Position numbers and translations under genes: made by a program. Shown piece after piece: positions 1 through 64,000 of a stretch of DNA of 64,000 nt. Where the stretch lies: the NCBI RefSeq assembly GCF_003854935.1, contig NZ_CP033970.1, positions 124,001 to 188,000 of the forward strand, in the 5' to 3' direction. Under the pieces are notes generated by a model. It saw only the letters and a list, made by a program, of their open reading frames with translations, was not told the DNA's origin and ran no database searches. Source of the DNA: Cupriavidus pauculus. GTDB lineage: Bacteria; Pseudomonadota; Gammaproteobacteria; Burkholderiales; Burkholderiaceae. Within the stretch, counting starts at the first letter, position 1. Every line of letters begins with the position of its first letter.

Positions 1-369
1 TCGCCAGGCCGGGCACTTCCCTTTCGGATCAACCACTTGGAAATGGATCGGGCATCAATGAAAAATGCTGCGGCGCATGTCACGGATAACCCGTGCTAGG
101 GAAAGTCCGGAGTCCCGGAAACGCTGAAATCTCGCCATGGCGACGCGAAAGCGCGGGCCGTGCGGCGAGGCGCGAGACAGAGAAATCGTCAAGGAATGGG
201 GAGGTTTGCCGGACTGCGTCGGGACCTGAGGTCCGCGGGCGCAGGGGCATGGAGAACTGCAGAGAAGACGGCCGCTGAGGACTGCTTGAACTCAACTACT
301 GCGGGGGTTGCCGGCCGCTACAACACCCAGACTGCAACTACTTGAGACTGCTGACTGACTGAATGGCGA
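1..369. other. Region without a recognisable gene
   Basis: I see no open frame here with a plausible ribosome-binding site or recognisable protein. The short frames present overlap on both strands and have no family-like motifs. No convincing RNA gene or terminator was found either. The stretch lies downstream of the small membrane gene read on the minus strand, so it may be its 3' region or the flank of a gene beyond the window. Confidence 0.4.
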
Positions 370-582
370 TCAGGCGTGCAGGAAGCGCGGCTGGAGCACC
401 ATGTCCGAAGCCGAGCTGCCGATGCCGGTCGATTCTTCCGACGAGCCCAGTCCAGCGAAACGGCCGTGTTCCTGGGCGGTGGTCAGCAGACCCATCGGCA
501 GGACGGTGGCGAGCACGTAAGTCACGGTGACACCCAGCGAAAGGACACCGAGGGCGAGGATGGTAAGCAGCGTGGCGTTCAT
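370..582 (-). CDS. Small single-span membrane protein, candidate oxalate-regulon member
   Basis: This is a 70-residue protein of unknown function. Residues about 4-36 are strongly hydrophobic and rich in Leu, Val and Thr, predicting one transmembrane helix. The remaining tail is polar and Gly/Ser-rich. The ATG at 582 is preceded at the usual distance by an AGGAG ribosome-binding site, which makes it a credible gene despite its size. About 70 bp upstream lies the same 17-bp dyad found before oxc, frc2, the GntR gene, panE and the CoA-ligase pair. That is the main reason to infer a role in oxalate metabolism, perhaps at the membrane near OxlT. I recognise no family, and the function is unknown. 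Confidence 0.6.
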   Translation of the reverse strand: MNATLLTILALGVLSLGVTVTYVLATVLPMGLLTTAQEHGRFAGLGSSEESTGIGSSASDMVLQPRFLHA

Positions 583-650
583 GAAAACTCCTAAGTCGTA
601 AGGATCAAGGTGGATTCATTATATGCTGCACTGCGAGGTCTGTAAATATT

Positions 651-667
651 TGGTATGTGGTATATCA
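651..667 (-). promoter_or_regulatory. Oxalate-regulon operator copy A
   Basis: The 17-bp site TGGTATGTGGTATATCA matches the dyad NNGTAT-N5-ATAYYA shared by six promoter regions in the first 15.5 kb. It lies about 70 bp upstream of the 70-residue membrane protein gene. The 10-base core TGGTATATCA resembles sites of FadR-type (FCD) GntR regulators, and such a regulator is encoded at 13434-14177. Confidence 0.6.
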
Positions 668-679
668 TTAGAGTTTTTG

Positions 680-716
680 CTCCAAAAACAACAACGCACC
701 CCGGGGGGTGCGTTGT
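680..716 (-). terminator. Rho-independent terminator of the LysR/oxlT transcript
   Basis: ACAACGCACCCC and GGGGTGCGTTGT form a near-perfect GC-rich stem at 691-716. Read on the minus strand it is followed by TGTTTTTGG, a usable U-tract. It lies downstream of the minus-strand LysR gene ending at 831 and separates it from the small membrane gene. Confidence 0.65.
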
Positions 717-830
717 GCGTCTCAAAAGAAGATGTCGAAGGGTGCGCTACGGGCAGATCAGCTCCGGAAAATGCCGATATCGACACAAATCACGCTATCG
801 CACCGCACCAGATGAATCCCGTTCATCGCC

Positions 831-1742
831 CTACCCTACTTTCTTCAGCAAACCCTGGTCGTACTCCTGGGCGCGCAGGTTGTCCCACACGGCCGCGGCA
901 TTAGGCTTCAGCGACCGGGCCTTGCGCCGGACCAGCATGACGTTCGACGTCACCTGTGGCCGCAGCGGGCGCAACACCGCGGCTGGCGCCATGCCGCTGG
1001 CCTGCGCGCGAGACGGCACGACGCCGATGCCGAGCCCCATCGCCACCATGCCGAAGATGGCCGCGAAATGCCCGAGCAATTGCAGCGAGCCGGGCCGCAC
1101 GTGATACGTGGACAGCGCGCGCTCCACGGCCGGCTGCACGCCCGAGTTCTGATCGAGGGCCAGCACCGACGCGTCGGCCAGTTCGCCCCACCCCAGCGAT
1201 TCGCGCGCCGCCAGCGGATGGTCCGCCGGCAGGACCGCTTGCAGCGGATCGGTGCACAACGGCTCGCAATACAGGTCGTCGCACGCTGCGGGGTTGCTGG
1301 CGATGCCGAAATCGACCTCGCCGCTGCGCACGCTCTGCAGCACCGAATCATGCGCCTTGTCGCGCAGCGTGATGCCGATGCCCGGCCACGCCTTGCGGCA
1401 CCCGGCCAGCCACATCGGCACCGACATCGACGACAGCACCGGATCGGTAGCGATCTGCACCGTGCCCTGCGATGGCTTGCAGGTGCCGTGGCTGTCCCGC
1501 AGCGTCTGCTCGACCTCCTCGATCAGATGGCAGATGCGTTGCGACAGCATCTCGCCGGCGTCGGTCAGCTCCACCTGCCGCGTGGTGCGATCGAACAGCC
1601 GCTGGTCGATTTCTTCTTCCAGCTCGCGCACGCTGCGGCTGATGGCCGACTGCGTGAGGCCAAGCTCGGCCGCCGCGCGCGTAAAGCTCTTCTGGCGCGC
1701 CACCGCGGCGAACGCCTTCAACTGAGGAAGCGAAACATTCAT
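831..1742 (-). CDS. LysR-family transcriptional regulator
   Basis: This 303-residue LysR-type regulator has its winged helix-turn-helix at residues about 4-62 (LPQLKAFAAVARQKSF, then AISRSVRELEEEI) and an effector-binding domain from about 90. The ATG at 1742 gives the standard LysR N-terminus. It lies 47 bp downstream of oxlT on the same strand, so the two are probably co-transcribed. Its ligand cannot be read from sequence. By position, oxalate or a related dicarboxylate is likely (inference). The frame continues open upstream through oxlT in another reading frame, but that extension is not real. Confidence 0.85.
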   Translation of the reverse strand: MNVSLPQLKAFAAVARQKSFTRAAAELGLTQSAISRSVRELEEEIDQRLFDRTTRQVELTDAGEMLSQRICHLIEEVEQTLRDSHGTCKPSQGTVQIATDPVLSSMSVPMWLAGCRKAWPGIGITLRDKAHDSVLQSVRSGEVDFGIASNPAACDDLYCEPLCTDPLQAVLPADHPLAARESLGWGELADASVLALDQNSGVQPAVERALSTYHVRPGSLQLLGHFAAIFGMVAMGLGIGVVPSRAQASGMAPAAVLRPLRPQVTSNVMLVRRKARSLKPNAAAVWDNLRAQEYDQGLLKKVG

Positions 1743-1789
1743 GGTGCCGCTCCTTCCTGTGCGGGGACTGCTGGGGTTGGGAGCGCCGG

Positions 1790-3130
1790 CTATTCGCCTT
1801 TGCCCGTGGATAGACCGGCCAAGTAGCCGTTGTCGCCGACCGTCCTGGCCGCCGCGTGGCCGGTGATGAAGCGCCGGCGCATCGGTTGCAGCACGAACTT
1901 TGCCGATAGCCCTGCCGCCACGGTCATGACGGCCGCCACCGCGAACACCAGGTTCCAGCCCCCGGTATGCGACAGCACCGATGCCAGCGGCACCAGCAGC
2001 GCGGCCGTGCCCTTGGCCGTGTACAGCGTGCCGGCGTTGGCGGCGGCGAACTTGCTGCCGAACGTATCGGCACACAGCGCCGGGAAGATCGAGAAGATCT
2101 CGCCCCAGAACAGGAACGTCAGCGCCGCGAACAGCATGAACCAGTACGGGTTGTGTCCCAGCTCCAGCAGGCCGATCAGCGACAGCCCCTCGCCGATGAA
2201 GATCACGAACATCGTGTTCTCGCGCCCGATGCGGTCCGAGACCAGCCCGCACAGCGGCCGCGTCAGCCCGTTGCAAAGGTTGTCGATCGACAGCGTCATC
2301 GTCAGCAGCGGCAGCGTCATGCCCAGCATGGTCACCGGCATCGTGGCGAAGCCGAAGTCCTTGGCAATCGGGCCCAGCTGCGCCGTGGCCATGATGCCGC
2401 CGGCCGCCACCGCCACGAACGAGGCGTAGATCACCCAGAACACCGGCGTGCGCACCATCTGGCCCGGCGTGAACTCCACCGGGTTGGTCAGGATGGCCTT
2501 GTTGGCCTTCACGCCCTTCGGCGGCTGCGGCTTCACCAGCAGCAGCGCCATCGCAAAGATCAGCACGCCCTGCAGGATGCCGAACGTGAAGAACGCATGC
2601 TCGTAGCCCGACTTCTGGATCATGTTGGCGATCGGGATCACGGTCAGGGCCGAGCCGGCGCCAAAGCCGGCCGCGGTCAGGCCGGCGGCCAGGCCCCGCT
2701 TGTCCGGGAACCACTTCAGCGCGTTGCCGACGCAGGTGCCATAGACCCCGCCCGCGCCAATCCCGGCAATCACGGCGGCCGTGTAGAGCATCGGCAGCGA
2801 CGTGGCATAGGAATTCATGACCCACGCCAGCCCGGCGCAGATCGCCCCGCCGGCCACCACGGGACGCGGGCCAAACTTGTCGACGAGCCAGCCTTCCAGC
2901 GGCACGAGCCAGGTTTCGGTGACGATGAAAATGGAAAAGGCGACCTGGATCGCAGAGTCGCCCCAATGGTGCTTGGCGTTCATGGGCGTCACGAACAGCG
3001 TCCAGCCATACTGGAGGTTCGCCACGAGGCCCATGCAAAGTACGCCGATGAATAGCTGGAACCAGCGGTTGCGGAGCAGACCGCCGTTGGTGTCGCCCAT
3101 GGCGGGGCCTGTCGCATCGAAGTGCGCCAT
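1790..3130 (-). CDS. oxlT: MFS oxalate/formate antiporter
   Basis: This 446-residue, 12-span major-facilitator protein belongs to the oxalate/formate antiporter family, which exchanges external oxalate for formate across the inner membrane. The start at 3130 (MAHFDATGP) was chosen because GGAGA lies just upstream; an in-frame ATG at 3147 and a longer frame to 3232 are less likely. A lysine in the segment YTAKGTAA near the C-terminal third and an arginine in NGLTRPLCG fit the two membrane-buried basic residues known to bind oxalate in Oxalobacter OxlT, though I aligned them only by eye. It sits beside frc and oxc. No copy of the shared 17-bp dyad precedes it, so the divergent LysR gene may control it. 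Confidence 0.85.
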   Translation of the reverse strand: MAHFDATGPAMGDTNGGLLRNRWFQLFIGVLCMGLVANLQYGWTLFVTPMNAKHHWGDSAIQVAFSIFIVTETWLVPLEGWLVDKFGPRPVVAGGAICAGLAWVMNSYATSLPMLYTAAVIAGIGAGGVYGTCVGNALKWFPDKRGLAAGLTAAGFGAGSALTVIPIANMIQKSGYEHAFFTFGILQGVLIFAMALLLVKPQPPKGVKANKAILTNPVEFTPGQMVRTPVFWVIYASFVAVAAGGIMATAQLGPIAKDFGFATMPVTMLGMTLPLLTMTLSIDNLCNGLTRPLCGLVSDRIGRENTMFVIFIGEGLSLIGLLELGHNPYWFMLFAALTFLFWGEIFSIFPALCADTFGSKFAAANAGTLYTAKGTAALLVPLASVLSHTGGWNLVFAVAAVMTVAAGLSAKFVLQPMRRRFITGHAAARTVGDNGYLAGLSTGKGE

Positions 3131-3312
3131 GTCGTTGTCTCCTTGCATTAGTGTCTTTCGCGCTCTGCGGCGCGCGTTGTGGGCTGGCCTGGGGGGACGC
3201 CCGACTTTCACTACTGAATGAGCGCCTGACATTGCGGCACTGAATTCGTGGATTGATGCTACTTCAAACTTAGATCAGCACAGCATAAAGTTTTTTATTA
3301 TGATCATTGACG

Positions 3313-3340
3313 ATCGTTTATAGATTGCGGGAAATCGTTC
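3313..3340 (+). promoter_or_regulatory. Putative LysR site between oxlT and lysR
   Basis: The oxlT/lysR intergenic region contains ATCGTTTAT (3313-3321) and AAATCGTTC (3332-3340), the latter ending just before the LysR start. The same elements, ATAAACGAT (reverse complement of the first) and AAATCGTTC, recur before the 105-residue gene at 4413. This suggests one LysR protein acts on both promoters. The protein binding is inference. Confidence 0.4.
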
Positions 3341-3341
3341 A

Positions 3342-4301
3342 ATGAAGAATGCCACGCTGCGCCAGCTGAAAGTATTCGAAACGGTGGCCCGCCACCTGAG
3401 CTTTTCGCGCGCGGCGGAGGAACTGCATCTCACCCAACCCGCTGTTTCCACACAGGTTCGGCAGCTGGAGCAGCACGTGGGGCTGCCGCTCTTCGAACAG
3501 CTCGGCAAGCGCATCTACCTGACGCCGGCGGGCACCGAGATGCTCCACTACAGCCGCAGCATCATCCAGCAATTCCGCGAAGCGGAAGACGCGATGGCGC
3601 AGCTTAAGGGTATATCCGGGGGGCGGCTCAACGTCGCCGTGATCAGCGCCGGTGACTATTTCTTCCCGCGGCTGCTGGCCGAATTCATGAACCGGCATGA
3701 TGGCGTCACGCTCAACCTTGCCGTGCACAACCGCGAGGAACTGCTGCACCAGCTAGGCGGCAACCTGACCGACCTGGCCGTGATGGTCCGCCCGCCGGAG
3801 GGCATGGATACCATTGCCGAGCCGTTCGCGCCCCACCCCTATGTGATCGTCGCCGCGCCAAACCACCCGCTGGTGGGCGAGCGCAACATCCCGCTGGCCG
3901 GCCTGACCGAGGAAGCGTTCGTGTCGCGCGAGAAAGGATCGGACACCTGGAACTCGATGCAGGAAGGCTTTGCGGGCCGGCTGTCGAACCTGCGCATCGC
4001 CATGGAGATCAAGAGCACCGAGACGATCAAGCAGGCCGTGATCGCCAACATGGGCATTGCGTTCCTGTCCGCGCACACGGTGGGGCTGGAGCTGCAGGCC
4101 GGCAAGCTCGCGGTGCTGGACATCCAGGGCTTCCCGGTCATGCTCAACTGGTATGTCGTCCACCGCAAGAACAAGCGCCTGCCGCCCGTGGCGCTGGCTT
4201 TCAAGCAGTTCCTGATGGAGGAAGGCCACACGCTGATCCAGCAGATCACGGGCGTGGAAGGCCTGATCCGCCCCCATCGGCCCAAGTCATCCCATACATA
4301 A
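3342..4301 (+). CDS. LysR-family (CbbR-like) regulator divergent from oxlT
   Basis: This 319-residue LysR regulator has the DNA-binding domain at residues about 4-63 (LRQLKVFETVARHLSF, AAEELHLTQPAVSTQVRQLEQ) and a periplasmic-binding-like effector domain after it. Its sequence style resembles CbbR, the activator of carbon-fixation genes. It is transcribed away from oxlT and towards the small gene at 4413, a typical layout for a LysR activator and its targets. Oxalotrophic Cupriavidus grow on oxalate through formate and, in some species, the Calvin cycle, so a CbbR-type sensor here is plausible, but the ligand is not visible. Confidence 0.85.
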   Translation: MKNATLRQLKVFETVARHLSFSRAAEELHLTQPAVSTQVRQLEQHVGLPLFEQLGKRIYLTPAGTEMLHYSRSIIQQFREAEDAMAQLKGISGGRLNVAVISAGDYFFPRLLAEFMNRHDGVTLNLAVHNREELLHQLGGNLTDLAVMVRPPEGMDTIAEPFAPHPYVIVAAPNHPLVGERNIPLAGLTEEAFVSREKGSDTWNSMQEGFAGRLSNLRIAMEIKSTETIKQAVIANMGIAFLSAHTVGLELQAGKLAVLDIQGFPVMLNWYVVHRKNKRLPPVALAFKQFLMEEGHTLIQQITGVEGLIRPHRPKSSHT

Positions 4302-4350
4302 ACGATGACTTATGGTTTTGCGCTGAAACTTTAATTATCGTAAATCGTTC
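4299..4350 (+). promoter_or_regulatory. Putative LysR-regulated promoter region of the 105-residue gene
   Basis: ATAAACGAT at 4299-4307 and AAATCGTTC at 4342-4350 repeat the elements found in the oxlT/lysR intergenic space. The first overlaps the end of the LysR gene. Their shared presence suggests co-regulation of oxlT and the downstream small gene. Confidence 0.35.
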
Positions 4351-4412
4351 CCCGGGCCTAAGCTCCACTTCACACGCGAAAGACGTGTGTTGTTCAACCC
4401 GAGGAGACGATC

Positions 4413-4730
4413 ATGAACCACCTCCAGTCAGACGCGCCCGCCACCGCCGCAATGTCGGCGGCCGTCAGCGAGATGCGCCGTCCTGATCGTGACAACCAGT
4501 TGGCAGCCTTCAACGCCGCGTTCGAAGAACTCGGCCTGCGCTTCCGCTGGGACATGCCGATGTTCGACTGGCTTTGCGGCATCGAATGCGAGAAGACGCG
4601 CGTCACGCGCTACATCGAGCAGTACCATGCCCACCTGCTCACGGCCTATGACGCGCCGTTCCTGAGCCAGCTGATTTTCGACAAGAAGAACGCGTACCTG
4701 AAGGCCCGCGAAGGCGCCGGCATCAACTGA
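4413..4730 (+). CDS. Conserved-looking hypothetical protein in the oxalate locus
   Basis: This 105-residue soluble protein starts at an ATG preceded by GAGGAG. It is acidic and basic in patches, with a short motif CEKTRVTRYIEQYHAHL near the middle and no signal peptide or membrane segment. I do not recognise the family. It lies between the CbbR-like regulator and the CoA-ligase pair and is closed by a strong terminator, so it is a single-gene unit. Its upstream region repeats elements from the oxlT promoter, suggesting a role tied to oxalate or formate use; this is inference. Confidence 0.7.
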   Translation: MNHLQSDAPATAAMSAAVSEMRRPDRDNQLAAFNAAFEELGLRFRWDMPMFDWLCGIECEKTRVTRYIEQYHAHLLTAYDAPFLSQLIFDKKNAYLKAREGAGIN

Positions 4731-4770
4731 TTCCGCGCAACGCCTTCCTGGCGCCGACACCGTCCGCTGC

Positions 4771-4798
4771 GGGCCCCTTCAAGGGGCCCGTTGCTTTT
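4771..4798 (+). terminator. Rho-independent terminator
   Basis: GGGCCCCTT and AAGGGGCCC form a tight hairpin around a single C, followed by GTTGCTTTT. It ends the 105-residue gene transcript and isolates it from the operator of the next gene. Confidence 0.75.
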
Positions 4799-4850
4799 GT
4801 AGGCGGCCGTGGCCCCAAGCATCCTTTCCAGCACATCTCCTTGCTTTCGT

Positions 4851-4867
4851 TGGTATATCACATACCA
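4851..4867 (+). promoter_or_regulatory. Oxalate-regulon operator copy B
   Basis: TGGTATATCACATACCA is a perfect 6-5-6 inverted repeat and the most symmetrical of the six copies. It lies 60 bp upstream of the GTG start of the CoA-ligase beta-subunit-like gene, placing that gene pair in the putative GntR regulon. Confidence 0.65.
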
Positions 4868-4926
4868 TATTCCAATAACGATATCAGACCGGCAGCAGTT
4901 TGCCGGCCAGACGCACAAGGAGACAC

Positions 4927-6120
4927 GTGAATATCCACGAGCATCAGGCAAAGGAGCTGCTGAGGCGCTACGACGTGCCCGTCCCCCCGGGCTGCGTGGC
5001 CTTCACGCCGGACGAGGCCGCCCACGCCGCACGCAAGCTGGGAGGCCCGGTCTGGATCGTCAAGGCGCAGATCCACGCCGGCGGCCGCGATGTAGGGCGC
5101 TTTGCCGGCGATGATTCGGGACAGGGCGGCGTCCGCGTCGCCACGTCGATCGACGCGGTGCAGGCCCACGCGGCCCAGATGCTGGGCCAGACCCTGGTGA
5201 CCGGCCAGACCGGGCCGGCGGGCCGGACGGTGCGGCGCTTCTACGTCGAGAAAGGCGTGGAGGTGGAGCGCGAGCTGTTCCTGGGCATCGAGATCGACCG
5301 CGCCACGTCGCGGGTCGCCATGCTGGCCGCCCCCGACGTCGACGCGGGCACCCGCGCCCTCAAGGTGACGATCGATCCGGCCACCGGCATCCAGCCGTTC
5401 CATGCGCGCCGGCTGGCCTGCGCGATGGGGCTGTCCGGCCGGCAGGTAGACGCCGCCACGCGCTTTGTCCATGCCGCCTACCGCGCCTTTGTCGAACTCG
5501 ATGCCTCGCTGCTGGAAATCCATCCGCTCGGCGTCACCGGCTGCGGCGACCTGATCGCGCTGGACGCGACCTTCCGGTTCGACGACAGCGCCCTCTTCCG
5601 CCATCCCGAGATCGAGGCCATGCGCGACGAGAGCGAGGAAGACCCCGCCGAGGCCGAGGCGGCGCACCACGGGCTGGCCTATGTGCGGCTGGGCGGCAAT
5701 ATCGGCTGCGTGGCCAACGGCGCCGGCCTGGCGATGGCCACCATGGACCTCGTCCGGCTGGGCGGCGCCGAACCGGCCAGCTTCCTCGACCTGCGCAGCG
5801 ACGCCACGCCGGAACACTTCGCTGGAGCCTTCCGGCTGCTGCGGGCCGACCGGCAGGTCGAAGGCATCCTGCTCAACCTTTTTGGCGCCACCGTCCACTG
5901 CGACGCGTTGGCCGAAAGCGTGGTCGCCGCCGTGCGGGACACTGACCTGACCCTGCCAATCGTCGTCCGGCTCGAAGGCATCCGTGCCGACCTGGGCCGC
6001 CAGATCCTGCGCGATGCGGGCCTGCCCATCGTCTGCGCCGGCCATCTGGCCGAGGCAGCCGGGAAAATCGTGGCCGCCGTCGGCGCCAGCCGCAAGAAAG
6101 GAGCGCCATGCCTGTGCTGA
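4927..6120 (+). CDS. Divergent ADP-forming acyl-CoA ligase, beta (ATP-grasp) subunit
   Basis: This 397-residue homologue of succinyl-CoA synthetase/malate-CoA ligase beta subunit has an N-terminal ATP-grasp fold ([25 protein letters not shown]) and a C-terminal CoA-ligase domain ([18 protein letters not shown]). The GTG at 4927, after AAGGAGA, matches the family N-terminus. Several family signatures are altered: the usual IEINPL is LEIHPL, the glycine-rich DVGGGAT is DLRSDAT, and NIFGGIVRCD is [10 protein letters not shown] (consensus forms recalled from memory). These changes fall near the substrate and Mg sites, so the acid used is probably not succinate. It overlaps the alpha-subunit gene by 13 bp. 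Candidates are formate, oxalate or another acid of the oxalate pathway (inference). Confidence 0.8.
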
Positions 6121-6980
6121 TCGACAAGAACACGCGCGTGATCTGCCAGGGCTTTACCGGCGCGCAGGGCACGTTCCATGCCGAACAGGCGCTGGCCTAC
6201 GGCACGAACATGGTCGGCGGCGTCACGCCGGGCCGGGGCGGCGAATCGCACCTGGGCCTGCCCGTGTTCGACACCGTGGCCGCGGCGGCTGAGGCCACCG
6301 GCGCCAATGCGTCGGTCATCTACGTGCCGCCCGCGTCGGCCGCTGATGCGATCCTGGAGGCCATCGACGCCGGCATCGCGCTGATCGTCTGCATCACGGA
6401 AGGCGTGCCGGTCATGGACATGGTGCGCGTCAAGCGGGCGTTGTCAGGCTCCGCCAGCCGCCTTGTCGGGCCGAACAGCCCGGGGATCATCACGCCCGGC
6501 CAGTGCATGATCGGCGCGATGCCGGGGCCGCTCCACGCGCCGGGCCGGATCGGCGTGGTGTCGCGCTCGGGCACGCTGGCCTATGAAGCGGTGGCGCAGA
6601 CCACGGCGGCCGGGCTCGGGCAATCGACCTGCATCGGCATTGGCAGCGACCCGGTGCACGGCACGGACTTCATCGACTGCCTGGCGTTGTTCATGGCCGA
6701 CGACCAGACCGAAGGCATCCTGATGATCGGGGAAATCGGCGGCTCGGCCGAGGAGGAAGCCGCGCGGTTCTTGCGCGACGCGCGCCGGCGCAAGCCGGTG
6801 GTGGGCTACATCGCCGGGGCCACGGCGCCGCCGGGACGCCGCATGGGCCATGCGGGCGCCATCGTCTCGAACGGGATGGGCGCGGCACAGGCCAAGATCG
6901 ACGCCCTGCGCGGCGCCGGCGTCCACGTGGCCATGTCGCCCGCGGAACTGGGGTCGACGATGGCGGCGGCGTTGAAATAG
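6108..6980 (+). CDS. Divergent ADP-forming acyl-CoA ligase, alpha subunit
   Basis: This 290-residue SucD-like subunit carries the CoA-binding Rossmann part (residues about 4-120, including [19 protein letters not shown]) and the catalytic phosphohistidine motif GHAGAI, with His248 matching the His of SucD. The key catalytic residue is therefore intact, unlike the altered substrate loops in the partner. The 13-bp overlap implies translational coupling and a 1:1 complex. Together the subunits would interconvert a carboxylate plus CoA and ATP with an acyl-CoA plus ADP and phosphate. In this setting they could prime CoA transfer to oxalate or recover ATP from formyl-CoA; both ideas are inference. 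Confidence 0.82.
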
Positions 6981-7052
6981 GCAGCGGGAGCGGGCTGGCC
7001 CCGCCCCCCCTGTACACACCGAAGCGGCGGACGAAAGTCCGACCAGCCTGCG

Positions 7053-7499
7053 TCAGCCAGCGCCGGCCACGGCCGATGCCTTGGCTTCCAGCTCGGTAAT
7101 GCGCTTGCGCAGCGCCCGTTCTTCCTGGAAGCGCGCGGTCTCGTCGCGGATCACCGCCACGATGCCGGTGATTTCCCCGCCGGCGCCGTGCATCAGCGCC
7201 ACGGTAAAGGCGATCGACATCGCGTCTCCGCGCTTGTTGACCGCCGGCACCTTCAGCAGGTCGTGGCCGTAGCGGGTCTGGCCCGTGGCCATGGTCTTGT
7301 CGTAGCCCTCCCAGTGCCGCGCGCGCAGCCGCTCGGGAATGATCAGGTCCAGCGACTTGCCCAGGGCTTCTTCCTGGGTATAGCCGAACATGTATTCGGC
7401 GGCCGGGTTCCACAGCGTGATGGCGCCGTCGGGGCCGGAGATGATGACCGCGTCGCCGATGGCGGACACCAGTTGCTGGTAGTCGATTTCAGTCTGCAT
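7053..7499 (-). CDS. Single PAS-domain protein
   Basis: This 148-residue protein is made of one PAS domain (residues about 6-125: AIGDAVIISGPDGAITLWNP, then FGYTQEEALGK) followed by a short C-terminal helix with coiled-coil character (RALRKRITELEAKA). There is no kinase, cyclase or DNA-binding output. The ATG at 7499 is preferred over one six bases upstream because AGGA is correctly spaced only for the inner one. It lies between the CoA-ligase pair and frc but is cut off from frc by a terminator. It may sense redox or a ligand and act through a partner; the partner is unknown. Confidence 0.75.
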   Translation of the reverse strand: MQTEIDYQQLVSAIGDAVIISGPDGAITLWNPAAEYMFGYTQEEALGKSLDLIIPERLRARHWEGYDKTMATGQTRYGHDLLKVPAVNKRGDAMSIAFTVALMHGAGGEITGIVAVIRDETARFQEERALRKRITELEAKASAVAGAG

Positions 7500-7603
7500 G
7501 GTCATTCCTGAGGAATGGGGAGAAGGATCTGCTGCACCGCCCGGTCAGCGGGCGGCTCATTATGGCACCGGCCTTGCGGCCGGGGCGTCGGGGCGTCCGG
7601 GAG

Positions 7604-7651
7604 CCCAAAACACGCCGGGGCCGCGTGGCATGCCATCCACGCGGCCCCGGC
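7604..7651 (-). terminator. Strong terminator downstream of frc
   Basis: A 15-bp perfect stem (GCCGGGGCCGCGTGG paired with CCACGCGGCCCCGGC, 7614-7651) lies downstream of the minus-strand frc gene. On that strand it is followed by GTGTTTTGG. It should end the oxc-frc transcript before the PAS gene. Confidence 0.75.
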
Positions 7652-7686
7652 ACCCGGACGCTGGCGCCAGGGCGCCAGCACCTGGG

Positions 7687-8937
7687 TCAGATGACCTGGG
7701 CCTCGCGCAGGCGGGAGATATCCTCCTCGCTGTAGCCCAGCCCGGCCAGCACCTGCTCGCTGTGCTCGCCCAGCAGCGGCGACCCGGTGATCTCGGGCTT
7801 CATGTCCGAGAACTTGATCGGGCTGCCCACCGTCAGGTACGTGCCACGCTGCTTGTGCGGCACCTCCACGATCGACCCGCTCTTGCGCAGCGATTCATCC
7901 GCGGCGATTTCCTTCATCGACAGCACCGGCGAGCAGGGGATGTCGAACTTGCGCAGGATGTCCACCGCTTCGTACTTGGTCTTGTCGGCCAGCCAGGCTT
8001 CGATGGTGTTGAAGATGTCGAAGATGTGCGGCTGGCGCGCCTTGGGCGTGTTGTAGTTCGGGTCGGTGATCCACTCTTCCTTGCCCAGCGCCTTGCAGAT
8101 CGGCTCCCAGGCGTGGCCCTGGATCGTGAAGTAGATGTACGCGTTGGGATCGGTCTCCCAGCCCTTGCACTTCAGCACCCAGCCCGGCTGGCCGCCACCG
8201 CCGGCGTTGCCGCCACGCGGCACCACGTCGGTGAACGTGCCGTGCGGGTACTGGGGATACTCTTCCAGGTAGCCCAGGCGGTCCAGGCGCTGCTGGTCGC
8301 GCAGCTTCACGCGGCACAGGTTCAGCACGGCGTCCTGCATCGACACGGCCACCTTCTGGCCCTTGCCGGTCTGCTGGCGGCCGATGATGGCCGTCAGGAT
8401 GCCGATGGCCAGGTGCATGCCGGTGTTGGAATCGCCCAGCGCGGCAGCCGACACGGTCGGCGGGCCGTCCCAGAAGCCCGTGGTGGATGCGGCACCGCCC
8501 GCGCACTGCGCCACGTTCTCGTAGACCTTCAGGTCTTCATAGTGGTGGCCGTCGCTGAAGCCCTTGACCGATGCCACGATCATCATCGGGTTCAGCTCGT
8601 TGATGCGCTCCCACGAGAAGCCCATGCGGTCCAGCGCGCCCGGGCCGAAGTTTTCCACCAGCACGTCCGACTCGCGGATGAGCTGCTCCAGGATCTTCTT
8701 GCCTTCCGGCTTCTTGGTGTCCAGCGTCAGCGAGCGCTTGTTGCTGTTCAGCATCGTGAAGTACAGCGCGTCGGCGTCCGGAACGTCGCGAAGCTGCGTG
8801 CGGGTAACGTCGCCCGATCCGGGGCGCTCCACCTTGATCACGTCCGCGCCAAACCACGCCAGAAGCTGCGTGCAGGCGGGGCCGGCCTGGACATGCGTGA
8901 AGTCGATGATCTTGATGCCGTTCAGAGGTAGGTTCAC
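7687..8937 (-). CDS. frc: Formyl-CoA:oxalate CoA-transferase
   Basis: This 416-residue class III CoA-transferase moves CoA from formyl-CoA to oxalate, making oxalyl-CoA and formate in the cytoplasm. Asp169, in GDSNTGMH, falls at the catalytic aspartate position of the Oxalobacter enzyme. The flexible glycine loop is complete (GGGGQPG, residues 246-252). The N-terminus [14 protein letters not shown] and the segment [17 protein letters not shown] are family hallmarks. It lies 39 bp downstream of oxc on the same strand with no operator between, so the two form an oxc-frc operon driven from the promoter at 10.8 kb. Confidence 0.95.
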
Positions 8938-8976
8938 GTTCTGTCTCCCATTGGAATGGAGGTGAAATGCAGGGGA

Positions 8977-10710
8977 TTACTTCTTGGCCGAGCTTTGCGG
9001 ATTGAGGTTGGTCAGCCGACCGCTTTCGGTGCCCGCGGCCGGATCGATCACGGCGTTGACCAGCGTGGGCTTGCCCGACCGCAGCGCGTCGCGCACCGCG
9101 GCTTCGAGTTCCTGGGGCGTGGTGGCGGTGTGGCCCGCGCCACCAAACGCCTCCATCATCTTGTCGTAGCGGGCGCCCGGCACGAACATCGTGACCGCCG
9201 GGTCCTTGCCGCCCGACGGGTTGACGTCGATGCCCTTGTAGACACCGTTGTTGTTGAACACGACCACGCAGATCGGCAGGTTGTAGCGGCAGATCGTCTC
9301 CACTTCCATGCCCGAGAAGCCGAACGCGCTGTCGCCGCACACGGCCAGCACCGGCTTGCCGGTTTCCACCGCCGCCGCCACCGCGTAGCCCATGCCCACG
9401 CCCATCACGCCCCAGGTGCCCACGTCCAGGCGCTTGCGCGGCTGGTACATGTCGATCACGGCGCGCGCGTAGTCCAGGGTGTTGGCGCCTTCGTTGACGA
9501 ACGGAATGTCCGGATGGTCCTTGACCACGTCCTTCAGCACGCGCAGCGCGCTGTGGAAGTTCATCGGCGACGTATCCCTGGCCAGCGTCTCGGCCATCTT
9601 CGACAGGTTCTTGTCCTTGCGTTCCTCCACCGCGCCCAGCCAGTCGGCGCCCGGCTTGGCAAAGTCGTTGCCGATCTTGCCCAGCAGTGCCGACACGCAC
9701 GAGCCGATGTCACCGATCACCGGCGCGGCGATGGCCACGTTGCTGTCGATCTCGGTCGGCGAGATGTCGATCTGGATGAACTGCTTCGGCTTGCCCCAGG
9801 TCTTGCCCTTGCCGTGCGACAGCAGCCAGTTCAGGCGGGCGCCCACCAGCATCACCACGTCGGCTTCGGCCAGCACGTACGACCGCGCGGCCGACGCCGA
9901 CTGCGGGTGCGTGTCTGGCAGCAGGCCCTTGGCCATCGACATCGGCAGGTACGGGATGCCGGTCTTCTCGACCAGCGCGCGGATATCGGCATCGGCGCGG
10001 GCATACGCGGCGCCCTTGCCCAGCAGGATCAGCGGACGCTTGGCGCCCTTGAGCAACTCCACGGCGCGGTCCACCGCGTCCGGCGCGGGCAGCTGGCGCG
10101 GGGCGGGATCGACAACCTTGATCAGCGACTTGCGGCCCTGCTCGGCTTCCATCGACTGGGCCAGTAGCTTGGCCGGCAGGTCGAGGTAGACCCCGCCCGG
10201 ACGGCCCGATACGGCCGCGCGGATGGCGCGGGCCACGCCTACGCCGATGTCTTCGGCGTGCAGCACGCGGAAGGCGGCCTTGGCGTGCGGACGGGCGATG
10301 GCCAACTGGTCCATCTCCTCGTAGTCACCCTGCTGCAGATCGACGATCTCGCGCTCGCTGGAGCCGCTGATCAGGATCATCGGGAAGCAGTTGGTGGTGG
10401 CGTTGGCCAGCGCCGTCAGCCCGTTCAGGAAGCCGGGCGCCGACACGGTCAGGCAAACCCCGGGCTTCTGCGTCAGAAAGCCGGCGATGGCCGCCGCATT
10501 GCCTGCGTTCTGCTCATGGCGGAAGCTGATGACGCGCATGCCGTTGGCCTGCGCCAGGCGGGCCAGATCGGTGACCGGAATGCCGGGCAGGCCGTAGATG
10601 TTCTCGATGCCATTGAGCTTCAGCGCGTCAATGACCAGATGAAAACCATCGGTTTGTGCCTGTTGCTCTTCCACAGCGTGACGCTGCAGTTCGTTGCCGA
10701 CTTCTGCCAT
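8977..10710 (-). CDS. oxc: Oxalyl-CoA decarboxylase
   Basis: This 577-residue thiamine-diphosphate enzyme converts oxalyl-CoA to formyl-CoA and CO2. It has the N-terminal pyrimidine-binding domain with the catalytic glutamate ([11 protein letters not shown]), a central domain, and a C-terminal diphosphate/Mg motif ([13 protein letters not shown] through NNNGVYKG). The Tyr-Glu pair in QGDYEEMDQ and the Tyr in GVYKG match active-site residues known in Oxalobacter OXC. The start at 10710 (MAEVGNELQ) follows GGAAGC. The frame stays open a further 95 codons, but that part has no homology. An operator copy lies about 115 bp upstream, and frc follows directly. Confidence 0.95.
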
Positions 10711-10823
10711 GGTTGCTTCCTTCTTTGCAAAGTGACGGTGATGGGAATGTCTCTGCTGGGATGTCTTCAACGGCTGCCCCGGTGTCTCCTCCTGAGGCCG
10801 CATCCGCCGGTGACGCTGAAATA

Positions 10824-10840
10824 CGGTATGTGATATATCA
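10824..10840 (-). promoter_or_regulatory. Oxalate-regulon operator copy C
   Basis: CGGTATGTGATATATCA matches the 17-bp dyad and contains the palindrome TGATATATCA. It lies 114 bp upstream of the oxc start and would control oxc-frc. Confidence 0.65.
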
Positions 10841-10957
10841 ACAATCGGCAAGGAATTTTCCCGTGTTGCGACCAACTTTCGTCGATGCAACGCAGCATTT
10901 CCTGCAAACCGGGGCGTAAAAAAGACAACGCCCCGCCGTGCCCAGGCGCAGCCGGCT

Positions 10958-11740
10958 TCAGCCGCGCATGTGGTTGACCAGCGCGCCGATCCCACGGATC
11001 GACACCTCCACGACCGCGCCGTCCTTCATCGATCCAACCCCGATCGACGTGCCGACGGCAATCACGTCGCCCGGCATGAGCGTCATGTCCTGCGACAGCC
11101 GGCTGACCTGCTCTTCTGGCGAAAACACGATGTCCGACAGCGGGTAGTTCTGCCGCTCGACGCCGTCCAGGCGGGTCACCACGCTGGCGGCGCGCCAGTC
11201 GAAATCGCGGACGATGGCCGGCCCGATGCACCCGAAGGTGTCCGAGCCCTTGGCACGCGTCCACTGCGGGAAATTGGGATCGGCGTTGAGCAGTTCGCCC
11301 GCCGTGACGTCGTTGACGATGGTGTAGCCAAAGATGTGCGACGCCGCCGCGCTGAGCGCCACGTTGCGGCATTCGCGGCCGATGACGATGCCAAGTTCGC
11401 CCTCGTAGGCGATCTTGCCGGTGTAGCCACTCGGCCGCACGATCGCGTCACCGGGGCCCGCCAGGGAACTCGCCGGCTTGAGCAGGAACAGCGGATGCAC
11501 GGGCACCGACTTTTCCAGCCGGGCCGCCAGCGCGTGGAAGTTGTTCCATAGCGCCACGATCTTGCCGGGCTGGCACGGCGCCAGCAGTTCCAGCGCGCCA
11601 TAGGTGTAGGTGTTGCCCGTGGGGCGGGGATCGGCATAGCCGGGACCATCGTATTCGATGACCCGGTCGGCATCGGCGTCGTCGATCCGGCCGTAAGCGG
11701 TGTCGCCGTCAGGACGGCGAAAGCGAATCCAGGTTTGCAC
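10958..11740 (-). CDS. Fumarylacetoacetate-hydrolase (FAH) family protein
   Basis: This 260-residue protein has the FAH fold. Metal-ligand motifs are visible in [13 protein letters not shown] and [13 protein letters not shown]. The final third carries the family stretch [16 protein letters not shown]. Relatives hydrolyse acylpyruvates or decarboxylate oxaloacetate. It sits 111 bp downstream of frc2 and on the same strand, so it is probably transcribed from the frc2 promoter. A role in oxalate metabolism, for example making or removing oxaloacetate, is inferred from position only. It is followed by a weak hairpin at 10911-10934. Confidence 0.85.
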
Positions 11741-11851
11741 GGCAGCGTTCCTTCGGCAGGCGGCGGGCGTGCCGCGCCTGCGCTGTCAGCGGAAATGGAA
11801 GCCCCTGTCAGGGGCCGTGGAGATGGGCCCGCGCGGGCCGGGCGCCGGCGT

Positions 11852-13123
11852 CTAGATGGCCCCCGCCACGCGCAGCGCGGCAATCTGCGCCGGCGAGCGG
11901 CCCAGCCATTCCAGGATCTCGTCGGTGTGCTCACCCAGCAGCGGCGAACGCTCCACGCTAACCGGCGACGCCGACATCATGATCGGCGAGCCAAGCTGCA
12001 CGTACTTGCCGCGCGCCGGATGCTCCAGCTCCACCAGGTAGCCGCGCTCGTAGAGCGAGCGGTCCTCGATCAGGTCCTTCATCGACAGGATCGGGCCGCA
12101 CGGCACGTCCACCTGGTTCAGCGCGTTCATCACCTCGAACTTGCTGCGGCCCTGCGTCCACTGCTCGATGATGCCGAAGCAGGTGGACAGCTTTTTCAGC
12201 CGCACTTCCGGCGTGGCGAATTCCGGATCGGTGATCAGGTCCTCGCGGCGGCACAGGCGCATCAGCGGCTCCCAGCCCTGCGGCTGGATGATGACGTAGA
12301 CGTAGTCGTTGGGGCCGCCCGGCGCGCAACGCAGCGCGGCGCCCGGCTGGCCGCCGCCCGACGCGTTGCCGGCGCGCGGCACGTGGTCGTCGAACTGTTC
12401 GTTGGGATACTCGCGCAACGGGCCGGCCTCCAGGCGCTGCTGGTCGCGCAGCTTCACGCGGCACAGGTTCAGCACGGCGTCCTGCATGGCCACTTCCACG
12501 CGCTGGCCGCGGCCCGAATGCTCGCGCTGCAGCAAGGCGGCCAGAATGCCGACCACGCAGTGCACGCCGGTGCCCGAATCACCAATCTGCGCGCCCGTCA
12601 CCATCGGCGTGCCGTGGGCCTCGCCGGTGGTCGAGGCCGAGCCGCCCATGCACTGCGCCACGTTCTCGTACGCCTTGCAGTCCTGGTACGGGCCGGGGCC
12701 GAAGCCCTTGATCGACGCATAGATCATGCGCGGATTCAGGTTCTGGATGTGGTCCCAGTCGAACCCGGCGCGGGCCAGCACGCCCGGGCCGAAGTTCTCG
12801 ATCAGCACATCGCTCTGCTGGATCAGGTCTTCCAGCAGCGCCTTGCCTTCCGGCGTCTTCATGTTCAGCGTCAGGCTGCGCTTGTTGCTGTTCAGCATGG
12901 TGAAGTACAGGCTGTCGGCATTCGGCACGTCGCGCAACTGCGCGCGCGTGATGTCGCCCCGGCCCGGCATTTCGACCTTGATCACGTCGGCCCCCATCCA
13001 TGCCATCAACTGCGTGGCCGACGGACCGGCCTGCACATGGGTCATGTCAAGGATGCGGATGCCATCCAAAGCTTTGCGCTGCTCCGGGCTGCTGGTGTCG
13101 CTGGGGTTCCGGCTCTCGGCCAT
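11852..13123 (-). CDS. Second class III CoA-transferase (Frc paralogue)
   Basis: This 423-residue paralogue of Frc has about seventeen extra N-terminal residues. The catalytic aspartate is Asp182 in IGDSGTGVH. The glycine loop reads SGGGQPG where frc has GGGGQPG. The start at 13123 (MAESRNPSD) follows AGGAGA. An operator copy lies only 36 bp upstream. Two paralogues in one regulon suggest a division of labour: this one may take CoA from succinyl-CoA or another donor to prime oxalate activation, as known for the Acetobacter succinyl-CoA:oxalate transferase. The donor cannot be read from sequence. Confidence 0.9.
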
Positions 13124-13433
13124 GCTTGTCTCCTGGGTTTGCGTGTTCTTTTGACATACAGTATGTGGTATATCACGGAGATGCAAGAGGGTTTCACCCC
13201 CATATGCGCAGGTTTCGTCGTTGCAGCGCAGCAAATGCAATTTGGCCGCACGCACAGCCTTGCAAACAGGCTGTTCAGGGGGATTCAGAGACCGGGGGAA
13301 AGGCGCTCACACGCCAATGACGACGCGCCGCGTGCCGGGGGGCGGCGGATGGGGAGATGGGAAGGGAGGTGCCGGCGCGTGCTCGCACCGGCCAATGCTC
13401 AGCGGCCAAACATCGCGTGACGCGACAGGCCGC
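13124..13433. other. Intergenic region between frc2 and the GntR gene
   Basis: This 310-bp stretch holds operator copy D near the frc2 start. Otherwise I see no gene, no clear hairpin with a U-tract and no repeat. Confidence 0.5.
13159..13175 (-). promoter_or_regulatory. Oxalate-regulon operator copy D
   Basis: CAGTATGTGGTATATCA matches the 17-bp dyad and includes the near-palindrome GTGGTATATCAC. It ends 36 bp before the frc2 ATG, where a bound repressor would block transcription. Confidence 0.65.
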
Positions 13434-14177
13434 TCAATCCAGGAAATCGCAATACTTTTGCACGTACTCGGCCAGGTCCAGCGAGTGCTGGCGCACCAGG
13501 CGCTCGGCCAGTTCCGTGTCGCGCTTTTCCAGCGCCTCGATGATCCGCAGGTGGTCAACGATCGATCGCGCCGCGCGGTCGCTCTGCGAGATCGTCATCT
13601 TCCGAATCGCGCGCACATGGACAAAGATGTTCTTGATCTGGTCCATGATGATCTGCGACTTCGACAGCTGCACGATCGCCTGGTGGAACGCGATGTTGGC
13701 GTCGGAATATTCCTCGATATGCTCGGCCGGCGTCGAATCGCGGAAGCTGTCGAACATATGGCGCAGCTTGCCGATTTCCTCGTCCGAGGCGTTCTCGGTG
13801 GCCAGCCGCGCGGCCATGCTCTCCAGCGCGGCCCAGACCTGGATCATCTCCACGATCTCGCGCTTGGTCTTGCGCGTGATGTAGATGCCCCGGCGCGGCA
13901 CGGTGCGCAGGAAGCCTTCCTGCTCCAGCAGCGTCATGGCCTCGCGGATCGGCGTGCGGCTCACGCCCAGCGCTTCGGACAGCACGCGCTCGTCCAGCCT
14001 CACCTCCTCGCGCGACTGGTAGATGTCGGCGTCGGCAATGGCCTGGCGCAGCATCGCGTACGCCTGGTCGCGCAGGCTGGCGCCCGCATTGATCGGTTGC
14101 AGCGACAGGGACAGCCCGTGCGGCTGTACATGCGGCTGGACTTCGGGTTGGCTTTGGGCAGACATGAATGCACTCAT
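13434..14177 (-). CDS. GntR-family (FCD) regulator, probable oxalate-regulon repressor
   Basis: This 247-residue regulator has an N-terminal winged helix (residues about 35-95, with DERVLSEALGVSRTPIREAM and RRGIYITRK) and a C-terminal all-helical FCD ligand domain with metal-binding histidines (AFHQAIVQLS, RQHSLDLAEY). The start is uncertain: ATG at 14177 is given, but 14240 and 14165 are also possible and none has a strong ribosome-binding site. It lies between frc2 and panE, and a copy of the shared dyad precedes it, suggesting autoregulation. It is the natural candidate to bind all six sites, probably released by oxalate, oxalyl-CoA or a related ligand (inference). Confidence 0.85.
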   Translation of the reverse strand: MSAFMSAQSQPEVQPHVQPHGLSLSLQPINAGASLRDQAYAMLRQAIADADIYQSREEVRLDERVLSEALGVSRTPIREAMTLLEQEGFLRTVPRRGIYITRKTKREIVEMIQVWAALESMAARLATENASDEEIGKLRHMFDSFRDSTPAEHIEEYSDANIAFHQAIVQLSKSQIIMDQIKNIFVHVRAIRKMTISQSDRAARSIVDHLRIIEALEKRDTELAERLVRQHSLDLAEYVQKYCDFLD

Positions 14178-14331
14178 CAGTGGCCGGAGCCCCGGGTGCC
14201 GGTTGGCACCTGGTGGCGGCCGACCCTTCGCGAACGTCATTCCATCCAGTTTGGCATGGCGCCATGCGTCCTGCTCATCTATCTTGGGCAGGCGCGCATG
14301 GCAACGTGGGCGAAGGGGCCGATCCGGCCTT

Positions 14332-14348
14332 TCGTATATGGTATATCA
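14332..14348 (-). promoter_or_regulatory. Oxalate-regulon operator copy E
   Basis: TCGTATATGGTATATCA matches the 17-bp dyad, with the exact core TGGTATATCA. It lies upstream of the GntR gene and just beyond the end of panE, as expected for autoregulation. Confidence 0.6.
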
Positions 14349-14386
14349 CATCGAAGGCAGGACCGGAGGGTCATTGCCCTCCGCCC

Positions 14387-15412
14387 TCAGGCCGCGCGCG
14401 CCACTGGCACCGCTGAGGCCTGTGCCGCCGGTGCCGCCTGCGCTGCCTTTGCCATGGTGTCGCGCTGCTTGATCAGGCCCAGCACCGCGTCGATCATCGG
14501 CGTCGGCTGGCCGATCATCCGGCCCATTTCCTGAACCACCGTCAGCAGCGGGTCGATTTCCATCGCCCTGCCCGCCTCCAGGTCCTGCAGCATCGACGTC
14601 TTGTGCGCCCCCACCGCGCCCGCGCCGTCGATGCGGCGCTCCACGTCGACCCGGAAATGCACGCCGAAGCTCTCGGCGATGGCCTTCGCCTCCAGCATCA
14701 TCTGCTTCGACAGCGCCCGGGTGGCTGGGTCCGACGTGATGACATCCAGCGTCCCGTGGGTCAGCGCGCTGATGGGGTTGAAGCACAGGTTGCCCCACAG
14801 CTTGAGCCAGATCTCGTCGCGGATATTGTCCCGGACCGGCGCGTCCAGGTCGGCCTGGCCCATGATCTCGGCCAGCCGCGTCACGCGCGCGGAACGGCTG
14901 CCATCGGGCTCGCCGATCGGAAATTTCTTGCCATAGACGTGCTTGATGACGCCCGGCGCCACGATCTCGGCTGCCGGGTACAGCACGCAGCCGATGGCGC
15001 GCTCCGGCCCCAGGCCATTCCACTGCCTGCCGCCCGGGTCCACCGATTCCAGCGTGCGGCCGGCGAATTCGCCGCCATGCTGGTGGAAGTACCAGTACGG
15101 AATGCCATTGACGCCGGTCACCACAGCCGTGTCCGGGCCCAGCAGCGGTTGCATCAGGTCCACCACGCCCGGCACCTGGTGCGCCTTGAGCGTGATGAAC
15201 ACATAGTCCTGCGGGCCCAGTTCGCGCGGATCGTTGGTACATCGCACTTTCGCCACGCGCTCCTCGCCCTCGATCTGCAGGCGCACGCCGTGGGCCTGCA
15301 TCGCGGCCAGGTGCGGCCCGCGGGCGATGAAGCTGACGTCGGCACCGGCCAACGCCAACTGCGCGCCCATGTAGCCGCCGATGGCGCCGGCCCCATAGAT
15401 ACAAATCTTCAT
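14387..15412 (-). CDS. panE: 2-dehydropantoate 2-reductase (PanE/ApbA family)
   Basis: This 341-residue NADPH-dependent reductase has the N-terminal Rossmann motif GAGAIGGYMG and a C-terminal helical domain. The catalytic lysine and asparagine are likely in IWLKLWGNLCFNPISAL. PanE reduces ketopantoate to pantoate for pantothenate and CoA synthesis. The last 25 residues are an Ala-rich tail not usual in the family. An operator copy lies 44 bp upstream, which groups it with the oxalate genes. It may raise CoA supply for CoA-dependent oxalate breakdown, or it may be a PanE-fold enzyme for another 2-oxoacid; sequence does not decide. Confidence 0.85.
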   Translation of the reverse strand: MKICIYGAGAIGGYMGAQLALAGADVSFIARGPHLAAMQAHGVRLQIEGEERVAKVRCTNDPRELGPQDYVFITLKAHQVPGVVDLMQPLLGPDTAVVTGVNGIPYWYFHQHGGEFAGRTLESVDPGGRQWNGLGPERAIGCVLYPAAEIVAPGVIKHVYGKKFPIGEPDGSRSARVTRLAEIMGQADLDAPVRDNIRDEIWLKLWGNLCFNPISALTHGTLDVITSDPATRALSKQMMLEAKAIAESFGVHFRVDVERRIDGAGAVGAHKTSMLQDLEAGRAMEIDPLLTVVQEMGRMIGQPTPMIDAVLGLIKQRDTMAKAAQAAPAAQASAVPVARAA

Positions 15413-15455
15413 GGTTGTCTCCTCGATTGTGATGATAGTGATGCGTTAGATGTCT

Positions 15456-15472
15456 TGGTATATCACATACTA
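15456..15472 (-). promoter_or_regulatory. Oxalate-regulon operator copy F
   Basis: TGGTATATCACATACTA matches copy B except for one base and lies 44 bp upstream of the panE start. It is the last copy found in the window. Confidence 0.65.
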
Positions 15473-15639
15473 TATTTCACAATCGCGGTTCGACAACCTC
15501 GATCTGCATCCGCGCGCGCACTGACCCGCTGTACCGGTTCCGTCCACGCTAGGGTGTGCGCTACCATGTGGGCTGTTGTCCGCTTGCGGGCCGCCGCCCC
15601 GGCCTGTCGTCCACCGTCCCCCGGAGATCTGGAGTCCGC

Positions 15640-16395
15640 ATGGAAACATTGCTCGCACTGGTACGCGACCCGTCCGCCTGGGCCGCGCTGGCCACGCTGG
15701 TGGCCATGGAGATTGTGCTCGGCATCGACAACCTCATCTTCATATCGATCCTCACCAACAAGCTCCCCGAGCAAACCCGGGAAAAGGCCCGCCGCATCGG
15801 TATCGGCCTGGCGCTGATCCTGCGGCTGGCGCTGCTGGCCACCATCGCGATCATCGTGGCGCTGACCGAGCCGGTCTTCACGATCTTCGGCAAGGGCATC
15901 TCGTGGCGGGACATCATCCTGATGGCCGGCGGTGCATTCCTGGTCTGGAAGGCGACACGCGAGATCCATCAGCACGTGGCGCCCGACGCCGAGCACGGCG
16001 ACGAAGCGGCAAAGGTGCGCGCGGTGCCCAGCTTTGCCGCCGCCATCGGCCAGATCCTGGTGCTGGACCTGGTGTTCTCGATCGACAGCATCATCACGGC
16101 CGTCGGCATGACCGATCACGTACCGATCATGTTCGTGGCCGTGATCGCCGCCGTGACCGTGATGCTGGTGGCCGCCACGCCGCTGGCCAACTTCATCAAC
16201 CGCAATCCGACCATCGTGATGCTGGCGCTGGCCTTCCTGATCATGATCGGGATGACGCTGATTGCCGATGGCCTGGGCCATCACGTGCCCAAGGGCTACA
16301 TCTACACGGCGATGGCGTTCTCCACGGCCGTGGAGGGGCTGAACATGCTGGCGCGCCGGCGCCGCGAGAAGGCGCGCGGCAGCCACCCGGCCTGA
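15640..16395 (+). CDS. TerC/YkoY-family integral membrane protein
   Basis: This 251-residue protein has about seven hydrophobic spans. Two conserved acidic signatures typical of TerC proteins lie in membrane segments: [15 protein letters not shown] and [13 protein letters not shown]. The family includes tellurite-resistance-associated and metal-export proteins. The start at 15640 (METLLALV) follows GGAG at good spacing; an upstream in-frame ATG at 15556 has no such signal. It is a single gene transcribed away from panE and facing acdS. The substrate is unknown; manganese or another metal is the usual suggestion. Confidence 0.88.
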
Positions 16396-16429
16396 TCCGG
16401 TCTGCGGCAGGCCGGGCAGTGGTCCGGCC

Positions 16430-17446
16430 TCAGCCGTTGCGGAACAGGAAGCTGTAGGCGCTCAGCGCCGGGACGCCGCCCAGGTGGGCGTACAGCACGC
16501 GCGATCCGGCGGGAAATTCGCCACGGCGGACCATGTCGATCATGCCGTGCATCGACTTACCCTCGTAGACCGGGTCGGTCATCATGCCTTCGTAGCGCGC
16601 GCAGGTGCGGATGGCCTCCAGCGTGCCCTCGGATGGCAGCCCGTACTCCGGGCCGCCATAGCGCGTGTCCAGCACGACATCGGCGGCGGCGATATCGCGG
16701 TCCAGTCCGACCAGCCCGGCCGTGTGCTTGGCAATCCGCAGGATCTGGGCGTGCGTCTGCTCCGGCTTGGCCGATGCGTCGATGCCGATCACGCGGTCCG
16801 CCCGGCCATCGGCCGCGAAACCGACCACCATCCCCGCCTGCGTGCTGCCCGTGACAGAGCACACGACGATGTAGTCGAACCGGAAGCCCAGTTCGGTCTC
16901 CTGCGCCCGCACTTCCTCGGCAAACCCGACGAAACCAAGCCCGCCCAGCGGATGCTCGGAGCAGCCGGCCGGAATCGGATACGGCTTGCCGCCGGCCTGC
17001 CGTACGCTCTCCATCGCCTCTTCCCAACTCTTGCGGATGCCGATGTCGAAGCCGTCGGCCACCAGCCGCACGTCGGCGCCCATCATCCGCGACATCTGGA
17101 TATTGCCGACGCGGTCGTACACGGCATCGGCGTAGTTGACCCAGTTCTCCTGCACCAGCACGCACTTCAGGCCCAGGTGCGCGGCCACGGCGGCCACCTG
17201 GCGCGTCTGGTTGGACTGGATGCCGCCGATGGACACCAGCGTGTCACACCCCTGCGCCAGCGCATCGGGAATCAGGTATTCGAGCTTGCGGGTCTTGTTG
17301 CCGCCGAACGCCAGGCCGCTGTTGCAGTCCTCGCGCTTGGCGTACAGCTCGACCTTGCCGCCCAGATGGTCCGACAGGCGTTTCAGCGGCTGGATCGGCG
17401 TGGGGCCGAACGTCAGGGGATAACGGGGAAAGCGTTCCAGATGCAT
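16430..17446 (-). CDS. acdS: 1-aminocyclopropane-1-carboxylate deaminase
   Basis: This 338-residue PLP enzyme cleaves ACC, the plant ethylene precursor, to 2-oxobutyrate and ammonia. The PLP lysine is Lys51 in FGGNKTRK, the exact position known for AcdS. The C-terminal motifs [11 protein letters not shown] and [11 protein letters not shown] carry the Glu and Leu that separate true ACC deaminases from D-cysteine desulfhydrases. It is transcribed divergently from an Lrp-type regulator, the standard acdR-acdS layout of Burkholderiaceae. The gene points to a plant- or soil-associated life. Confidence 0.95.
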
Positions 17447-17591
17447 GGTGGCAGCTCCATCTCGATGGGTGGGGAAACAGCCTCCATGCTAGGGAAAACG
17501 ACTCGAAACGTGGTTGCAAAGAATGTCGTTTCGCCACACCATCGGGTATCGATAATGGCGTTCGACCTTTTAATATTCCGCCAACCATTCC

Positions 17592-18125
17592 ATGAAAGAA
17601 ACAAAATTTCGTACCCGGAAGCAAACCCCGGCGTCGGAGCCCGCGGACACGCCGTTACCGCATGTCAACGCGCTGGACCGGGCCGACAAGGCCATCCTGC
17701 GCACGTTGCAGCAGGATGCGTCGATCTCCAACGTGGCGCTGGCCGCCAAGGTGAACCTAAGCCCGCCCGCGTGCCTGCGCCGGGTAGAGCGGCTCAAGGA
17801 GATGGGCCTGATTCGCGGCATCGTGGCGCTGCTGAACCCGAAGGCGCTCGATGCCGGGATGCTGGTAATGATTGGCGTGGTGCTGGACCGCTCGACGCCC
17901 GAATCCTTCGCGCAGTTCGAGACGGCCGCGCAGAAGGTGTCCGGCTGCATGGAATGCCACGTGGTGACCGGCGAGTTCGACTATTTCATGCTGGTGCGCA
18001 CACGCGACAGCGACAGCTTCAATCGCCTGCACGCGGAGCAGCTGCTCTACCTGCCCGGCGTTCGGCAGATTCGGTCGTTCATGGTGCTCAAGCAGGTCCT
18101 CTCGACGACGCAGTTCCCCATTTGA
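17592..18125 (+). CDS. acdR: Lrp/AsnC-family regulator of acdS
   Basis: This 177-residue Lrp/AsnC regulator has about 25 extra N-terminal residues before the helix-turn-helix (residues about 28-85: LDRADKAILRTLQQDA, LSPPACLRRVERLKEMG). A RAM ligand domain follows (VTGEFDYFMLVRTRDSDSF). It faces away from acdS across 145 bp, which is typical of AcdR. Known AcdR proteins respond to ACC or leucine, and activation of acdS is expected by analogy. The N-terminal extension is basic and low in complexity. Confidence 0.88.
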   Translation: MKETKFRTRKQTPASEPADTPLPHVNALDRADKAILRTLQQDASISNVALAAKVNLSPPACLRRVERLKEMGLIRGIVALLNPKALDAGMLVMIGVVLDRSTPESFAQFETAAQKVSGCMECHVVTGEFDYFMLVRTRDSDSFNRLHAEQLLYLPGVRQIRSFMVLKQVLSTTQFPI

Positions 18126-18317
18126 GCCAGGTCAGGGGCGTGATGCCGGGTGACGGCGCAACCCCGGCGCACCCGGTCCGGCGATGTAGAATCGTGCGTT
18201 TTGGCCGATTTGCGGTGTCCGCCTGATACCGACCATCGGCCCGACCGGATAACCGCCTGATTCATTTCGGTTATTCTCCAAAAACCGGCTGTCCTGCAGT
18301 CAACTCCTGACGTTTTC

Positions 18318-19007
18318 ATGCTTCCTACGGACCTGGCTGGCGCCGACGGCGACCAGAGTGCTTCGTTGCCGCGTTCCGAGCGGGCCTATCAACAATTGCG
18401 TGCCGCCATCCAGGCAGGCCAGCTGCCGCCAGGTACCCGTCTGCGTGAAGTGGAACTGGCCGAGTCGCTGGGGCTGTCGCGCACGCCGGTGCGCGAGGCG
18501 CTGTCGCGGCTGGAATCCGAGGGCCTGGTGGTCAACGAGCCCAACCGGGGCATGATGGTCACGCGGCTGGACGCCAGCATGGTCAGCGAGCTCTACGTGA
18601 TGCGCGAGGTGCTGGAATCGACGGCGGCGGCGCTGGCAGCCCGGCACGCGACCGATGTGGAAATCTCGCTGCTGCGCGACATCGTCGAGCGCGACCTGTC
18701 GTTCGCCGAAGACCCCGACAAGCTGGCGATGAACAACCGCCTGTTCCACGAGACGCTGCACCGCTGCGCGCACAATCGCTACCTGCTCAAGACCCTGCGC
18801 TCGCTGCACGAGTCGATGGCGCTGCTGGGCCGGTCGACGCTAGCGGTGCCGGGCCGGGCGCGCGGCTCGTACGAGGAACACATGGCGCTGGTGGAAGCAC
18901 TGGAGGCGCGCAACCCCGAGCAGGCCGAACTGATCACGCGGCGCCATATCCAGCAGGCGTACAAGGTGCGGCTGTCGCTCTGGATCGAGGAACAATCGGG
19001 CAGCTAG
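18318..19007 (+). CDS. GntR-family (FCD) regulator
   Basis: This 229-residue regulator has a winged helix at residues about 20-80 (LPPGTRLREVELAESLGLSR, TPVREALSRLESEG) and an FCD domain with the typical metal-binding pattern (NNRLFHETLHRC, EEHMALVEALE). It stands alone between acdR and a DUF427 gene with no obvious metabolic partner, so its target is unknown. No clear ribosome-binding site precedes the ATG at 18318. It is not closely similar by eye to the oxalate-locus GntR protein. Confidence 0.85.
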   Translation: MLPTDLAGADGDQSASLPRSERAYQQLRAAIQAGQLPPGTRLREVELAESLGLSRTPVREALSRLESEGLVVNEPNRGMMVTRLDASMVSELYVMREVLESTAAALAARHATDVEISLLRDIVERDLSFAEDPDKLAMNNRLFHETLHRCAHNRYLLKTLRSLHESMALLGRSTLAVPGRARGSYEEHMALVEALEARNPEQAELITRRHIQQAYKVRLSLWIEEQSGS

Positions 19008-19299
19008 GCCCGCCCCACTCTGCCCCGCATGGTCCCACATGGCTCCGCTCCGACGGGGCCATTATTCTATGGGGCCGAAAAGTGTGTTCCGCCGTTGCGC
19101 TTTTCCGCAACGATCGCAGCCGCTATCTTCTTCCCAGGGCTGCAGGAACTCTCTCCCTTTCAGCCCCGCGTCACCTCCGTGGCGGTTTTTTCATGATTGG
19201 CGCGGGCGCGCACGGCTCTCAGGCGTGCGACATGGCCGGCGCGGGCGCGGCAGCTTGCCGCGCCTACCTTTTTCCCGCCGTTCCCCTCAAGGAGTCGCC

Positions 19300-19677
19300 A
19301 TGACCGGCCCGTCCGTCAAGATCCCCGGCCCCGACCATCCCATCACGATCACCCCGCAGCGCCAGCGCGTCGTCGTCAAGGCCGGCGGCCATGTCGTCGC
19401 CGATTCCCGCCGGGCGCTGAACCTGCAGGAAGCGTCCTATCCCGCCGTGCAGTACATCCCGCGCGAGGACGTGGACATGGCGCAACTGTTGCCTACGTCA
19501 CATACAAGCCACTGCCCGTACAAGGGCGACGCCAGCTACTTCAGCATCGCCTCGGCGGGCGCCCGGGGCGACAACGCGGTCTGGAGCTACGAGCAGCCGC
19601 ACGCCGCCGTGGCCCAGATTGCCGGCCACGTCGCGTTTTACCCGAATCGCGTCGACAGCATCGAACTGCTCGACTGA
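19300..19677 (+). CDS. DUF427-domain protein
   Basis: This 125-residue protein contains the DUF427 fold (residues about 12-118), with the family motifs HCPYKGDASYF near the middle and IAGHVAFYPNRV near the end. DUF427 proteins are small, soluble and of unknown biochemical role. The ATG at 19300 follows AAGGAG. It is a single-gene unit closed by a long bidirectional terminator. The 292 bp before it are rich in short dyads but contain no other gene. Confidence 0.85.
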   Translation: MTGPSVKIPGPDHPITITPQRQRVVVKAGGHVVADSRRALNLQEASYPAVQYIPREDVDMAQLLPTSHTSHCPYKGDASYFSIASAGARGDNAVWSYEQPHAAVAQIAGHVAFYPNRVDSIELLD

Positions 19678-19696
19678 GCCCGCGAAAAGAAAAAAA

Positions 19697-19744
19697 CCGG
19701 CCCGCCGCACACTTGAGCCGTGTGCGGCGGGCCGGTTCTTTATA
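19697..19744. terminator. Bidirectional terminator
   Basis: A 16-bp perfect stem (CCGGCCCGCCGCACAC with its complement, loop TTGAGCC) is flanked by A-runs before it and TTCTTTAT after it. It can end transcription from the DUF427 gene and from the convergent 61-residue gene. Confidence 0.85.
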
Positions 19745-19793
19745 TGGCGATGCGGCGCCCGGAGGCGCCGCTCACGCAATCAGCGTCGGCCGA

Positions 19794-19979
19794 TCAGCCG
19801 TTCGCGTAGACCACCTTGGCCTTGCGCGCTTCCGCCTGCAGGCGGGTGAAAACGTTCTGGACGGCGGCGATCACGCGCTTCACGTCGTTGGCGAAGCCCA
19901 GGCTTTGCGCGCCCAGTTCGCGGTCGATGAGGTCACGTTCCAGTTGATCGGTCAGCTTGATATCGGATTGGGTGTTCAT
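19794..19979 (-). CDS. Small hypothetical protein, 61 residues
   Basis: This is a short, charged, helical protein (MNTQSDIKLTDQLERDLIDR at the start) without membrane segment or cysteine. The start at 19979 follows AAGGAAGGA, which is convincing. The frame stays open upstream to 20219, but that part looks non-coding. It is convergent with the DUF427 gene across the terminator. I do not recognise the family. Confidence 0.65.
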   Translation of the reverse strand: MNTQSDIKLTDQLERDLIDRELGAQSLGFANDVKRVIAAVQNVFTRLQAEARKAKVVYANG

Positions 19980-20405
19980 GGCGTCCTTCCTTACAGGGAT
20001 TACCCTTATGGGGTTTTCCCGAATTGTAGCAGAGCGATTGCGGCATTGCAGCATTAGGTAATAGTGCGTATGGAAGGAGGCGCGCCATTTCACCCTATTC
20101 GGGCACCCGCCGCCGAGCCAAAGTGGCGCCGGGCATGCCTGGCGTCGCCGAATAGCGACTGATCTTCCACATATCGCAATGGAATTTCGTAATCCGAAAC
20201 GATGTATTGCGATCGGCACCGTGGTATGGATGCATCACCGAGCGCCAACACCGCTAGGGTAAGCACCGACACCCCGCGCCTTGCCTCGCACCACCCCGCT
20301 TCCTATCCTTATCCCATTATTTGTCCGGACAAAATAATAAATCGGACAAGATGATCCCGATCCGGCTCCAGCCGGACTTCATCGCAGGAAAGAGGAGACA
20401 ACCGC
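19980..20405. other. Intergenic region, 426 bp
   Basis: It is less GC-rich than its surroundings near 20300-20350, where the palindrome TTGTCCGGACAA lies. The remainder should include two divergent promoters. I see no additional gene. Confidence 0.5.
20321..20350 (+). promoter_or_regulatory. Palindromic operator before the Bug-dioxygenase-lyase operon
   Basis: TTGTCCGGACAA (20321-20332) is a perfect 12-bp palindrome followed by an AT-rich spacer and a further half-site CGGACAAG. It lies 74 bp before the Bug gene. HutC-type GntR proteins often bind palindromes of this form, and one is encoded at the end of this gene set. Confidence 0.55.
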
Positions 20406-21365
20406 ATGACTGCGCCCCACACCCTCACGGCCATCGCGCTGGGCCTTGCCGTGATCGCCCTGCCCGCGCGGGCCGAGTTTCCCGACAAGACGGTGCGAAT
20501 CGTCGTGCCGTATTCGGCCGGCGGCGGCACCGACATCGTCGCCCGCCGCCTGGCCGAGCGCCTGACGCCCCGGCTCAAGCAGTCGGTCGTGGTCGACAAC
20601 CGGCCCGGCGCCAACGGCATCATTGGCACCGAATACGTCGTCAAGTCGCCGCCCGACGGCCATACCTACGTGCTCGTGGTGAACACCCACCTGCTCAACC
20701 CCATCCTCTACAAGAAGTTGCCGTACGACACCTTCGCGGATCTGGTTGGCGTCACCATGGTTTGCCAGTCGCCGCTGGTCTTCGTCACGCAGAGCGAATT
20801 CCCGGCGAGGAACGCGGTGGAGTTTGCCCGCCACGTCAAGGCCAAGCCGGACAAGTACTCCTACGGCAGCTCCGAGAACATGACCCGGCTGGTTGGCGAG
20901 ATGTACAACAAGTACCAGCATCTGGACATGGTCAACGTGGCCTACAAGGGCGGCGCGCCGCTGATGACCGACGTGATCGGCGGCGTGACCACGGTCGGCG
21001 TGACCAGCGTGCTGACCGCCAAGCCGTTCATCACGGCCGGCAAGCTGCGCCCGCTGGCGGTGACCGGCGCGCAGCGCACGCCGGCGCTGCCCAACGTGCC
21101 CACCATGATCGAGTCCGGCATGAAGGACTTCGAGGTCTACACGTCCTACAGCCTCTACGCCCCGGCCAGGACGCCCAAGGCGGCGCTGGAGCGGATGCAG
21201 AAGGAAATCCACGAGATCGTGATGGCGCCCGACATGAAGGAAATCCTCGCCGAACAGGCCGCCACGCCCGTGGCCCAGCCGGTGGACGCGTTCAACGAGC
21301 AGGTGAAGAAGGACTTTGCCTTCTGGCAGCGCCTGGCCAAGGAAGTCAACCTGCAAGCAGAGTGA
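20406..21365 (+). CDS. Bug/TctC-family tripartite tricarboxylate-type binding protein
   Basis: This 319-residue periplasmic binding protein has a Sec signal peptide ending near ALPARA (residue 23) and a mature start EFPDKTVRIVVPYSAGGGTD. That opening is typical of Bug proteins, which bind carboxylates with a Venus-flytrap fold. AGAGGAGA precedes the ATG. It leads a gene set with a TauD/TfdA-type dioxygenase 11 bp downstream. No TctA or TctB membrane partner is present, as is common for Bug genes, so it may work with a transporter elsewhere or act as a sensor. The ligand is unknown. Confidence 0.9.
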   Translation: MTAPHTLTAIALGLAVIALPARAEFPDKTVRIVVPYSAGGGTDIVARRLAERLTPRLKQSVVVDNRPGANGIIGTEYVVKSPPDGHTYVLVVNTHLLNPILYKKLPYDTFADLVGVTMVCQSPLVFVTQSEFPARNAVEFARHVKAKPDKYSYGSSENMTRLVGEMYNKYQHLDMVNVAYKGGAPLMTDVIGGVTTVGVTSVLTAKPFITAGKLRPLAVTGAQRTPALPNVPTMIESGMKDFEVYTSYSLYAPARTPKAALERMQKEIHEIVMAPDMKEILAEQAATPVAQPVDAFNEQVKKDFAFWQRLAKEVNLQAE

Positions 21366-21376
21366 GGCAAGCGAAC

Positions 21377-22507
21377 ATGACCCCCCAAGACACCCCGTCC
21401 GTCGATGCCATCCGCCCCGTGCCCGGCGGCTGGACCCGCGCCGACATGGAGCGCGACACAAGCTGGATCCACGTGCTCGATGCCGAGGAAATCGCCGCGT
21501 TCGAGCAGGCCCTGCGCCATGCGCTGGCCACCGGCAAGGACATGTTCGACATGTCGATCGAGGATTTTCCGCTCGACGCCCGCGTGCGCCGCCGCTTGGT
21601 GGCGCTGGTCGACGATACCCAGGGCGGCTTTGGCGTCAAGCTGCTGCGCGGCTTTCCGGTCGAGCGCTGGGACGTGGATGCGCTGCGCAAGCTGTTCTGG
21701 GGCATCGGCCTGCTGCTAGGCGTGCCGCGTCCGCAGGGCAAGCTGAGCCAGTTCGTCTCCGACGTGCGCGATGCCGGCGGCACCTACCGCTCCAGCACCG
21801 GCCGCGGCTACAACACGCGCTCGGGCCTGGACTTCCACGCCGATGGCAGCGACATGGTCGGCCTGTTCTGCGTGCGCACGGCCAGGCGCGGCGGCTCCAG
21901 CCTCATCACCAGTTCCATCGCCGCGCACAACGAGATGGTGCGCCAGCGGCCGGACCTGGCCGCCGAGCTCTACGCGCCGCTGATCTTCAGCCGCCAGGGC
22001 GAACAAGCGCCCGAGGAAGCCCCGTGGTATGCCGCGCCGATCTTTGGCGTGCGCGACGGCCACTTTGCGTGCCGCCACATCCGCAACCACATCAAGGGCG
22101 CGCAGGCCACGTTTCCGGACGTGCCGCGCCTGTCGCCAGGGCAGACCGAGGCGCTGGACCTGTTCGATGCGCTGCTGGCGCGCGAGGACCTGTGCTACGA
22201 CATGGACCTGCAGCCCGGCGACATCCAGCTCCTGAACAACCATATCGTGCTGCACTCGCGCACCGAGTACGAGGACCATCCCGAGCCCGAGCGCAAGCGC
22301 CACCTGTTCCGGCTCTGGCTGTCGCTGCCCCAGGCGCAGCCGCTGCCGCTGGGCTGGCTCGACGCCTACAAGGACGTGGACGCCGCCTGCGTGCGCGGCG
22401 GATTCCGCGGCACCGGCATCACCCCCGAAATCCGCGCGTTCGAAGCCCGCATGGCCAACGCCCACGGCATGAAACTGCGCATCTACCCCGTCAAGGAAGC
22501 CGCCTGA
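21377..22507 (+). CDS. TauD/TfdA-family Fe(II)/2-oxoglutarate dioxygenase
   Basis: This 376-residue enzyme carries the HxD iron motif in LDFHADGSDMVG, the distal His in NNHIVLHSRTEYEDH, and a 2-oxoglutarate-binding Arg in KRHLFRLWLSL. It is longer than TauD by about 90 residues, mostly at the N-terminus. Family members hydroxylate a substrate while oxidising 2-oxoglutarate to succinate and CO2. It sits between a Bug gene and a lyase gene and overlaps the lyase start by one base. The set looks like a pathway that imports, hydroxylates and then cleaves one organic acid; the substrate is unknown. Confidence 0.88.
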   Translation: MTPQDTPSVDAIRPVPGGWTRADMERDTSWIHVLDAEEIAAFEQALRHALATGKDMFDMSIEDFPLDARVRRRLVALVDDTQGGFGVKLLRGFPVERWDVDALRKLFWGIGLLLGVPRPQGKLSQFVSDVRDAGGTYRSSTGRGYNTRSGLDFHADGSDMVGLFCVRTARRGGSSLITSSIAAHNEMVRQRPDLAAELYAPLIFSRQGEQAPEEAPWYAAPIFGVRDGHFACRHIRNHIKGAQATFPDVPRLSPGQTEALDLFDALLAREDLCYDMDLQPGDIQLLNNHIVLHSRTEYEDHPEPERKRHLFRLWLSLPQAQPLPLGWLDAYKDVDAACVRGGFRGTGITPEIRAFEARMANAHGMKLRIYPVKEAA

Positions 22508-23391
22508 TGACCGCCACCCCCTCCCAGGGCGCCGCCCGCCCGTCGATCCGCGAACTGCTGGCGCGCAAGCGCCTGATCGCCGCGCCCGGCGTGTTCGACA
22601 TGATCTCGGTGCGCATTGCCACGCGCATGGGGTTCGACTGCCTCTACATGACCGGCTACGGCACGGTGGCCTCGTACCTGGGCCTGCCCGACGCGGGCCT
22701 GGCCACCTACACCGACATGGTCAACCGCGTCGGCGCGTTCTGCTCGGCGGCCACGGTACCGATGATCTGCGATGGCGATACCGGCTACGGCGGCCTGCTC
22801 AACGTCGCCCATACCGTGCGCGGCTACGAACGGGCCGGCGCCAGCGTGATCCAGCTCGAAGACCAGGAATTCCCGAAGAAATGCGGCCATACGCCGGGCC
22901 GGCGCGTGATTCCCGTCGAGGACATGGTCAAGAAGATCCAGGTGGCCGTGGAAGCGCGCGAGAGCCGCGACTTCCTGATCCTCGCCCGCACCGACGCGCG
23001 CACCACGCTGGGCCTGGACGAGGCGCTGCGCCGCGCCGAAGCCTACGCGCGGGCCGGCGCCGACATCCTGTTCGTGGAATCGCCCGAGTCCGAGCAGGAG
23101 CTGGAGACCATCGGCCGCACCTTCGACCTGCCGCTGCTGGTCAACGTGGTGGAAACGGGCCGCACGCCGGTGCTGCCGGCCGAAACGCTGGAGCAGATGG
23201 GCTTTGCCATCGCCATCTATCCCGCCGTCGGCTTCCTGGCGATGGGCAAGGCGCTGGAGGACGTCTACGGCCACCTGCAGACGCACCGCACGTCGCTGGG
23301 CATCGGCGACCGGCTCTACGACTTCCCGCGCTTCAACACGCTGATGGATTTCGAATCGGTCTGGGATTTCGACAAGCGGCACGCTTCATGA
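22507..23391 (+). CDS. Isocitrate lyase/PEP-mutase superfamily lyase
   Basis: This 294-residue TIM-barrel enzyme has the Mg-binding stretch ICDGDTGYG and the catalytic loop PKKCGHTPG. The KKCGH motif, with its cysteine, marks carbon-carbon lyases such as 2-methylisocitrate or dimethylmalate lyase, rather than phosphonate mutases. The start codon overlaps the dioxygenase stop (TGATG), so the two are translationally coupled. The likely reaction is retro-aldol cleavage of a 2-hydroxy or 2,3-substituted dicarboxylate to a 2-oxoacid plus a second acid. The exact substrate cannot be set from sequence. Confidence 0.88.
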   Translation: MTATPSQGAARPSIRELLARKRLIAAPGVFDMISVRIATRMGFDCLYMTGYGTVASYLGLPDAGLATYTDMVNRVGAFCSAATVPMICDGDTGYGGLLNVAHTVRGYERAGASVIQLEDQEFPKKCGHTPGRRVIPVEDMVKKIQVAVEARESRDFLILARTDARTTLGLDEALRRAEAYARAGADILFVESPESEQELETIGRTFDLPLLVNVVETGRTPVLPAETLEQMGFAIAIYPAVGFLAMGKALEDVYGHLQTHRTSLGIGDRLYDFPRFNTLMDFESVWDFDKRHAS

Positions 23392-23498
23392 CCGCTGCCC
23401 CGCCGGCCGGCGGGGCCGCTTGCCCGTGCGGCGGGGTGCCGGCTATGCTCCGTTACCGATGACCCCGTGACCGCCACCTGAGGCTTGCACTGCGATCC

Positions 23499-24308
23499 AT
23501 GGAACAAGGCAGCACCCTTCCAGACGACTTTGCCGACGCGGACGCCGACGTGCGCGCCGACGCCAGCCCGCGCTACCTGGCGCTGGCCCGCAGCCTGCGC
23601 GCCGAGATCGAATCGGGCACCTACCCCGTGGGCGGCAAGCTGCCGACCGAGATGGAACTGTGCAAGCAGTTCGGCGCCAGCCGCCACACGGTGCGCGCCG
23701 CCATCGAACGGCTGGTGCGGCTTGGCATGATCAAGCGCACGCCGCGCGTGGGCACCGTGGTCACGGCCGCGCGCGCCAAGCAGGGCTACGAACTGGCCGT
23801 GGGCCAGGTGGGCGACCTGCTCCAGTACGCGGCCACCACGCGCATGCGCGTGCTGTCGCGCGACCTGCGCGAGGTGGGCGACGACGCCGATCCCGTGCTG
23901 CACCCGTACCAGGGCCAGCTCTGGCTGGTGATCCGGGGCGTGCGCACCGGCGAGGATGCCGGGACGCCGATCTGCTACAACGAGGTCTGGGTCCACCCCG
24001 ACTACCGCGGCGTGCGCGGCGCCGAGCAGGACATCGAGGCGTCGGTCTTCCACCTGATCGAGCAGCAGTTCAACGTCTCGGTCTCGCGCATCGAGCAGGT
24101 CATCCACGCGGCGGCGCTGCCCGCCGACATCGCCGCGCTGCTGGGCATGCCGGCCGGCGCTGCGGGCCTGTGGATCAACCGCCAGTACCGCGACACCGCC
24201 GGCAACCTGATCGAGATGGCGTGGTCGGTGCATCCGGCGGAGCGCTTCTCGTACCGGATGGTGCTCGACCGCACCTGGCGCAGCGGCCGCGCGCAGCAGG
24301 ACGGCTGA
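23499..24308 (+). CDS. GntR-family (HutC/UTRA) regulator
   Basis: This 269-residue regulator has a winged helix at residues about 25-90 (GGKLPTEMELCKQFGASRHT, VRAAIERLVRLGM) and a UTRA ligand domain after about 110. The first 25 residues are acidic and atypical. It follows the lyase gene by 107 bp on the same strand and probably controls the Bug-dioxygenase-lyase unit. The palindrome TTGTCCGGACAA before that unit is the best candidate site. The inducer is likely the imported acid or its cleavage product. Confidence 0.88.
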   Translation: MEQGSTLPDDFADADADVRADASPRYLALARSLRAEIESGTYPVGGKLPTEMELCKQFGASRHTVRAAIERLVRLGMIKRTPRVGTVVTAARAKQGYELAVGQVGDLLQYAATTRMRVLSRDLREVGDDADPVLHPYQGQLWLVIRGVRTGEDAGTPICYNEVWVHPDYRGVRGAEQDIEASVFHLIEQQFNVSVSRIEQVIHAAALPADIAALLGMPAGAAGLWINRQYRDTAGNLIEMAWSVHPAERFSYRMVLDRTWRSGRAQQDG

Positions 24309-24387
24309 TCCACTGCGCGGCCGGCGTCATGCCAGCCGTCCGCCATGGACCGGCGCCCCGCCCTGCGGCATCGGCACGTTCAGGAAT

Positions 24388-25332
24388 TCAGGCCGCCGCG
24401 GCCGCTTCCTGCAAGGCGGCCAGCACGTTGCGGGCCGCCCCCACGCCCATGTTCACGTAGGCCGCGTCGCTGACGCCGCCGATATGGGGCGAAAGAATCA
24501 GGTTCGGCACCTGCTGGAACGGGTGCGGCACGGGCATCGGCTCCACGGCAAAGCTGTCGAGCCCGGCCGCGTAGAGCTTGCCGCTGGTCAGCGCCTCGGC
24601 CAGCGCCGCCTCGTCGATCAGGCCGCCCCGCGCCGTGTTCACCAGGATCGCGCCGTCCTTGAACAGCGCCAGCGTGTCGCGGTTCAGCATGCCGCGGTTC
24701 TCGTCGGTCAGTGGGCAGTGCAGCGACACGACGTCCGACTGGCGGTACAGGTCGTGCAGGTCGTCCACCCGCGTCACGCCATCGGGCACCGTCTTCGCGT
24801 ACGGATCGAACGCGATGACCCGCATGCCCAGCGCCACGCCAGTGACGGCCGCCCGCCGGCCGATCTCGCCCAGCCCCACCAGGCCCAGCGTGCGGCCGTT
24901 CAGCTCAATGGTCTTGTGGATCGACTTGTCCCAATGGCCGGCGCGCATGCGGTCGTTCAGGTGCGGCACCGCCTTGGCGCAGGCCAAGATCAGCGCCCAG
25001 GCGTGCTCGGCCACGGCGGCCGCGTTGGCCCCCACCGCCGCCCGGACCGCGATGCCGCGCGCGGCGGCGGCCTGCTGGTCGATCACGTCGATGCCGCTGC
25101 CGTGCTTCGAGATGACCTTCAGCGACGGCGCGGCGTCCATCACGGAGGCGCCGATCTTGCCGTAGCGGACGATGATCGCCACCGGGTCCGTGGCCCTGGC
25201 CAGCGCCACCACGGTGTCCTCGCTGCACTGCTTGCCGGCAAAGCTGACCTCGAAATCGTTCAGCAGCGCCAGCGCCTGCGGCGCCAGGTCGTTGCCGGTC
25301 ACCAGCAGCGCGGGCTTTTTCACGGCGGTCAC
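24388..25332 (-). CDS. D-2-hydroxyacid dehydrogenase (SerA-like)
   Basis: This 314-residue NAD-dependent dehydrogenase has the Rossmann motif GLVGLGEIGRRA and catalytic residues in order: Arg in NTARGGLID, Glu in the following segment, and His in LSPHIGGVS. It lacks the C-terminal ACT domain of SerA. It overlaps the RraA-like gene upstream by four bases (ATGA), and both form an operon with the second Bug gene. It probably oxidises or reduces a 2-hydroxyacid made or used by this gene set. Confidence 0.9.
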   Translation of the reverse strand: MTAVKKPALLVTGNDLAPQALALLNDFEVSFAGKQCSEDTVVALARATDPVAIIVRYGKIGASVMDAAPSLKVISKHGSGIDVIDQQAAAARGIAVRAAVGANAAAVAEHAWALILACAKAVPHLNDRMRAGHWDKSIHKTIELNGRTLGLVGLGEIGRRAAVTGVALGMRVIAFDPYAKTVPDGVTRVDDLHDLYRQSDVVSLHCPLTDENRGMLNRDTLALFKDGAILVNTARGGLIDEAALAEALTSGKLYAAGLDSFAVEPMPVPHPFQQVPNLILSPHIGGVSDAAYVNMGVGAARNVLAALQEAAAAA

Positions 25333-26024
25333 AGCGATTCCCCTTCGGCCAGCACGCCGGCGGCGCGCAGTTCCTTGTCCAGCCAGCCCGGACGCAGTTC
25401 GCCGGCCCGGATTGCCGCGATGCGCCTGGCCTCGATATCAACCTTCTTCTGCGCCAGTTCCAGAATGGCCGGCACGTCCTCGCGCGGAATGACCACCACG
25501 CCGTCGGCATCGCCGACGATCAGGTCGCCCGGGTTGACCGCCACGCCGGCCACGGCGGCCGGCCAGTTCACAAGCCCGCCGATGGCCTTGGTGGGCCCGC
25601 ACGGGTTGGTGCCGGCCGAGAACACCGGGAACGGGCCGCTGGCCAGTTCGTGCGAATCGCGCACGGCGGCGTCGATCACGAAGCCGGCCACGCCAGACGC
25701 CTGCGCCTGCGTGGCCATGATTTCGCCGCACAGCGCGGCGGTCTGGTCGCCCTTGCCGTCCACGACGATCACGTCGCCGGGCTGGGCGATGGCCAGCGCG
25801 ACGTGGAACATCAGGTTGTCGCCGGGCCGGACCTCGACGGTCAGCGCCGGGCCGCACACCTTCATCGCGGGCGACAGGCCCTGCACGCGGGCGTTCATCG
25901 TGCCACGGCGGCCGACCACGTCGGCCAGGATGGCGGCCTGGAATGTCGAGGCGCGCTCGACCAGTTCGGGCGACACGCGCGGATAGTCGCGACGGATCGC
26001 GGGGGACGCTTTGGCTTGGCTCAT
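25329..26024 (-). CDS. RraA-like / HMG-CHA aldolase family protein
   Basis: This 231-residue protein belongs to the RraA/4-hydroxy-4-methyl-2-oxoglutarate aldolase family. The motifs GPALTVEVRPGDNLMFHVAL, VDGKGDQTAALCGEI and AAVRDSHEL fit the metal and pyruvate-enolate site of the aldolases. In a catabolic operon, aldolase action releasing pyruvate or oxaloacetate is more likely than RNase E regulation. The start at 26024 has GGAGCC upstream. It overlaps the dehydrogenase gene and lies 79 bp after the second Bug gene, with an 8-bp tandem repeat in that gap. Confidence 0.87.
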   Translation of the reverse strand: MSQAKASPAIRRDYPRVSPELVERASTFQAAILADVVGRRGTMNARVQGLSPAMKVCGPALTVEVRPGDNLMFHVALAIAQPGDVIVVDGKGDQTAALCGEIMATQAQASGVAGFVIDAAVRDSHELASGPFPVFSAGTNPCGPTKAIGGLVNWPAAVAGVAVNPGDLIVGDADGVVVIPREDVPAILELAQKKVDIEARRIAAIRAGELRPGWLDKELRAAGVLAEGESL

Positions 26025-26041
26025 GTACGGCTCCAGGTAAG

Positions 26042-26081
26042 ACGGAAATACGGGAATACGGAAATACGGGAATACGGGAAT
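26042..26081 (-). repeat. Five-copy 8-bp tandem repeat (ACGGRAAT)
   Basis: Five back-to-back units alternate between ACGGAAAT and ACGGGAAT with no interruption. It lies in the gap between the Bug stop and the RraA-like start, inside an operon. Its length could vary by slippage and change spacing or mRNA structure before the RraA-like gene. Confidence 0.85.
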
Positions 26082-26103
26082 CGGGGGACCGGCGGGTCGG
26101 CGC

Positions 26104-27084
26104 CTACTTCGTGGCCGCGATCTTCCAGAGGCTTTCGAACTTGCCGCGCTGCGTGGCCATGTGCTGCGTCCACGCCGCGCCGGACAGATACGAGATACCG
26201 CGCGCCTCGTTGACGGCGCGGGCCAGGAACTCGGGGTCCTTTGTGGTGGCCTCGATGGCGTCCTGCAGGCGCTTGGCGATCTGCGGCGGCAGGCCGCGCG
26301 GGGCGGCAAAGCCGCGCTCGGACGAAATCGTGATGTCCAGCTTCTGCTCGCGGGCCGTCGGCACGTCGGCCACCAGGCCGGGGCGGCGCTCGGCGCCCAG
26401 CTGGGCCAGCACCTTCACGTCCTTCGACGCGCGGTCGGCCTCGGTGAACTCGGTCGTGCTCATCGCCATCAGGTCGATGTGGTGGCCCAGCAGGCTGGTC
26501 TTGGTCTGCGACGTGCCGGCAAACGGGATGTGGTTGACCTTGGCACCCGTGGCCTGCTGCAGCGCCAGCGCTGCCATGTGGCCGTTGGTGCCGATGCCGT
26601 TGCTGCCTATCGACAGACCCTCGGGGTTGGCCTTGAGCTGCTTCACGAGGTCGGCCATCGACGCCAGCTTGCTGTCGCCGGCCACCACGAACATGGCCGG
26701 ATCGTCGATCACGCGCGCCAGCGGCACGATGGCGGCCGGGTCGTACTTCGGCTTGCGCTGGATGGGGATGGTCAGCAGCGACGGCGTGGACACGATGCCG
26801 ATCGTGTAGCCGTCGGCCGCCGCGCGGGACAGCGCCGAGTAGGCGATCTCGCCCGACGCGCCCGGCTTGTTCACGACGACGATGCGCGCCTTGCCGCCCA
26901 GGTGCTTCTGCAGGAACGGCGTCATGGCCCGGGCCAGCAGGTCGGTGCCGCCGCCGGCGGCAAACCCGACGTAGACCTCGATGGGCCGGTCGTCCGGCCA
27001 CGCGGCACGGGCCGGCGCGGCCGTCACGGCCAGCGCCGCCGCCAGGGCACACATCGAAAAGAACAGGGGTCGCACTGCACGCAT
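26104..27084 (-). CDS. Bug/TctC-family solute-binding protein
   Basis: This 326-residue periplasmic protein has a signal peptide (residues 1-27, ending near APARA) and the mature opening AWPDDRPIEVYVGFAAGGGTD. The start at 27084 was chosen because GGAGACAA precedes it; a further in-frame start at 27120 lies inside the operator. It is the first gene of a Bug-RraA-dehydrogenase operon and divergent from an IclR gene. No membrane partners are nearby. The ligand is unknown, but the enzymes suggest a hydroxy- or oxo-acid. Confidence 0.9.
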   Translation of the reverse strand: MRAVRPLFFSMCALAAALAVTAAPARAAWPDDRPIEVYVGFAAGGGTDLLARAMTPFLQKHLGGKARIVVVNKPGASGEIAYSALSRAAADGYTIGIVSTPSLLTIPIQRKPKYDPAAIVPLARVIDDPAMFVVAGDSKLASMADLVKQLKANPEGLSIGSNGIGTNGHMAALALQQATGAKVNHIPFAGTSQTKTSLLGHHIDLMAMSTTEFTEADRASKDVKVLAQLGAERRPGLVADVPTAREQKLDITISSERGFAAPRGLPPQIAKRLQDAIEATTKDPEFLARAVNEARGISYLSGAAWTQHMATQRGKFESLWKIAATK

Positions 27085-27105
27085 GAGTTGTCTCCGTCTG
27101 ACACG

Positions 27106-27220
27106 TTGTATTCTGTACAACGGCGTTTCATTAATATGCGACCACTATAGTCCGGTACGCTTCGCCTTCCGATTATCGTTAACCCGTGTACTGTGCAAAA
27201 CCGCGTTGTACATCGTACAA
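27106..27220. promoter_or_regulatory. IclR-type operator pair in the Bug/iclR divergent promoter
   Basis: TTGTATTCTGTACAA (27106-27120) and TTGTACATCGTACAA (27206-27220) are 15-bp near-identical dyads with TTGTA and GTACAA arms. A weaker third copy (TGTACTGTGCAA) lies at 27187-27198. The first is 22 bp before the Bug start, the second 31 bp before the IclR start, so one regulator could control both directions. Confidence 0.65.
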
Positions 27221-27250
27221 TCGCTAGCATGGCATCCGGGGGAAGGACAC

Positions 27251-27979
27251 ATGAGTAATCACGGCGTGGCAGCGGTCGAGAAGGCACTCGGGCTGCTGGA
27301 CTGTTTCCGGCTCGGCGCGACAACCATGTCGCTGGCGCAACTGGCCACCGCATCGGGCATGCACAAGACCACGGTCTTCCGGCTGCTGAATTCGCTGGAA
27401 CGGATGAGCTACGTGGTGCGCACGGCCGACAGCCGCTACGCGCTGGGCCCGCGCCTGCTCTACCTGGGCAAGCTCTACGAGCAGTCGTTCCAGCTCGGCA
27501 CCGTGATCGAGCCGGTGCTGCAGGACCTGGCGCTGGCGACGAAGGAAAGCGCGTCGTACTACGTGCTGCACGGCGACGAGCAGCGCATGTGCCTGTATCG
27601 CGCGGAGCCCAGCGAGGGCCTGCGCGAGACGCGGCTGCCGGGCACCATCCTGCCGCTCGACGACACGGCCATCGGATCGGTGCTGAAGTACTGGGGAAAG
27701 GACGATGCCAGCGCGCGCCGCGAGGAACCGCTGCCGTGGTTCACCTCGGGCTTCCGGGACATCTACACCGCCGCGTTTGCCACCCCGCTGTTCGGCGCCG
27801 GCGACAAGTTCATGGCCGCGCTGACGCTCTCCGGCCCCGCGTCCAGGCTGGAGGCGGCCAACCGTGCAGACATCGCCCGCGTGCAGCTCGTGGCCGCCGC
27901 CAGGCTGTCACGCCGGCTGGGTGCGAGCGCGTTGTGGTGCGAGAAGGTCTACGGCGCGGCGGCGCGCGCATCGGACTGA
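27251..27979 (+). CDS. IclR-family regulator
   Basis: This 242-residue IclR protein has an N-terminal winged helix (residues about 5-65: AVEKALGLLDCFRL, SGMHKTTVFRLLNSLERM) and an effector domain after about 80. GGAAGGA precedes its ATG. It is divergent from the Bug-RraA-dehydrogenase operon and separated by 166 bp that carry two matching palindromes. It most likely regulates that operon and itself, sensing the transported acid or a product. Confidence 0.9.
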   Translation: MSNHGVAAVEKALGLLDCFRLGATTMSLAQLATASGMHKTTVFRLLNSLERMSYVVRTADSRYALGPRLLYLGKLYEQSFQLGTVIEPVLQDLALATKESASYYVLHGDEQRMCLYRAEPSEGLRETRLPGTILPLDDTAIGSVLKYWGKDDASARREEPLPWFTSGFRDIYTAAFATPLFGAGDKFMAALTLSGPASRLEAANRADIARVQLVAAARLSRRLGASALWCEKVYGAAARASD

Positions 27980-28070
27980 CCGGGCAGCCTGACGCGATGA
28001 TCGGCACGTCCGCCCCGCCCGGAACGATAGTTGCAGCGCCAAGGTCCCGCCCACCCTATCGGAGACCGAA

Positions 28071-28520
28071 ATGAGCATCTTCAAGGACATCCTGAACAAG
28101 CTGCTGCACCGCGGCCAGTCCGCCTCGGCGCAGACCACCGCTACGGCCACGCCCGGCGCCACGCCGGGCACCACGGCACCGGGCGCCAGCCCCGCCGCGC
28201 CGGCACCGGGTGCCACGCCCCCCGCTGGGAGTGCCCCGGCGCAGGGCCAGCAGCCGCTGTCGCAGGTGGACGTCGAGGCCGTCATGGACAAGGCCGCCAG
28301 CGAGGCCGGCCAGCCGTTGAACTGGCGCACGTCGATCGTCGACACGCTCAAGGCGCTGGGCATCGACAGCAGCCTGGAACACCGCAAGGCGCTGGCCAAG
28401 GAGCTGAACTACACCGGCGACACCAACGATTCGGCGGCCATGAACATGTGGCTCCACAAGCGCGTGATGCAGGAACTGGCGGCCAATGGCGGCAAGCTGC
28501 CGAAGGACCTGACCGACTGA
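28071..28520 (+). CDS. DUF3597-domain protein
   Basis: This 149-residue protein has a short helical start (MSIFKDILNKLLHRG), an Ala/Pro/Thr/Gly-rich linker at about 17-65, and a conserved C-terminal half (VDVEAVMDKAASEAG, WRTSIVDTLKALGID, MNMWLHKRVMQELA) that matches DUF3597. The function is unknown. GGAGA precedes the start. It stands alone and converges on yihY across a hairpin. Confidence 0.85.
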   Translation: MSIFKDILNKLLHRGQSASAQTTATATPGATPGTTAPGASPAAPAPGATPPAGSAPAQGQQPLSQVDVEAVMDKAASEAGQPLNWRTSIVDTLKALGIDSSLEHRKALAKELNYTGDTNDSAAMNMWLHKRVMQELAANGGKLPKDLTD

Positions 28521-28530
28521 CTTTCTGACA

Positions 28531-28575
28531 CCCGCCGTGCAAGATTGCACCGCAGCTTCTGCAATGCACGGCGGG
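28531..28575. terminator. Convergent hairpin between DUF3597 gene and yihY
   Basis: CCCGCCGTGCA and TGCACGGCGGG form an 11-bp perfect stem with a 23-nt loop. There is no U-tract on either side, so termination is probable rather than certain. Confidence 0.45.
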
Positions 28576-28582
28576 CCGCCGC

Positions 28583-29500
28583 TCAGGCGCGGCGCGTGGG
28601 GGCCTGGCGTTCGCCCCCGGTGTCGCGCTTGCGCAGCGATCCGAACCGGTTGGCATAGAGCCACGTGAACTCGGCCCCCAGCAGGAAGATCTGCGCGGAG
28701 TAGTAGACCCACACCAGCACCACCACCAGCGACCCGGCCGCGCCGTAGCCGGTGGCCACGCCGGTCTTGCCGATGTACAGCCCGATCAGCAGCTTGCCCA
28801 CCGTGAACATCACCGACGTGACCACGGCGCCAAGCCACACGTCGGGCCAGCGCACATCGGCGTGCGGCATGATCTTGTAGATCATCGCGAACACCACGGT
28901 CACCAGCCCGAAGCTCAGCGCCATGTCGATCAGGTGGCCGATGGCCTCGCCCTCGCCCAGCATCGGCGACCAGTACCGCCCGATGGCGGCCAGCGCGGCG
29001 CTGGCCACGAGCGACACGATCAGCAGGAAGCCGATGCCGAGGATCATGCCGAACGACAGCACCCGGGCGCGCAGCAGTTCCCAGATGCCCGACGGCTTCT
29101 TGCGCTCCGGCACGCGCCAGATGCGGTCCAGTGCGTCCTGCAATTCCGCGAACACCGTGGTGGCGCCCACCAGCAGCGTCACCATGCTCAGCAGCGCGGT
29201 CAGCGTGCCTTTTTCCGGCGAACTGAGCGATACCAGCATGCTTTCGATAGCCTTGGCACCTTCCTCGCCCACCATGCCGCCAATCTGGTCGACCACGGCG
29301 CCGCGCGCGGCCTCGGCGCCAAAGGCCAGCCCCGCCACCGAAATCACGATCAGCAGCAGCGGCGCCACCGAGAAGATCGTGTAGTACGCCAGCGCGGCGC
29401 CCATGCTGGGCGCGTAGTCGTCCAGCCAGGCGGAAAACGTGTCCTTGAGCAGGACCCAGAAAGTACCGAATGACCGTCCGGCCATGAGCTCGCGTTGCAT
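28583..29500 (-). CDS. YihY/BrkB-family membrane protein
   Basis: This 305-residue protein has about six membrane spans with the YihY signatures WLDDYAPSMGAALAYYTIFS near the start and YGAAGSLVVVLVWVYYSAQI near the end. The family was once called ribonuclease BN in error; its real function is unknown, though transport roles have been suggested. The C-terminal tail is short, basic and cytoplasmic. It is a single gene. Confidence 0.88.
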   Translation of the reverse strand: MQRELMAGRSFGTFWVLLKDTFSAWLDDYAPSMGAALAYYTIFSVAPLLLIVISVAGLAFGAEAARGAVVDQIGGMVGEEGAKAIESMLVSLSSPEKGTLTALLSMVTLLVGATTVFAELQDALDRIWRVPERKKPSGIWELLRARVLSFGMILGIGFLLIVSLVASAALAAIGRYWSPMLGEGEAIGHLIDMALSFGLVTVVFAMIYKIMPHADVRWPDVWLGAVVTSVMFTVGKLLIGLYIGKTGVATGYGAAGSLVVVLVWVYYSAQIFLLGAEFTWLYANRFGSLRKRDTGGERQAPTRRA

Positions 29501-29654
29501 CGTCGCCCTCCTTCGCTGGCGCTGCCTGTCTGAAGCCTAGTGGCCGATGCCGCGCACGGGTATCGGTCACGGTCTGACATGCGCCGCGCCGGGGGCGTAC
29601 CGGCATGGCCATTGCATGTGCATTGCCACATCATCCACATGCCAGGAGCACGCC

Positions 29655-29864
29655 ATGGCGACGATCTCGAAGGGCGACAAGGTCAAGTGGCAGACCTCGC
29701 AGGGCCAGACCGAAGGCACCGTCACGCGCAAGGTGACCGGCACCGCCAAGGCGGGCGGCCACGTGGCCAAGGCGTCGGCCAAGGACCCGCAGTACGAGGT
29801 GCGCAGCGCCAAGACCGGCAAGAAGGCGATCCACAAGGCCGGGGCGCTGAAGAAGGCGCGCTGA
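29655..29864 (+). CDS. DUF2945 (hypervirulence-associated TUDOR-like) small protein
   Basis: This 69-residue basic protein fits the DUF2945 family, which folds as a small Tudor-like barrel: the opening KGDKVKWQTSQGQTEGTV is characteristic, and Lys-rich segments follow. Function in bacteria is unknown. The ATG at 29655 follows CCAGGAG. It converges on the outer-membrane efflux gene with only 16 bp between stops. Confidence 0.8.
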   Translation: MATISKGDKVKWQTSQGQTEGTVTRKVTGTAKAGGHVAKASAKDPQYEVRSAKTGKKAIHKAGALKKAR

Positions 29865-29880
29865 CCGGCCCGCCGCCGGG

Positions 29881-31338
29881 CTACGACCAGCCACCGCCCA
29901 GCGCACGGAAGGCCGCTACCGCCGCGCGTGCGTTGTCGGCGCGCACGCGGGCCTGCTGGTCGCGGGCGGCCAGCAGTTGCCGGTCTTCCTCCAGCACCTC
30001 GAACAGGCTGACGGCGCCGCCCTTGTACGCCTCCTCGGACGCATTGCGCGCCCGCTCGTGCGCCGATACCTCCTTGTCGAGTTCCACCCGCTGGGCGTCG
30101 AGCTGCGTCAGCGTGACCAGCGCGTTCTCCACGTCCTCGGTGGCCTGCAGCATGGCCCGGCGATACCCGGCCAGCGCTTCCGCGTAGGCCCCGTTGGCGC
30201 CGGCCACCTCGGCGTCCACGCGGCCGAAATCGAACAGCCGCCAGCGCAGGCCGGCCGTGGCGGCGGGCTGGAATGCCTGCGCGGTGAACAGCTTGCCGGC
30301 CGACAGGCTTTCGAAGCCCAGCAGCGCCGACAGCGACAGCTTGGGGTAATACTCGGCCGTCGCCACGCCGATCCGCGCGTTCGACGCCGCCAGCCGGCGC
30401 TCGGCCGCGATCACGTCGGGGCGCCGTTGCAGCAGGTTGGCCGGCCCCTGCGCCAGCGCCACCTGCGGCACCGTCAGCGCCGCCGGCGCCTCGCGCAGTT
30501 CAGCGGCATAGGTGCCCGGCTGCGCGCCCATCAGCACGTCCAGCCGGTTCAGTTGCGTGTCCAGTTCGATCCGCAACGGCGGGATCGTGACGCGCGTCTG
30601 CGCCACGCGGGCTTCCGCCTGCGCCAGTTCGCGCTCGGCGCCAATGCCATCGGCCAGCCGCAGCCGCACCAGTTCCAGCAGCCGCTGGTCCGTCGTCTCC
30701 TGCTGCCGCGCGATGGCGATACGGTCCTGCGCGGCCCGCACGCGGAAGTACGCGTCGGCGGCTTCGGCGGCCACCAGGATCCGCACACCCACGTGGCTGG
30801 CCTGCGCGGCCTGCCACTCGGCATCGGCCGCCTCGGCGCCGCGCCGCAGCCCGCCCGCGAGGTCGATTTCCCACGTGGCCGCCGCGCCCACCGCGTAGAG
30901 CGTCTGCCCGCGCGTGTAGCCGGGCAGCGTGCTGCCGATCTTGCCAAGCGGGCTTTCCAGTGACTGGCGCTGCTTCGTGACGTCGCCGTAGGCACTGGCC
31001 TGCGGCAGCAGTTCGGCGCCAGCAAACCGGGCCGCCGCGCGCGCCTGCTCCACCCGCGCCAGCGACGCCGCCAGATCCAGGTTCTGATCCAGCGCGCGCT
31101 GGACGATCCGCGTGAGCTGCGGATCGGCAAACCCGTCCCACCAGGTATCGAGCGAGACCGGCGGCCGTGCCTCGTTGATCGCCGCCAGCGCGGCCGCGTG
31201 CGGGTAGACCTGCGGCATGGCCGTGGCGGGCGCCCGGTAGTCGGGGCCCACCGCGCACGCCGCCATGCCGAACATCGCGGCCAACGCCGCCGCCAGCGTT
31301 GTCGCGCGGCGCCCCCTGCCCTGTGTCTGCTCCGTCAT
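29881..31338 (-). CDS. NodT-family outer-membrane efflux lipoprotein
   Basis: This 485-residue TolC-like channel has an N-terminal lipoprotein signal with Cys near residue 28 (FGMAACAVGPDYRAP) and two long OEP repeats rich in Ala and coiled-coil heptads. The PDYRAP motif right after the Cys is typical of NodT/OprM proteins. The start at 31338 (MTEQTQGRG) follows AAAGGAACG. It is divergent from an HxlR-EmrA-EmrB unit and would form the outer part of that tripartite pump. Confidence 0.9.
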   Translation of the reverse strand: MTEQTQGRGRRATTLAAALAAMFGMAACAVGPDYRAPATAMPQVYPHAAALAAINEARPPVSLDTWWDGFADPQLTRIVQRALDQNLDLAASLARVEQARAAARFAGAELLPQASAYGDVTKQRQSLESPLGKIGSTLPGYTRGQTLYAVGAAATWEIDLAGGLRRGAEAADAEWQAAQASHVGVRILVAAEAADAYFRVRAAQDRIAIARQQETTDQRLLELVRLRLADGIGAERELAQAEARVAQTRVTIPPLRIELDTQLNRLDVLMGAQPGTYAAELREAPAALTVPQVALAQGPANLLQRRPDVIAAERRLAASNARIGVATAEYYPKLSLSALLGFESLSAGKLFTAQAFQPAATAGLRWRLFDFGRVDAEVAGANGAYAEALAGYRRAMLQATEDVENALVTLTQLDAQRVELDKEVSAHERARNASEEAYKGGAVSLFEVLEEDRQLLAARDQQARVRADNARAAVAAFRALGGGWS

Positions 31339-31377
31339 TTCCGTTCCTTTCGTCAGATCGATGCAAAAAGTTAGTTG

Positions 31378-31424
31378 CATCTTGATAGCGACTAGCCTAG
31401 ACTAACTTTCATATTGATAGCAAC
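31378..31424. promoter_or_regulatory. HxlR-type operator repeats in the efflux divergon
   Basis: CATCTTGATAGCGAC (31378-31392) and CATATTGATAGCAAC (31410-31424) are direct repeats with a 32-bp period, about three helical turns. Each contains partial dyad symmetry. They lie between the NodT and HxlR starts, so one regulator could act on both promoters. Confidence 0.6.
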
Positions 31425-31448
31425 CAATTTCTTGCGGGAGACCGAGCG

Positions 31449-31991
31449 ATGCAGAAAACCGCGCACAAGGACGGCGCCTGCCCGACGGCGCGGGCGATTG
31501 CACGGGTGGGCGACACGTGGTCGGTGCTGATCCTGCGCGAGGCGTTCTACGGCACCGCCCGCTTCGACGACTTCCAGAAGCGGCTCGGCATCGCGCCGAA
31601 CATGCTGACCCGGCGGCTGAACAGCCTGGTCGACGAAGGATTGCTGGCGCGCCGCCCGTACTGCGCCCACCCGCCGCGCGACGAGTACGTGCTGACCGCC
31701 CGGGGCCGCGATTTCCGGCCCGTGCTGCTGACGCTGATGGACTGGGGCGACCGCCATTTCGCGGACCAGACCGGCACGGTGCGGCTGGTGGAGCGCCAGA
31801 CCGGGCGCACCGTGCGCATCGCGCTGGTCGATGCCGATACGGGCCAGCGCATCACCGAGACCGACCACTACATCGCCGCCGGCGACGCCGCCAGCCCGGC
31901 CCTGCGCGCGCGGCTGGCACGTTCGGCCCCGCCCGGCACGCCGCCCGCATCGCATCCCACCCCTTCTTCATCCCCGACTTCCCGCGCCTGA
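31449..31991 (+). CDS. HxlR-family regulator
   Basis: This 180-residue regulator has the HxlR winged helix (residues about 8-100), with the family cysteine in DGACPTARA, the core VGDTWSVLILREAFYG and the recognition region APNMLTRRLNSLVDEGLL. About 70 extra C-terminal residues form an unassigned region. It is the first gene before emrA-emrB and divergent from the NodT gene. The direct repeats between them are the likely binding sites. Redox or electrophile sensing through Cys is a family possibility. Confidence 0.9.
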   Translation: MQKTAHKDGACPTARAIARVGDTWSVLILREAFYGTARFDDFQKRLGIAPNMLTRRLNSLVDEGLLARRPYCAHPPRDEYVLTARGRDFRPVLLTLMDWGDRHFADQTGTVRLVERQTGRTVRIALVDADTGQRITETDHYIAAGDAASPALRARLARSAPPGTPPASHPTPSSSPTSRA

Positions 31992-32023
31992 CAAAGGCGC
32001 GTTGCCGCTACGGAGCGTTTCCC

Positions 32024-33172
32024 ATGACAAGCAGTACGACGACCGCCGACCGCGTGCCCGCAGGCGCCGCCACCCCCACGGCCCAGCCCGCCAGACCCGG
32101 CCGCAAGGCCCTGCTGATCCGCGCCGGCGCCGCGCTGGTGGTGCTGGCCGCGGCTGGCTATGGCTACCACTGGTGGACCGACGCGCGGTTCGTGCAGGAG
32201 ACCGACGACGCCTACGTGGGCGGCGACGTCACGCTGATTGCCGCCAAGGTGCCCGGCTACCTGACCGAGGTGCGCGTGACCGACAACCAGGCCGTGCGCG
32301 CCGGCGACGTGCTGGCCCGCATCGACGACCGCGACTACCGCGCCGCGCTGGCCCGGGCCGAGGGCGCCGTGGCCGCGCAGCAGGCCCTGATCGCCAACCT
32401 GGATGCCCGCGCCCGGTTGCAGGACGCCGTGATCGCCGAGGCCCGCGCCGGCGTGACGGCCGCCGACGCCGAAACCCTGCGCGCCCGCGACGACCAGACG
32501 CGCTACGCCAGCCTGGTGGCCAAGTCGGCCGTGTCGATCCAGAGCGCGCAGAAGGCAGACGCCGATTTCAAGCAGTCGCTGGCCCACGGCCAGAAGGCCA
32601 AGGCCAGCGCGGAGGCCGCGCGCCGGCAGCTCGACGTGATCGCCACGCAGAAGCAGCAGGCCGAAGCCGCGCTGGCGCAGGCCGTGGCCGAGCGCGACAT
32701 CGCACGGCTGAACCTGAGCTACACGGAACTGCGCGCGCCCGTGGACGGCACCGTCGGCAACCGCCGCGCGCGCGTGGGTGCCTATGCGGCCAGCGGCGGA
32801 CAGTTGCTGTCGATCGTGCCGGCGCGCGGCCTCTGGGTCGATGCGAACTTCAAGGAAGGCCAGCTCGCGCATATGCAGCCCGGCATGCGCGCCACGATCG
32901 TGGCCGACGTGCTGCCCGGCAAGGTCTTCCACGGCCGCGTGGAAAGCCTGGCGCCGGCCACGGGCGCCCAGTTCAGCGTGCTGCCGCCCGAGAACGCCAC
33001 CGGCAACTTCACCAAGATCGTCCAGCGCGTGCCGGTGCGGATCGTGCTCGACGATGCCGACGCGCGGCTGGGCGTGCTGCGGCCGGGCCTGTCGGTCGTG
33101 GCCGAGATCGACACCCACGCGGGCCGCACCGACACCGCTGACGTGGCCACCGCCGCACCGGGCAAGCCATGA
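32024..33172 (+). CDS. EmrA/HlyD-family membrane-fusion protein
   Basis: This 382-residue periplasmic adaptor has one N-terminal membrane helix (residues about 28-48), the split biotinyl-lipoyl motif (FVQETDDAYVGGDVTLIAAK, then LRAPVDGTVG), a long coiled-coil hairpin between, and a C-terminal barrel. It would bridge the inner-membrane EmrB transporter and the NodT channel. GGAG precedes the ATG, and its stop overlaps the emrB start (ATGA). The name rests on family resemblance. Confidence 0.9.
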   Translation: MTSSTTTADRVPAGAATPTAQPARPGRKALLIRAGAALVVLAAAGYGYHWWTDARFVQETDDAYVGGDVTLIAAKVPGYLTEVRVTDNQAVRAGDVLARIDDRDYRAALARAEGAVAAQQALIANLDARARLQDAVIAEARAGVTAADAETLRARDDQTRYASLVAKSAVSIQSAQKADADFKQSLAHGQKAKASAEAARRQLDVIATQKQQAEAALAQAVAERDIARLNLSYTELRAPVDGTVGNRRARVGAYAASGGQLLSIVPARGLWVDANFKEGQLAHMQPGMRATIVADVLPGKVFHGRVESLAPATGAQFSVLPPENATGNFTKIVQRVPVRIVLDDADARLGVLRPGLSVVAEIDTHAGRTDTADVATAAPGKP

Positions 33173-34785
33173 GCACCGCCGTCGCTGCCGGACCCGGCGC
33201 CACCGTGCCCGCCCCGCCCGCGCTGCCTTCCCCCGCCGAACTGCCCATCGCCACGCGCGTGCTGGCGTTCGGCACGATGTGCGTGGGCATGTTCATCGCG
33301 CTGCTCGACATCCAGATCGTGTCCGCGTCGCTGCGCGACATCGGCGGCGGGCTGTCGGCGGGCACCGACGAGACGGTCTGGGTGCAGACCGCGTACCTGA
33401 TCGCGGAGATCATCGTGATCCCGCTGTCGGGCTGGCTGGCGCGCGTGATGTCCACGCGCTGGCTGTTCTCGGCGTCCGCGGCCGGCTTCACGCTGACCAG
33501 CCTGCTGTGCGGCGTGGCGTGGAACATCGACAGCATGATCGCCTTTCGCGCGGCGCAGGGCTTTCTGGGCGGGTCGATGATCCCGATGGTCTTCACCACC
33601 GCGTTCGCGTTCTTCGCCGGGCGCCAGCGCGTGGCGGCGGCGGCCATCGTGGGCGGGCTGGCGTCGCTGGCGCCCACGCTGGGCCCCACCATCGGCGGCT
33701 GGATCACCGACAACTACTCGTGGCACTGGCTGTTCTTCATCAACCTCGTGCCGGGCATCTTCGTCACGGTCATGGTGCCGGTCCTGGTGAAGATCGACCA
33801 GCCCGACTGGTCGCTGCTCAAGGGCGCCGACTACCTGGGCATGCTGCTGCTGGCGCTGTCGCTGGGCTGCCTGGAATACACGCTGGAAGAAGGCCCGCGC
33901 TGGGACTGGTTCGGCGACCCGACCATCGTCGCCACCGCGTGGATCTCCGGCATCGCCGGGGCGGCGTTCCTGTGGCGCTCGCTGACGTACGCCAACCCCG
34001 TGGTGGACCTGCGCGCGCTGAAAGACCGCAATTTCGCGCTGGGCTGTTTCTTCTCGTTCGTCACCGGCATCGGCATCTTCGCCACCATCTACCTGACGCC
34101 GCTGTTCCTGGGCCAGGTGCGCGGCTACAGCGCGCTGCAGACCGGGCTGGCTATCTTCTCCACGGGCGTGTTCCAGGTGATGTCGATCCCGCTCTACTCG
34201 TATCTGGCCAACCGCGTGGACCTGCGCTGGCTGCTGATGGTGGGCCTGTCGATGTTCGCGCTGTCGATGTGGAGCTTTGCGCCGATCACGCATGACTGGG
34301 GCAGCACGGAGCTGCTGCTGCCGCAGGCGCTGCGCGGCATGGGCCAGCAGTTCGCGGTGGCGCCCACGGTCACGCTGACGCTGGGCGCGCTGCCGCCAGC
34401 GCGGCTGAAGCTGGCTTCCGGCCTGTTCAACCTGATGCGCAACCTGGGCGGCGCCATCGGCATCGCCGTGTGCGGGACGATCCTGAACGACCGCACGAAC
34501 CTGCATTTCCTGCGGCTGGCCGAGCATCTGAACATCCGCAACGAGGCCATGGCCGAGTTCCTGGGCAACAGCACGGCCCACCTGTCGGCGCTGGGCAACG
34601 AGGTGACCGACGGCCACGCCGCCGCCGTGCGCCAGCTCTGGACGCTGGTCATGCGCGAGGCCCATACGCTGACCTATGCCGATGCGTTCCTGGTCATCCT
34701 GGTCTGCTTTGTCGTGGCCATCCCGCTGGTGCCGCTGATGCGCAGGATTGCCCCGCCCAAGGCGCCATCGGCCGATGCACACTGA
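33169..34785 (+). CDS. EmrB/QacA-type DHA2 MFS drug exporter
   Basis: This 538-residue, 14-span proton-driven exporter of the DHA2 family has motif A-like WLARVMSTRWLF and motif C-like GGLASLAPTLGPTIGGWI. Its start overlaps the emrA stop by four bases. With EmrA and the divergent NodT channel it forms a complete tripartite efflux pump, likely for hydrophobic or phenolic toxicants under HxlR control. The substrate cannot be read from sequence. Confidence 0.92.
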   Translation: MSTAVAAGPGATVPAPPALPSPAELPIATRVLAFGTMCVGMFIALLDIQIVSASLRDIGGGLSAGTDETVWVQTAYLIAEIIVIPLSGWLARVMSTRWLFSASAAGFTLTSLLCGVAWNIDSMIAFRAAQGFLGGSMIPMVFTTAFAFFAGRQRVAAAAIVGGLASLAPTLGPTIGGWITDNYSWHWLFFINLVPGIFVTVMVPVLVKIDQPDWSLLKGADYLGMLLLALSLGCLEYTLEEGPRWDWFGDPTIVATAWISGIAGAAFLWRSLTYANPVVDLRALKDRNFALGCFFSFVTGIGIFATIYLTPLFLGQVRGYSALQTGLAIFSTGVFQVMSIPLYSYLANRVDLRWLLMVGLSMFALSMWSFAPITHDWGSTELLLPQALRGMGQQFAVAPTVTLTLGALPPARLKLASGLFNLMRNLGGAIGIAVCGTILNDRTNLHFLRLAEHLNIRNEAMAEFLGNSTAHLSALGNEVTDGHAAAVRQLWTLVMREAHTLTYADAFLVILVCFVVAIPLVPLMRRIAPPKAPSADAH

Positions 34786-34827
34786 CCGGCGGCCCCCTAC
34801 ACTGTCGAAAACACCCATGGAGACGAC

Positions 34828-35568
34828 ATGACGACCCCCCCATCCCCAGCGAAGGTTGCCCTGGTCATCGGCGCGGGCGACGCCACGGGCGGCGCCATTG
34901 CGCGGCGCTTTGCGCGCGAGGGCTACATCGCCTGCGTCACGCGCCGATCGGCGGACAAGCTGCAGCCGCTGGTGGACCGCATCCGCGCCGATGGCGGCCA
35001 GGCGTTCGGCTACGCCAGCGATGCGCGGCAGGAAGACGCGGTGGCGCAGCTATTCGACCAGATCGAGGCCGAGCATGGCCCGGTGGAGGTGCTGGTCTTC
35101 AACATCGGCGCCAACGTGCCGTGCAGCATCCTGGAAGAGACGCCGCGCAAGTACTTCAAGATCTGGGAGATGGCCTGCTTTGGCGGCTTCCTGACCGCGC
35201 AGGCCGCCGCGCGCCGGATGGTGGCGCGGGGCCGGGGCACGATCCTGTTCACCGGGGCCACGGCCGCGCTGCGCGGCAGTGCCAACTTTGCCGCGTTTGC
35301 CGGCGCCAAGCACGCGCTGCGCGCGCTGGCGCAGAGCATGGCGCGCGAGCTGGGGCCGCGCAACATCCACGTGGCCCACGTGGTGGTGGACGGCGCCATC
35401 GACACCGCGTTCATCCGCGACACGTTCCCGGACCGCTACGCGCTCAAGGACCAGGACGGCATCCTGAACCCCGAGCACATCGCCGACAACTACTGGTATC
35501 TGCACACGCAGCCGCGCGACGCCTGGACGTTCGAGCTGGACCTGCGGCCGTACATGGAACGCTGGTAG
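34828..35568 (+). CDS. Atypical short-chain dehydrogenase/reductase lacking catalytic Tyr
   Basis: This 246-residue SDR-fold protein has an altered cofactor motif (VIGAGDATGGAIAR instead of TGxxxGxG) and the NNAG region changed to NIGAN. The YxxxK active site reads FAGAK, so the catalytic tyrosine is phenylalanine and only the lysine remains. The catalytic serine position also appears lost (FTGATAALRGSA). GGAGA precedes the start. It lies 42 bp after emrB on the same strand and may be co-transcribed. A classical oxidoreductase activity is doubtful. Confidence 0.85.
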   Translation: MTTPPSPAKVALVIGAGDATGGAIARRFAREGYIACVTRRSADKLQPLVDRIRADGGQAFGYASDARQEDAVAQLFDQIEAEHGPVEVLVFNIGANVPCSILEETPRKYFKIWEMACFGGFLTAQAAARRMVARGRGTILFTGATAALRGSANFAAFAGAKHALRALAQSMARELGPRNIHVAHVVVDGAIDTAFIRDTFPDRYALKDQDGILNPEHIADNYWYLHTQPRDAWTFELDLRPYMERW

Positions 35569-35582
35569 CCCGCCGTCGCGCT

Positions 35583-35777
35583 TCACGCGCGCGGGTCGGC
35601 CGGCCACGGGGCCAGCGGCGCGGCGCGGCTGCTGCTGAACCGGCCGTCATCGACGCGGGGCTGCCACGTGGTGTCCAGCGCCGGGCGCGCGGGCGCCGGG
35701 GCGGGCATGGGCGTCGCCAGCAGATAGCGGCGGCTGGTTTCGAGGAACAACGTCGGGGCAACCACGGAAAGCGTCAT
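35583..35777 (-). CDS. Small hypothetical protein, 64 residues
   Basis: This short protein (MTLSVVAPTLFLETSRRYLL at the start) is Pro/Ala/Arg-rich, with no clear membrane span or known domain. A GAGGTG element lies before the start at 35777. Composition fits GC-rich sequence generally, so a spurious frame is possible. It converges on the SDR gene with 14 bp between stops. Confidence 0.4.
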   Translation of the reverse strand: MTLSVVAPTLFLETSRRYLLATPMPAPAPARPALDTTWQPRVDDGRFSSSRAAPLAPWPADPRA

Positions 35778-35957
35778 GCCAGCACCTCGGAGCGATAAGG
35801 ACGAGCGATAAGGACCAATGGCTTCGATGCTATCGCCTGCACGCCGCGCTGGCTGCTGTACGAGAGGCTCGGGCCACCCAGCCAGTCGCTTATCCGTCTC
35901 ATCCGTTCGGATAGGGTGCCGACCCGACCGGGGCACCCTGGGCGCCCCGGAGTTCTA

Positions 35958-36422
35958 CTACGCGGGCCTGACCTGCGCGATGACGACCAGGATCACGGCC
36001 GCGTTGCCGGGCTGCTGGCTCTGCGCGTAGACCGCGCGCGCGTGGCCGGCCTGGTCGCCCAGCACCTCGGCAAACAGTTCGGACGCCCCGTCGATCACGG
36101 CCGGCTGTTCCAGCATGCCGGGCGCGCTGGTCACGTAGCCTTCCACCCGCACGATGTGGTCCAGCCGCGCAAAGCCGCCCAGATGGGCGTCGATCTGCGC
36201 CAGCACGTTCAGCGCCGCCAACTGCGCGGCCTGCCTGCCCTGCTCCACGGTCAGGTCCTTGCCAACCTGGCCCTGCCAGACCACCTGCCCGTCGCGCAGC
36301 GGCAACTGGCCGGAGATGAACAGCAGGTCGCCGGCCTGGCTCACGGCGGTGTAGCGGCCCAGCGGCCGCGGCGGCGGGGGCAGGGTCAGGCCCAGCGCGG
36401 CCAGTTTCGATGCGACGGTCAT
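35958..36422 (-). CDS. RidA/YjgF-family protein
   Basis: This 154-residue protein matches the Rid family (YjgF/YER057c/UK114), with DLLFISGQLPLRDG, QAAQLAALNVLAQIDA and the C-terminal HARAVYAQSQQPGNAAVILV. It is about 25 residues longer than RidA. RidA deaminates reactive 2-aminoacrylate; longer paralogues have varied or unknown roles. GGAG precedes the ATG. It is divergent from a LysR gene across 168 bp. Confidence 0.88.
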   Translation of the reverse strand: MTVASKLAALGLTLPPPPRPLGRYTAVSQAGDLLFISGQLPLRDGQVVWQGQVGKDLTVEQGRQAAQLAALNVLAQIDAHLGGFARLDHIVRVEGYVTSAPGMLEQPAVIDGASELFAEVLGDQAGHARAVYAQSQQPGNAAVILVVIAQVRPA

Positions 36423-36590
36423 GGTGACTCCGTGGAAGGTTGGGGTTGCGGATGACTATAGGCGCCGGGCCGCTGGCGAGGAACGGGCCGGCGGGAACAT
36501 CGATTGATACGCCATGGAACAAATCGGCCGCCCGGCGGGCCATCGCATACACTGGCGGCCATCGCCCCTGCCTCCCCTGCCGCCCCGACC

Positions 36591-37502
36591 ATGAAGCGCC
36601 AATTCGACGACCTCCAGCTTGGCAGCATCGAACTCTTCTGCCTGGCAGCCGAACTGGGCAGCTTCACGGCGGCCGCGGTGGCGGCGGGCGTGACGCCGGC
36701 GGCGGTCAGCCGCAGCGTGTCGCGGCTGGAGGAACGGCTGGCGGTCCGGCTGTTCGTGCGCACCACGCGCCAGATCCGGCTGACCGACGAGGGCCGCACC
36801 TACTTCGAGGAAACCCGCCAGGCGCTGGCGCAGCTGGTGGACGCCGAGCGGCAGATCAGCGGCCAGCACGCCACGCCGGCCGGCCGGCTGCGCATCAGCC
36901 TGCCCACGCCCTACGCGCACTACCGCGTGCTGCCTGTGCTGCCCGAATTCCGCGAGCGCTACCCGGACGTGGACATCGACGTCCACATCAGCAACCGCAA
37001 CGTCGACTTTGCCGACGATACCTACGACCTCTCGGTGCGAGGCCGCGCGCCCGACGATTCCACGCTGATCGCCCGCAAGCTCGAAGACGCCGAGATGGTG
37101 GTGGTGGGCACGCCGGCCTACCTGAAGCGCCACGGCACGCCGGCCACGCTGGACGACCTGCTGGCCCACGCGTGCATCCAGTTCGAGCGGCCCAGCAGCG
37201 GGCGCCGCATTCCATGGACGTTCCGCCAGGACGGCGAGGACGTCGACGTGGTCACCACGGGCTCGTATGGCACGTCCGAGGACGCGCTGGGCGGCGCCAC
37301 GCTGGCCCGCGCCGGCGCCGGGCTGTTCCAGACCTACCGCTTCGTCGTGGAGCAGGACCTGCGCGACGGCACGCTGGTCGAGGTGCTGCAGGCCTTTGGC
37401 GGCAGCACGCGGCCGTTCGTCCTGCTCTATCCGCACGCCCGCCACGTCTCGCGCCGCGTGCGCGCCTTCGTCGACTTCCTGGTCGAGAAGTTTTCCGCGT
37501 AG
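36591..37502 (+). CDS. LysR-family regulator
   Basis: This 303-residue LysR protein has the DNA-binding domain at residues about 10-68 (SIELFCLAAELGSFTAAAVA, VSRSVSRLEERLAVRLFVRT) and an effector domain of the CrgA/AaeR-like subgroup (PTPYAHYRVLPVLPEFRERY). It lies between ridA and an SDR gene and may control either one, more likely the SDR or the divergent ridA. A GC-rich hairpin follows it. Confidence 0.88.
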   Translation: MKRQFDDLQLGSIELFCLAAELGSFTAAAVAAGVTPAAVSRSVSRLEERLAVRLFVRTTRQIRLTDEGRTYFEETRQALAQLVDAERQISGQHATPAGRLRISLPTPYAHYRVLPVLPEFRERYPDVDIDVHISNRNVDFADDTYDLSVRGRAPDDSTLIARKLEDAEMVVVGTPAYLKRHGTPATLDDLLAHACIQFERPSSGRRIPWTFRQDGEDVDVVTTGSYGTSEDALGGATLARAGAGLFQTYRFVVEQDLRDGTLVEVLQAFGGSTRPFVLLYPHARHVSRRVRAFVDFLVEKFSA

Positions 37503-37513
37503 CTGACACGGCC

Positions 37514-37541
37514 GCGCGCCGGCCACTTGTTACCGGCGCGC
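37514..37541 (+). terminator. GC hairpin after lysR
   Basis: GCGCGCCGG and CCGGCGCGC form a 9-bp perfect stem around a 10-nt loop, directly after the LysR stop. No U-tract follows, so it may only attenuate. Confidence 0.45.
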
Positions 37542-37662
37542 ACAAGTGTTTGTGCCGTGGTGCCGTTCAATCCCCCGCCCGCCTCACCTACATTTCCAGC
37601 CATCGACCACGACGGTTCGATTGGCAAGGACGCCAAGGTCATCCAGACAAACGAGGCACATC

Positions 37663-38397
37663 ATGAGCACCACGCAAACCACCACCCCCACCACCACCCA
37701 GAAGGTCGCCATCGTCACGGGCGCCTCGCAAGGCATCGGCGCCGAGCTGGTCAAGGCATACCGCCAGCGCGGCTACCGCGTCGTGGCCACGGCCCGCGGC
37801 ATCCAGCAGCCCGACGATGCGGACGTGCTGGCCGTGCCGGGCGACATCGCCGACCCGGAGACCGCGCGGCGCGTGGTCGGGCAGGCCATCGAGCGCTTTG
37901 GCCGCGTCGACGCGCTGGTCAACAACGCCGGCATCTTCATCGCCAAGCCGTTCACGGCCTACACGGCCGAGGACTACGCCGCCAAGACCGGCGTGAACCT
38001 GGCCGGCTTCTTCCACATCACGCAGCTTGCCATCGCGCAGATGGAAAAGCAGGGCAGCGGCCACGTGGTCAGCATCACCACGAGCCTCGTCGACCATGCC
38101 ATCGACGGCGTGCCGTCGGTGCTGGCGTCGCTGACCAAGGGCGGCATCAACGCGGCCACCAAGTCGCTGGCCGTCGAGTACGCCAAGCGCGGCATCCGCG
38201 TCAACGCGGTGTCGCCCGGCATCATCAAGTCGCCGATGCACGCACCGGAAACCCACGCGGCGCTGGGCGCGCTCCACCCGATGGGCCGCATGGGCGAAAT
38301 GAGCGATATCGCCGAGGCCGTGCTGTTCCTGGAATCGGCGCCGTTCGTGACCGGCGAGATCCTGCACGTCGACGGCGGCCAGAGCGCCGGCCACTGA
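37663..38397 (+). CDS. SDR-fold protein with catalytic Tyr replaced by Ala
   Basis: This 244-residue SDR protein has an intact cofactor motif (VTGASQGIGAEL) and NNAG motif (LVNNAGIFIAKP), so NAD(P) binding is likely. However, the YxxxK active site reads ASLTK, with Ala at the tyrosine position. The rest (RVNAVSPGIIKSPM) is normal. GAGG precedes the ATG. It follows the LysR gene by 160 bp and is closed by a hairpin at 38413. It may use another residue, or work as a binding protein; classical chemistry is unlikely. Confidence 0.87.
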   Translation: MSTTQTTTPTTTQKVAIVTGASQGIGAELVKAYRQRGYRVVATARGIQQPDDADVLAVPGDIADPETARRVVGQAIERFGRVDALVNNAGIFIAKPFTAYTAEDYAAKTGVNLAGFFHITQLAIAQMEKQGSGHVVSITTSLVDHAIDGVPSVLASLTKGGINAATKSLAVEYAKRGIRVNAVSPGIIKSPMHAPETHAALGALHPMGRMGEMSDIAEAVLFLESAPFVTGEILHVDGGQSAGH

Positions 38398-38412
38398 CCC
38401 ACCGCGCCAGCC

Positions 38413-38433
38413 GGCAGGCCACCCCGGCCTGCC
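38413..38433 (+). terminator. Hairpin after the SDR gene
   Basis: GGCAGGCC and GGCCTGCC form an 8-bp stem with a 5-nt loop. A second GC hairpin and GTTGTCCTGT follow, so termination is plausible. Confidence 0.45.
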
Positions 38434-38570
38434 TGCCGACGGCCCGCCGCGCCCGGTGGGCCGTTGTCCTGTCTGGCGTCCGGACACGGGTAAACCCTTG
38501 GTCGCGCGGCGTGTGGGTGGAGGCCCGGTCTCCTAGACTGGAGGTTTTCCTCACCCGGAACCCCCCGACC

Positions 38571-40373
38571 ATGGCCACGATAGAAGTGAAGGTGCCCCAG
38601 CTTTCCGAATCCGTCTCGGAAGCCACGCTGATCCAGTGGAAGAAAAAGCCCGGCGAGGCCGTGCAGCGCGACGAGATCCTGGTGGAGCTGGAAACCGACA
38701 AGGTGACGCTGGAGGTGCCTTGCCCCGACAACGGCGTGCTGGCCCAGATCGTCAAGCCCGACGGGGCCACGGTGCATGCCGACGAGGTGATTGCCGTGGT
38801 CGATACCGAAGGCAAGGCCGCGCCGGCCCCGGCGCCCAAGGCAGCGGCCCCCGCCCCGGCACCGGCCGCGTCCCAGGCTGCCCCGGCGCCCGCTCCCGCC
38901 GCCGCACCGGCACCGGTCGCCGGTGGCGCCAGCGCGTCGGCGCAGGCCGATTTCGACGTGATCGTGATCGGCTCCGGCCCGGGCGGCTACATCGCCGCCA
39001 TCCGCGCCGCGCAGCTTGGCAAGACCGTGGCCTGCATCGAGGAATGGAAGGACGAGGCCGGCAAGCCGCGCCTGGGCGGCACCTGCCTGAACGTGGGCTG
39101 CATTCCCAGCAAGGCGCTGCTGGCGTCGTCCGAGCATTTCGAGCACGCCCAGCACGGCATGGCCGACCACGGGGTGCAGATCAAGGGCGTGACGCTGGAC
39201 CTGCCGCAGATGATCCGGCGCAAGGCCGCCATCGTCGACAAGTTCACGGGCGGCGTGGAATTCCTGTTCCGCAAGAACAAGGTCACGTGGATCAAGGGCC
39301 ATGGCAAGCTCAAGGGCCGGGGCGCGGACGGCGTGGTCACCGTCGAGGCCGGCGAAGCGGGCAATACCAAGCCCTACACGGCGCGCAACGTGATCATCGC
39401 CACGGGCTCCAAGGCGCGCCACCTGCCCGGCGTGCCGGTGGACAACAAGATCGTCTCCGACAACGAGGGCGCGTTGTCGTTCGACACCGTGCCCAAGCGG
39501 CTGGCCGTGATCGGCGCGGGCGTGATCGGGCTGGAGCTGGGCTCGGTCTGGCGCCGGCTGGGCGCCGAGGTGACGATCCTGGAAGCGCTGCCGACGTTCC
39601 TGGGCAGCGTCGACGAAGCCATCGCCAAGGAGGCGGCCAAGCTGTTCAAGAAGCAGGGGCTGACGATCCACCTGGGCGTCACCATCGGCGAGGTCAAGGC
39701 GAAGGCCAAGGGCGTCAGCATCGCCTACAAGGACAAGGACGGCGCCGAGCAGAAGCTCGAAGCCGACCGCCTGATCGTGTCGATCGGCCGCGTGCCGAAC
39801 ACCGACGACCTGGGCCTGGACGCCGTGGGCCTGGCCGCCGACGCGCGCGGCTTCATCCCCGTGGACGATCACTGCCGCACCACGGTGCCCGGCATCTACG
39901 CCATCGGCGATGTGGTGCGCGGCCCGATGCTGGCCCACAAGGCCGAGGACGAAGGCGTGATGGTGGCCGAGATCATCGACGGCCAGAAGCCGCACATCGA
40001 CTACAACTGCATCCCGTGGGTGATCTACACCGAGCCCGAAATCGCGTGGGTGGGCAAGACCGAGGCCCAGCTCAAGGCCGAAGGCCGCGCGTACCGCACC
40101 GGCCAGTTCCCGATGCAGGCCAACGGCCGCGCAATGGGCATGGGCCGGCCGGACGGCTTCATCAAGATGATTGCCGACGCGCAGACCGACGAGCTGCTGG
40201 GCGTGCACATCATCTCGGCCAATGCCTCGGACCTGATCGCCGAGGGCGTGGCGGCGCTGGAGTTCAAGGCCGCGTCCGAGGACATCGGCATCATCAGCCA
40301 TCCGCACCCGTCGCTGTCCGAGGTCATGCGCGAGGCCGCGCTGGCGGTGCAGAAGCGGGCGCTAAATATGTAG
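38571..40373 (+). CDS. lpdA: Dihydrolipoyl dehydrogenase with N-terminal lipoyl domain
   Basis: This 600-residue E3 protein carries an N-terminal lipoyl domain (residues 1-78, with lipoyl-accepting Lys44 in ETDKVTLEV), an Ala/Pro-rich linker to about 125, and the flavoprotein part: FAD motif GSGPGGYIAAIRAA, redox disulfide GGTCLNVGCIPSK and C-terminal HPHPSLSEVM. The lipoyl domain reads like that of the 2-oxoglutarate dehydrogenase E2 (PQLSESVSEATL), not the pyruvate dehydrogenase type. There are no E1 or E2 genes nearby. It reoxidises dihydrolipoamide; which complex it serves is open. The open frame upstream of 38571 is not coding. Confidence 0.93.
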   Translation: MATIEVKVPQLSESVSEATLIQWKKKPGEAVQRDEILVELETDKVTLEVPCPDNGVLAQIVKPDGATVHADEVIAVVDTEGKAAPAPAPKAAAPAPAPAASQAAPAPAPAAAPAPVAGGASASAQADFDVIVIGSGPGGYIAAIRAAQLGKTVACIEEWKDEAGKPRLGGTCLNVGCIPSKALLASSEHFEHAQHGMADHGVQIKGVTLDLPQMIRRKAAIVDKFTGGVEFLFRKNKVTWIKGHGKLKGRGADGVVTVEAGEAGNTKPYTARNVIIATGSKARHLPGVPVDNKIVSDNEGALSFDTVPKRLAVIGAGVIGLELGSVWRRLGAEVTILEALPTFLGSVDEAIAKEAAKLFKKQGLTIHLGVTIGEVKAKAKGVSIAYKDKDGAEQKLEADRLIVSIGRVPNTDDLGLDAVGLAADARGFIPVDDHCRTTVPGIYAIGDVVRGPMLAHKAEDEGVMVAEIIDGQKPHIDYNCIPWVIYTEPEIAWVGKTEAQLKAEGRAYRTGQFPMQANGRAMGMGRPDGFIKMIADAQTDELLGVHIISANASDLIAEGVAALEFKAASEDIGIISHPHPSLSEVMREAALAVQKRALNM

Positions 40374-40493
40374 CGCTAGTCCAGCGCCGAGACAAAGCGC
40401 GTGCGGTATTCCGCCGGCTTCGGCAAAGACATCGAGCGGCCCCGATACGTCCAGCAACTGAGCGTGATCCGCAGCTCGGCCTGGCGCGGCTGA

Positions 40494-40964
40494 CTAGCCC
40501 GGCCCGGCCGCGAAGCGCTGCACCAGCGCGGTCATCGCGCGCAGGCCCACGGGCTTTTCGAGCAAGAGGTCCGCGCCGGCGGCCCGGCAGTCACGCCGCA
40601 GCGCCTCGGTGATGCTGACGGTAATGACGACGATGCGCACGCGCGACCCTTGCGCCTGCGCCGCCTGCCGCACCGCGCGCACCAGCGCCAGGCCATCCAT
40701 GCCGGGCAACCCGACGTCGGTCAGCAGCAGCGCCGCCCCGCCCTGCCGCCACGCGGCCCAGGCGTCGTCGCCACGCGCGCAGGCCACCACCTCGCAGCCG
40801 CCAATACGCAGCAGTTGCTCCTGCATCATCAGCAGATAGGCGGGATGGTCCTCGGCAATCACCACGCGCGGCAGCGGCGGCGGCGCGGCCGCGGGCGCGC
40901 CGGACGGGCTGGCATCGGCGGTAGAGACGAGCGTGGAAGCAGGTTGGACGACGTGCGAAGGCAT
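40494..40964 (-). CDS. Stand-alone response-regulator receiver domain
   Basis: This 156-residue protein has a disordered Ala/Pro-rich N-terminus (about 35 residues) followed by a complete receiver domain: acidic pocket AEDHPAYLL, phospho-acceptor Asp in [12 protein letters not shown], Thr/Ser in VITVS and Lys in LLEKPVG. There is no output domain and no histidine kinase beside it, so it acts through protein contact. The start at 40964 lacks a good ribosome-binding site; a start further in is possible. Confidence 0.78.
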
Positions 40965-41052
40965 GCCACGATTGTCGCGGCTGGCCTGGCCGCGCGGTGG
41001 CGGAAACGTCGGCAACTCAATGCGGAAATTTCCGCAACCGCGTGGCGTCCGC

Positions 41053-42054
41053 TTAACTTGAGATATTGCGGAGCGGCTGACCGTCGGCCCAGCGGCGCAG
41101 GTTGTCCAGGAAGATCTCCACCACGCGCGCCGCGTTGCCGTCCGAGAACCCGGCGCTGTGCGGCGTGGCGATGACGTTGGGCAGCGACCAGAGCGGCGAC
41201 GTGGCCGGCAGCGGTTCATGCGCAAAGACGTCCAGGAACGCGCCGCCCAGGTGCTGCACGCGCAGCGCATCGATCAGCGCGGCTTCGTCGACCACCTCGC
41301 CGCGCGCCACGTTCACAAGCCGGGCGCCGGCGGGCAGCCGCTGCAGCGCCGCGCGGCTGACCAGCCCGCGCGTGACGTCGGTCAGCGGGCAGGCCAGGAT
41401 CAGCCAGTCAGTGCGCGGCAGCACCGCGTCGAACTGGTCGAACGTCACGGTCTCGAAGCCGCCCGCCACCGGCGTGGCGCGTTGCCGGACCACGGTCACG
41501 CCCACGCCCAGTACATCGAGCACGGCGCCGATCTGCTGTCCGATCGGGCCCCAGCCCACGATGGTGGCGTGCTGGCCCTGCAGGTCGCGCGGCAGGCCGC
41601 TGCCGATCAGCGGCGCCCAGCGGCTGGCCCGCTGCGCGTCGATCAATTGCGGCAGGTGGCGCGCCAGTGCCAGCAGCCCGGCCAGCGCGGTCTGCGCCAC
41701 GACGCCGGCGTTGGCCCCGGACGACGTGGTCACCGTCACGCCCCGCGCGCGGAGCTGGCCGTAGATCGCCCGGTCGGCACCGGCCGAGTGCGCGTGCGCC
41801 CAGCGCAGCGACGGCGCCTGCAGCATGGCCGTATAGAACCGCTGCGTGGCGGGCAGGATTTCGTGCTTGGTCGACAGCCCGGTCACGTCGCGCGACACGA
41901 ACGCCAGATCGGCATCCACGGCGCGCGCATCGTCGACGTCCGGCACCACCACCGGCTGCCACGCGCGGCCCTGGCCCAGCGCGGCGTCGATGGCCGGCCG
42001 GTGCGCGTCGAGCGTGGCGGCCGACAGCAGAATCCGCAGGGGCGCGCTGGCCAT
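41053..42054 (-). CDS. D-2-hydroxyacid dehydrogenase family protein
   Basis: This 333-residue NAD(P)-dependent dehydrogenase has the Rossmann motif [13 protein letters not shown] and the catalytic Arg ([13 protein letters not shown]), Glu (HEPLP region) and His (ATPHSAGFS) of the family. It differs clearly from the dehydrogenase at 24388 and looks closer to GhrA-type glyoxylate/hydroxypyruvate reductases. It starts 5 bp after the stop of a Bug gene and ends a run with the Bug, hydrolase and second Bug genes on the same strand. Confidence 0.88.
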
Positions 42055-42059
42055 GGCGC

Positions 42060-43046
42060 TCAATCGACCGTGGCGCCGGAGGCTTTCACCACGGCCTTCC
42101 ACTTGACGTATTCCTTGCGCGTGAAGTCGCCGAACTGCTTCGCCGATCCGCCCACCGGGTCGGCGCCTTCGCGGATCATCTGCGCCTGCAGCGACGGCAG
42201 CGCCTCGTTGACGGCCTGGTTGACCTTGGTGATCACGTCCTGCGGGGTGCCCTTGGGCGCGAAGAAGCCGAACCACGAGCCGGCCTCGAAGCCGGGGTAG
42301 CCCTTTTCCGCCACGGTGGGCAGGTCGGGCAGCGAGCGCGACCGCTTGGCGCTGGACACTGCCAGCGCGCGCAGCTTGCCGGCCTGGATATGCGGCATCA
42401 CCGACGGAATCGTCGCGAACATGAACTGGATGCGGCCCGACAGCAGGTCGTTCAGCGCATCGGCACCCTTGTACGGGATGTGCGTGGCTTGCGTGCCCAT
42501 GCGCTCGGTCAGCATGTAGCCCGACAGGTGCGACGACGTGCCCACGCCCGTGGAGCTGTAGTTGAGCTTGCCGGGATTGGCCTTGGCGTAGGCAACGAAC
42601 TCCTCGAACGTCTTGACCGGCAGCGACGGATGCACGACCAGCACGTTGGGCACGTCGGCAATCTGCACCACGGGCACCAGGTCGGTCAGCGGGTCGTAGT
42701 TGAGCTTCTTGTAGAGCGACTGGTTGATCGAGATCGGCCCCACCGAGTTCACCAGCAGCGTGTAGCCGTCGGCCGGCGCGCGCACCACGAACTCGGTGCC
42801 GATGTTGCCGCCGGCGCCAGGGCGGTTGTCCACCACGAACGACTGCTTGAAGCGCTGCGCCAGGATCTGGCTGACGCTGCGCGCGAGCATGTCGGTGGTG
42901 CCGCCGGCCGTGAAAGCCACGACCACGCGCACGGGCTTGGTCGGGTAGTCGTCGGCACGGGCCGGCTGGGCCAGCAGCGCGCCGGCCGCCAGCACGGCGG
43001 ACAGCAGCCAGGGCGCGGCGGGCTGGGTCAGGGCGAATCGGTTCAT
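42060..43046 (-). CDS. Bug/TctC-family solute-binding protein
   Basis: This 328-residue periplasmic protein has a signal peptide to about residue 31 (ending LAQPARA) and the mature opening DDYPTKPVRVVVAFTAGGTTD. GGAGA precedes the ATG. It sits between a LigI-like hydrolase and a hydroxyacid dehydrogenase, so it probably delivers their substrate, a carboxylate, to a transporter encoded elsewhere. No TctA or TctB is in the window. Confidence 0.9.
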   Translation of the reverse strand: MNRFALTQPAAPWLLSAVLAAGALLAQPARADDYPTKPVRVVVAFTAGGTTDMLARSVSQILAQRFKQSFVVDNRPGAGGNIGTEFVVRAPADGYTLLVNSVGPISINQSLYKKLNYDPLTDLVPVVQIADVPNVLVVHPSLPVKTFEEFVAYAKANPGKLNYSSTGVGTSSHLSGYMLTERMGTQATHIPYKGADALNDLLSGRIQFMFATIPSVMPHIQAGKLRALAVSSAKRSRSLPDLPTVAEKGYPGFEAGSWFGFFAPKGTPQDVITKVNQAVNEALPSLQAQMIREGADPVGGSAKQFGDFTRKEYVKWKAVVKASGATVD

Positions 43047-43106
43047 GGTTGTCTCCGTTCCAGTCGTTGTTGTAGGTGTCGTCGTTGTGGGGCCGGGCTC
43101 CGGCCG

Positions 43107-43997
43107 TCAGTCGAAGCCGTAGAGCCGTGCCGGGTTCATCACCAGCACGCGCTGCCGCGCCGCCTCGTCGGGCAGCCAGCGCGCCAGCAGGTTGAACAGC
43201 ACGCCGTCGTCGGGCATCTGCGCCGGATCGAAATAGTTGATGTGCGGCCAGTCCGAGCCCCAGACGATCTGCTCCGGGTTGGCGGCCAGCAGCGCGGCGA
43301 CGAAGGCGTCCACGTCGCGGTACGGCGCGCCGGCCGGCTGCAGGCGGTCTGCGCCGGAGATCTTGGTCCATGCCACGCCATCGGCCAGCAGCGCGCACAG
43401 CGCCTGGAAGCCCGGATCGCCCACGCCGCGCGACGTGGCCATGCGGCCCATGTGGTCGACCACCAGCGACAGGCCCAGCGCGCGCAGGCGGGGCCCGAGC
43501 GTGACCAGGTCGGGCGCATGGATCCAGATCTGCGCGTGCCAGCCACGCGCCTTCAGGCGCGGCGCCAGCGCCTCCAGCACGTCGATGCCCACGCCGTTGC
43601 GGTACACCGCGTGGCCGTCGAGCTGGTACAGGTTGAAGCGCACGCCGCGCACGCCGGCGTCGTGCCAGGCGTCGAGCTGCGCATCGGTGGTATCGGCGGC
43701 CGGTACGGCGATGCCGCGCAGGCGGCTGGGGTACTGGCGCAGGGCGTCGGTCACCACGCTGTTGTCGGTGCCGCTGGCGCTGGCCGTGACCAGCACGCCG
43801 TGCGTAAGCCCCAGCGCATCGAGATGGGCGATGAAGGCGTCGGCGGGATGCTCGGCCGGCGTGTAGCTGCGGTCGTCGGCCAGCGGATAGCGCGCGAACG
43901 GGCCGAACACATGGGCGTGGCTGTCGCAGGCGCCCGGGGGCGCGCGGAACGCCGGCGGCGTGATATCGGCCAGCGGCGGCAGGCAGGGACGTGTCAT
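43107..43997 (-). CDS. Amidohydrolase-family hydrolase (LigI/PDC-hydrolase-like)
   Basis: This 296-residue TIM-barrel protein has the N-terminal metal-type motif CDSHAHVFGPF, the middle HAPD and VVDHMGRM segments, and the late Asp in VWGSDWPHINYF. These resemble LigI, which opens 2-pyrone-4,6-dicarboxylate in lignin-derived aromatic breakdown, and related lactonases. GGAG precedes the start. It lies between two Bug genes. Hydrolysis of a cyclic polycarboxylate lactone is a good guess, but the exact substrate is open. Confidence 0.85.
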   Translation of the reverse strand: MTRPCLPPLADITPPAFRAPPGACDSHAHVFGPFARYPLADDRSYTPAEHPADAFIAHLDALGLTHGVLVTASASGTDNSVVTDALRQYPSRLRGIAVPAADTTDAQLDAWHDAGVRGVRFNLYQLDGHAVYRNGVGIDVLEALAPRLKARGWHAQIWIHAPDLVTLGPRLRALGLSLVVDHMGRMATSRGVGDPGFQALCALLADGVAWTKISGADRLQPAGAPYRDVDAFVAALLAANPEQIVWGSDWPHINYFDPAQMPDDGVLFNLLARWLPDEAARQRVLVMNPARLYGFD

Positions 43998-44007
43998 GCC
44001 GGCGCTC

Positions 44008-44973
44008 CTATTCCGCGGCCTTCAGGCGGCCGGCCGTGGCCAGCGCCTGGGCGCGCGCATCTTCCTTCTGCAGCGACGCCAGCAGCTCCTGCGGCGTCGA
44101 CCCCTGGGCCACGCTGCCCACGTTCTGGAGCCGGCTCCGGACGCTGCCCTCGGCCAGCGCCTTGCGCAGCGCCGCGTTGATCGTGTCGATGACCTTGGCC
44201 GGCGTGCCCGCCGGCGCCAGCAGGCCGGTGGCCGTGGTGGCCTCGAAGTTGGCCAGCCCCGCCTCGCGCAGCGTCTGCACCTTGGGCAGCGCGGCATCGC
44301 GCTCGCGCGACATCACGGCCAGCGCCCGCAGCGCGCCCGACTGGATATGCGGCGCGGAACTGGTGAGCTGGTCCACCACGAAGTCGATCTGCCCGCCCAT
44401 CAGGTCCACCAGCGCCGGGGCCGAGCCCTTGTACGGCACCTGGTTGAAGCGGACCTTGGCGGCGTCTTCGAGCTGCAGCAACGCCATGTGGTTGGTGGTG
44501 CCCGGCCCGGCATGGCCGGCGGCCAGCTTGCCCGCGTTGGCGCGCGCGAAGGCCAGCAGCGCGTCGACATCCTTGAACCGGGTATCGCCACCCTTGACCA
44601 CGATCACCAGCGCCGTCGTCGACACCAGCCCCACCGGCGCAAAGCTCGCCAGCTTGAAGTTGGTGCGGGTCATCTTGGGCAGCACCACCAACGCGTTGGG
44701 CGTGGTCACCAGCAGCGTGCTGCCATCGGGCTCCGCCCGCGCCACGGCCGACGCCCCGATCACGCCGCCGGCCCCGGGCCGGTTGTCGACAATCACGTTG
44801 CGGCCGAGCGTCTGCTCCAGCGCCGGCGCGATGGCGCGCGCCACCACGTCCAGGTTGCCACCGGGCGCGAACGGCACCACCAGCGTGACGGGCTTGTCCT
44901 GCGCACGGACATCAAGCACATAAGGGGCGGCGCCCAGCGCCAGCATCCGCGCCAGCATGGTTCTGCGGTTCAT
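44008..44973 (-). CDS. Bug/TctC-family solute-binding protein
   Basis: This 321-residue protein has an atypical signal peptide (MNRRTMLARMLALGAAPYVL), with a twin arginine at residues 3-4 but no full Tat consensus, and the mature opening KPVTLVVPFAPGGNLD. GGAGGAGA precedes the start. It is the upstream gene of the run ending with the dehydrogenase at 41053. A tandem palindromic repeat separates it from the class II aldolase gene. Confidence 0.9.
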   Translation of the reverse strand: MNRRTMLARMLALGAAPYVLDVRAQDKPVTLVVPFAPGGNLDVVARAIAPALEQTLGRNVIVDNRPGAGGVIGASAVARAEPDGSTLLVTTPNALVVLPKMTRTNFKLASFAPVGLVSTTALVIVVKGGDTRFKDVDALLAFARANAGKLAAGHAGPGTTNHMALLQLEDAAKVRFNQVPYKGSAPALVDLMGGQIDFVVDQLTSSAPHIQSGALRALAVMSRERDAALPKVQTLREAGLANFEATTATGLLAPAGTPAKVIDTINAALRKALAEGSVRSRLQNVGSVAQGSTPQELLASLQKEDARAQALATAGRLKAAE

Positions 44974-45023
44974 CGTGTCTCCTCCACACTCTGCAGGGTG
45001 TTTCTGATCTCGCTTGTTTTAAA

Positions 45024-45347
45024 GCTCCCCTCTCCCGCCTGCGGGAGAGGGGTTGGGGGAGAGGGCCAGCAGTTCAAATTGCGACGTTGGTCGGCAAGCA
45101 GAACCTCCACGCCCTCTCCCCCGGCCCCTCTCCCACTTTGCGGGAGAGGGGAGAAAACCAGCGGCATTGCGTTTGCCAGCGGCTTTTTTTGCTCCCCTCT
45201 CCCGCCTGCGGGAGAGGGGTTGGGGGAGAGGGCCAGCGGCTCACATTGCGACGTTGGTCGGCAAGCAGAACGTCCACGCCCTCTCCCCCGGCCCCTCTCC
45301 CGCTTTGCGGGAGAGGGGAGAAAACCAGCGGCATTGCGTCTGCCAGC
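45024..45347. repeat. Tandem pair of palindromic intergenic repeats
   Basis: Two near-identical units begin at 45024 and 45191, with a period of 167 bp. Each has a hairpin of CTCTCCC and GGGAGAG arms at both ends, a central segment with GACGTTGGTCGGCAAGCAGA, and a tail AGCGGCATTGCGT. A third, diverged copy lies at 63306-63436. The units contain no gene and look like small mobile or REP-like elements; transcription through them would form large hairpins. Confidence 0.85.
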
Positions 45348-45356
45348 CCGCCGCCG

Positions 45357-46145
45357 TTACTCCCGATACCCCGGATCGATGCGATCCAGCTTGCGCAGCA
45401 GCGCGGGCCATTCCATCAGTCCGTACGGGCGGCGGGTGCCGGGCTGGTAGTTGTTCCAGGTTTCCTCCAGCACGTTGGCGGGCACCTGCTGGAGCGGTGT
45501 GTTGCACGACATGGCGGCCACCTGCGAGCGGCAGGCCAGTTCCAGGCGGTGCATCCAGTTGAAGGCTTCGCCGACCGAGTTGCCCACGGTCAGCGCGCCG
45601 TGGTTGCGCAGGATCAGCGCCTCGCCGCGGCCCAGGTCGGCGATCAGGGATTCCTGCTCGGCGGTGTCCAGCACCACGCCCTGGTAGTCGTGGTAGCCGA
45701 TCTTCAGGAAGCGCATGGCGGTCTGGGTGATCGGCAGCAGGCCGCATGCCAGCGACGACACGGCCATCGAGGCCCAGCTGTGGGTGTGGATTACGCACGC
45801 CACTTCGGGCCGGGCGTGGTGGACGGCGCTGTGGATCACGTAGCCGGCCTTGTTGATGCCGTAGTCCAGCGCGCCGAAATCGGGCTTGGACAGGATCTTG
45901 CCGTCGTGGTCCACCTTGATCAGGCAGGACGCCGTGATCTCCTCGTACATCATGCCGTACGGGTTGATCAGGAAGGCGTTGTCCTCGTCGGGCACGCGCA
46001 CGGAGATGTGGTTGGCCATCATGTCGGCCATGCCATAGAGCTCGACCAGCCGGTAGCACGCGGCCAGGTCCACGCGCGCCTGCCATTCCGCCTCGCTGCA
46101 TTGGCCGCGCATCGACGGGATGTTCAGCACACCGGGTTTCGTCAT
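45357..46145 (-). CDS. Class II aldolase/adducin family protein
   Basis: This 262-residue protein has the class II aldolase fold with the Zn ligands in CVIHTHSWASMA and a later His in LILRNHGALTVG, plus NHISVRVP near the start. Relatives include L-fuculose-phosphate aldolase and sugar-acid aldolases/decarboxylases. AAAGGAG precedes the start at 46145. It follows tcuB by 44 bp on the same strand, so it may belong to a tcuAB-aldolase operon and cleave or decarboxylate a polycarboxylate product. Substrate not visible. Confidence 0.87.
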   Translation of the reverse strand: MTKPGVLNIPSMRGQCSEAEWQARVDLAACYRLVELYGMADMMANHISVRVPDEDNAFLINPYGMMYEEITASCLIKVDHDGKILSKPDFGALDYGINKAGYVIHSAVHHARPEVACVIHTHSWASMAVSSLACGLLPITQTAMRFLKIGYHDYQGVVLDTAEQESLIADLGRGEALILRNHGALTVGNSVGEAFNWMHRLELACRSQVAAMSCNTPLQQVPANVLEETWNNYQPGTRRPYGLMEWPALLRKLDRIDPGYRE

Positions 46146-46189
46146 GATGGGTCTCCTTTGGGGATTTCGGTTTTCTTTTGCGATGCGGT

Positions 46190-47362
46190 TCAGTCCGCGC
46201 CCAGCGCGAGATCGCTGGGCCGGCGTTTTTCGATGTGGTACTTGAGCAGGGCCGCGCTGCGGAAGATGCCATGCGCGAACTTGCCGTAGGGCAGCGTCAG
46301 GAACAGCGCCATGACGATGCCCAGGTGCACGGCCAGCAGCGACGCCATCGCGCCCGTGTCGCGCAGCGCCAGCAGCGCCAGGCCGCTGGCGCTGGTCAGG
46401 AACAGCAGCGCGATGAAGCCGCGGTCCATTGGCTTCTGCTTCGTGTCCATGGTGCGCTCGTCGCGGCGCAGGTTCAGCCACAGCAGCCCGGCCGGGCCGA
46501 TCAGCAGCCCGATGCCCCCCGCGATGCCCAGCAGCACCGGCACGCTCGTCACCGGGTACGGCGCGTGCAGGTCAAGCAGGTAGTGGTACAGCGTGGCCAC
46601 GGCGGTAGCCGCGAAGCACAGCATGAAGCCGTAGAACGTGAAGTGGTGGAAGCGCCGGCGCAGCAGCGTGAAGGCGTCGTCATCGTTGTTGCAGCCCTTG
46701 CCGTGGCCGCCGTCCAGGTACTTGAGCTTCAGCGCGTCGTGCGCGGCCCCGCCCACGGCGGCGCCCCGTGCGTCGCCGCTGCGCTCGCCGGGCGTGACGC
46801 GGCGCCAGAAGCGCGTGACGCCGATGCCCAGCGCCACCACGGCGAACAGGAACACCGCGCCAAACATCGCCGCCAGCAGGTTGTGCGGAAAGATCGCGTA
46901 GAAGTTGCCGGCCAGCGGTTCATGCCACAGCGTGCCGCGCATGGCCAGCACCATCAGCAGGAACAGCGCCAGCCCGCCGGCCAGCGCCAGCGCCATGGTC
47001 GTGCCGGCGCGCCGGTACAGCCCGCCCAGCGCCGCCGGGAACGCATAGTCGCCGTACGTCTGCACGCGCACCTTGGCCATGGCCTGGGGGATGTTCACCG
47101 CAAACTCGTGCGGCGGCGCGTACTGGCATGCGTGGTAGCAGGCGCCGCAGTTGTGGCACAGGTTGGCCAGGTAGTGGATGTCCGCCTTCGGAAACTCCAG
47201 CCGGCGCGTCATGGCCGGAAACACGGCGCAGAAGCCCTCGCAGTAGCGGCACGCGTTGCAGATCTGCAGCGTGCGGGCCACCTCGGCCTCGTCGGTGGTC
47301 AATGGCAGCGCGCCGTTGGCCAGCGCCGCCGCCTCGCGCGTCAGCGTTTCAAGATGTTGCAT
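46190..47362 (-). CDS. tcuB: Tricarballylate utilisation protein TcuB (CitB family)
   Basis: This 390-residue membrane electron-transfer protein has two [4Fe-4S] motifs near the N-terminus ([11 protein letters not shown] from Cys35; [11 protein letters not shown] from Cys69) followed by about six membrane spans with haem-ligand-type histidines. In Salmonella, TcuB reoxidises the FAD of TcuA and passes electrons to the quinone pool. It overlaps tcuA by 14 bp. AAGGAAC precedes the ATG. Confidence 0.9.
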
Positions 47363-48791
47363 GTTCCTTTTCCTTCGATAGCCGCGATGCGTGCGGCGCC
47401 AGGGCGGCCATGCGGGCCGCGGCCAGCGCCGCCTGCGTGCCGGCGATGCGCCCGAACGCCGTGCCGATGGCCATGCCCACGCCGGCCGTGTAGCCCTTGC
47501 CCAGCACGTTGCCGGCCATCATCTCGCCGGCCACGTACAGGTTCGGGCTCGGCTGCCCGCCGAAATGCACGGCCGATGCCTCGTTGACCTTGAGCCCCAG
47601 GTACGTGAACGTGATGCCGGGCCGCAGCGCGTAGCCGTAGAACGGCGCCGTGTCGATCGGCCGCGCCCAGTGGGTCTTGGCCGGGGACACGCCCTCGGTG
47701 TGGCAGTCGTCCAGCACCGTGTGGTCGAACGTGCCGACGCGGCAGGCGGCGTTGTAGTCGCCGATGGTGCGCAGAAACGTGGCTTCGTCCAGCCCGAGCT
47801 TGCGCGCCAGTTCGGGCAGCGTGTCGGCCTTCACGCCGGGGAACACCGGCGGCATGAAGCGGCCCACGGCCTTGGCGTCGATGATCGAATAGCCGATCTG
47901 CTGCGGCTGCTGGGCCACCAGGCGGCCCCAGATCGCGTAGCGCTTGGGCCAGAAGTCCTCGCCCTCGTCGTAGAAGCGCTCGGCGTTGGCGTTCAGCACC
48001 ACGCCCAGCGACACGCAGTCGATCCGCGTGCAGATGCCGCCGTCGTACAGCGGCGCGCGCGCGTCGATGGCCACGCAGTGGGACTGGGACGGTTCGCCGA
48101 TGGCGTCCGCGCCCGCGTCGATCATGTATTTGAGCAGCACGCCCATGTTGAAGCGCGTGCCACGGATCAGGAAGTTGTCGGCCGGCCATTCGCCGCGCTC
48201 GTTCTGGCCCCAGGCGTCGCGCAGCCATTCGCGGTTCGACTCGAAGCCGCCGGCGGCCAGCACGCAGGCGCGCGCCTCGATGCGCTCGGCGCCGATGCGC
48301 GCCGCCACGAAGCGGTCGCCGTCCAGCTCGATTGCATCGACCGGCGCGTTGTAGCGGATCTGCACGCCAAGCTGCTCGGCGCTGCGGTAGTACGCGTTGA
48401 CCAGCGCCTTGCCGCCGCCCATGAAGAACGCGTTGGTGCGCGCCACGTGCAGCGCGCCAGACAGCGGCGGCTGGAAGTTCACGCCGTGGCGGCGCATCCA
48501 GTCGCGGCATGTGGACGACGCCCGGATCGCCAGCCGCGCCAGCGTCTCGTTGGTCAGGCCGCCGGTCACCTTGAGCAGGTCCTGCCAGTATTCCTCTTCG
48601 GGATAGGCGTCGATCAGCACGTCCTGCGGCGCGTCATGCATGCAGCGCAGGTTGCGGGTATGGGACGAATTGCCGCCGCGCCATTCGCGCGGGGCGGCTT
48701 CCAGCAGCATCACGCTGGCACCGGCCTCGCGGGCCATCAGCGCGGCGCAGAGCGCGGCATTGCCGCCGCCGATCACAAGGACATCGATCAT
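47349..48791 (-). CDS. tcuA: FAD-dependent tricarballylate dehydrogenase
   Basis: This 480-residue fumarate-reductase-type flavoprotein has the N-terminal FAD motif [19 protein letters not shown], the GNSSHTRN segment and a C-terminal [20 protein letters not shown]. TcuA oxidises tricarballylate to cis-aconitate. It overlaps tcuB by 14 bp. The usual tcuC transporter is missing; nearby Bug genes may replace it. The assignment to tricarballylate follows from the tcuAB pairing, and a related tricarboxylate is possible. Confidence 0.9.
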
Positions 48792-48957
48792 GCGCGGCAG
48801 CCCTGCCGGCGGGTGGGGGGAGTGGGAATGGACACGACAATGCCTTCTGTAGTCTGTCCGGCACTCTATCGGCCGTGCGGAACGCTGCTAAGCCCCGGCC
48901 CGGCATGGGGGTATCACGATTCGTGATGACCCCGGGCCGCCACCCGCCCCGGCGCGG

Positions 48958-50739
48958 TCAGCCGCCGCTGTTGGGCACCTTGCCGCGCGTGTGGGCGGCG
49001 CGCAGGAAATCGAAGTCGACGCCCTGGTCGGCCTGGTTCACGGCGCTCAGGAACAGCTTGCGATAGCCGCGCTCGGCCGTCGGTTCCACCACGGGCCGCT
49101 CGGCCGCGCGCCGCGCCAGTTCGGCGTCACTGACGTCCAGGTGCAGCGTGCGGCTGGCCACGGACAGGCTGATGCGGTCGCCATCGCGCACGTGGGCCAG
49201 CGGGCCGCCCACGGCAGCCTCGGGCGTCACATGCAGCACGATGGTGCCAAATGCCGTGCCGCTCATGCGGCCGTCCGATATCCGTACGATGTCCTTGACG
49301 CCGGCCCGCGCCAGCTTGCGCGGAATCGGGATATAGCCGGCCTCGGGCATGCCGGGCGCACCCTTGGGACCGATGCGCTTGAGCACGAGGATGTCGTCGG
49401 CCGTGACGTCCAGGTCGTCGCGGTCGATGCGGTTGGCCAGATCCTCGGCGTCCTCGAACACCACGGCGCGCCCGGCGTGCTCCATGAGCCGGGGGTCAGC
49501 CGCCGACTGCTTGATGATGGCCCCGCCCGGCGCCAGGTTGCCGCGCAGCACCGCGATGCCGCCCTGCGGATAGATCGGGTGGGCGCGCGGGCGCACCACG
49601 TCCTGGGCAAAGCCGGGCCCGGCCCGCTCGATTTCCTCGCCCAGCGTGCGCCCGGTCACGGTCAGCGCGTCCAGGTGCAGCAGCGGCTTCAGCTCGCGCA
49701 GCAGCGTGGCCATGCCGCCCGCGTGGTGAAAATCCTCCATGTAGTGGTCGCCGGACGGCTTCAGGTCCAGCAGCACCGGCGTATCGCGGCCCATGCGGTC
49801 CAGCGCGGCCAGGTCGATGTCGTAGCCCATGCGGCCGGCGATGGCGGCCAGGTGCACGATGCCGTTGGTGGACCCGCCAATCGCCAGCAGCACGCGCATG
49901 GCGTTCTCGAATGCGGCCGGCGTCAGGATGCGGTCGATGGTCAGCCGTTCGCGGGCCATGCGCACGGCCTGCTCGCCGGTCTGCTCGGCCACGCGGATGC
50001 GGTCGGCCGTCACGGCCGGGGGCGACGCGCCGCCGGGCACCGTCATGCCCAGCGCCTCGGCAATGCAGGCCATCGTGCTGGCCGTGCCCATGACCGAGCA
50101 CGTGCCCACGCTGGCCACAAGCTGGTTGTTCACGTCGGCAATCTCGTCAGCGTCGATCTCCTCCGCGCGAAAGCGCCCCCAGTAGCGCCGGCAGTCGGTG
50201 CAGGCGCCCACGCGCTCGCCGCGGTGCGAGCCGGTCAGCATCGAGCCGGTAATCAGCTGGATGGCCGGGATGCCGGCCGACGCGGCGCCCATCAGCTGCG
50301 CGGGCACGGTCTTGTCGCAGCCGCCGATCAACACCACCGCGTCCATCGGCTGCGCGCGGATCATCTCCTCGGTGTCCATCGACATGAGGTTGCGCAGGTA
50401 CATGCTGGTGGGCGCGGAAAAGCTCTCGTGGACCGAGATCGTCGGGAAGTCCATCGGCAGGCCGCCGGCCAGCATGATGCCGCGCCGTACCGCGTCGATC
50501 AGCTGCGGCATGTTGCCGTGGCACGGGTTGTAGGCGCTGCCGGTGTTGACGATGCCGACCACGGGGCGGTCCAGCGCCGCGTCGGTGTAGCCGGCGCCCT
50601 TGATAAACGCCTTGCGCAGGAACAGCGAGAATCCACGGTCCCCGTAGTGGGTCAGGCCCTTGGAGATCCCGGTGGCGGCGGCTTCCGGGGCGATGTCATG
50701 GCGCGGGGCGCCGTCGGGGTGCTGGTCTTCGCTGGACAT
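48958..50739 (-). CDS. IlvD/Edd-family dehydratase
   Basis: This 593-residue Fe-S dehydratase has the cluster cysteines in GGCDKTVPA, ACTDCRRYW and GTCSVMGTAS and the C-terminal SDGRMSGTAFG motif. The family includes dihydroxyacid dehydratase and sugar-acid dehydratases. The wording ACTDC and GGASPP is closer to the sugar-acid or uncharacterised branch than to biosynthetic IlvD. The start at 50739 follows AGGAAG. It sits 100 bp after a LysR gene on the same strand; that regulator probably controls it. Confidence 0.88.
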   Translation of the reverse strand: MSSEDQHPDGAPRHDIAPEAAATGISKGLTHYGDRGFSLFLRKAFIKGAGYTDAALDRPVVGIVNTGSAYNPCHGNMPQLIDAVRRGIMLAGGLPMDFPTISVHESFSAPTSMYLRNLMSMDTEEMIRAQPMDAVVLIGGCDKTVPAQLMGAASAGIPAIQLITGSMLTGSHRGERVGACTDCRRYWGRFRAEEIDADEIADVNNQLVASVGTCSVMGTASTMACIAEALGMTVPGGASPPAVTADRIRVAEQTGEQAVRMARERLTIDRILTPAAFENAMRVLLAIGGSTNGIVHLAAIAGRMGYDIDLAALDRMGRDTPVLLDLKPSGDHYMEDFHHAGGMATLLRELKPLLHLDALTVTGRTLGEEIERAGPGFAQDVVRPRAHPIYPQGGIAVLRGNLAPGGAIIKQSAADPRLMEHAGRAVVFEDAEDLANRIDRDDLDVTADDILVLKRIGPKGAPGMPEAGYIPIPRKLARAGVKDIVRISDGRMSGTAFGTIVLHVTPEAAVGGPLAHVRDGDRISLSVASRTLHLDVSDAELARRAAERPVVEPTAERGYRKLFLSAVNQADQGVDFDFLRAAHTRGKVPNSGG

Positions 50740-50839
50740 GAGGCTTCCTGCTGGCGGTTGCGGGAGCCGCGCGGCGTGTCGCGCCTGGCGTCCCCGAGCA
50801 TAGCGGAATGGGCGGCCGCGCGCCCGCTGGCCGGCAGCC

Positions 50840-51781
50840 CTAGCCTTCCAGCAGCCTGGCGCCGTGCCACTCGCCCGAGCGCACCAGCCCGCGCGCCGTG
50901 TCACCCAGCACCACGCGCAGCGCCAGCGCGGCCGGCGACAGTTCGTCGTCGGACAGGCTGCACAGCAGGTTGCGCCGGCCGACCTGCGGATCGTCGATCT
51001 GGGCCAGGTGGAAGCGCGTCTCGGCGTCCGGATAGCGGCCGACCGCCGCCCACGGCTGCAGCGTGGCGCCAAAGCCCATGTCGACGGCATCCATCAGCAT
51101 GGCCAGCGAATCGACCTCCTGCACCACGTGCGGCGTGACCTTGGCGCGCGCGAACGCGGCGTCCAGCGTGCTGCGCAGCCCATGCACGCCGCTGGGCATG
51201 ATCAGCGGCACGCCGGCCAGGTCCGCCATCGTGCGCTGCGCGGGCGGATCGGCGCGGCCCTGCGGCAGGCTGCGGCGCGACTGGATCAGGAACAGCGTTT
51301 CCTCCAGCAGCGGCAGCACGGTCCAGCGCCGGGCCGCGTGCGTGCCGAACAGCACGGCCAGGTCAAGCTGCCGCGCGTTGAGCATGGCCGTCAGGTGGCC
51401 GGAGAGACTTTCGACGATATGCAGCCGGACGTCGGGATACCGCTCGCGCATCGCGCGGATCAGCGGCACGCCGATCACCGACGCCGTGGTCGGCGCCAGC
51501 CCCACGCTCACCGCGCCGGACAGCCGCGCCTGGTGCGCGGCCCGGCGGGCCTGCTCGGCATGGCGCAGCGTGAGCTGCGCTTCGTGGAAGAACGCCAGGC
51601 CGGCCTCGGTGGGCGTCACGCCCTGCGGCGTGCGGCGCAGCAGGCGGGTGGCCAGCTCGCTTTCCAGCCGGCTGATCTGCTGGCTCACGGCCGACTGGAC
51701 CATGTCCAGTTCCAGCGCGGCCCGGCTCATGCTGCCCAGTTCGACCACCCGGACAAAATACTGAAGCTGGCGCAATTCCAT
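50840..51781 (-). CDS. LysR-family regulator
   Basis: This 313-residue LysR protein has the DNA-binding domain at residues 1-60 (MELRQLQYFVRVVELGS, MVQSAVSQQISRLESELA) and an effector domain of the Cbl/NAC-like style, with VGLAPTTASVIGVPLI. It lies upstream of the dehydratase gene on the same strand and beyond that of tcuA, so it may regulate either or both. Salmonella TcuR is also a LysR protein, but I cannot assign that name from sequence. Confidence 0.88.
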   Translation of the reverse strand: MELRQLQYFVRVVELGSMSRAALELDMVQSAVSQQISRLESELATRLLRRTPQGVTPTEAGLAFFHEAQLTLRHAEQARRAAHQARLSGAVSVGLAPTTASVIGVPLIRAMRERYPDVRLHIVESLSGHLTAMLNARQLDLAVLFGTHAARRWTVLPLLEETLFLIQSRRSLPQGRADPPAQRTMADLAGVPLIMPSGVHGLRSTLDAAFARAKVTPHVVQEVDSLAMLMDAVDMGFGATLQPWAAVGRYPDAETRFHLAQIDDPQVGRRNLLCSLSDDELSPAALALRVVLGDTARGLVRSGEWHGARLLEG

Positions 51782-51896
51782 CTGGCTCCCCCGGCTGGCC
51801 GGCCCGCCCGCGCCAGCGGGGGTCGGCTCCCATGTTCCCGGGTCTTATACCAGATACGGGCGCGCCGCGGCGCCCGGGAGACAACCATCGGCCAAC

Positions 51897-53114
51897 TCAC
51901 CCCCCCGCCACCTTTACCAACCCCTCCGCGCGGAACATCGCCTTGATGCCCCGCACGGCCTGGCGGATGCGGGATTCGTTTTCGATCAGCGCGAAGCGGA
52001 CGTACTCGTCGCCGAAGTCGCTGAAGCCGATGCCCGGGGACACCGACACCTTGGCCTTGGCCAGCAACTGTTTCGAGAATTCCAGCGACCCCAGCGCGCG
52101 GTACGGCTCGGGAATCCGCGCCCAGATGTACATCGACGCCTTCGGGATATCGACCGGCCAGCCTGCCTCGATCAGGCCGCGCGCCAGCACGTCGCGCCGC
52201 GCCTGGTACTGCGCGGCAATCTCCTTCACGCATTGCTGGTCGCCTTCCAGCGCGGCGATGGCCGCCACCTGCAGCGGCGTGAACGTGCCGTAGTCGTGGT
52301 AGCTCTTGATGCGGGTCAGCGCGGCCACGAGGTCCGGGTTGCCGACCATGAAGCCGATGCGCCAGCCCGCCATGTTGTAGCTCTTGGACAGCGTGAAGAA
52401 TTCCACGGCGATGTCCTTGGCGCCCGGCACCTGCATGATCGACGGCGCCTTCCAGCCGTCGAACACGATGTCGGCGTAGGCCAGGTCGTGCACCACGAAG
52501 ATGTCGTGCTTGCGTGCCAGTGCGATCACGCGCTCGAAGAAGTCCAGCTCCACGCATGCCGCCGTCGGGTTCGACGGAAAGCCCAGCACGATCATCTTGG
52601 GCTTGGGGTAGCTGCCGCGGATGGCGCGCTCCAGCTCGGCGAAGAAGTCGATGTCCGGCGTCAGCGGCACCGAGCGGATATCGGCCCCGGCGATGACCGC
52701 GCCGTAGATGTGGATCGGGTAGCTCGGATCGGGCACCAGCACGGTGTCGCCCCGGTCCAGCGTGGCCAGCATCAGGTGCGCCAGCCCTTCCTTCGACCCG
52801 ATCGTGACGATCGCCTCGCGGTCGGGGTCGATCTCCACGTCGTAGCGGTCGCGGTACCAGTGCGAGATGGCGCGGCGCAGGCGCGGGATGCCCTTGGACG
52901 CCGAATAGCCATGCGTGTCCGGCCGCTGCGCGGCGTCGACGAGCTTGGCCACGATATGCGGCGGCGTGGCCCCGTCGGGGTTGCCCATGCTCATGTCGAT
53001 GATGTCCTCGCCACGGCGGCGGGCGGCCATCTTGAGCTCGGCGGTGATGTTGAAGACGTAGGGGGGAAGGCGATCGATGCGCGCAAAGCGGCGCTTGCCG
53101 GATTCGGCAGTCAT
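51897..53114 (-). CDS. alaC: Alanine transaminase (AlaC-type class I aminotransferase)
   Basis: This 405-residue PLP aminotransferase has the PLP lysine in [16 protein letters not shown], the Asp/Tyr site in [14 protein letters not shown], and the substrate Arg near [16 protein letters not shown]. It matches AlaC/YfdZ, which makes alanine from pyruvate and glutamate. No clear ribosome-binding site precedes the ATG. It is a single gene convergent with none; a lipoprotein gene follows on the same strand across 122 bp. Confidence 0.93.
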
Positions 53115-53236
53115 GGAGGAGTCCTTTACGTAAGCGCCCGGAACCGTCCGAGCGACGTCGTGGCCGTTGTCTCGGCCACTGGGGACTGATCATAGCCAGC
53201 CGCGCGCGATCGCACAACTGGCCGTCGCCACAAAAA

Positions 53237-53620
53237 TCAGAACATGCCGCCCGGCGGGCTGGTGGGACGGTCCGCCGGCAGGTGGCGCACGATGCAGTCC
53301 AGCGCGTCGGCGTTGGCCTTGCTGCCCCCGAACGTGGCGGCGATGGCGTCGCGGTACTGCGGCACGGTGATGCGGTTGTAGTAGAGCCGCGACGTCTGGT
53401 CCAGCCAGTAGACGTAGTTGCTGTCGCTGTCGTCCGATCCGCTGCGCAGCCATTCGCCCAGCGGCTGGCTGCCCAGGCGCGTATTGGCGCAGACGTCCTG
53501 CACCTTGTCCAGATAGCTGTTGAGGCCGCGCGCCTCGTAGTTGCGGAACGAATCGGGCGCGCAGGCGGCCAGTCCGATCGAGGCTGTCAGGGCGGCGAGC
53601 AACAGGGGCAGACGTGGCAT
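53237..53620 (-). CDS. Small lipoprotein downstream of the YqjH-like gene
   Basis: This 127-residue protein has a lipoprotein signal (hydrophobic stretch then LAACAPDS, Cys20) and a soluble part with two further cysteines (DVCANT, LDCIVR) that may form a disulfide. No known domain. It lies between alaC and the siderophore-interacting protein, all on the same strand. The function is unknown. Confidence 0.78.
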   Translation of the reverse strand: MPRLPLLLAALTASIGLAACAPDSFRNYEARGLNSYLDKVQDVCANTRLGSQPLGEWLRSGSDDSDSNYVYWLDQTSRLYYNRITVPQYRDAIAATFGGSKANADALDCIVRHLPADRPTSPPGGMF

Positions 53621-53692
53621 GGCGGGGTCCGTGGCAATGGGCGTGCTGGCAGTGTAGCCGCGCCGCACGCCCGCGCAAACCATACTTTGGGT

Positions 53693-54529
53693 TCAGTCGT
53701 CCAGCGTCTCGTGGACGGCCGCGTTGCCACGCTTCCAGTAGGCCGACGCGCGGATGCGCGTCTTGTGGATGCCGCGCTCGTTCACCAGGTGCTGGCGCAC
53801 CTCGCGCATCGCGGCGGCCTCGCCGGCGGCCCAGACGTAGCCCTCGCCCTGCGGCAGCGTCAGCCAGCGCAGCGTGGGGGTGAGCTGGCTGCCTTCCGGC
53901 ACGTCGCCGCCCTGCGCATCGCGGTGGGCATCGCGGAAGATCCAGTGCACCTCGGCGTGCGGGCCGGTGGCCAGCGGGATGCGCGCCGACGCGTCGGCCA
54001 CCTCGGCCACGACAATCACGCGCGCATCGGGCCCCAGTTCCTCGATGCGGCGGCCGATGGCAGGCAGCGCGGTGTCGTCGCCGATCAGCAGGTGCCAGTC
54101 GAACCCGTGCGGAATCACGAACGACCCGCGCGGGCCGCCCACGCCCAGGGTCTGCCCCGGCCGGGCCTGCGCCGCCCACGTGGACGCCGGGCCATCGCCA
54201 TGCAGCACGAACTCGATGTCGAGCTCGCGCGCGGCGTTGTCATAGCGGCGCGGCGTGTAGTCGCGCGCCTGGGGCCGGGGCTGGCCCTCGGGGAACACGA
54301 TGCCGTCGGGGCCTACCTCGGGCAACACCGGCTGGTCGGTGCCCGGCGCGGGAAAGAAGACCTTGATGTGGTCGTCGAACGATGCGGACACGAAGTCGGC
54401 CAGGTCGTCGCCGCCCAGCGTCACGCGCAGCAGCTGCGGCGACACCTGGCGCGTGCGCAGCACCTGCAGCCGGCGCATCTTCAGCGGATGGCGCACGCGC
54501 TGCACGGTCAGGTCGCGGTTATCGCTCAT
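53693..54529 (-). CDS. Siderophore-interacting protein / ferric reductase (YqjH-like)
   Basis: This 278-residue protein has the FAD-binding opening (VSPQLLRVTLGGDDLADF, ARDYTPRRYD) and the C-terminal siderophore-interacting domain (YVWAAGEAAAMREVRQHLV, ASAYWKRG). In E. coli, YqjH reduces ferric chelates using NADPH. ATG at 54529 is preferred over a TTG six bases upstream. It starts 2 bp after the stop of the PadR gene, so the two are one operon. Confidence 0.88.
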   Translation of the reverse strand: MSDNRDLTVQRVRHPLKMRRLQVLRTRQVSPQLLRVTLGGDDLADFVSASFDDHIKVFFPAPGTDQPVLPEVGPDGIVFPEGQPRPQARDYTPRRYDNAARELDIEFVLHGDGPASTWAAQARPGQTLGVGGPRGSFVIPHGFDWHLLIGDDTALPAIGRRIEELGPDARVIVVAEVADASARIPLATGPHAEVHWIFRDAHRDAQGGDVPEGSQLTPTLRWLTLPQGEGYVWAAGEAAAMREVRQHLVNERGIHKTRIRASAYWKRGNAAVHETLDD

Positions 54530-54531
54530 GG

Positions 54532-55224
54532 TCAACCCCCCGGCTGGCTGGCGCCGCGTTCGATCTCGTCGACGGCGCGTTCGAGGATGGCGGCGATGCG
54601 GCGCTGCTCGTCGGCCGGCGCGCCGCTGCGCATCATCAGCATCTGCTTGAGCCGCGCGCGGGCCTGCACCAGTTCCGGCGTCCAGCCGCCTTCTTCCACG
54701 TCGCGCTGGGGCTGGCCGCTCATGGCGCGGCGCATGAAGTCCATCTTGCGCGCCACGTGCTGCAGGCGCGCCACCATCTGCTCCAGGCGGGCGCGGTGCT
54801 GGTCCAGGTAGGCGCGGCCGGCCTGGGATAGCTGGTAGCGCTTCTTGTTGCCTTCCAGGTCGACGGTGGCATAGCCCACGTCCTCCAGGAACGTCAGCGC
54901 CGGGTAGACCACGCCCGGGCTGGGCTTGTAGAAGCCGCCGGTGCGCGTCTCCAGCGCCTTGATCAGCTCGTAGCCGTGCGACGGCTTTTCGTCGAGCAGC
55001 GACAGCAGAAGCAGTTGCAGGTCCTCGGCGCTGAACTTGCGGCCCCGGCGCAGGTTGTCGCCGTCAAAGCCGTCGTCGCCGCCGAAGTCGCCCCCGCCGC
55101 CGCCCGACCAGAAGCCGCCCCGCCCCATCGCCGCCATCATCATCCGGCCCATGCCGTGGTGGAAGGGATGGCCGTGGCCGTGAGCGTGGCCGTGGTGGCC
55201 CCGGTGTCCGAAAAGATGTCGCAT
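54532..55224 (-). CDS. PadR-family regulator with His-rich N-terminus (YqjI-like)
   Basis: This 230-residue regulator opens with a His/Gly-rich tail (MRHLFGHRGHHGHAHGHGHP) that is likely a metal site, then a PadR winged helix (residues about 55-130: EDLQLLLLSLLDEKPSHGYE, GVVYPALTFLEDVGY) and a helical dimer domain. E. coli YqjI has the same design and represses yqjH in response to nickel or iron. GGAG precedes the ATG. Three TCGTAMGA boxes upstream are the probable autoregulatory sites. Confidence 0.9.
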   Translation of the reverse strand: MRHLFGHRGHHGHAHGHGHPFHHGMGRMMMAAMGRGGFWSGGGGGDFGGDDGFDGDNLRRGRKFSAEDLQLLLLSLLDEKPSHGYELIKALETRTGGFYKPSPGVVYPALTFLEDVGYATVDLEGNKKRYQLSQAGRAYLDQHRARLEQMVARLQHVARKMDFMRRAMSGQPQRDVEEGGWTPELVQARARLKQMLMMRSGAPADEQRRIAAILERAVDEIERGASQPGG

Positions 55225-55240
55225 CGTGCACTCCGTGATG

Positions 55241-55278
55241 TCGTAAGACGTATCGTAAGATATATATCGTACGATATA
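55241..55278 (-). promoter_or_regulatory. PadR/YqjI operator array
   Basis: Three boxes occur: TCGTAAGA at 55241 and 55253, and TCGTACGA at 55267. The last lies inside a perfect 16-bp palindrome, TATATCGTACGATATA (55263-55278). They start 17 bp before the padR ATG, and the AT-rich region also contains the likely -10. Confidence 0.65.
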
Positions 55279-55404
55279 AAGTCAAGGACGGATTTCGCGC
55301 TGCCAACTGGGCCGGACAACCGCGCGGAGTTCCTGTCACAATGCAAGCCACCCCGGCCCCCGCCGGCGGCCAAAGACCCGACACGACCACGACGGAGACA
55401 GCCC

Positions 55405-55998
55405 ATGACCAGGCAGGTGGAGTTTTTCTTCGATTTCGGCAGCCCCTATTCGTATCTCGCCTACAAGGAACTGCCGCGCGTGGCGGCCCGCACGGGCGCC
55501 ACGATCGTCTGGCGGCCGATGCTGCTGGGCGGGGTGTTCAAGGCGACGGGCAACCATAGCCCGATGGAGATCGAGGCCAAGCGCCAGTGGTCCGATGGCG
55601 ACCTGGCCTGCTGGGCGCGCCGCTACGGCGTGCCGTTCCGGCACAACCCGCACTTCCCGGTCAACACGCTGGCGCTGATGCGCGGCGCGGTGGGCTACCA
55701 GCGCAAGGGCGACGCCGACTTCCAGCGCTACGTGGACGCCATCTACACGGCGATGTGGGAAGCCGGCCGCAACCTCAACGATCCGAACGAGATTGGCAAG
55801 GTGCTGGCCGAGGCCGGGCTGGACGCGCGCGAGGCGCTGGCAATGCTGGACGACCCCGAGGTCAAGGCCGAACTGAAACGCGCGACGGAAGACGCCGTGG
55901 CGCGCGGCATCTTCGGCGCACCGAGCTTTATCGTCGACGGCCAGCTTTACTGGGGCAACGACCGGCTGCTGTTCGTCGAGGAACAGCTCGCCGGCTGA
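55405..55998 (+). CDS. 2-hydroxychromene-2-carboxylate isomerase family (DsbA-fold) protein
   Basis: This 197-residue protein has the DsbA/GST-kappa fold of HCCA isomerase: N-terminal FFFDFGSPYSYLAYKEL with the catalytic Ser in GSPYSY, and the C-terminal GIFGAPSFIVDGQLYWGNDR. The founding enzyme isomerises an intermediate of naphthalene breakdown with glutathione; many homologues have other thiol-related roles. GGAGA precedes the ATG. It is divergent from padR, so the two promoters share 180 bp. Confidence 0.88.
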   Translation: MTRQVEFFFDFGSPYSYLAYKELPRVAARTGATIVWRPMLLGGVFKATGNHSPMEIEAKRQWSDGDLACWARRYGVPFRHNPHFPVNTLALMRGAVGYQRKGDADFQRYVDAIYTAMWEAGRNLNDPNEIGKVLAEAGLDAREALAMLDDPEVKAELKRATEDAVARGIFGAPSFIVDGQLYWGNDRLLFVEEQLAG

Positions 55999-56014
55999 AT
56001 GCACGGCCCAGGGG

Positions 56015-57559
56015 TCAGGCCAGCCGGAACGTCGCCACGGCGGCGGCTAGCTGGTTGGCCTGGGCTTCGAGCGAATCGGCGGCGGCCGCCGCCTGCTCCA
56101 CCAGCGCGGCATTCTGCTGGTTGACCTGCTCCATCTGCGACACGGCCTCGCTGACCTGCGTGATGCCGCTGGACTGCTCGATCGACGCCGCCGAGATCTC
56201 GCTCACGGTATCGGCCAGCCGCTTCACGGCCGCCACGATTTCCTCGATGGTGCTGCCGGCCTGCTCCACCTGCTGGCTGCCGGCGTCCACCTTGTCGACC
56301 GACGAGTCGATCAGCCCCTTGATCTCCTTGGCGGCATTGGCGCTGCGCTGCGCCAGGCTGCGCACCTCGCCGGCCACCACGGCAAACCCGCGGCCCTGCT
56401 CGCCGGCCCGCGCGGCCTCCACGGCGGCGTTCAGCGCCAGGATATTGGTCTGAAACGCAATGCCGTCGATCACGCCGATGATGTCGACGATCTTCTGCGA
56501 ACTGCTGTTGATCTCGCTCATCGTATGCACGACGCCGCGCACCACCTCGCCACCGCGCGCGGCCAGGTCTGCCGCGTTGCGGGCCAGCGTGCTGGCATGC
56601 GTGGCGCTCTCGGCGTTGCTGCCAACGGTGGAGGTCAGCTCCTCCATGCTGGCGGCGGTCTGCTCCAGCGCCGACGACTGCTCCTCGGTACGCGACGACA
56701 GGTCCGTGTTGCCGGCGGCAATCTCGCGCGCGCCGGTGGTCACCGCATCAGAGCCCGCGCGCACCTTGGCCACGGTCTGCGTCAGCCCAGCCTGCATGCG
56801 GGACACCGCATCGAGCAACTGGCCGATCTCGTTGCGGCCCGCGCGCGGCACGTCGATGGTCAGGTCGCCGTCGGCCACGCGCATGATCAGGTCGCGCGCC
56901 AGATACAGCGGCGTCACCACCAGCTTGCGCAGCGCCAGGTGCACCGCGACGATCAGCGCGGCCGACATCGCCAGCCCCACGCAGACCAGCGCGATCACCC
57001 GGTTCAGGCGCGCGCGCCCTTCGGCCATCGCATCGTCGTTGAGCTTGGTGGCGAACTGCTGAAAGCGCTCCACGCCGGCCGAGTACCTGGCGCCGGACGC
57101 CGTGATGTCCTTGTCGTTGATGGCGGCGTAGGCGTCGGGATCGCCCTTGCGCAGCGCGTCCAGGCCCCGCTGCACCACGTCCATGTGGGCGCGGCCGGCG
57201 GCGACGATGTCGTCGCGGGTGGCGGCATCCTGCTCCGGAAAGGCCGGCGCCTTCTCGAACGCATCCAGCTCGTCCTTCGACTTGCCGATCGACTTCTGCG
57301 CGCTGGCCAGCGCGTCGTCGTTGGCGTGCCCGCTGGCCTTGGCCGAGCTGTACGCGCGCGTCAGCGCGGAGCGCGCGCGCGTCATGTCCTTGTAGGCGTC
57401 GTTGAGCAGCAGCGCGCGCGACGCAATCACGTGGATACGTTCCGCGGCGTCGCTGCTGGCGCTGAGCTGGCTCACGCCAAGCACCGCGCCGAATACGATC
57501 ATCAGGCCGAAAATCACAAGCGTCGCCAGCAGGCCGTGGCGAATACTGAGGTTGTTCAT
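56015..57559 (-). CDS. Methyl-accepting chemotaxis protein
   Basis: This 514-residue chemoreceptor has a first membrane span (residues about 9-31), a periplasmic helical sensor of about 155 residues, a second span (about 190-210), a HAMP domain, and a long cytoplasmic coiled coil with the signalling tip GVIDGIAFQTNILALNAAVE. The N-terminal sensor looks like the four-helix-bundle type seen in Tar-like receptors. There is no C-terminal CheB/CheR-binding tail. It is a single gene; the ligand is unknown. Confidence 0.92.
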   Translation of the reverse strand: MNNLSIRHGLLATLVIFGLMIVFGAVLGVSQLSASSDAAERIHVIASRALLLNDAYKDMTRARSALTRAYSSAKASGHANDDALASAQKSIGKSKDELDAFEKAPAFPEQDAATRDDIVAAGRAHMDVVQRGLDALRKGDPDAYAAINDKDITASGARYSAGVERFQQFATKLNDDAMAEGRARLNRVIALVCVGLAMSAALIVAVHLALRKLVVTPLYLARDLIMRVADGDLTIDVPRAGRNEIGQLLDAVSRMQAGLTQTVAKVRAGSDAVTTGAREIAAGNTDLSSRTEEQSSALEQTAASMEELTSTVGSNAESATHASTLARNAADLAARGGEVVRGVVHTMSEINSSSQKIVDIIGVIDGIAFQTNILALNAAVEAARAGEQGRGFAVVAGEVRSLAQRSANAAKEIKGLIDSSVDKVDAGSQQVEQAGSTIEEIVAAVKRLADTVSEISAASIEQSSGITQVSEAVSQMEQVNQQNAALVEQAAAAADSLEAQANQLAAAVATFRLA

Positions 57560-57706
57560 CAAGGGGGCTCTACACGTATGGATTCAGCCCGCCTTAACGT
57601 CGCACCACCCTGAAAGCTTGAGACGCGCGCCGCCCGGCGTTTGCGCTACATCAAATCAAAGGACCACCATGCGGCGCTGACGCCACATGACCGCCACCGG
57701 CTGGGG

Positions 57707-58204
57707 CTAGACGTAGGCAATCAGCCGTCCGGCGCAGATCACCAGTGTCCACGTCACCAGCGACAGCACCGCGCACGCGCGTGCCAGCGGGGGCGGCGCG
57801 CGGCGCGTCTCCCAGCCCGCGCCGGCGTGCAGCTGGCGATACGGCCCGGCGTGGAACCACGCCGCGTTGGCCACCCCGAACGCGATCAGCCCCAGCTTGA
57901 CCAGAAAGGCGCGGTTGGCGACCAGTTCATCGGCATGCGCCACGAACAGCAGCGCGCCACTGGCCAGGATGACGAGGAAGCCGACCACCGACGCGGGCAG
58001 CGCGTGCCGCAGCAGCAGCGACACCGGCAACTGGCGGCCCAGCCCGGCGAGCCGCAGGTCCACCACGACGATCGATCCAAACAGCAGCGCCATGCCGGCC
58101 AGGTGCAGGATCTCGCAGGCGGGGTACGCCCATGGCGACGCCCGCAGCCATACCGCGAACGGCGCCGCCGCCAACTGGGCGGCCCAGCCATCGAGCCAGC
58201 CCAT
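57707..58204 (-). CDS. DUF6644-like integral membrane protein
   Basis: This 165-residue protein has four hydrophobic segments, beginning with WAYPACEILHLAGMALLFGS and ending with a final span LSLVTWTLVICAGRLIAYV. A His in EILHLAG and further His in a later span could bind haem or metal. It starts 3 bp after the stop of the DUF6152 gene, so both are one operon. I place it with uncharacterised DUF6644-type proteins with moderate confidence. Confidence 0.75.
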   Translation of the reverse strand: MGWLDGWAAQLAAAPFAVWLRASPWAYPACEILHLAGMALLFGSIVVVDLRLAGLGRQLPVSLLLRHALPASVVGFLVILASGALLFVAHADELVANRAFLVKLGLIAFGVANAAWFHAGPYRQLHAGAGWETRRAPPPLARACAVLSLVTWTLVICAGRLIAYV

Positions 58205-58207
58205 CGG

Positions 58208-58582
58208 TCAGCGCAGCTCCACGGTCTGGCCGCCGTCGAACGTGATGCGCTCCACGCGCATTTCGTCGGCCTTTTCCTTGCTGGCGTAGCCGACCATGGT
58301 CACCTGCTGGCCGACGGCCACCTTTTCCGCCGTGGCCCCGCGCGACGTCATGCGCGACACCGGCGCCAGCACCGCGAACCAGCGCTTGCCCTGCGCGTCG
58401 ACGCGGATCGTGGCGTGGGGGTTCTCGTAATGGGCTTCGACAATCTTGCCGGTCACGGTGAGCGGCTTGGTCTCGTCGTAGGTGGACCAGCCGTGGTGGG
58501 CCAGCGCCGGCGCGGCGGCCAGCGCAACGGCGGCCGTAGCGGCCAGCGCGATACGGGAAACGAGGGGACGCAGGGCGAACAT
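58208..58582 (-). CDS. DUF6152-like exported protein
   Basis: This 124-residue protein has a Sec signal (residues 1-28, ending PALAHHGWSTYD) and a mature beta-rich domain with KPLTVTGKIVEAHYENPHAT. The mature N-terminus begins His-His-Gly-Trp, a likely metal site. CAGGAG precedes the ATG. Its operon partner is a four-span membrane protein. The role is unknown; copper handling is a reasonable idea only. Confidence 0.8.
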   Translation of the reverse strand: MFALRPLVSRIALAATAAVALAAAPALAHHGWSTYDETKPLTVTGKIVEAHYENPHATIRVDAQGKRWFAVLAPVSRMTSRGATAEKVAVGQQVTMVGYASKEKADEMRVERITFDGGQTVELR

Positions 58583-58760
58583 GTCGGACTCCTGGAGCGT
58601 GGATATGGGGGCGCGGATGGGCTGGCGGGCAGCGCAACCGCCGCAAGGGACACCCCACCCATCGTAGATGACCGGGGCCGGCCCGCCAAGCCGAGGCATC
58701 CCGCACGCCGTGTTACGCTGTGGCCGCCTGTCAACGGTCATCTCCCACGCAACTCCCGCC

Positions 58761-59924
58761 ATGTCCACCGCCTTCGATCTGCCGCCGGCCGCACGCCCGG
58801 GCCAACCCGCCGACACCATCGACACCCCGTCGCTCGTACTGGACCTCGACGCCTTCGAGCGCAACGTGGACCGCATGCAGCGCGCCGCCAACCGGGCGCG
58901 CGTCAAGCTGCGGCCGCACGCCAAGGCGCACAAGTGCCCCGATATCTCGCTGGCGCAGATCAAGCGCGGCGCGGTGGGCATCTGCTGCCAGAAGATCAGC
59001 GAGGCGATTCCGTTCGCGCGCGCGGGCGTGCGGGACATCCACATCAGCAACGAACTGGCCGGGCCGGCCAAGGCGGCGATGCTGGCCCAACTGGCCCTGC
59101 GTGCGCACGTCAGCGTCTGCGTGGACGACATGGCGCAGATCGACATCCTGGCCAAGGCCGCCGAAGCGGTCGGCACCCGGTTCGACGTCTTCATCGAGGT
59201 CAACGTCGGCCAGGGGCGCTGCGGCGTGACCGACCCGGCCGCGATGCTGCCGCTGGTGGACCGCATCACGCGGCTTCATCCGCTGTCGCTGTGCGGCCTG
59301 CAGGCATACCACGGCGGCATCCAGCACCTGCGCGGCTGGCAGGAACGGCGTGCCGGCGCGGCGCGCGCGGCGGATCGCACCGGCGCGTTCGTGGCCCGGC
59401 TGGAGGCGGCCGGCGCGCGCAACATGGTGATTACCGGCGGCGGCAGCGGCAGCGTGGAGTTCGACCTGCAGAGCGGCGTCTACACCGAGATCCAGCCCGG
59501 CTCGTACGTGTTCATGGACGCCGACTATGGCGCCAACGAGTACCTGACCGACGAGCGCCCGGCGTCGACGAACTGCGAGCACAGCCTGTTCATCGCCAGC
59601 GCGGTGATGAGCGTGGCGGCCGGGGACCGCGTGGTGGTGGATGCCGGCCTGAAGTCGATGGCCGTGGATTCGGGGCTGCCGTGGATCTGGGCCAACGGCG
59701 CGCGCTCGGAGACGCTGGAATACGTGGCGGCCAACGACGAGCACGGGATCATCGCGCCCAGGCTGGCCAGCCGCGTGCGCGACCTGCCCGCGCTGGGCAG
59801 CCGCGTGATGCTGGTGCCGGGCCATTGCGACCCGACGCTGAACCTCTACGACGAGATCATCGGCGTGCGCGACGGCGTGGTGGAATGCGTGTGGCCGGTG
59901 GCGGCGCGGGGCCTGAGCCGCTGA
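58761..59924 (+). CDS. D-threonine aldolase/DSD1-family PLP enzyme
   Basis: This 387-residue alanine-racemase-fold enzyme has the PLP lysine in LRPHAKAHKC (probably Lys55) and a metal-binding C-terminal motif PGHCDPTLNLYDE, as in D-threonine aldolase and 3-hydroxy-D-aspartate aldolase. These enzymes split D-3-hydroxyamino acids to glycine and an aldehyde or glyoxylate. No clear ribosome-binding site is visible. It is a single gene. Confidence 0.87.
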   Translation: MSTAFDLPPAARPGQPADTIDTPSLVLDLDAFERNVDRMQRAANRARVKLRPHAKAHKCPDISLAQIKRGAVGICCQKISEAIPFARAGVRDIHISNELAGPAKAAMLAQLALRAHVSVCVDDMAQIDILAKAAEAVGTRFDVFIEVNVGQGRCGVTDPAAMLPLVDRITRLHPLSLCGLQAYHGGIQHLRGWQERRAGAARAADRTGAFVARLEAAGARNMVITGGGSGSVEFDLQSGVYTEIQPGSYVFMDADYGANEYLTDERPASTNCEHSLFIASAVMSVAAGDRVVVDAGLKSMAVDSGLPWIWANGARSETLEYVAANDEHGIIAPRLASRVRDLPALGSRVMLVPGHCDPTLNLYDEIIGVRDGVVECVWPVAARGLSR

Positions 59925-59936
59925 GCGGCCCGGGCG

Positions 59937-60419
59937 TCAGGCGAACTGGGCCACCAGTTCGTTGAGGTCGGCCGGCACCCAGGCGGTGCCCGACCATTTT
60001 TCGAAATGCAGATCCGAGAGCGGAATCGCCGACAGCGTGCCGACCCAGTCGGTCGGCGCGGCGCCGCAGCGCAGGCCGCTGGCGACCATCGTCATGGCCT
60101 CGGGCACGTCGATGTCGGCCACGCGCGTCACCGTGGGCCACGGCAGCAGCCGCAGGTCCTGCTCGGGCAGCCCGAACCGGTACAGCCCGAAGCGCGCATG
60201 CAGCGCGGCGCGCGACAGCGACTGGCGCGCGGCGCTCAGCCCATCGTCGCGGGTGGCGGACGGGTCCCACTGCTGGTTACGGGAGAACCACAGGATGCCG
60301 TCGCCGGATCGCGGCGCACTCGCGTGCCCCACGGCCGGCATCAGTTGACCTGAGCGGGCAATGGCGACAAGCGGTGTGCCGACCGTGTAGTGCCAGACGA
60401 ATCCGTTTTCCTGTTCCAT
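59937..60419 (-). CDS. Uncharacterised protein with HYT-type N-terminus
   Basis: This 160-residue soluble protein opens with GFVWHYTVGTPLVAIARSGQ, then ILWFSRNQQWDPSA and ends without known domain. The pattern HYT followed by an I..SG.L helix recalls the start of ADP-ribosyltransferase-like toxins such as DarT, but I cannot confirm the catalytic Glu. The start at 60419 follows CAGGAG. It converges on the aldolase gene with 12 bp between stops. The function is unknown. Confidence 0.75.
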   Translation of the reverse strand: MEQENGFVWHYTVGTPLVAIARSGQLMPAVGHASAPRSGDGILWFSRNQQWDPSATRDDGLSAARQSLSRAALHARFGLYRFGLPEQDLRLLPWPTVTRVADIDVPEAMTMVASGLRCGAAPTDWVGTLSAIPLSDLHFEKWSGTAWVPADLNELVAQFA

Positions 60420-60875
60420 GTGAAGCTCCTGCAAACGCGCATCGATCCGCCTCTACTCTGGTGGCGGCCTGCCCCGTTTACAAGCAAGGTCACGGCCTGT
60501 TGCGACCGCAACAAAAATAGCGCAATCCGGGTCTATTGCCCGGTGGCGACCCTGCAGCCCTTGTGGGGCCTGGGTCTGCCGAAAATGCAGCGGCGCCGCG
60601 GGGGCGCGGCGCCAGCGTGGATCTGAGCGAAACGTCTAAAACCTTAGCACACGGCGTGGTGCGACGCAGCACGAATTGCATGCCAGATGCACGTTTCGGC
60701 ATCGCAAAAAGCACTTGCGCCGCAAGTCTTTCGTATCCTGCCCATGTATGCAATGTCTGTACATGGACCACAAAATCCGCGAATGCCGGCATCGGAAATC
60801 TTGATGCGCATGTCACCGGGGTGACCTCCGGGCTGCTTACGCTGCGGTCCGTTCCTCCCCACGAGCCAACAGACC
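60420..60875. other. Intergenic region before the lipoprotein gene
   Basis: This 456-bp space holds two divergent promoters. A GC-rich inverted repeat lies near 60591-60622, where GGCGCCGCG is followed by CGCGGCGCC. I see no gene in it. Confidence 0.45.
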
Positions 60876-61082
60876 ATGACCCAAGCCATCCGACACCTTG
60901 CCAGGCGCAGCCCCCCGGGCCTGCTGGCCGCCGTGCTGCTCTGCGCGGCGCTGGCCGCCTGCGGCGGCGACAGCGACAGCCCGGCCACGCCCGGCACACC
61001 CGGCACGCCCAATACGCCGGGCAACCCCGGCACCGGTGCCAGCACCCCCGAAGTCAAGCCGCAGATGAAGTGCGCGCCCTGA
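60876..61082 (+). CDS. Small Pro/Gly/Thr-repeat lipoprotein
   Basis: This 68-residue lipoprotein has a signal ending in a LAAC lipobox (Cys29) and a mature part made of PGTPGTPNTPG repeats with a final cysteine. It lies 61 bp before the phospholipase C gene on the same strand, so the two are probably co-transcribed. A role as a surface anchor or secretion partner is a guess. Confidence 0.75.
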   Translation: MTQAIRHLARRSPPGLLAAVLLCAALAACGGDSDSPATPGTPGTPNTPGNPGTGASTPEVKPQMKCAP

Positions 61083-61143
61083 GGGCCCGCCCCACGACCG
61101 TACGTCCGCCCTTTCGCGCATCCGACCACTCAGGCATTCCGAC

Positions 61144-63288
61144 ATGACTTCCAGCAGCCGACGCAATTTTCTCAAGATGGCCGGCGGCAGCGCCGCGGCC
61201 ACCGCCGCGCTTGCCGCGTTCCCGCCCGCCATCCGCCGCGCCCTGGCCATCCCGGCCAACAACGCCACCAAATCGATCCGCGACGTCGAATACGTCGTGG
61301 TGCTGATGCAGGAAAACCGCTCGTTCGACAACTACTTCGGCACCATGGCCGGCGTGCGCGGCTTTGGCGACCGCATCACGATCCCGCTGCCCGGCGGCCG
61401 CAACGTGTTCCAGCAGACCTACGCCAACGGCAACGTCAACCGCGTGGTGCTGCCCTATCACCTGGACCAGACCGCCGGCAACGCCCAGCGCGTGAACGGC
61501 ACGCCGCACAGCCAGCCCGACGCGCAGGCCGCGTGGGACCTGGGCCGCATGAGCGCCTGGCCCACCGCCAAGCAGACCCAGTCGATGGGCTACTACACCG
61601 AGCAGGAACTGGGCTTCCAGTTCGCGCTGGCCAACGCGTTCACGATCTGCGACGCCTACCACTGCAGCTTCCACGGCGGCACCAACACCAACCGCCTGTT
61701 CCACTGGACCGGCACCAACGACCCGGCCGGCACGCACGGCGGCCCGGTCATCGACAACCGCGGCGATTCGCTGGACGCCACCGGCATCAACTACACCTGG
61801 ACGACCTACCCGGAGCGCCTGCAGGCCGCCGGCGTGAGCTGGAAGGTCTACCAGAACATGCCGGACAACTTCACCGACAACCCGCTGGCCGGCTTCCAGC
61901 AGTACCGCGCCGCCAACGCCGCGCGCGGCAATGCCGCCAACGGCTCGCCGTACCCGCCGTACACCCCGGCCGACGACACCGCCAACCCGCTGTTCAAGGG
62001 CATCGCCAACACCATGCCCGACGGCGGCTTCCTGCAGGCGCTGCGCGACGACATTGCCGCCGGCACGCTGCCGCAGGTGTCGTGGATCGTGGCGCCGGCC
62101 ACGTATTCGGAGCACCCGGGGCCGTCGAGCCCCGTGCAGGGCGCGTGGTACACCCAGCAGGTGCTGGACGCGCTGACGGCCAATCCGGACATCTGGAGCC
62201 GCACCGTCCTGCTGATCAACTTCGACGAGAACGACGGCTTCTTCGACCACGTGCCGCCGCCGTGCGCACCGGCGCTGGACGCCGCGGGCCTGCCGGTGGG
62301 CCATACGACGATGAACGCCGACACCGAGTACTACAGCGTGGACAAGACGCCGTTCGGCCCGGGCCCGCGCGTGCCGATGTACGTGGTGTCGCCGTGGAGC
62401 CGCGGCGGCTGGGTCAACTCGCAGGTGTTCGACCACACGTCGGTGCTGCGCTTCCTGGAGCAGCGCTTTGGCGTGGCGGAGACCAACATCAGCGCCTATC
62501 GCCGCGCCATCATGGGCGACCTGATGAGCGCGTTCGACTTCGTCAACCCGAACGGCAACTTCACGCTCGGCGTCACGCCGCTGACCAAGGCCGGCGCCGA
62601 CGCCGCGCGCACCGACCAGGACGCCAAGCCGCAGATCGCCGCGCCGACCGTGCTGGCGCAGACCATGCCGAAGCAGGCCAGCGGCACGCGCCCGTCGCGC
62701 GCGCTGCCCTACTCGCTGCACACCAGCGGCCTGGAGGAGCCGTTGACCAATACGTTCCGGCTGCACTTCAGGAACGACGGCCAGCAGGCAGCCGTGTTCC
62801 ACGTCTACGACCGCCTGCACCTGGGCAACGTGCCGCGCCGCTATGCGATCGAAGCCGGCAAGGAGCACATCGCCACGATCGACGTCAGCGCCAGCGGCGG
62901 CCGCTACAACTTCTGGGTGCTGGGCCCGAACGGCTACCACCGCGCATTCGTGGGCGACATCACCGCCCAGAAGGCCGCCGGCGGCGGCGCCGCGCCGGAG
63001 ATCCGCGTCTGCTACGACGAGGCCAACGCCGCCGTCTGGCTCACGCTGTTGAACCGGGGCTCCGCGCCGTGCACGTTCACGGTCAAGCCGAACGCCTATC
63101 GCCAGGACGGCCCGTGGACCTTCGAAGTGCCCGCCGGCGGGGACCACGACCAGCACTGGCCCGTGGCGGCGCAAGGCAACTGGTACGACTTCACGGTCAC
63201 CACCCAGCAGGGCGGCTTCAGCCGCCGCTTCGCCGGCCGGCTGGAGAACGGCAAGCACACCACGTCGGATCCGGCGATGGGCGGTTGA
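61144..63288 (+). CDS. plcN: Tat-exported non-haemolytic phospholipase C
   Basis: This 714-residue enzyme of the bacterial phospholipase C/acid phosphatase AcpA superfamily has a twin-arginine signal (SSRRNFLKMAGGS), the metal/nucleophile segment MQENRSFDNYFGTM, the active-site region NFDENDGFFDHVPPP and two C-terminal beta domains from about 510. It cleaves the phosphate head group from phospholipids outside the cytoplasm and can feed phosphate supply. A 68-residue lipoprotein gene precedes it, and a palindromic repeat follows. Confidence 0.93.
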   Translation: MTSSSRRNFLKMAGGSAAATAALAAFPPAIRRALAIPANNATKSIRDVEYVVVLMQENRSFDNYFGTMAGVRGFGDRITIPLPGGRNVFQQTYANGNVNRVVLPYHLDQTAGNAQRVNGTPHSQPDAQAAWDLGRMSAWPTAKQTQSMGYYTEQELGFQFALANAFTICDAYHCSFHGGTNTNRLFHWTGTNDPAGTHGGPVIDNRGDSLDATGINYTWTTYPERLQAAGVSWKVYQNMPDNFTDNPLAGFQQYRAANAARGNAANGSPYPPYTPADDTANPLFKGIANTMPDGGFLQALRDDIAAGTLPQVSWIVAPATYSEHPGPSSPVQGAWYTQQVLDALTANPDIWSRTVLLINFDENDGFFDHVPPPCAPALDAAGLPVGHTTMNADTEYYSVDKTPFGPGPRVPMYVVSPWSRGGWVNSQVFDHTSVLRFLEQRFGVAETNISAYRRAIMGDLMSAFDFVNPNGNFTLGVTPLTKAGADAARTDQDAKPQIAAPTVLAQTMPKQASGTRPSRALPYSLHTSGLEEPLTNTFRLHFRNDGQQAAVFHVYDRLHLGNVPRRYAIEAGKEHIATIDVSASGGRYNFWVLGPNGYHRAFVGDITAQKAAGGGAAPEIRVCYDEANAAVWLTLLNRGSAPCTFTVKPNAYRQDGPWTFEVPAGGDHDQHWPVAAQGNWYDFTVTTQQGGFSRRFAGRLENGKHTTSDPAMGG

Positions 63289-63305
63289 TCCACCCCGGCT
63301 TGTCT

Positions 63306-63436
63306 GCTCCCCTCTCCCGCCTGCGGGAGAGGGGCTGGGGGTGAGGGCCGGCCGCTCAATATGCGGACACGGTCGGCAAGCAGACCCTCCCCGCCCTCAC
63401 CCCCGACCCCTCTCCCGCGCGCGGGAGAGGGGAGCA
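63306..63436. repeat. Third copy of the palindromic intergenic repeat
   Basis: This copy has the same two CTCTCCC/GGGAGAG hairpins and the central GGTCGGCAAGCAGA as the pair at 45 kb, but other central bases differ and the tail is missing. It lies 18 bp after plcN, where its first hairpin may act as terminator. Confidence 0.8.
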
Positions 63437-63520
63437 AACCCTCGCCCGCCCCCTTCGTCACCCTGTCACATTTCCGCCTTATAGTCCGCGACCATTGCCT
63501 TTGGTCTATCGGATACCCCC

Positions 63521-64000
63521 ATGCTTGGCGACCTGCTGACGACGTTCTACGAGGTGGCGCGACAGGGCAGCATCACCACGGCCGCGCGGCAGTTGCGCGT
63601 GAGCCAGCCCACGGTCACCGGTCGCATCCGCCAGCTTGAAGAGCTGTATGGGGTGGAGCTGTTCCATCGCCGCGCCAGCCGGGTGGACCTGAGCGACGTG
63701 GGCGTGGCGCTGATGCCGCTGGCCGAGCAGATCATGCAGCAGGAAAGCAATGCCGACTTCCTGCTGCGCAACGCGGGCAACCTGCGGTTCGGCAACCTGC
63801 GCATCGGGGCCACCGGGCCGTACTACATCCTGCGCAGCGTGGCGGCGTTCCGCCAGCGCTATCCGGCCATCGAGATCAGCATCGAGATCGGCAATTCCAA
63901 GCAGATGATCGACGCGCTCTACGAATACCGGATCGATGCCGCGGTCTCGTCGCACGCGCTCGACGACGACCGCCTGCACCGCGTGACGCTGGCCGCCGAC
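63521..64000 (+). CDS. LysR-family regulator, cut by window end
   Basis: The first 160 residues of a LysR regulator are present: the DNA-binding domain (MLGDLLTTFYEVARQGS, VSQPTVTGRIRQLEELYG) and the start of the effector domain (LRIGATGPYYILRSVAAF). The frame runs open off the end of the window. The promoter lies between the repeat and the ATG. The target is not visible. Confidence 0.88.
   Translation, partial: MLGDLLTTFYEVARQGSITTAARQLRVSQPTVTGRIRQLEELYGVELFHRRASRVDLSDVGVALMPLAEQIMQQESNADFLLRNAGNLRFGNLRIGATGPYYILRSVAAFRQRYPAIEISIEIGNSKQMIDALYEYRIDAAVSSHALDDDRLHRVTLAAD

Follow-up and report, generated by a model that had tools for sequence, protein, structure and literature searches.

Among described oxalate systems, Cupriavidus necator H16 (PMC7486775) carries the same kinds of genes as the locus studied here, i.e., oxc-frc and apbA2. 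There, apbA2 near frc-oxc encodes a probable CoA-acylating glyoxylate dehydrogenase whose deletion slows growth on oxalate, and the same paper cites one on Methylobacterium PanE2. A regulator or operator is not treated in the part of that account used here. The main text of a paper on FadR-subfamily FCD regulators contains no words beginning with oxal, frc or formyl-CoA. Though oxc and frc are well studied, we found among the matches listed by our literature search no description of how the pathway is switched on in oxalate-eating bacteria. A published account of a GntR regulator controlling oxc/frc was also not among these matches (subscription papers were outside the scope of the search).

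We analysed a window of 64,000 nt from a soil bacterium, i.e., the whole stretch of DNA at C3:124,001-188,000. It holds six copies of a short operator-like motif; a further copy lies just left of it and a near copy 33 kb away. We consider it very probable that these sites are three-half-site composite operators of an FCD-domain GntR protein (13434-14165), which would repress the oxalate genes and respond to oxalate or a near product as inducer. Site positions, confinement, co-occurrence, conservation, half-site structure, metal ligands and promoter overlap were computed; from these we infer binding, repression and effector.

Operator sites and their target genes

A motif scan of the window recovered all six copies of the 17-bp dyad listed in the preliminary description, and exact GTAT-N5-ATAYYA occurs at these places only, as had been claimed. 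The core TGGTATATCA is indeed exact in 5/6 sites, while the remaining site reads TGATATATCA. In 200 dinucleotide shuffles of the window, the exact motif was found 0.02 times on average (maximum 1, versus six seen) and GTATRTGRTATAYCA in none (0/200). Genome-wide, GTATRTGRTATAYCA has 7 exact matches, all at C3:123,879-139,470, which is the oxalate cluster; that is, the dyad is not common at unrelated promoters. Just outside the window, to its left, the seventh exact site is found before oxlT2, a second oxalate/formate antiporter gene. A single 1-mismatch match (C3:90,583) is located before a third such gene (oxlT3), while the reversed motif gives no match in this genome at up to 1 mismatch. The earlier list of six promoters is right in all its placements but lacks the seventh exact site and the antiporter targets. 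Allowing for 2 mismatches, eight matches are observed, of which two are opposite-strand readings of known sites. The other six lie elsewhere and look like chance, since the reversed control gives four.

Operator 1 (651..667, minus strand; sense TGATATACCACATACCA) lies 68 bp before mem70 (370..582, minus), which encodes a 70-aa small membrane protein without known role and without Pfam or NCBIfam match; mem70 is present in 3/4 genus loci that cover the place. The first antiporter gene, oxlT1 (1793..3133, minus; TIGR04259 with 650 bits, cut-off 335), sits between two LysR genes (831-1742 and 3342-4301) and has no operator of its own in the window scan.

Operator 2 (4851..4867, plus; sense TGGTATATCACATACCA) is found 59 bp before a CoA-ligase pair. 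Its position had been reported before, but not the succinyl-CoA synthetase character of the pair. The SucC-like beta subunit (4927..6120, plus) scores 418 bits for NF001913 (succinate-CoA ligase beta, cut-off 370) and 375.4 for TIGR01016, just short of the cut-off 375.55. The SucD-like alpha subunit (6108..6980, plus) reaches 437 bits for NF004230 (succinate-CoA ligase alpha, cut-off 336). By curated cut-offs, the pair fits succinyl-CoA synthetase best. A malate ligase is possible, given that the beta subunit scores slightly higher for the malate-CoA ligase beta model (428 bits), though missing its cut-off of 604. A second sucC copy (C2:297210) matches the beta subunit at 50%.

Operator 3 (10824..10840, minus; sense TGATATATCACATACCG) precedes oxc (8977..10710, minus; oxalyl-CoA decarboxylase, TIGR03254 with 1049 bits, cut-off 739) by 113 bp, and frc1 (7687..8937, minus; formyl-CoA transferase, TIGR03253 with 724 bits, cut-off 504) lies next to it. 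Operator 4 (13159..13175, minus; sense TGATATACCACATACTG) is located 35 bp before frc2 (11852..13123, minus), a second formyl-CoA transferase homolog (TIGR03253 with 626 bits, cut-off 504). Downstream of frc2, an FAA-hydrolase family gene (10958..11740, minus; PF01557) is likely part of the same transcript; it shows no site of its own in 6/6 genus loci.

Operator 5 (14332..14348, minus; sense TGATATACCATATACGA) lies 166 bp before gntR, for which we propose autoregulation. Operator 6 (15456..15472, minus; sense TAGTATGTGATATACCA) was assigned to panE in the preliminary description. It is indeed 43 bp from this PanE/ApbA-type reductase gene (14387..15412, minus; PF02558/PF08546), but is at the same time inside the panE-terC intergenic region. 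Likened to ApbA2 by description rather than by sequence, the product may be a CoA-acylating glyoxylate dehydrogenase of ApbA2/PanE2 type, i.e., an oxalyl-CoA reductase. GntR would thus control, besides its own gene, the machinery of OxlT2, OxlT3, Frc2, Oxc-Frc1, the oxalyl-CoA reductase and the succinyl-CoA synthetase paralog. One conserved operator names a likely regulator and predicts its regulon, and two more antiporter genes, beyond the window, were found through it.

Promoter geometry

Promoter-like hexamers overlap the operator at oxc, frc2, oxlT2 and panE, which suggests repression. In the window, these are TTGCCG-N17-TACCGT at oxc and TTGCAT-N17-TACTGT at frc2. Among the genus loci, a TTG is found 10-11 nt before the operator at oxc (6/6), frc2 (6/6) and oxlT2 (4/4), and the far end of the operator is spanned by TAC[CT]GT. 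In 7/7 genus loci shown, operator 6 at panE shares its near end with a conserved TATAGT. Counting against this pattern, a TTG at that distance is seen in 0/4 mem70, 0/7 gntR and 1/3 sucC loci.

The mem70 operator ends 4 bp before TTTACA-N17-TATAAT (TATACT in 1/4 loci), which is an activator-like position. The same GntR might thus be an activator or dual regulator, assisting RNA polymerase while bound to DNA either at all times or with ligand; the consulted part of PMC11323563 describes such an activator from the FadR subfamily, GlcC of E. coli. For the GntR here, we regard this role as rather unlikely: the gap from site to start is only 35 bp at frc2 and 43 bp at panE, which is hardly enough for a leader and an activator site upstream of it, and the hexamer overlaps at four promoters speak against it as well. 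Our best reading is a repressor that would be induced by oxalate or a near product. Most likely, one GntR dimer or a pair of them sits on the promoters, either at the -10 or between -35 and -10, and would come off the DNA once a metal in the FCD pocket binds oxalate or a product close to it, e.g., glyoxylate. For engineering, the operator could be used as an oxalate-sensing switch.

Operator architecture in the window and in distant relatives

The site had been introduced as a dyad with RTGRT centre. The centre does read RTGRT in all six copies, in one register, but it hides an additional half-site, such that the operator consists of three half-sites, TGGYAT-N-TKGYATRCCA, rather than of a plain dyad. 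It would be made up of a 10-bp palindrome of FadR-subfamily type and a third half-site, directly repeated at a distance of 7 bp. Compared with the known TKGT-N2-ACMA core (spacing class with GT and AC 2-3 nt apart, taken from PMC4494728), TKGTATACCA is exact in several alphaproteobacterial sites, while the window cores TGRTATAYCA depart in one half and are off by at least one base (TGGT-AT-ATCA).

A plain 17-bp dyad with free centre, in which the third half-site is incidental, could account for sites such as TGGCATAATGTATACCA and TGGTATACTGTATACCA, which deviate in the inner half-site but keep both outer ones intact. Still, we deem it unlikely, because the five-base centre, left free in the search, fits N-T-K-G-Y in 24/29 distinct sites (null 3.1%) and because the six window sites, also found with free centre, share one register.

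GntR homologs of 43-59% identity, largely alphaproteobacterial, are near oxc or frc in 33/39 loci (L101-L140, L131 left out) and mostly come with a similar operator. The other 6/39 have neither gene by the thresholds used; three of them are contigs under 7 kb. Upstream of the gntR homologs, TGGYAT-N5-ATRCCA is found at up to 1 mismatch in 31/44 regions (L099-L140, L131 left out) and is absent even at 2 mismatches in 9/44, while 2 mismatches are reached in 3.4% of windows taken at random from these loci. Since this pattern was picked after a first look at distant sites and with a free centre, the N-T-K-G-Y count given above is the cleaner test for the three half-sites.

The operator also precedes the TCA-cycle sucC in 7/7 Bradyrhizobium-type genomes searched, hinting at a succinyl-CoA supply for oxalate activation; no such operator was found before this gene in Rhodopseudomonas. 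We are evenly divided on whether an ancient regulator of oxalate use, common to Alpha- and Betaproteobacteria and acting on the composite three-half-site operator, couples oxalate catabolism to succinyl-CoA synthetase, i.e., to a dedicated SucCD paralog in Cupriavidus, Azospirillum, Bosea and others and to the TCA-cycle sucCD operon itself in Bradyrhizobium. If so, the supply of succinyl-CoA would get oxalate activation started and would also replace the CoA thioester lost through the oxalyl-CoA reductase branch. With succinyl-CoA synthetase, the operator points to a step at which oxalate might enter the CoA cycle at the expense of ATP.

Candidate binders and related regulators

The proposed binder (13434..14165, minus) combines an N-terminal winged HTH (PF00392; 47.3 bits, cut-off 27) with a C-terminal FCD domain (PF07729; 91.2 bits, cut-off 24.3). 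The gene is where it had been reported (13434-14177), but 14165 is the more probable start, since the relatives shown do not conserve the ATG at 14177. N157/H161/H205/H227 are invariant in 19 sequences and align with N137/H141/H192/H214 of chain 6z74, which we take as Atu1419 because the residue numbers fit; for Atu1419, these residues are reported as Zn ligands in the part of PMC7797058 consulted. By alignment, a metal-type pocket with Asn/Asp and three His, as in Atu1419, TM0439 and LldR, is therefore predicted. Confinement of the motif to the oxalate cluster, co-occurrence of GntR and sites in 250 genomes and the joint retention of operator and recognition helix (SRTP[IV]REA in the alignment) in distant homologs support, on computational grounds, the earlier proposal that this GntR is the natural binder.

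The co-occurrence was assessed in 250 family genomes (GntR presence at E up to 1e-60), which are related to one another such that p-values overstate independence. GntR is present in 118/250, which average 3.96 sites when up to 1 mismatch is allowed (control 0.23); 112 of them have at least one. The 132/250 genomes where it is absent average 0.22 (control 0.30), and 22 of them have a site. The six GntR-positive genomes without a site at 1 mismatch all show variants at 2 mismatches on the contig that carries GntR; in the three that were mapped, these are close to panE and sucC. Two loci (L063, L081) show GntR but no site at 2 mismatches within 15-20 kb.

For a per-gene count, we accepted sites within 300 bp that had at most 2 mismatches or matched the variant TGGAATATTGTATATCA at 1; L065 (genome without GntR) and L066 (100-base filler) were left out, and L070 and L089 (both 82,635 long) are probably one record counted twice. 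Outside the genus, a site is within 300 bp of only 12/43 gntR genes and, at 1 mismatch, at only 4/17 oxc and 8/23 panE genes. Of 20 regions of relatives with a site away from the cluster, hand-picked among the matches listed, 17 have it before an oxalate/formate antiporter homolog, while no oxalate gene is seen in the other three (L172, L177, L185). In nine genomes, 3/18 exact sites (L191, L192, L199) could not be tied to any oxalate gene. The same holds for 5/28 in nine further genomes, where a sixth (L244) is 566 bp from panE.

At least two sites are found in five GntR-negative genomes. G234 (about 500 contigs, without close GntR) has an exact site about 35 bp before a panE homolog, while G019 and G028 have 4 and 2 sites versus 3 and 2 for the control. 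In the remaining two, G013 and G051, sites of this kind lie next to other FCD GntR genes (30-31% identity), which weakens an exclusive specificity of the motif for this GntR; the core motif may be common to further FCD regulators of about 30% identity. Several of them might even share the operator, such that the regulon is not private to this GntR, and the genome itself encodes seven further homologs of 28-33%, none closer than 33%. We hold such sharing to be quite improbable here, as this genome has exact copies of the motif in the oxalate cluster only and site number tracks the presence of this GntR across the 250 genomes.

That one of the two cluster LysR regulators binds the dyad can be dismissed as highly improbable: both genes are frequent neighbours in Burkholderiaceae, but sites precede lysR1 or lysR2 in 0/46 cases (4+4+16+22), GntR and site occur without these genes in L060, L069, L074, L076, L082 and L084, and only 2/39 distant loci have any LysR match, both below 30%.

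The FCD GntR as repressor can be related to several described regulators, each compared as far as the excerpts of the cited papers go. GlcR of Paracoccus denitrificans (PMC11323563) is a GntR repressor that clusters with FadR-subfamily clades and serves a neighbouring two-carbon acid pathway (glycolate); it differs by controlling glycolate oxidase in a strain without growth on oxalate. NanR of E. coli (PMC8012715) is a GntR repressor with directly repeated TGGTAT-type half-sites, several per operator. It differs by three direct GGTATA repeats, a 32-residue N-terminal extension and sialic acid genes as targets; the (GGTATA)3 arrangement is not found here, where two direct halves with 7-bp period are joined by one inverted half. 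Atu1419 of Agrobacterium fabrum (PMC7797058), a VanR-group FCD repressor, shares the aligned Asn and three His metal ligands and a 10-bp GT-AT-AC palindrome, and its palindromes overlap the -10 or sit between -10 and -35, similar to the sites here. In contrast, its operator is ATGTATACAT, for which the excerpt mentions no further half-site, and its targets are hydroxycinnamate genes. With known FadR-subfamily FCD regulators, the protein shares HTH and FCD domains; it is set apart by the third conserved half-site 7 bp from the core and by oxalate genes as targets.

Sites and the genes behind them

The preliminary description had reported a 17-bp dyad that stands before oxalate genes in six copies, and had proposed the cluster's FCD GntR as its binder; all six copies were recovered in place. 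The window contains six exact matches to the dyad pattern, compared with 0.02 on average over 200 dinucleotide shuffles. Across the genome (6.18 Mb, four contigs), GTATRTGRTATAYCA is matched exactly seven times, always inside one 16-kb stretch of contig NZ_CP033970.1; with up to two mismatches, 16 matches are found vs. 4 for the reversed control. The seventh exact site falls outside the window, 107 bp to its left, and precedes the gene of a second oxalate/formate antiporter by 173 bp (TIGR04259 score 631 bits). An eighth site (one mismatch) is found at a distance of 33 kb; the gene 357 bp downstream of it encodes a third antiporter (580 bits), and in a relative (L176) this near copy recurs before the homolog of that gene. 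In relatives, off-cluster sites precede antiporter homologs in 17/20 hand-picked regions.

Placement was counted as sites within 300 bp of a gene, for six Cupriavidus (genus) loci and 39 further loci. In the genus loci, sites precede oxc (5/5), panE (6/6), gntR (6/6), the 70-aa membrane protein gene mem70 (3/3), sucC (3/3; 2/3 at one mismatch), a ThDP enzyme gene (1/1) and terC (3/3), which shares its intergenic region with panE, as well as 6/12 frc and 3/7 antiporter genes; none (0/25) is found before lysR1, lysR2, FAH, PAS, p105 (105-aa protein) or sucD. For the further loci, where a site means up to two mismatches or the variant, sites precede 7/7 sucC, 8/8 ThDP enzyme, 13/17 oxc, 15/23 panE, 12/43 gntR, 12/46 frc, 3/29 antiporter, 1/18 PAS and 1/10 p105 genes and 0/66 genes of the remaining types. 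At one mismatch, 1 sucC, 4 ThDP enzyme, 4 oxc, 8 panE, 9 gntR, 5 frc and 1 antiporter gene are left. The reversed pattern had matches at two frc genes (genus set) and one oxc gene (further set). The ThDP enzymes (e.g., L054:7572-9194, L069:7779-9404) are 25-28% identical to Oxc, and each has a site upstream of its own gene. For the two scanned, acetolactate synthase and 2-hydroxyacyl-CoA lyase scored best, and none of the 25 NCBIfam matches listed reached its cut-off.

Within the cluster, the formyl-CoA transferases Frc1 and Frc2, the oxalyl-CoA decarboxylase Oxc and the first antiporter exceed the curated cut-offs of their respective NCBIfam models. The "panE" gene is a member of the ApbA/PanE family. 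According to PMC7486775, a gene of this kind near frc-oxc in Cupriavidus necator H16, apbA2, encodes a probable CoA-acylating glyoxylate dehydrogenase, whose reverse reaction yields glyoxylate from oxalyl-CoA; deleting apbA2 slowed growth on oxalate. We infer that the window's gene is an apbA2 ortholog.

Three smaller features were also recorded. The 70-aa membrane protein (370-582) has no family match and is present in 3/4 genus loci covering the place; its gene is preceded by an operator and by a promoter-like TTTACA-N17-TATAAT. The 105-aa protein (4413-4730) matches no Pfam or NCBIfam model; it recurs close to lysR2 in many oxalate clusters of Burkholderiaceae, and its gene has an upstream site in only 1/14 cases. 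Adjoining the cluster are an ACC deaminase gene (TIGR01274) and, in divergent orientation, a regulator-like gene without an NCBIfam match (16430-17446 and 17594-18125).

GntR and the operator across genomes

We compared the presence of the FCD-domain GntR (encoded at 13434..14165, minus strand) with that of sites in a family set of 250 genomes (GntR present at E up to 1e-60; sites at ≤1 mismatch). At least one site is found in 112/118 GntR-positive genomes (mean 3.96; reversed pattern 0.23) vs. 22/132 negative ones (mean 0.22; reversed pattern 0.30). Each of the 30 GntR-positive Cupriavidus genomes has 5-12 sites, the single negative genome one. Within group g11, the sole positive genome has three sites, 28 of 29 negatives none. 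The C. pauculus genome holds no second close GntR (next best 33% identical), and the GntR recognition helix is conserved. Co-occurrence, placement, distance and the kept recognition helix are four lines that point to the cluster's GntR as the probable operator binder. Two loci (L064, L079) carry two GntR copies per cluster, one beside panE and the other directly before oxc-frc; many further genomes likewise give two GntR matches.

The distant set comprises 39 loci (L101-L140, L131 left out) with GntR homologs of 43-59%, including Methylorubrum, Ancylobacter, Bradyrhizobium, Azospirillum, Bosea and Jannaschia. Oxc of at least 60% occurs in 26/39 and Oxc or Frc in 33/39. Upstream of gntR (44 regions, L099-L140), TGGYAT-N5-ATRCCA is found in 31/44 at ≤1 mismatch and in 24/44 exactly. 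The centre, described preliminarily as RTGRT, is not a free spacer: with the five central bases left open, 24/29 distinct sites from L099-L140 conform to N-T-K-G-Y in one orientation (3.1% expected), where the p-value bounds chance, not ancestry, as the sites are partly related by descent. The operator thus reads TGGYAT-N-TKGYATRCCA.

In nine distant-homolog genomes, this composite pattern has 51 matches at ≤1 mismatch vs. 2 in the control, and an oxalate-type gene follows 15/18 exact matches (in one case the gene of a ThDP enzyme with just 25% identity to Oxc). Nine further genomes yield 28 exact matches vs. 0, i.e., 15 before gntR, 6 before sucC, 1 before panE, one 566 bp from panE and five not tied to an oxalate gene; one of these genomes has no exact match. 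In two genomes without a close relative of the oxalate regulator, TGGTAT-type sites lie at the promoters of other FCD GntR genes (30% identical; L257 and L264, each near 1501), which suggests a core motif common to the family.

A possible link to succinyl-CoA

Against models of ADP-forming succinate-CoA ligase, both subunits of the cluster's ligase pair score above the cut-off; the beta subunit falls just short of the TIGR01016 cut-off. A second sucC in the genome is 50% identical to the cluster copy. SucC-SucD-like pairs occur in 9/39 loci of L101-L140 (including Azospirillum, Bosea, Methylopila, Chelatococcus and Jannaschia). The intergenic region of mdh and the TCA-cycle sucC carries an exact composite operator, 50-60 bp before sucC, in 7/7 Bradyrhizobium-type genomes searched (six Bradyrhizobium, one Bradyrhizobiaceae; L117 left out; loci L213, L220, L224, L231, L234, L239, L241). 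Here, 16/17 bases are invariant vs. a mean column identity of 70%, and GGGTTGCAG in front of the operator is likewise invariant in all seven. A Rhodopseudomonas genome (L138) has no operator between mdh and sucC.

Read most simply, oxalate users would require additional succinyl-CoA, both to form the first oxalyl-CoA and to make good the loss of the thioester through the reductase branch. Alternatively, the ligase pair may ligate oxalate directly, or it may form malate-CoA, for which model the beta subunit scores 428 bits, below the cut-off of 604.

Promoter overlap and operator architecture

In the genus loci, TTG stands 10-11 nt before the operator at oxc (6/6), frc2 (6/6) and oxlT2, an antiporter gene (4/4), where a -35-like hexamer lies 16-17 bp before a TAC[CT]GT spanning the operator end. 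TTG at that distance is found for sucC in 1/3, gntR in 0/7 and mem70 in 0/4. At panE, TATAGT overlaps the operator in 7/7 genus loci. At the Bradyrhizobium sucC sites, TTGCAG stands 12 nt before the operator. Such placements are consistent with repression, although the -10 hexamers are weak. The exception is mem70, whose operator lies just upstream of TTTACA-N17-TATAAT. In the FCD domain of GntR, an Asn and three His are conserved and aligned with the zinc ligands of Atu1419. Such a metal pocket would suit a small carboxylate, e.g., oxalate, better than an acyl-CoA.

The operator combines a 10-bp palindrome on the inside with an outer half-site in direct repeat 7 bp away. This extra half-site is on the gene side in 7/8 sites of the C. 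pauculus genome and reversed at panE. The inner palindrome is similar to FadR-subfamily operators of the 2-nt class (PMC4494728); the direct repeat recalls NanR (PMC8012715).
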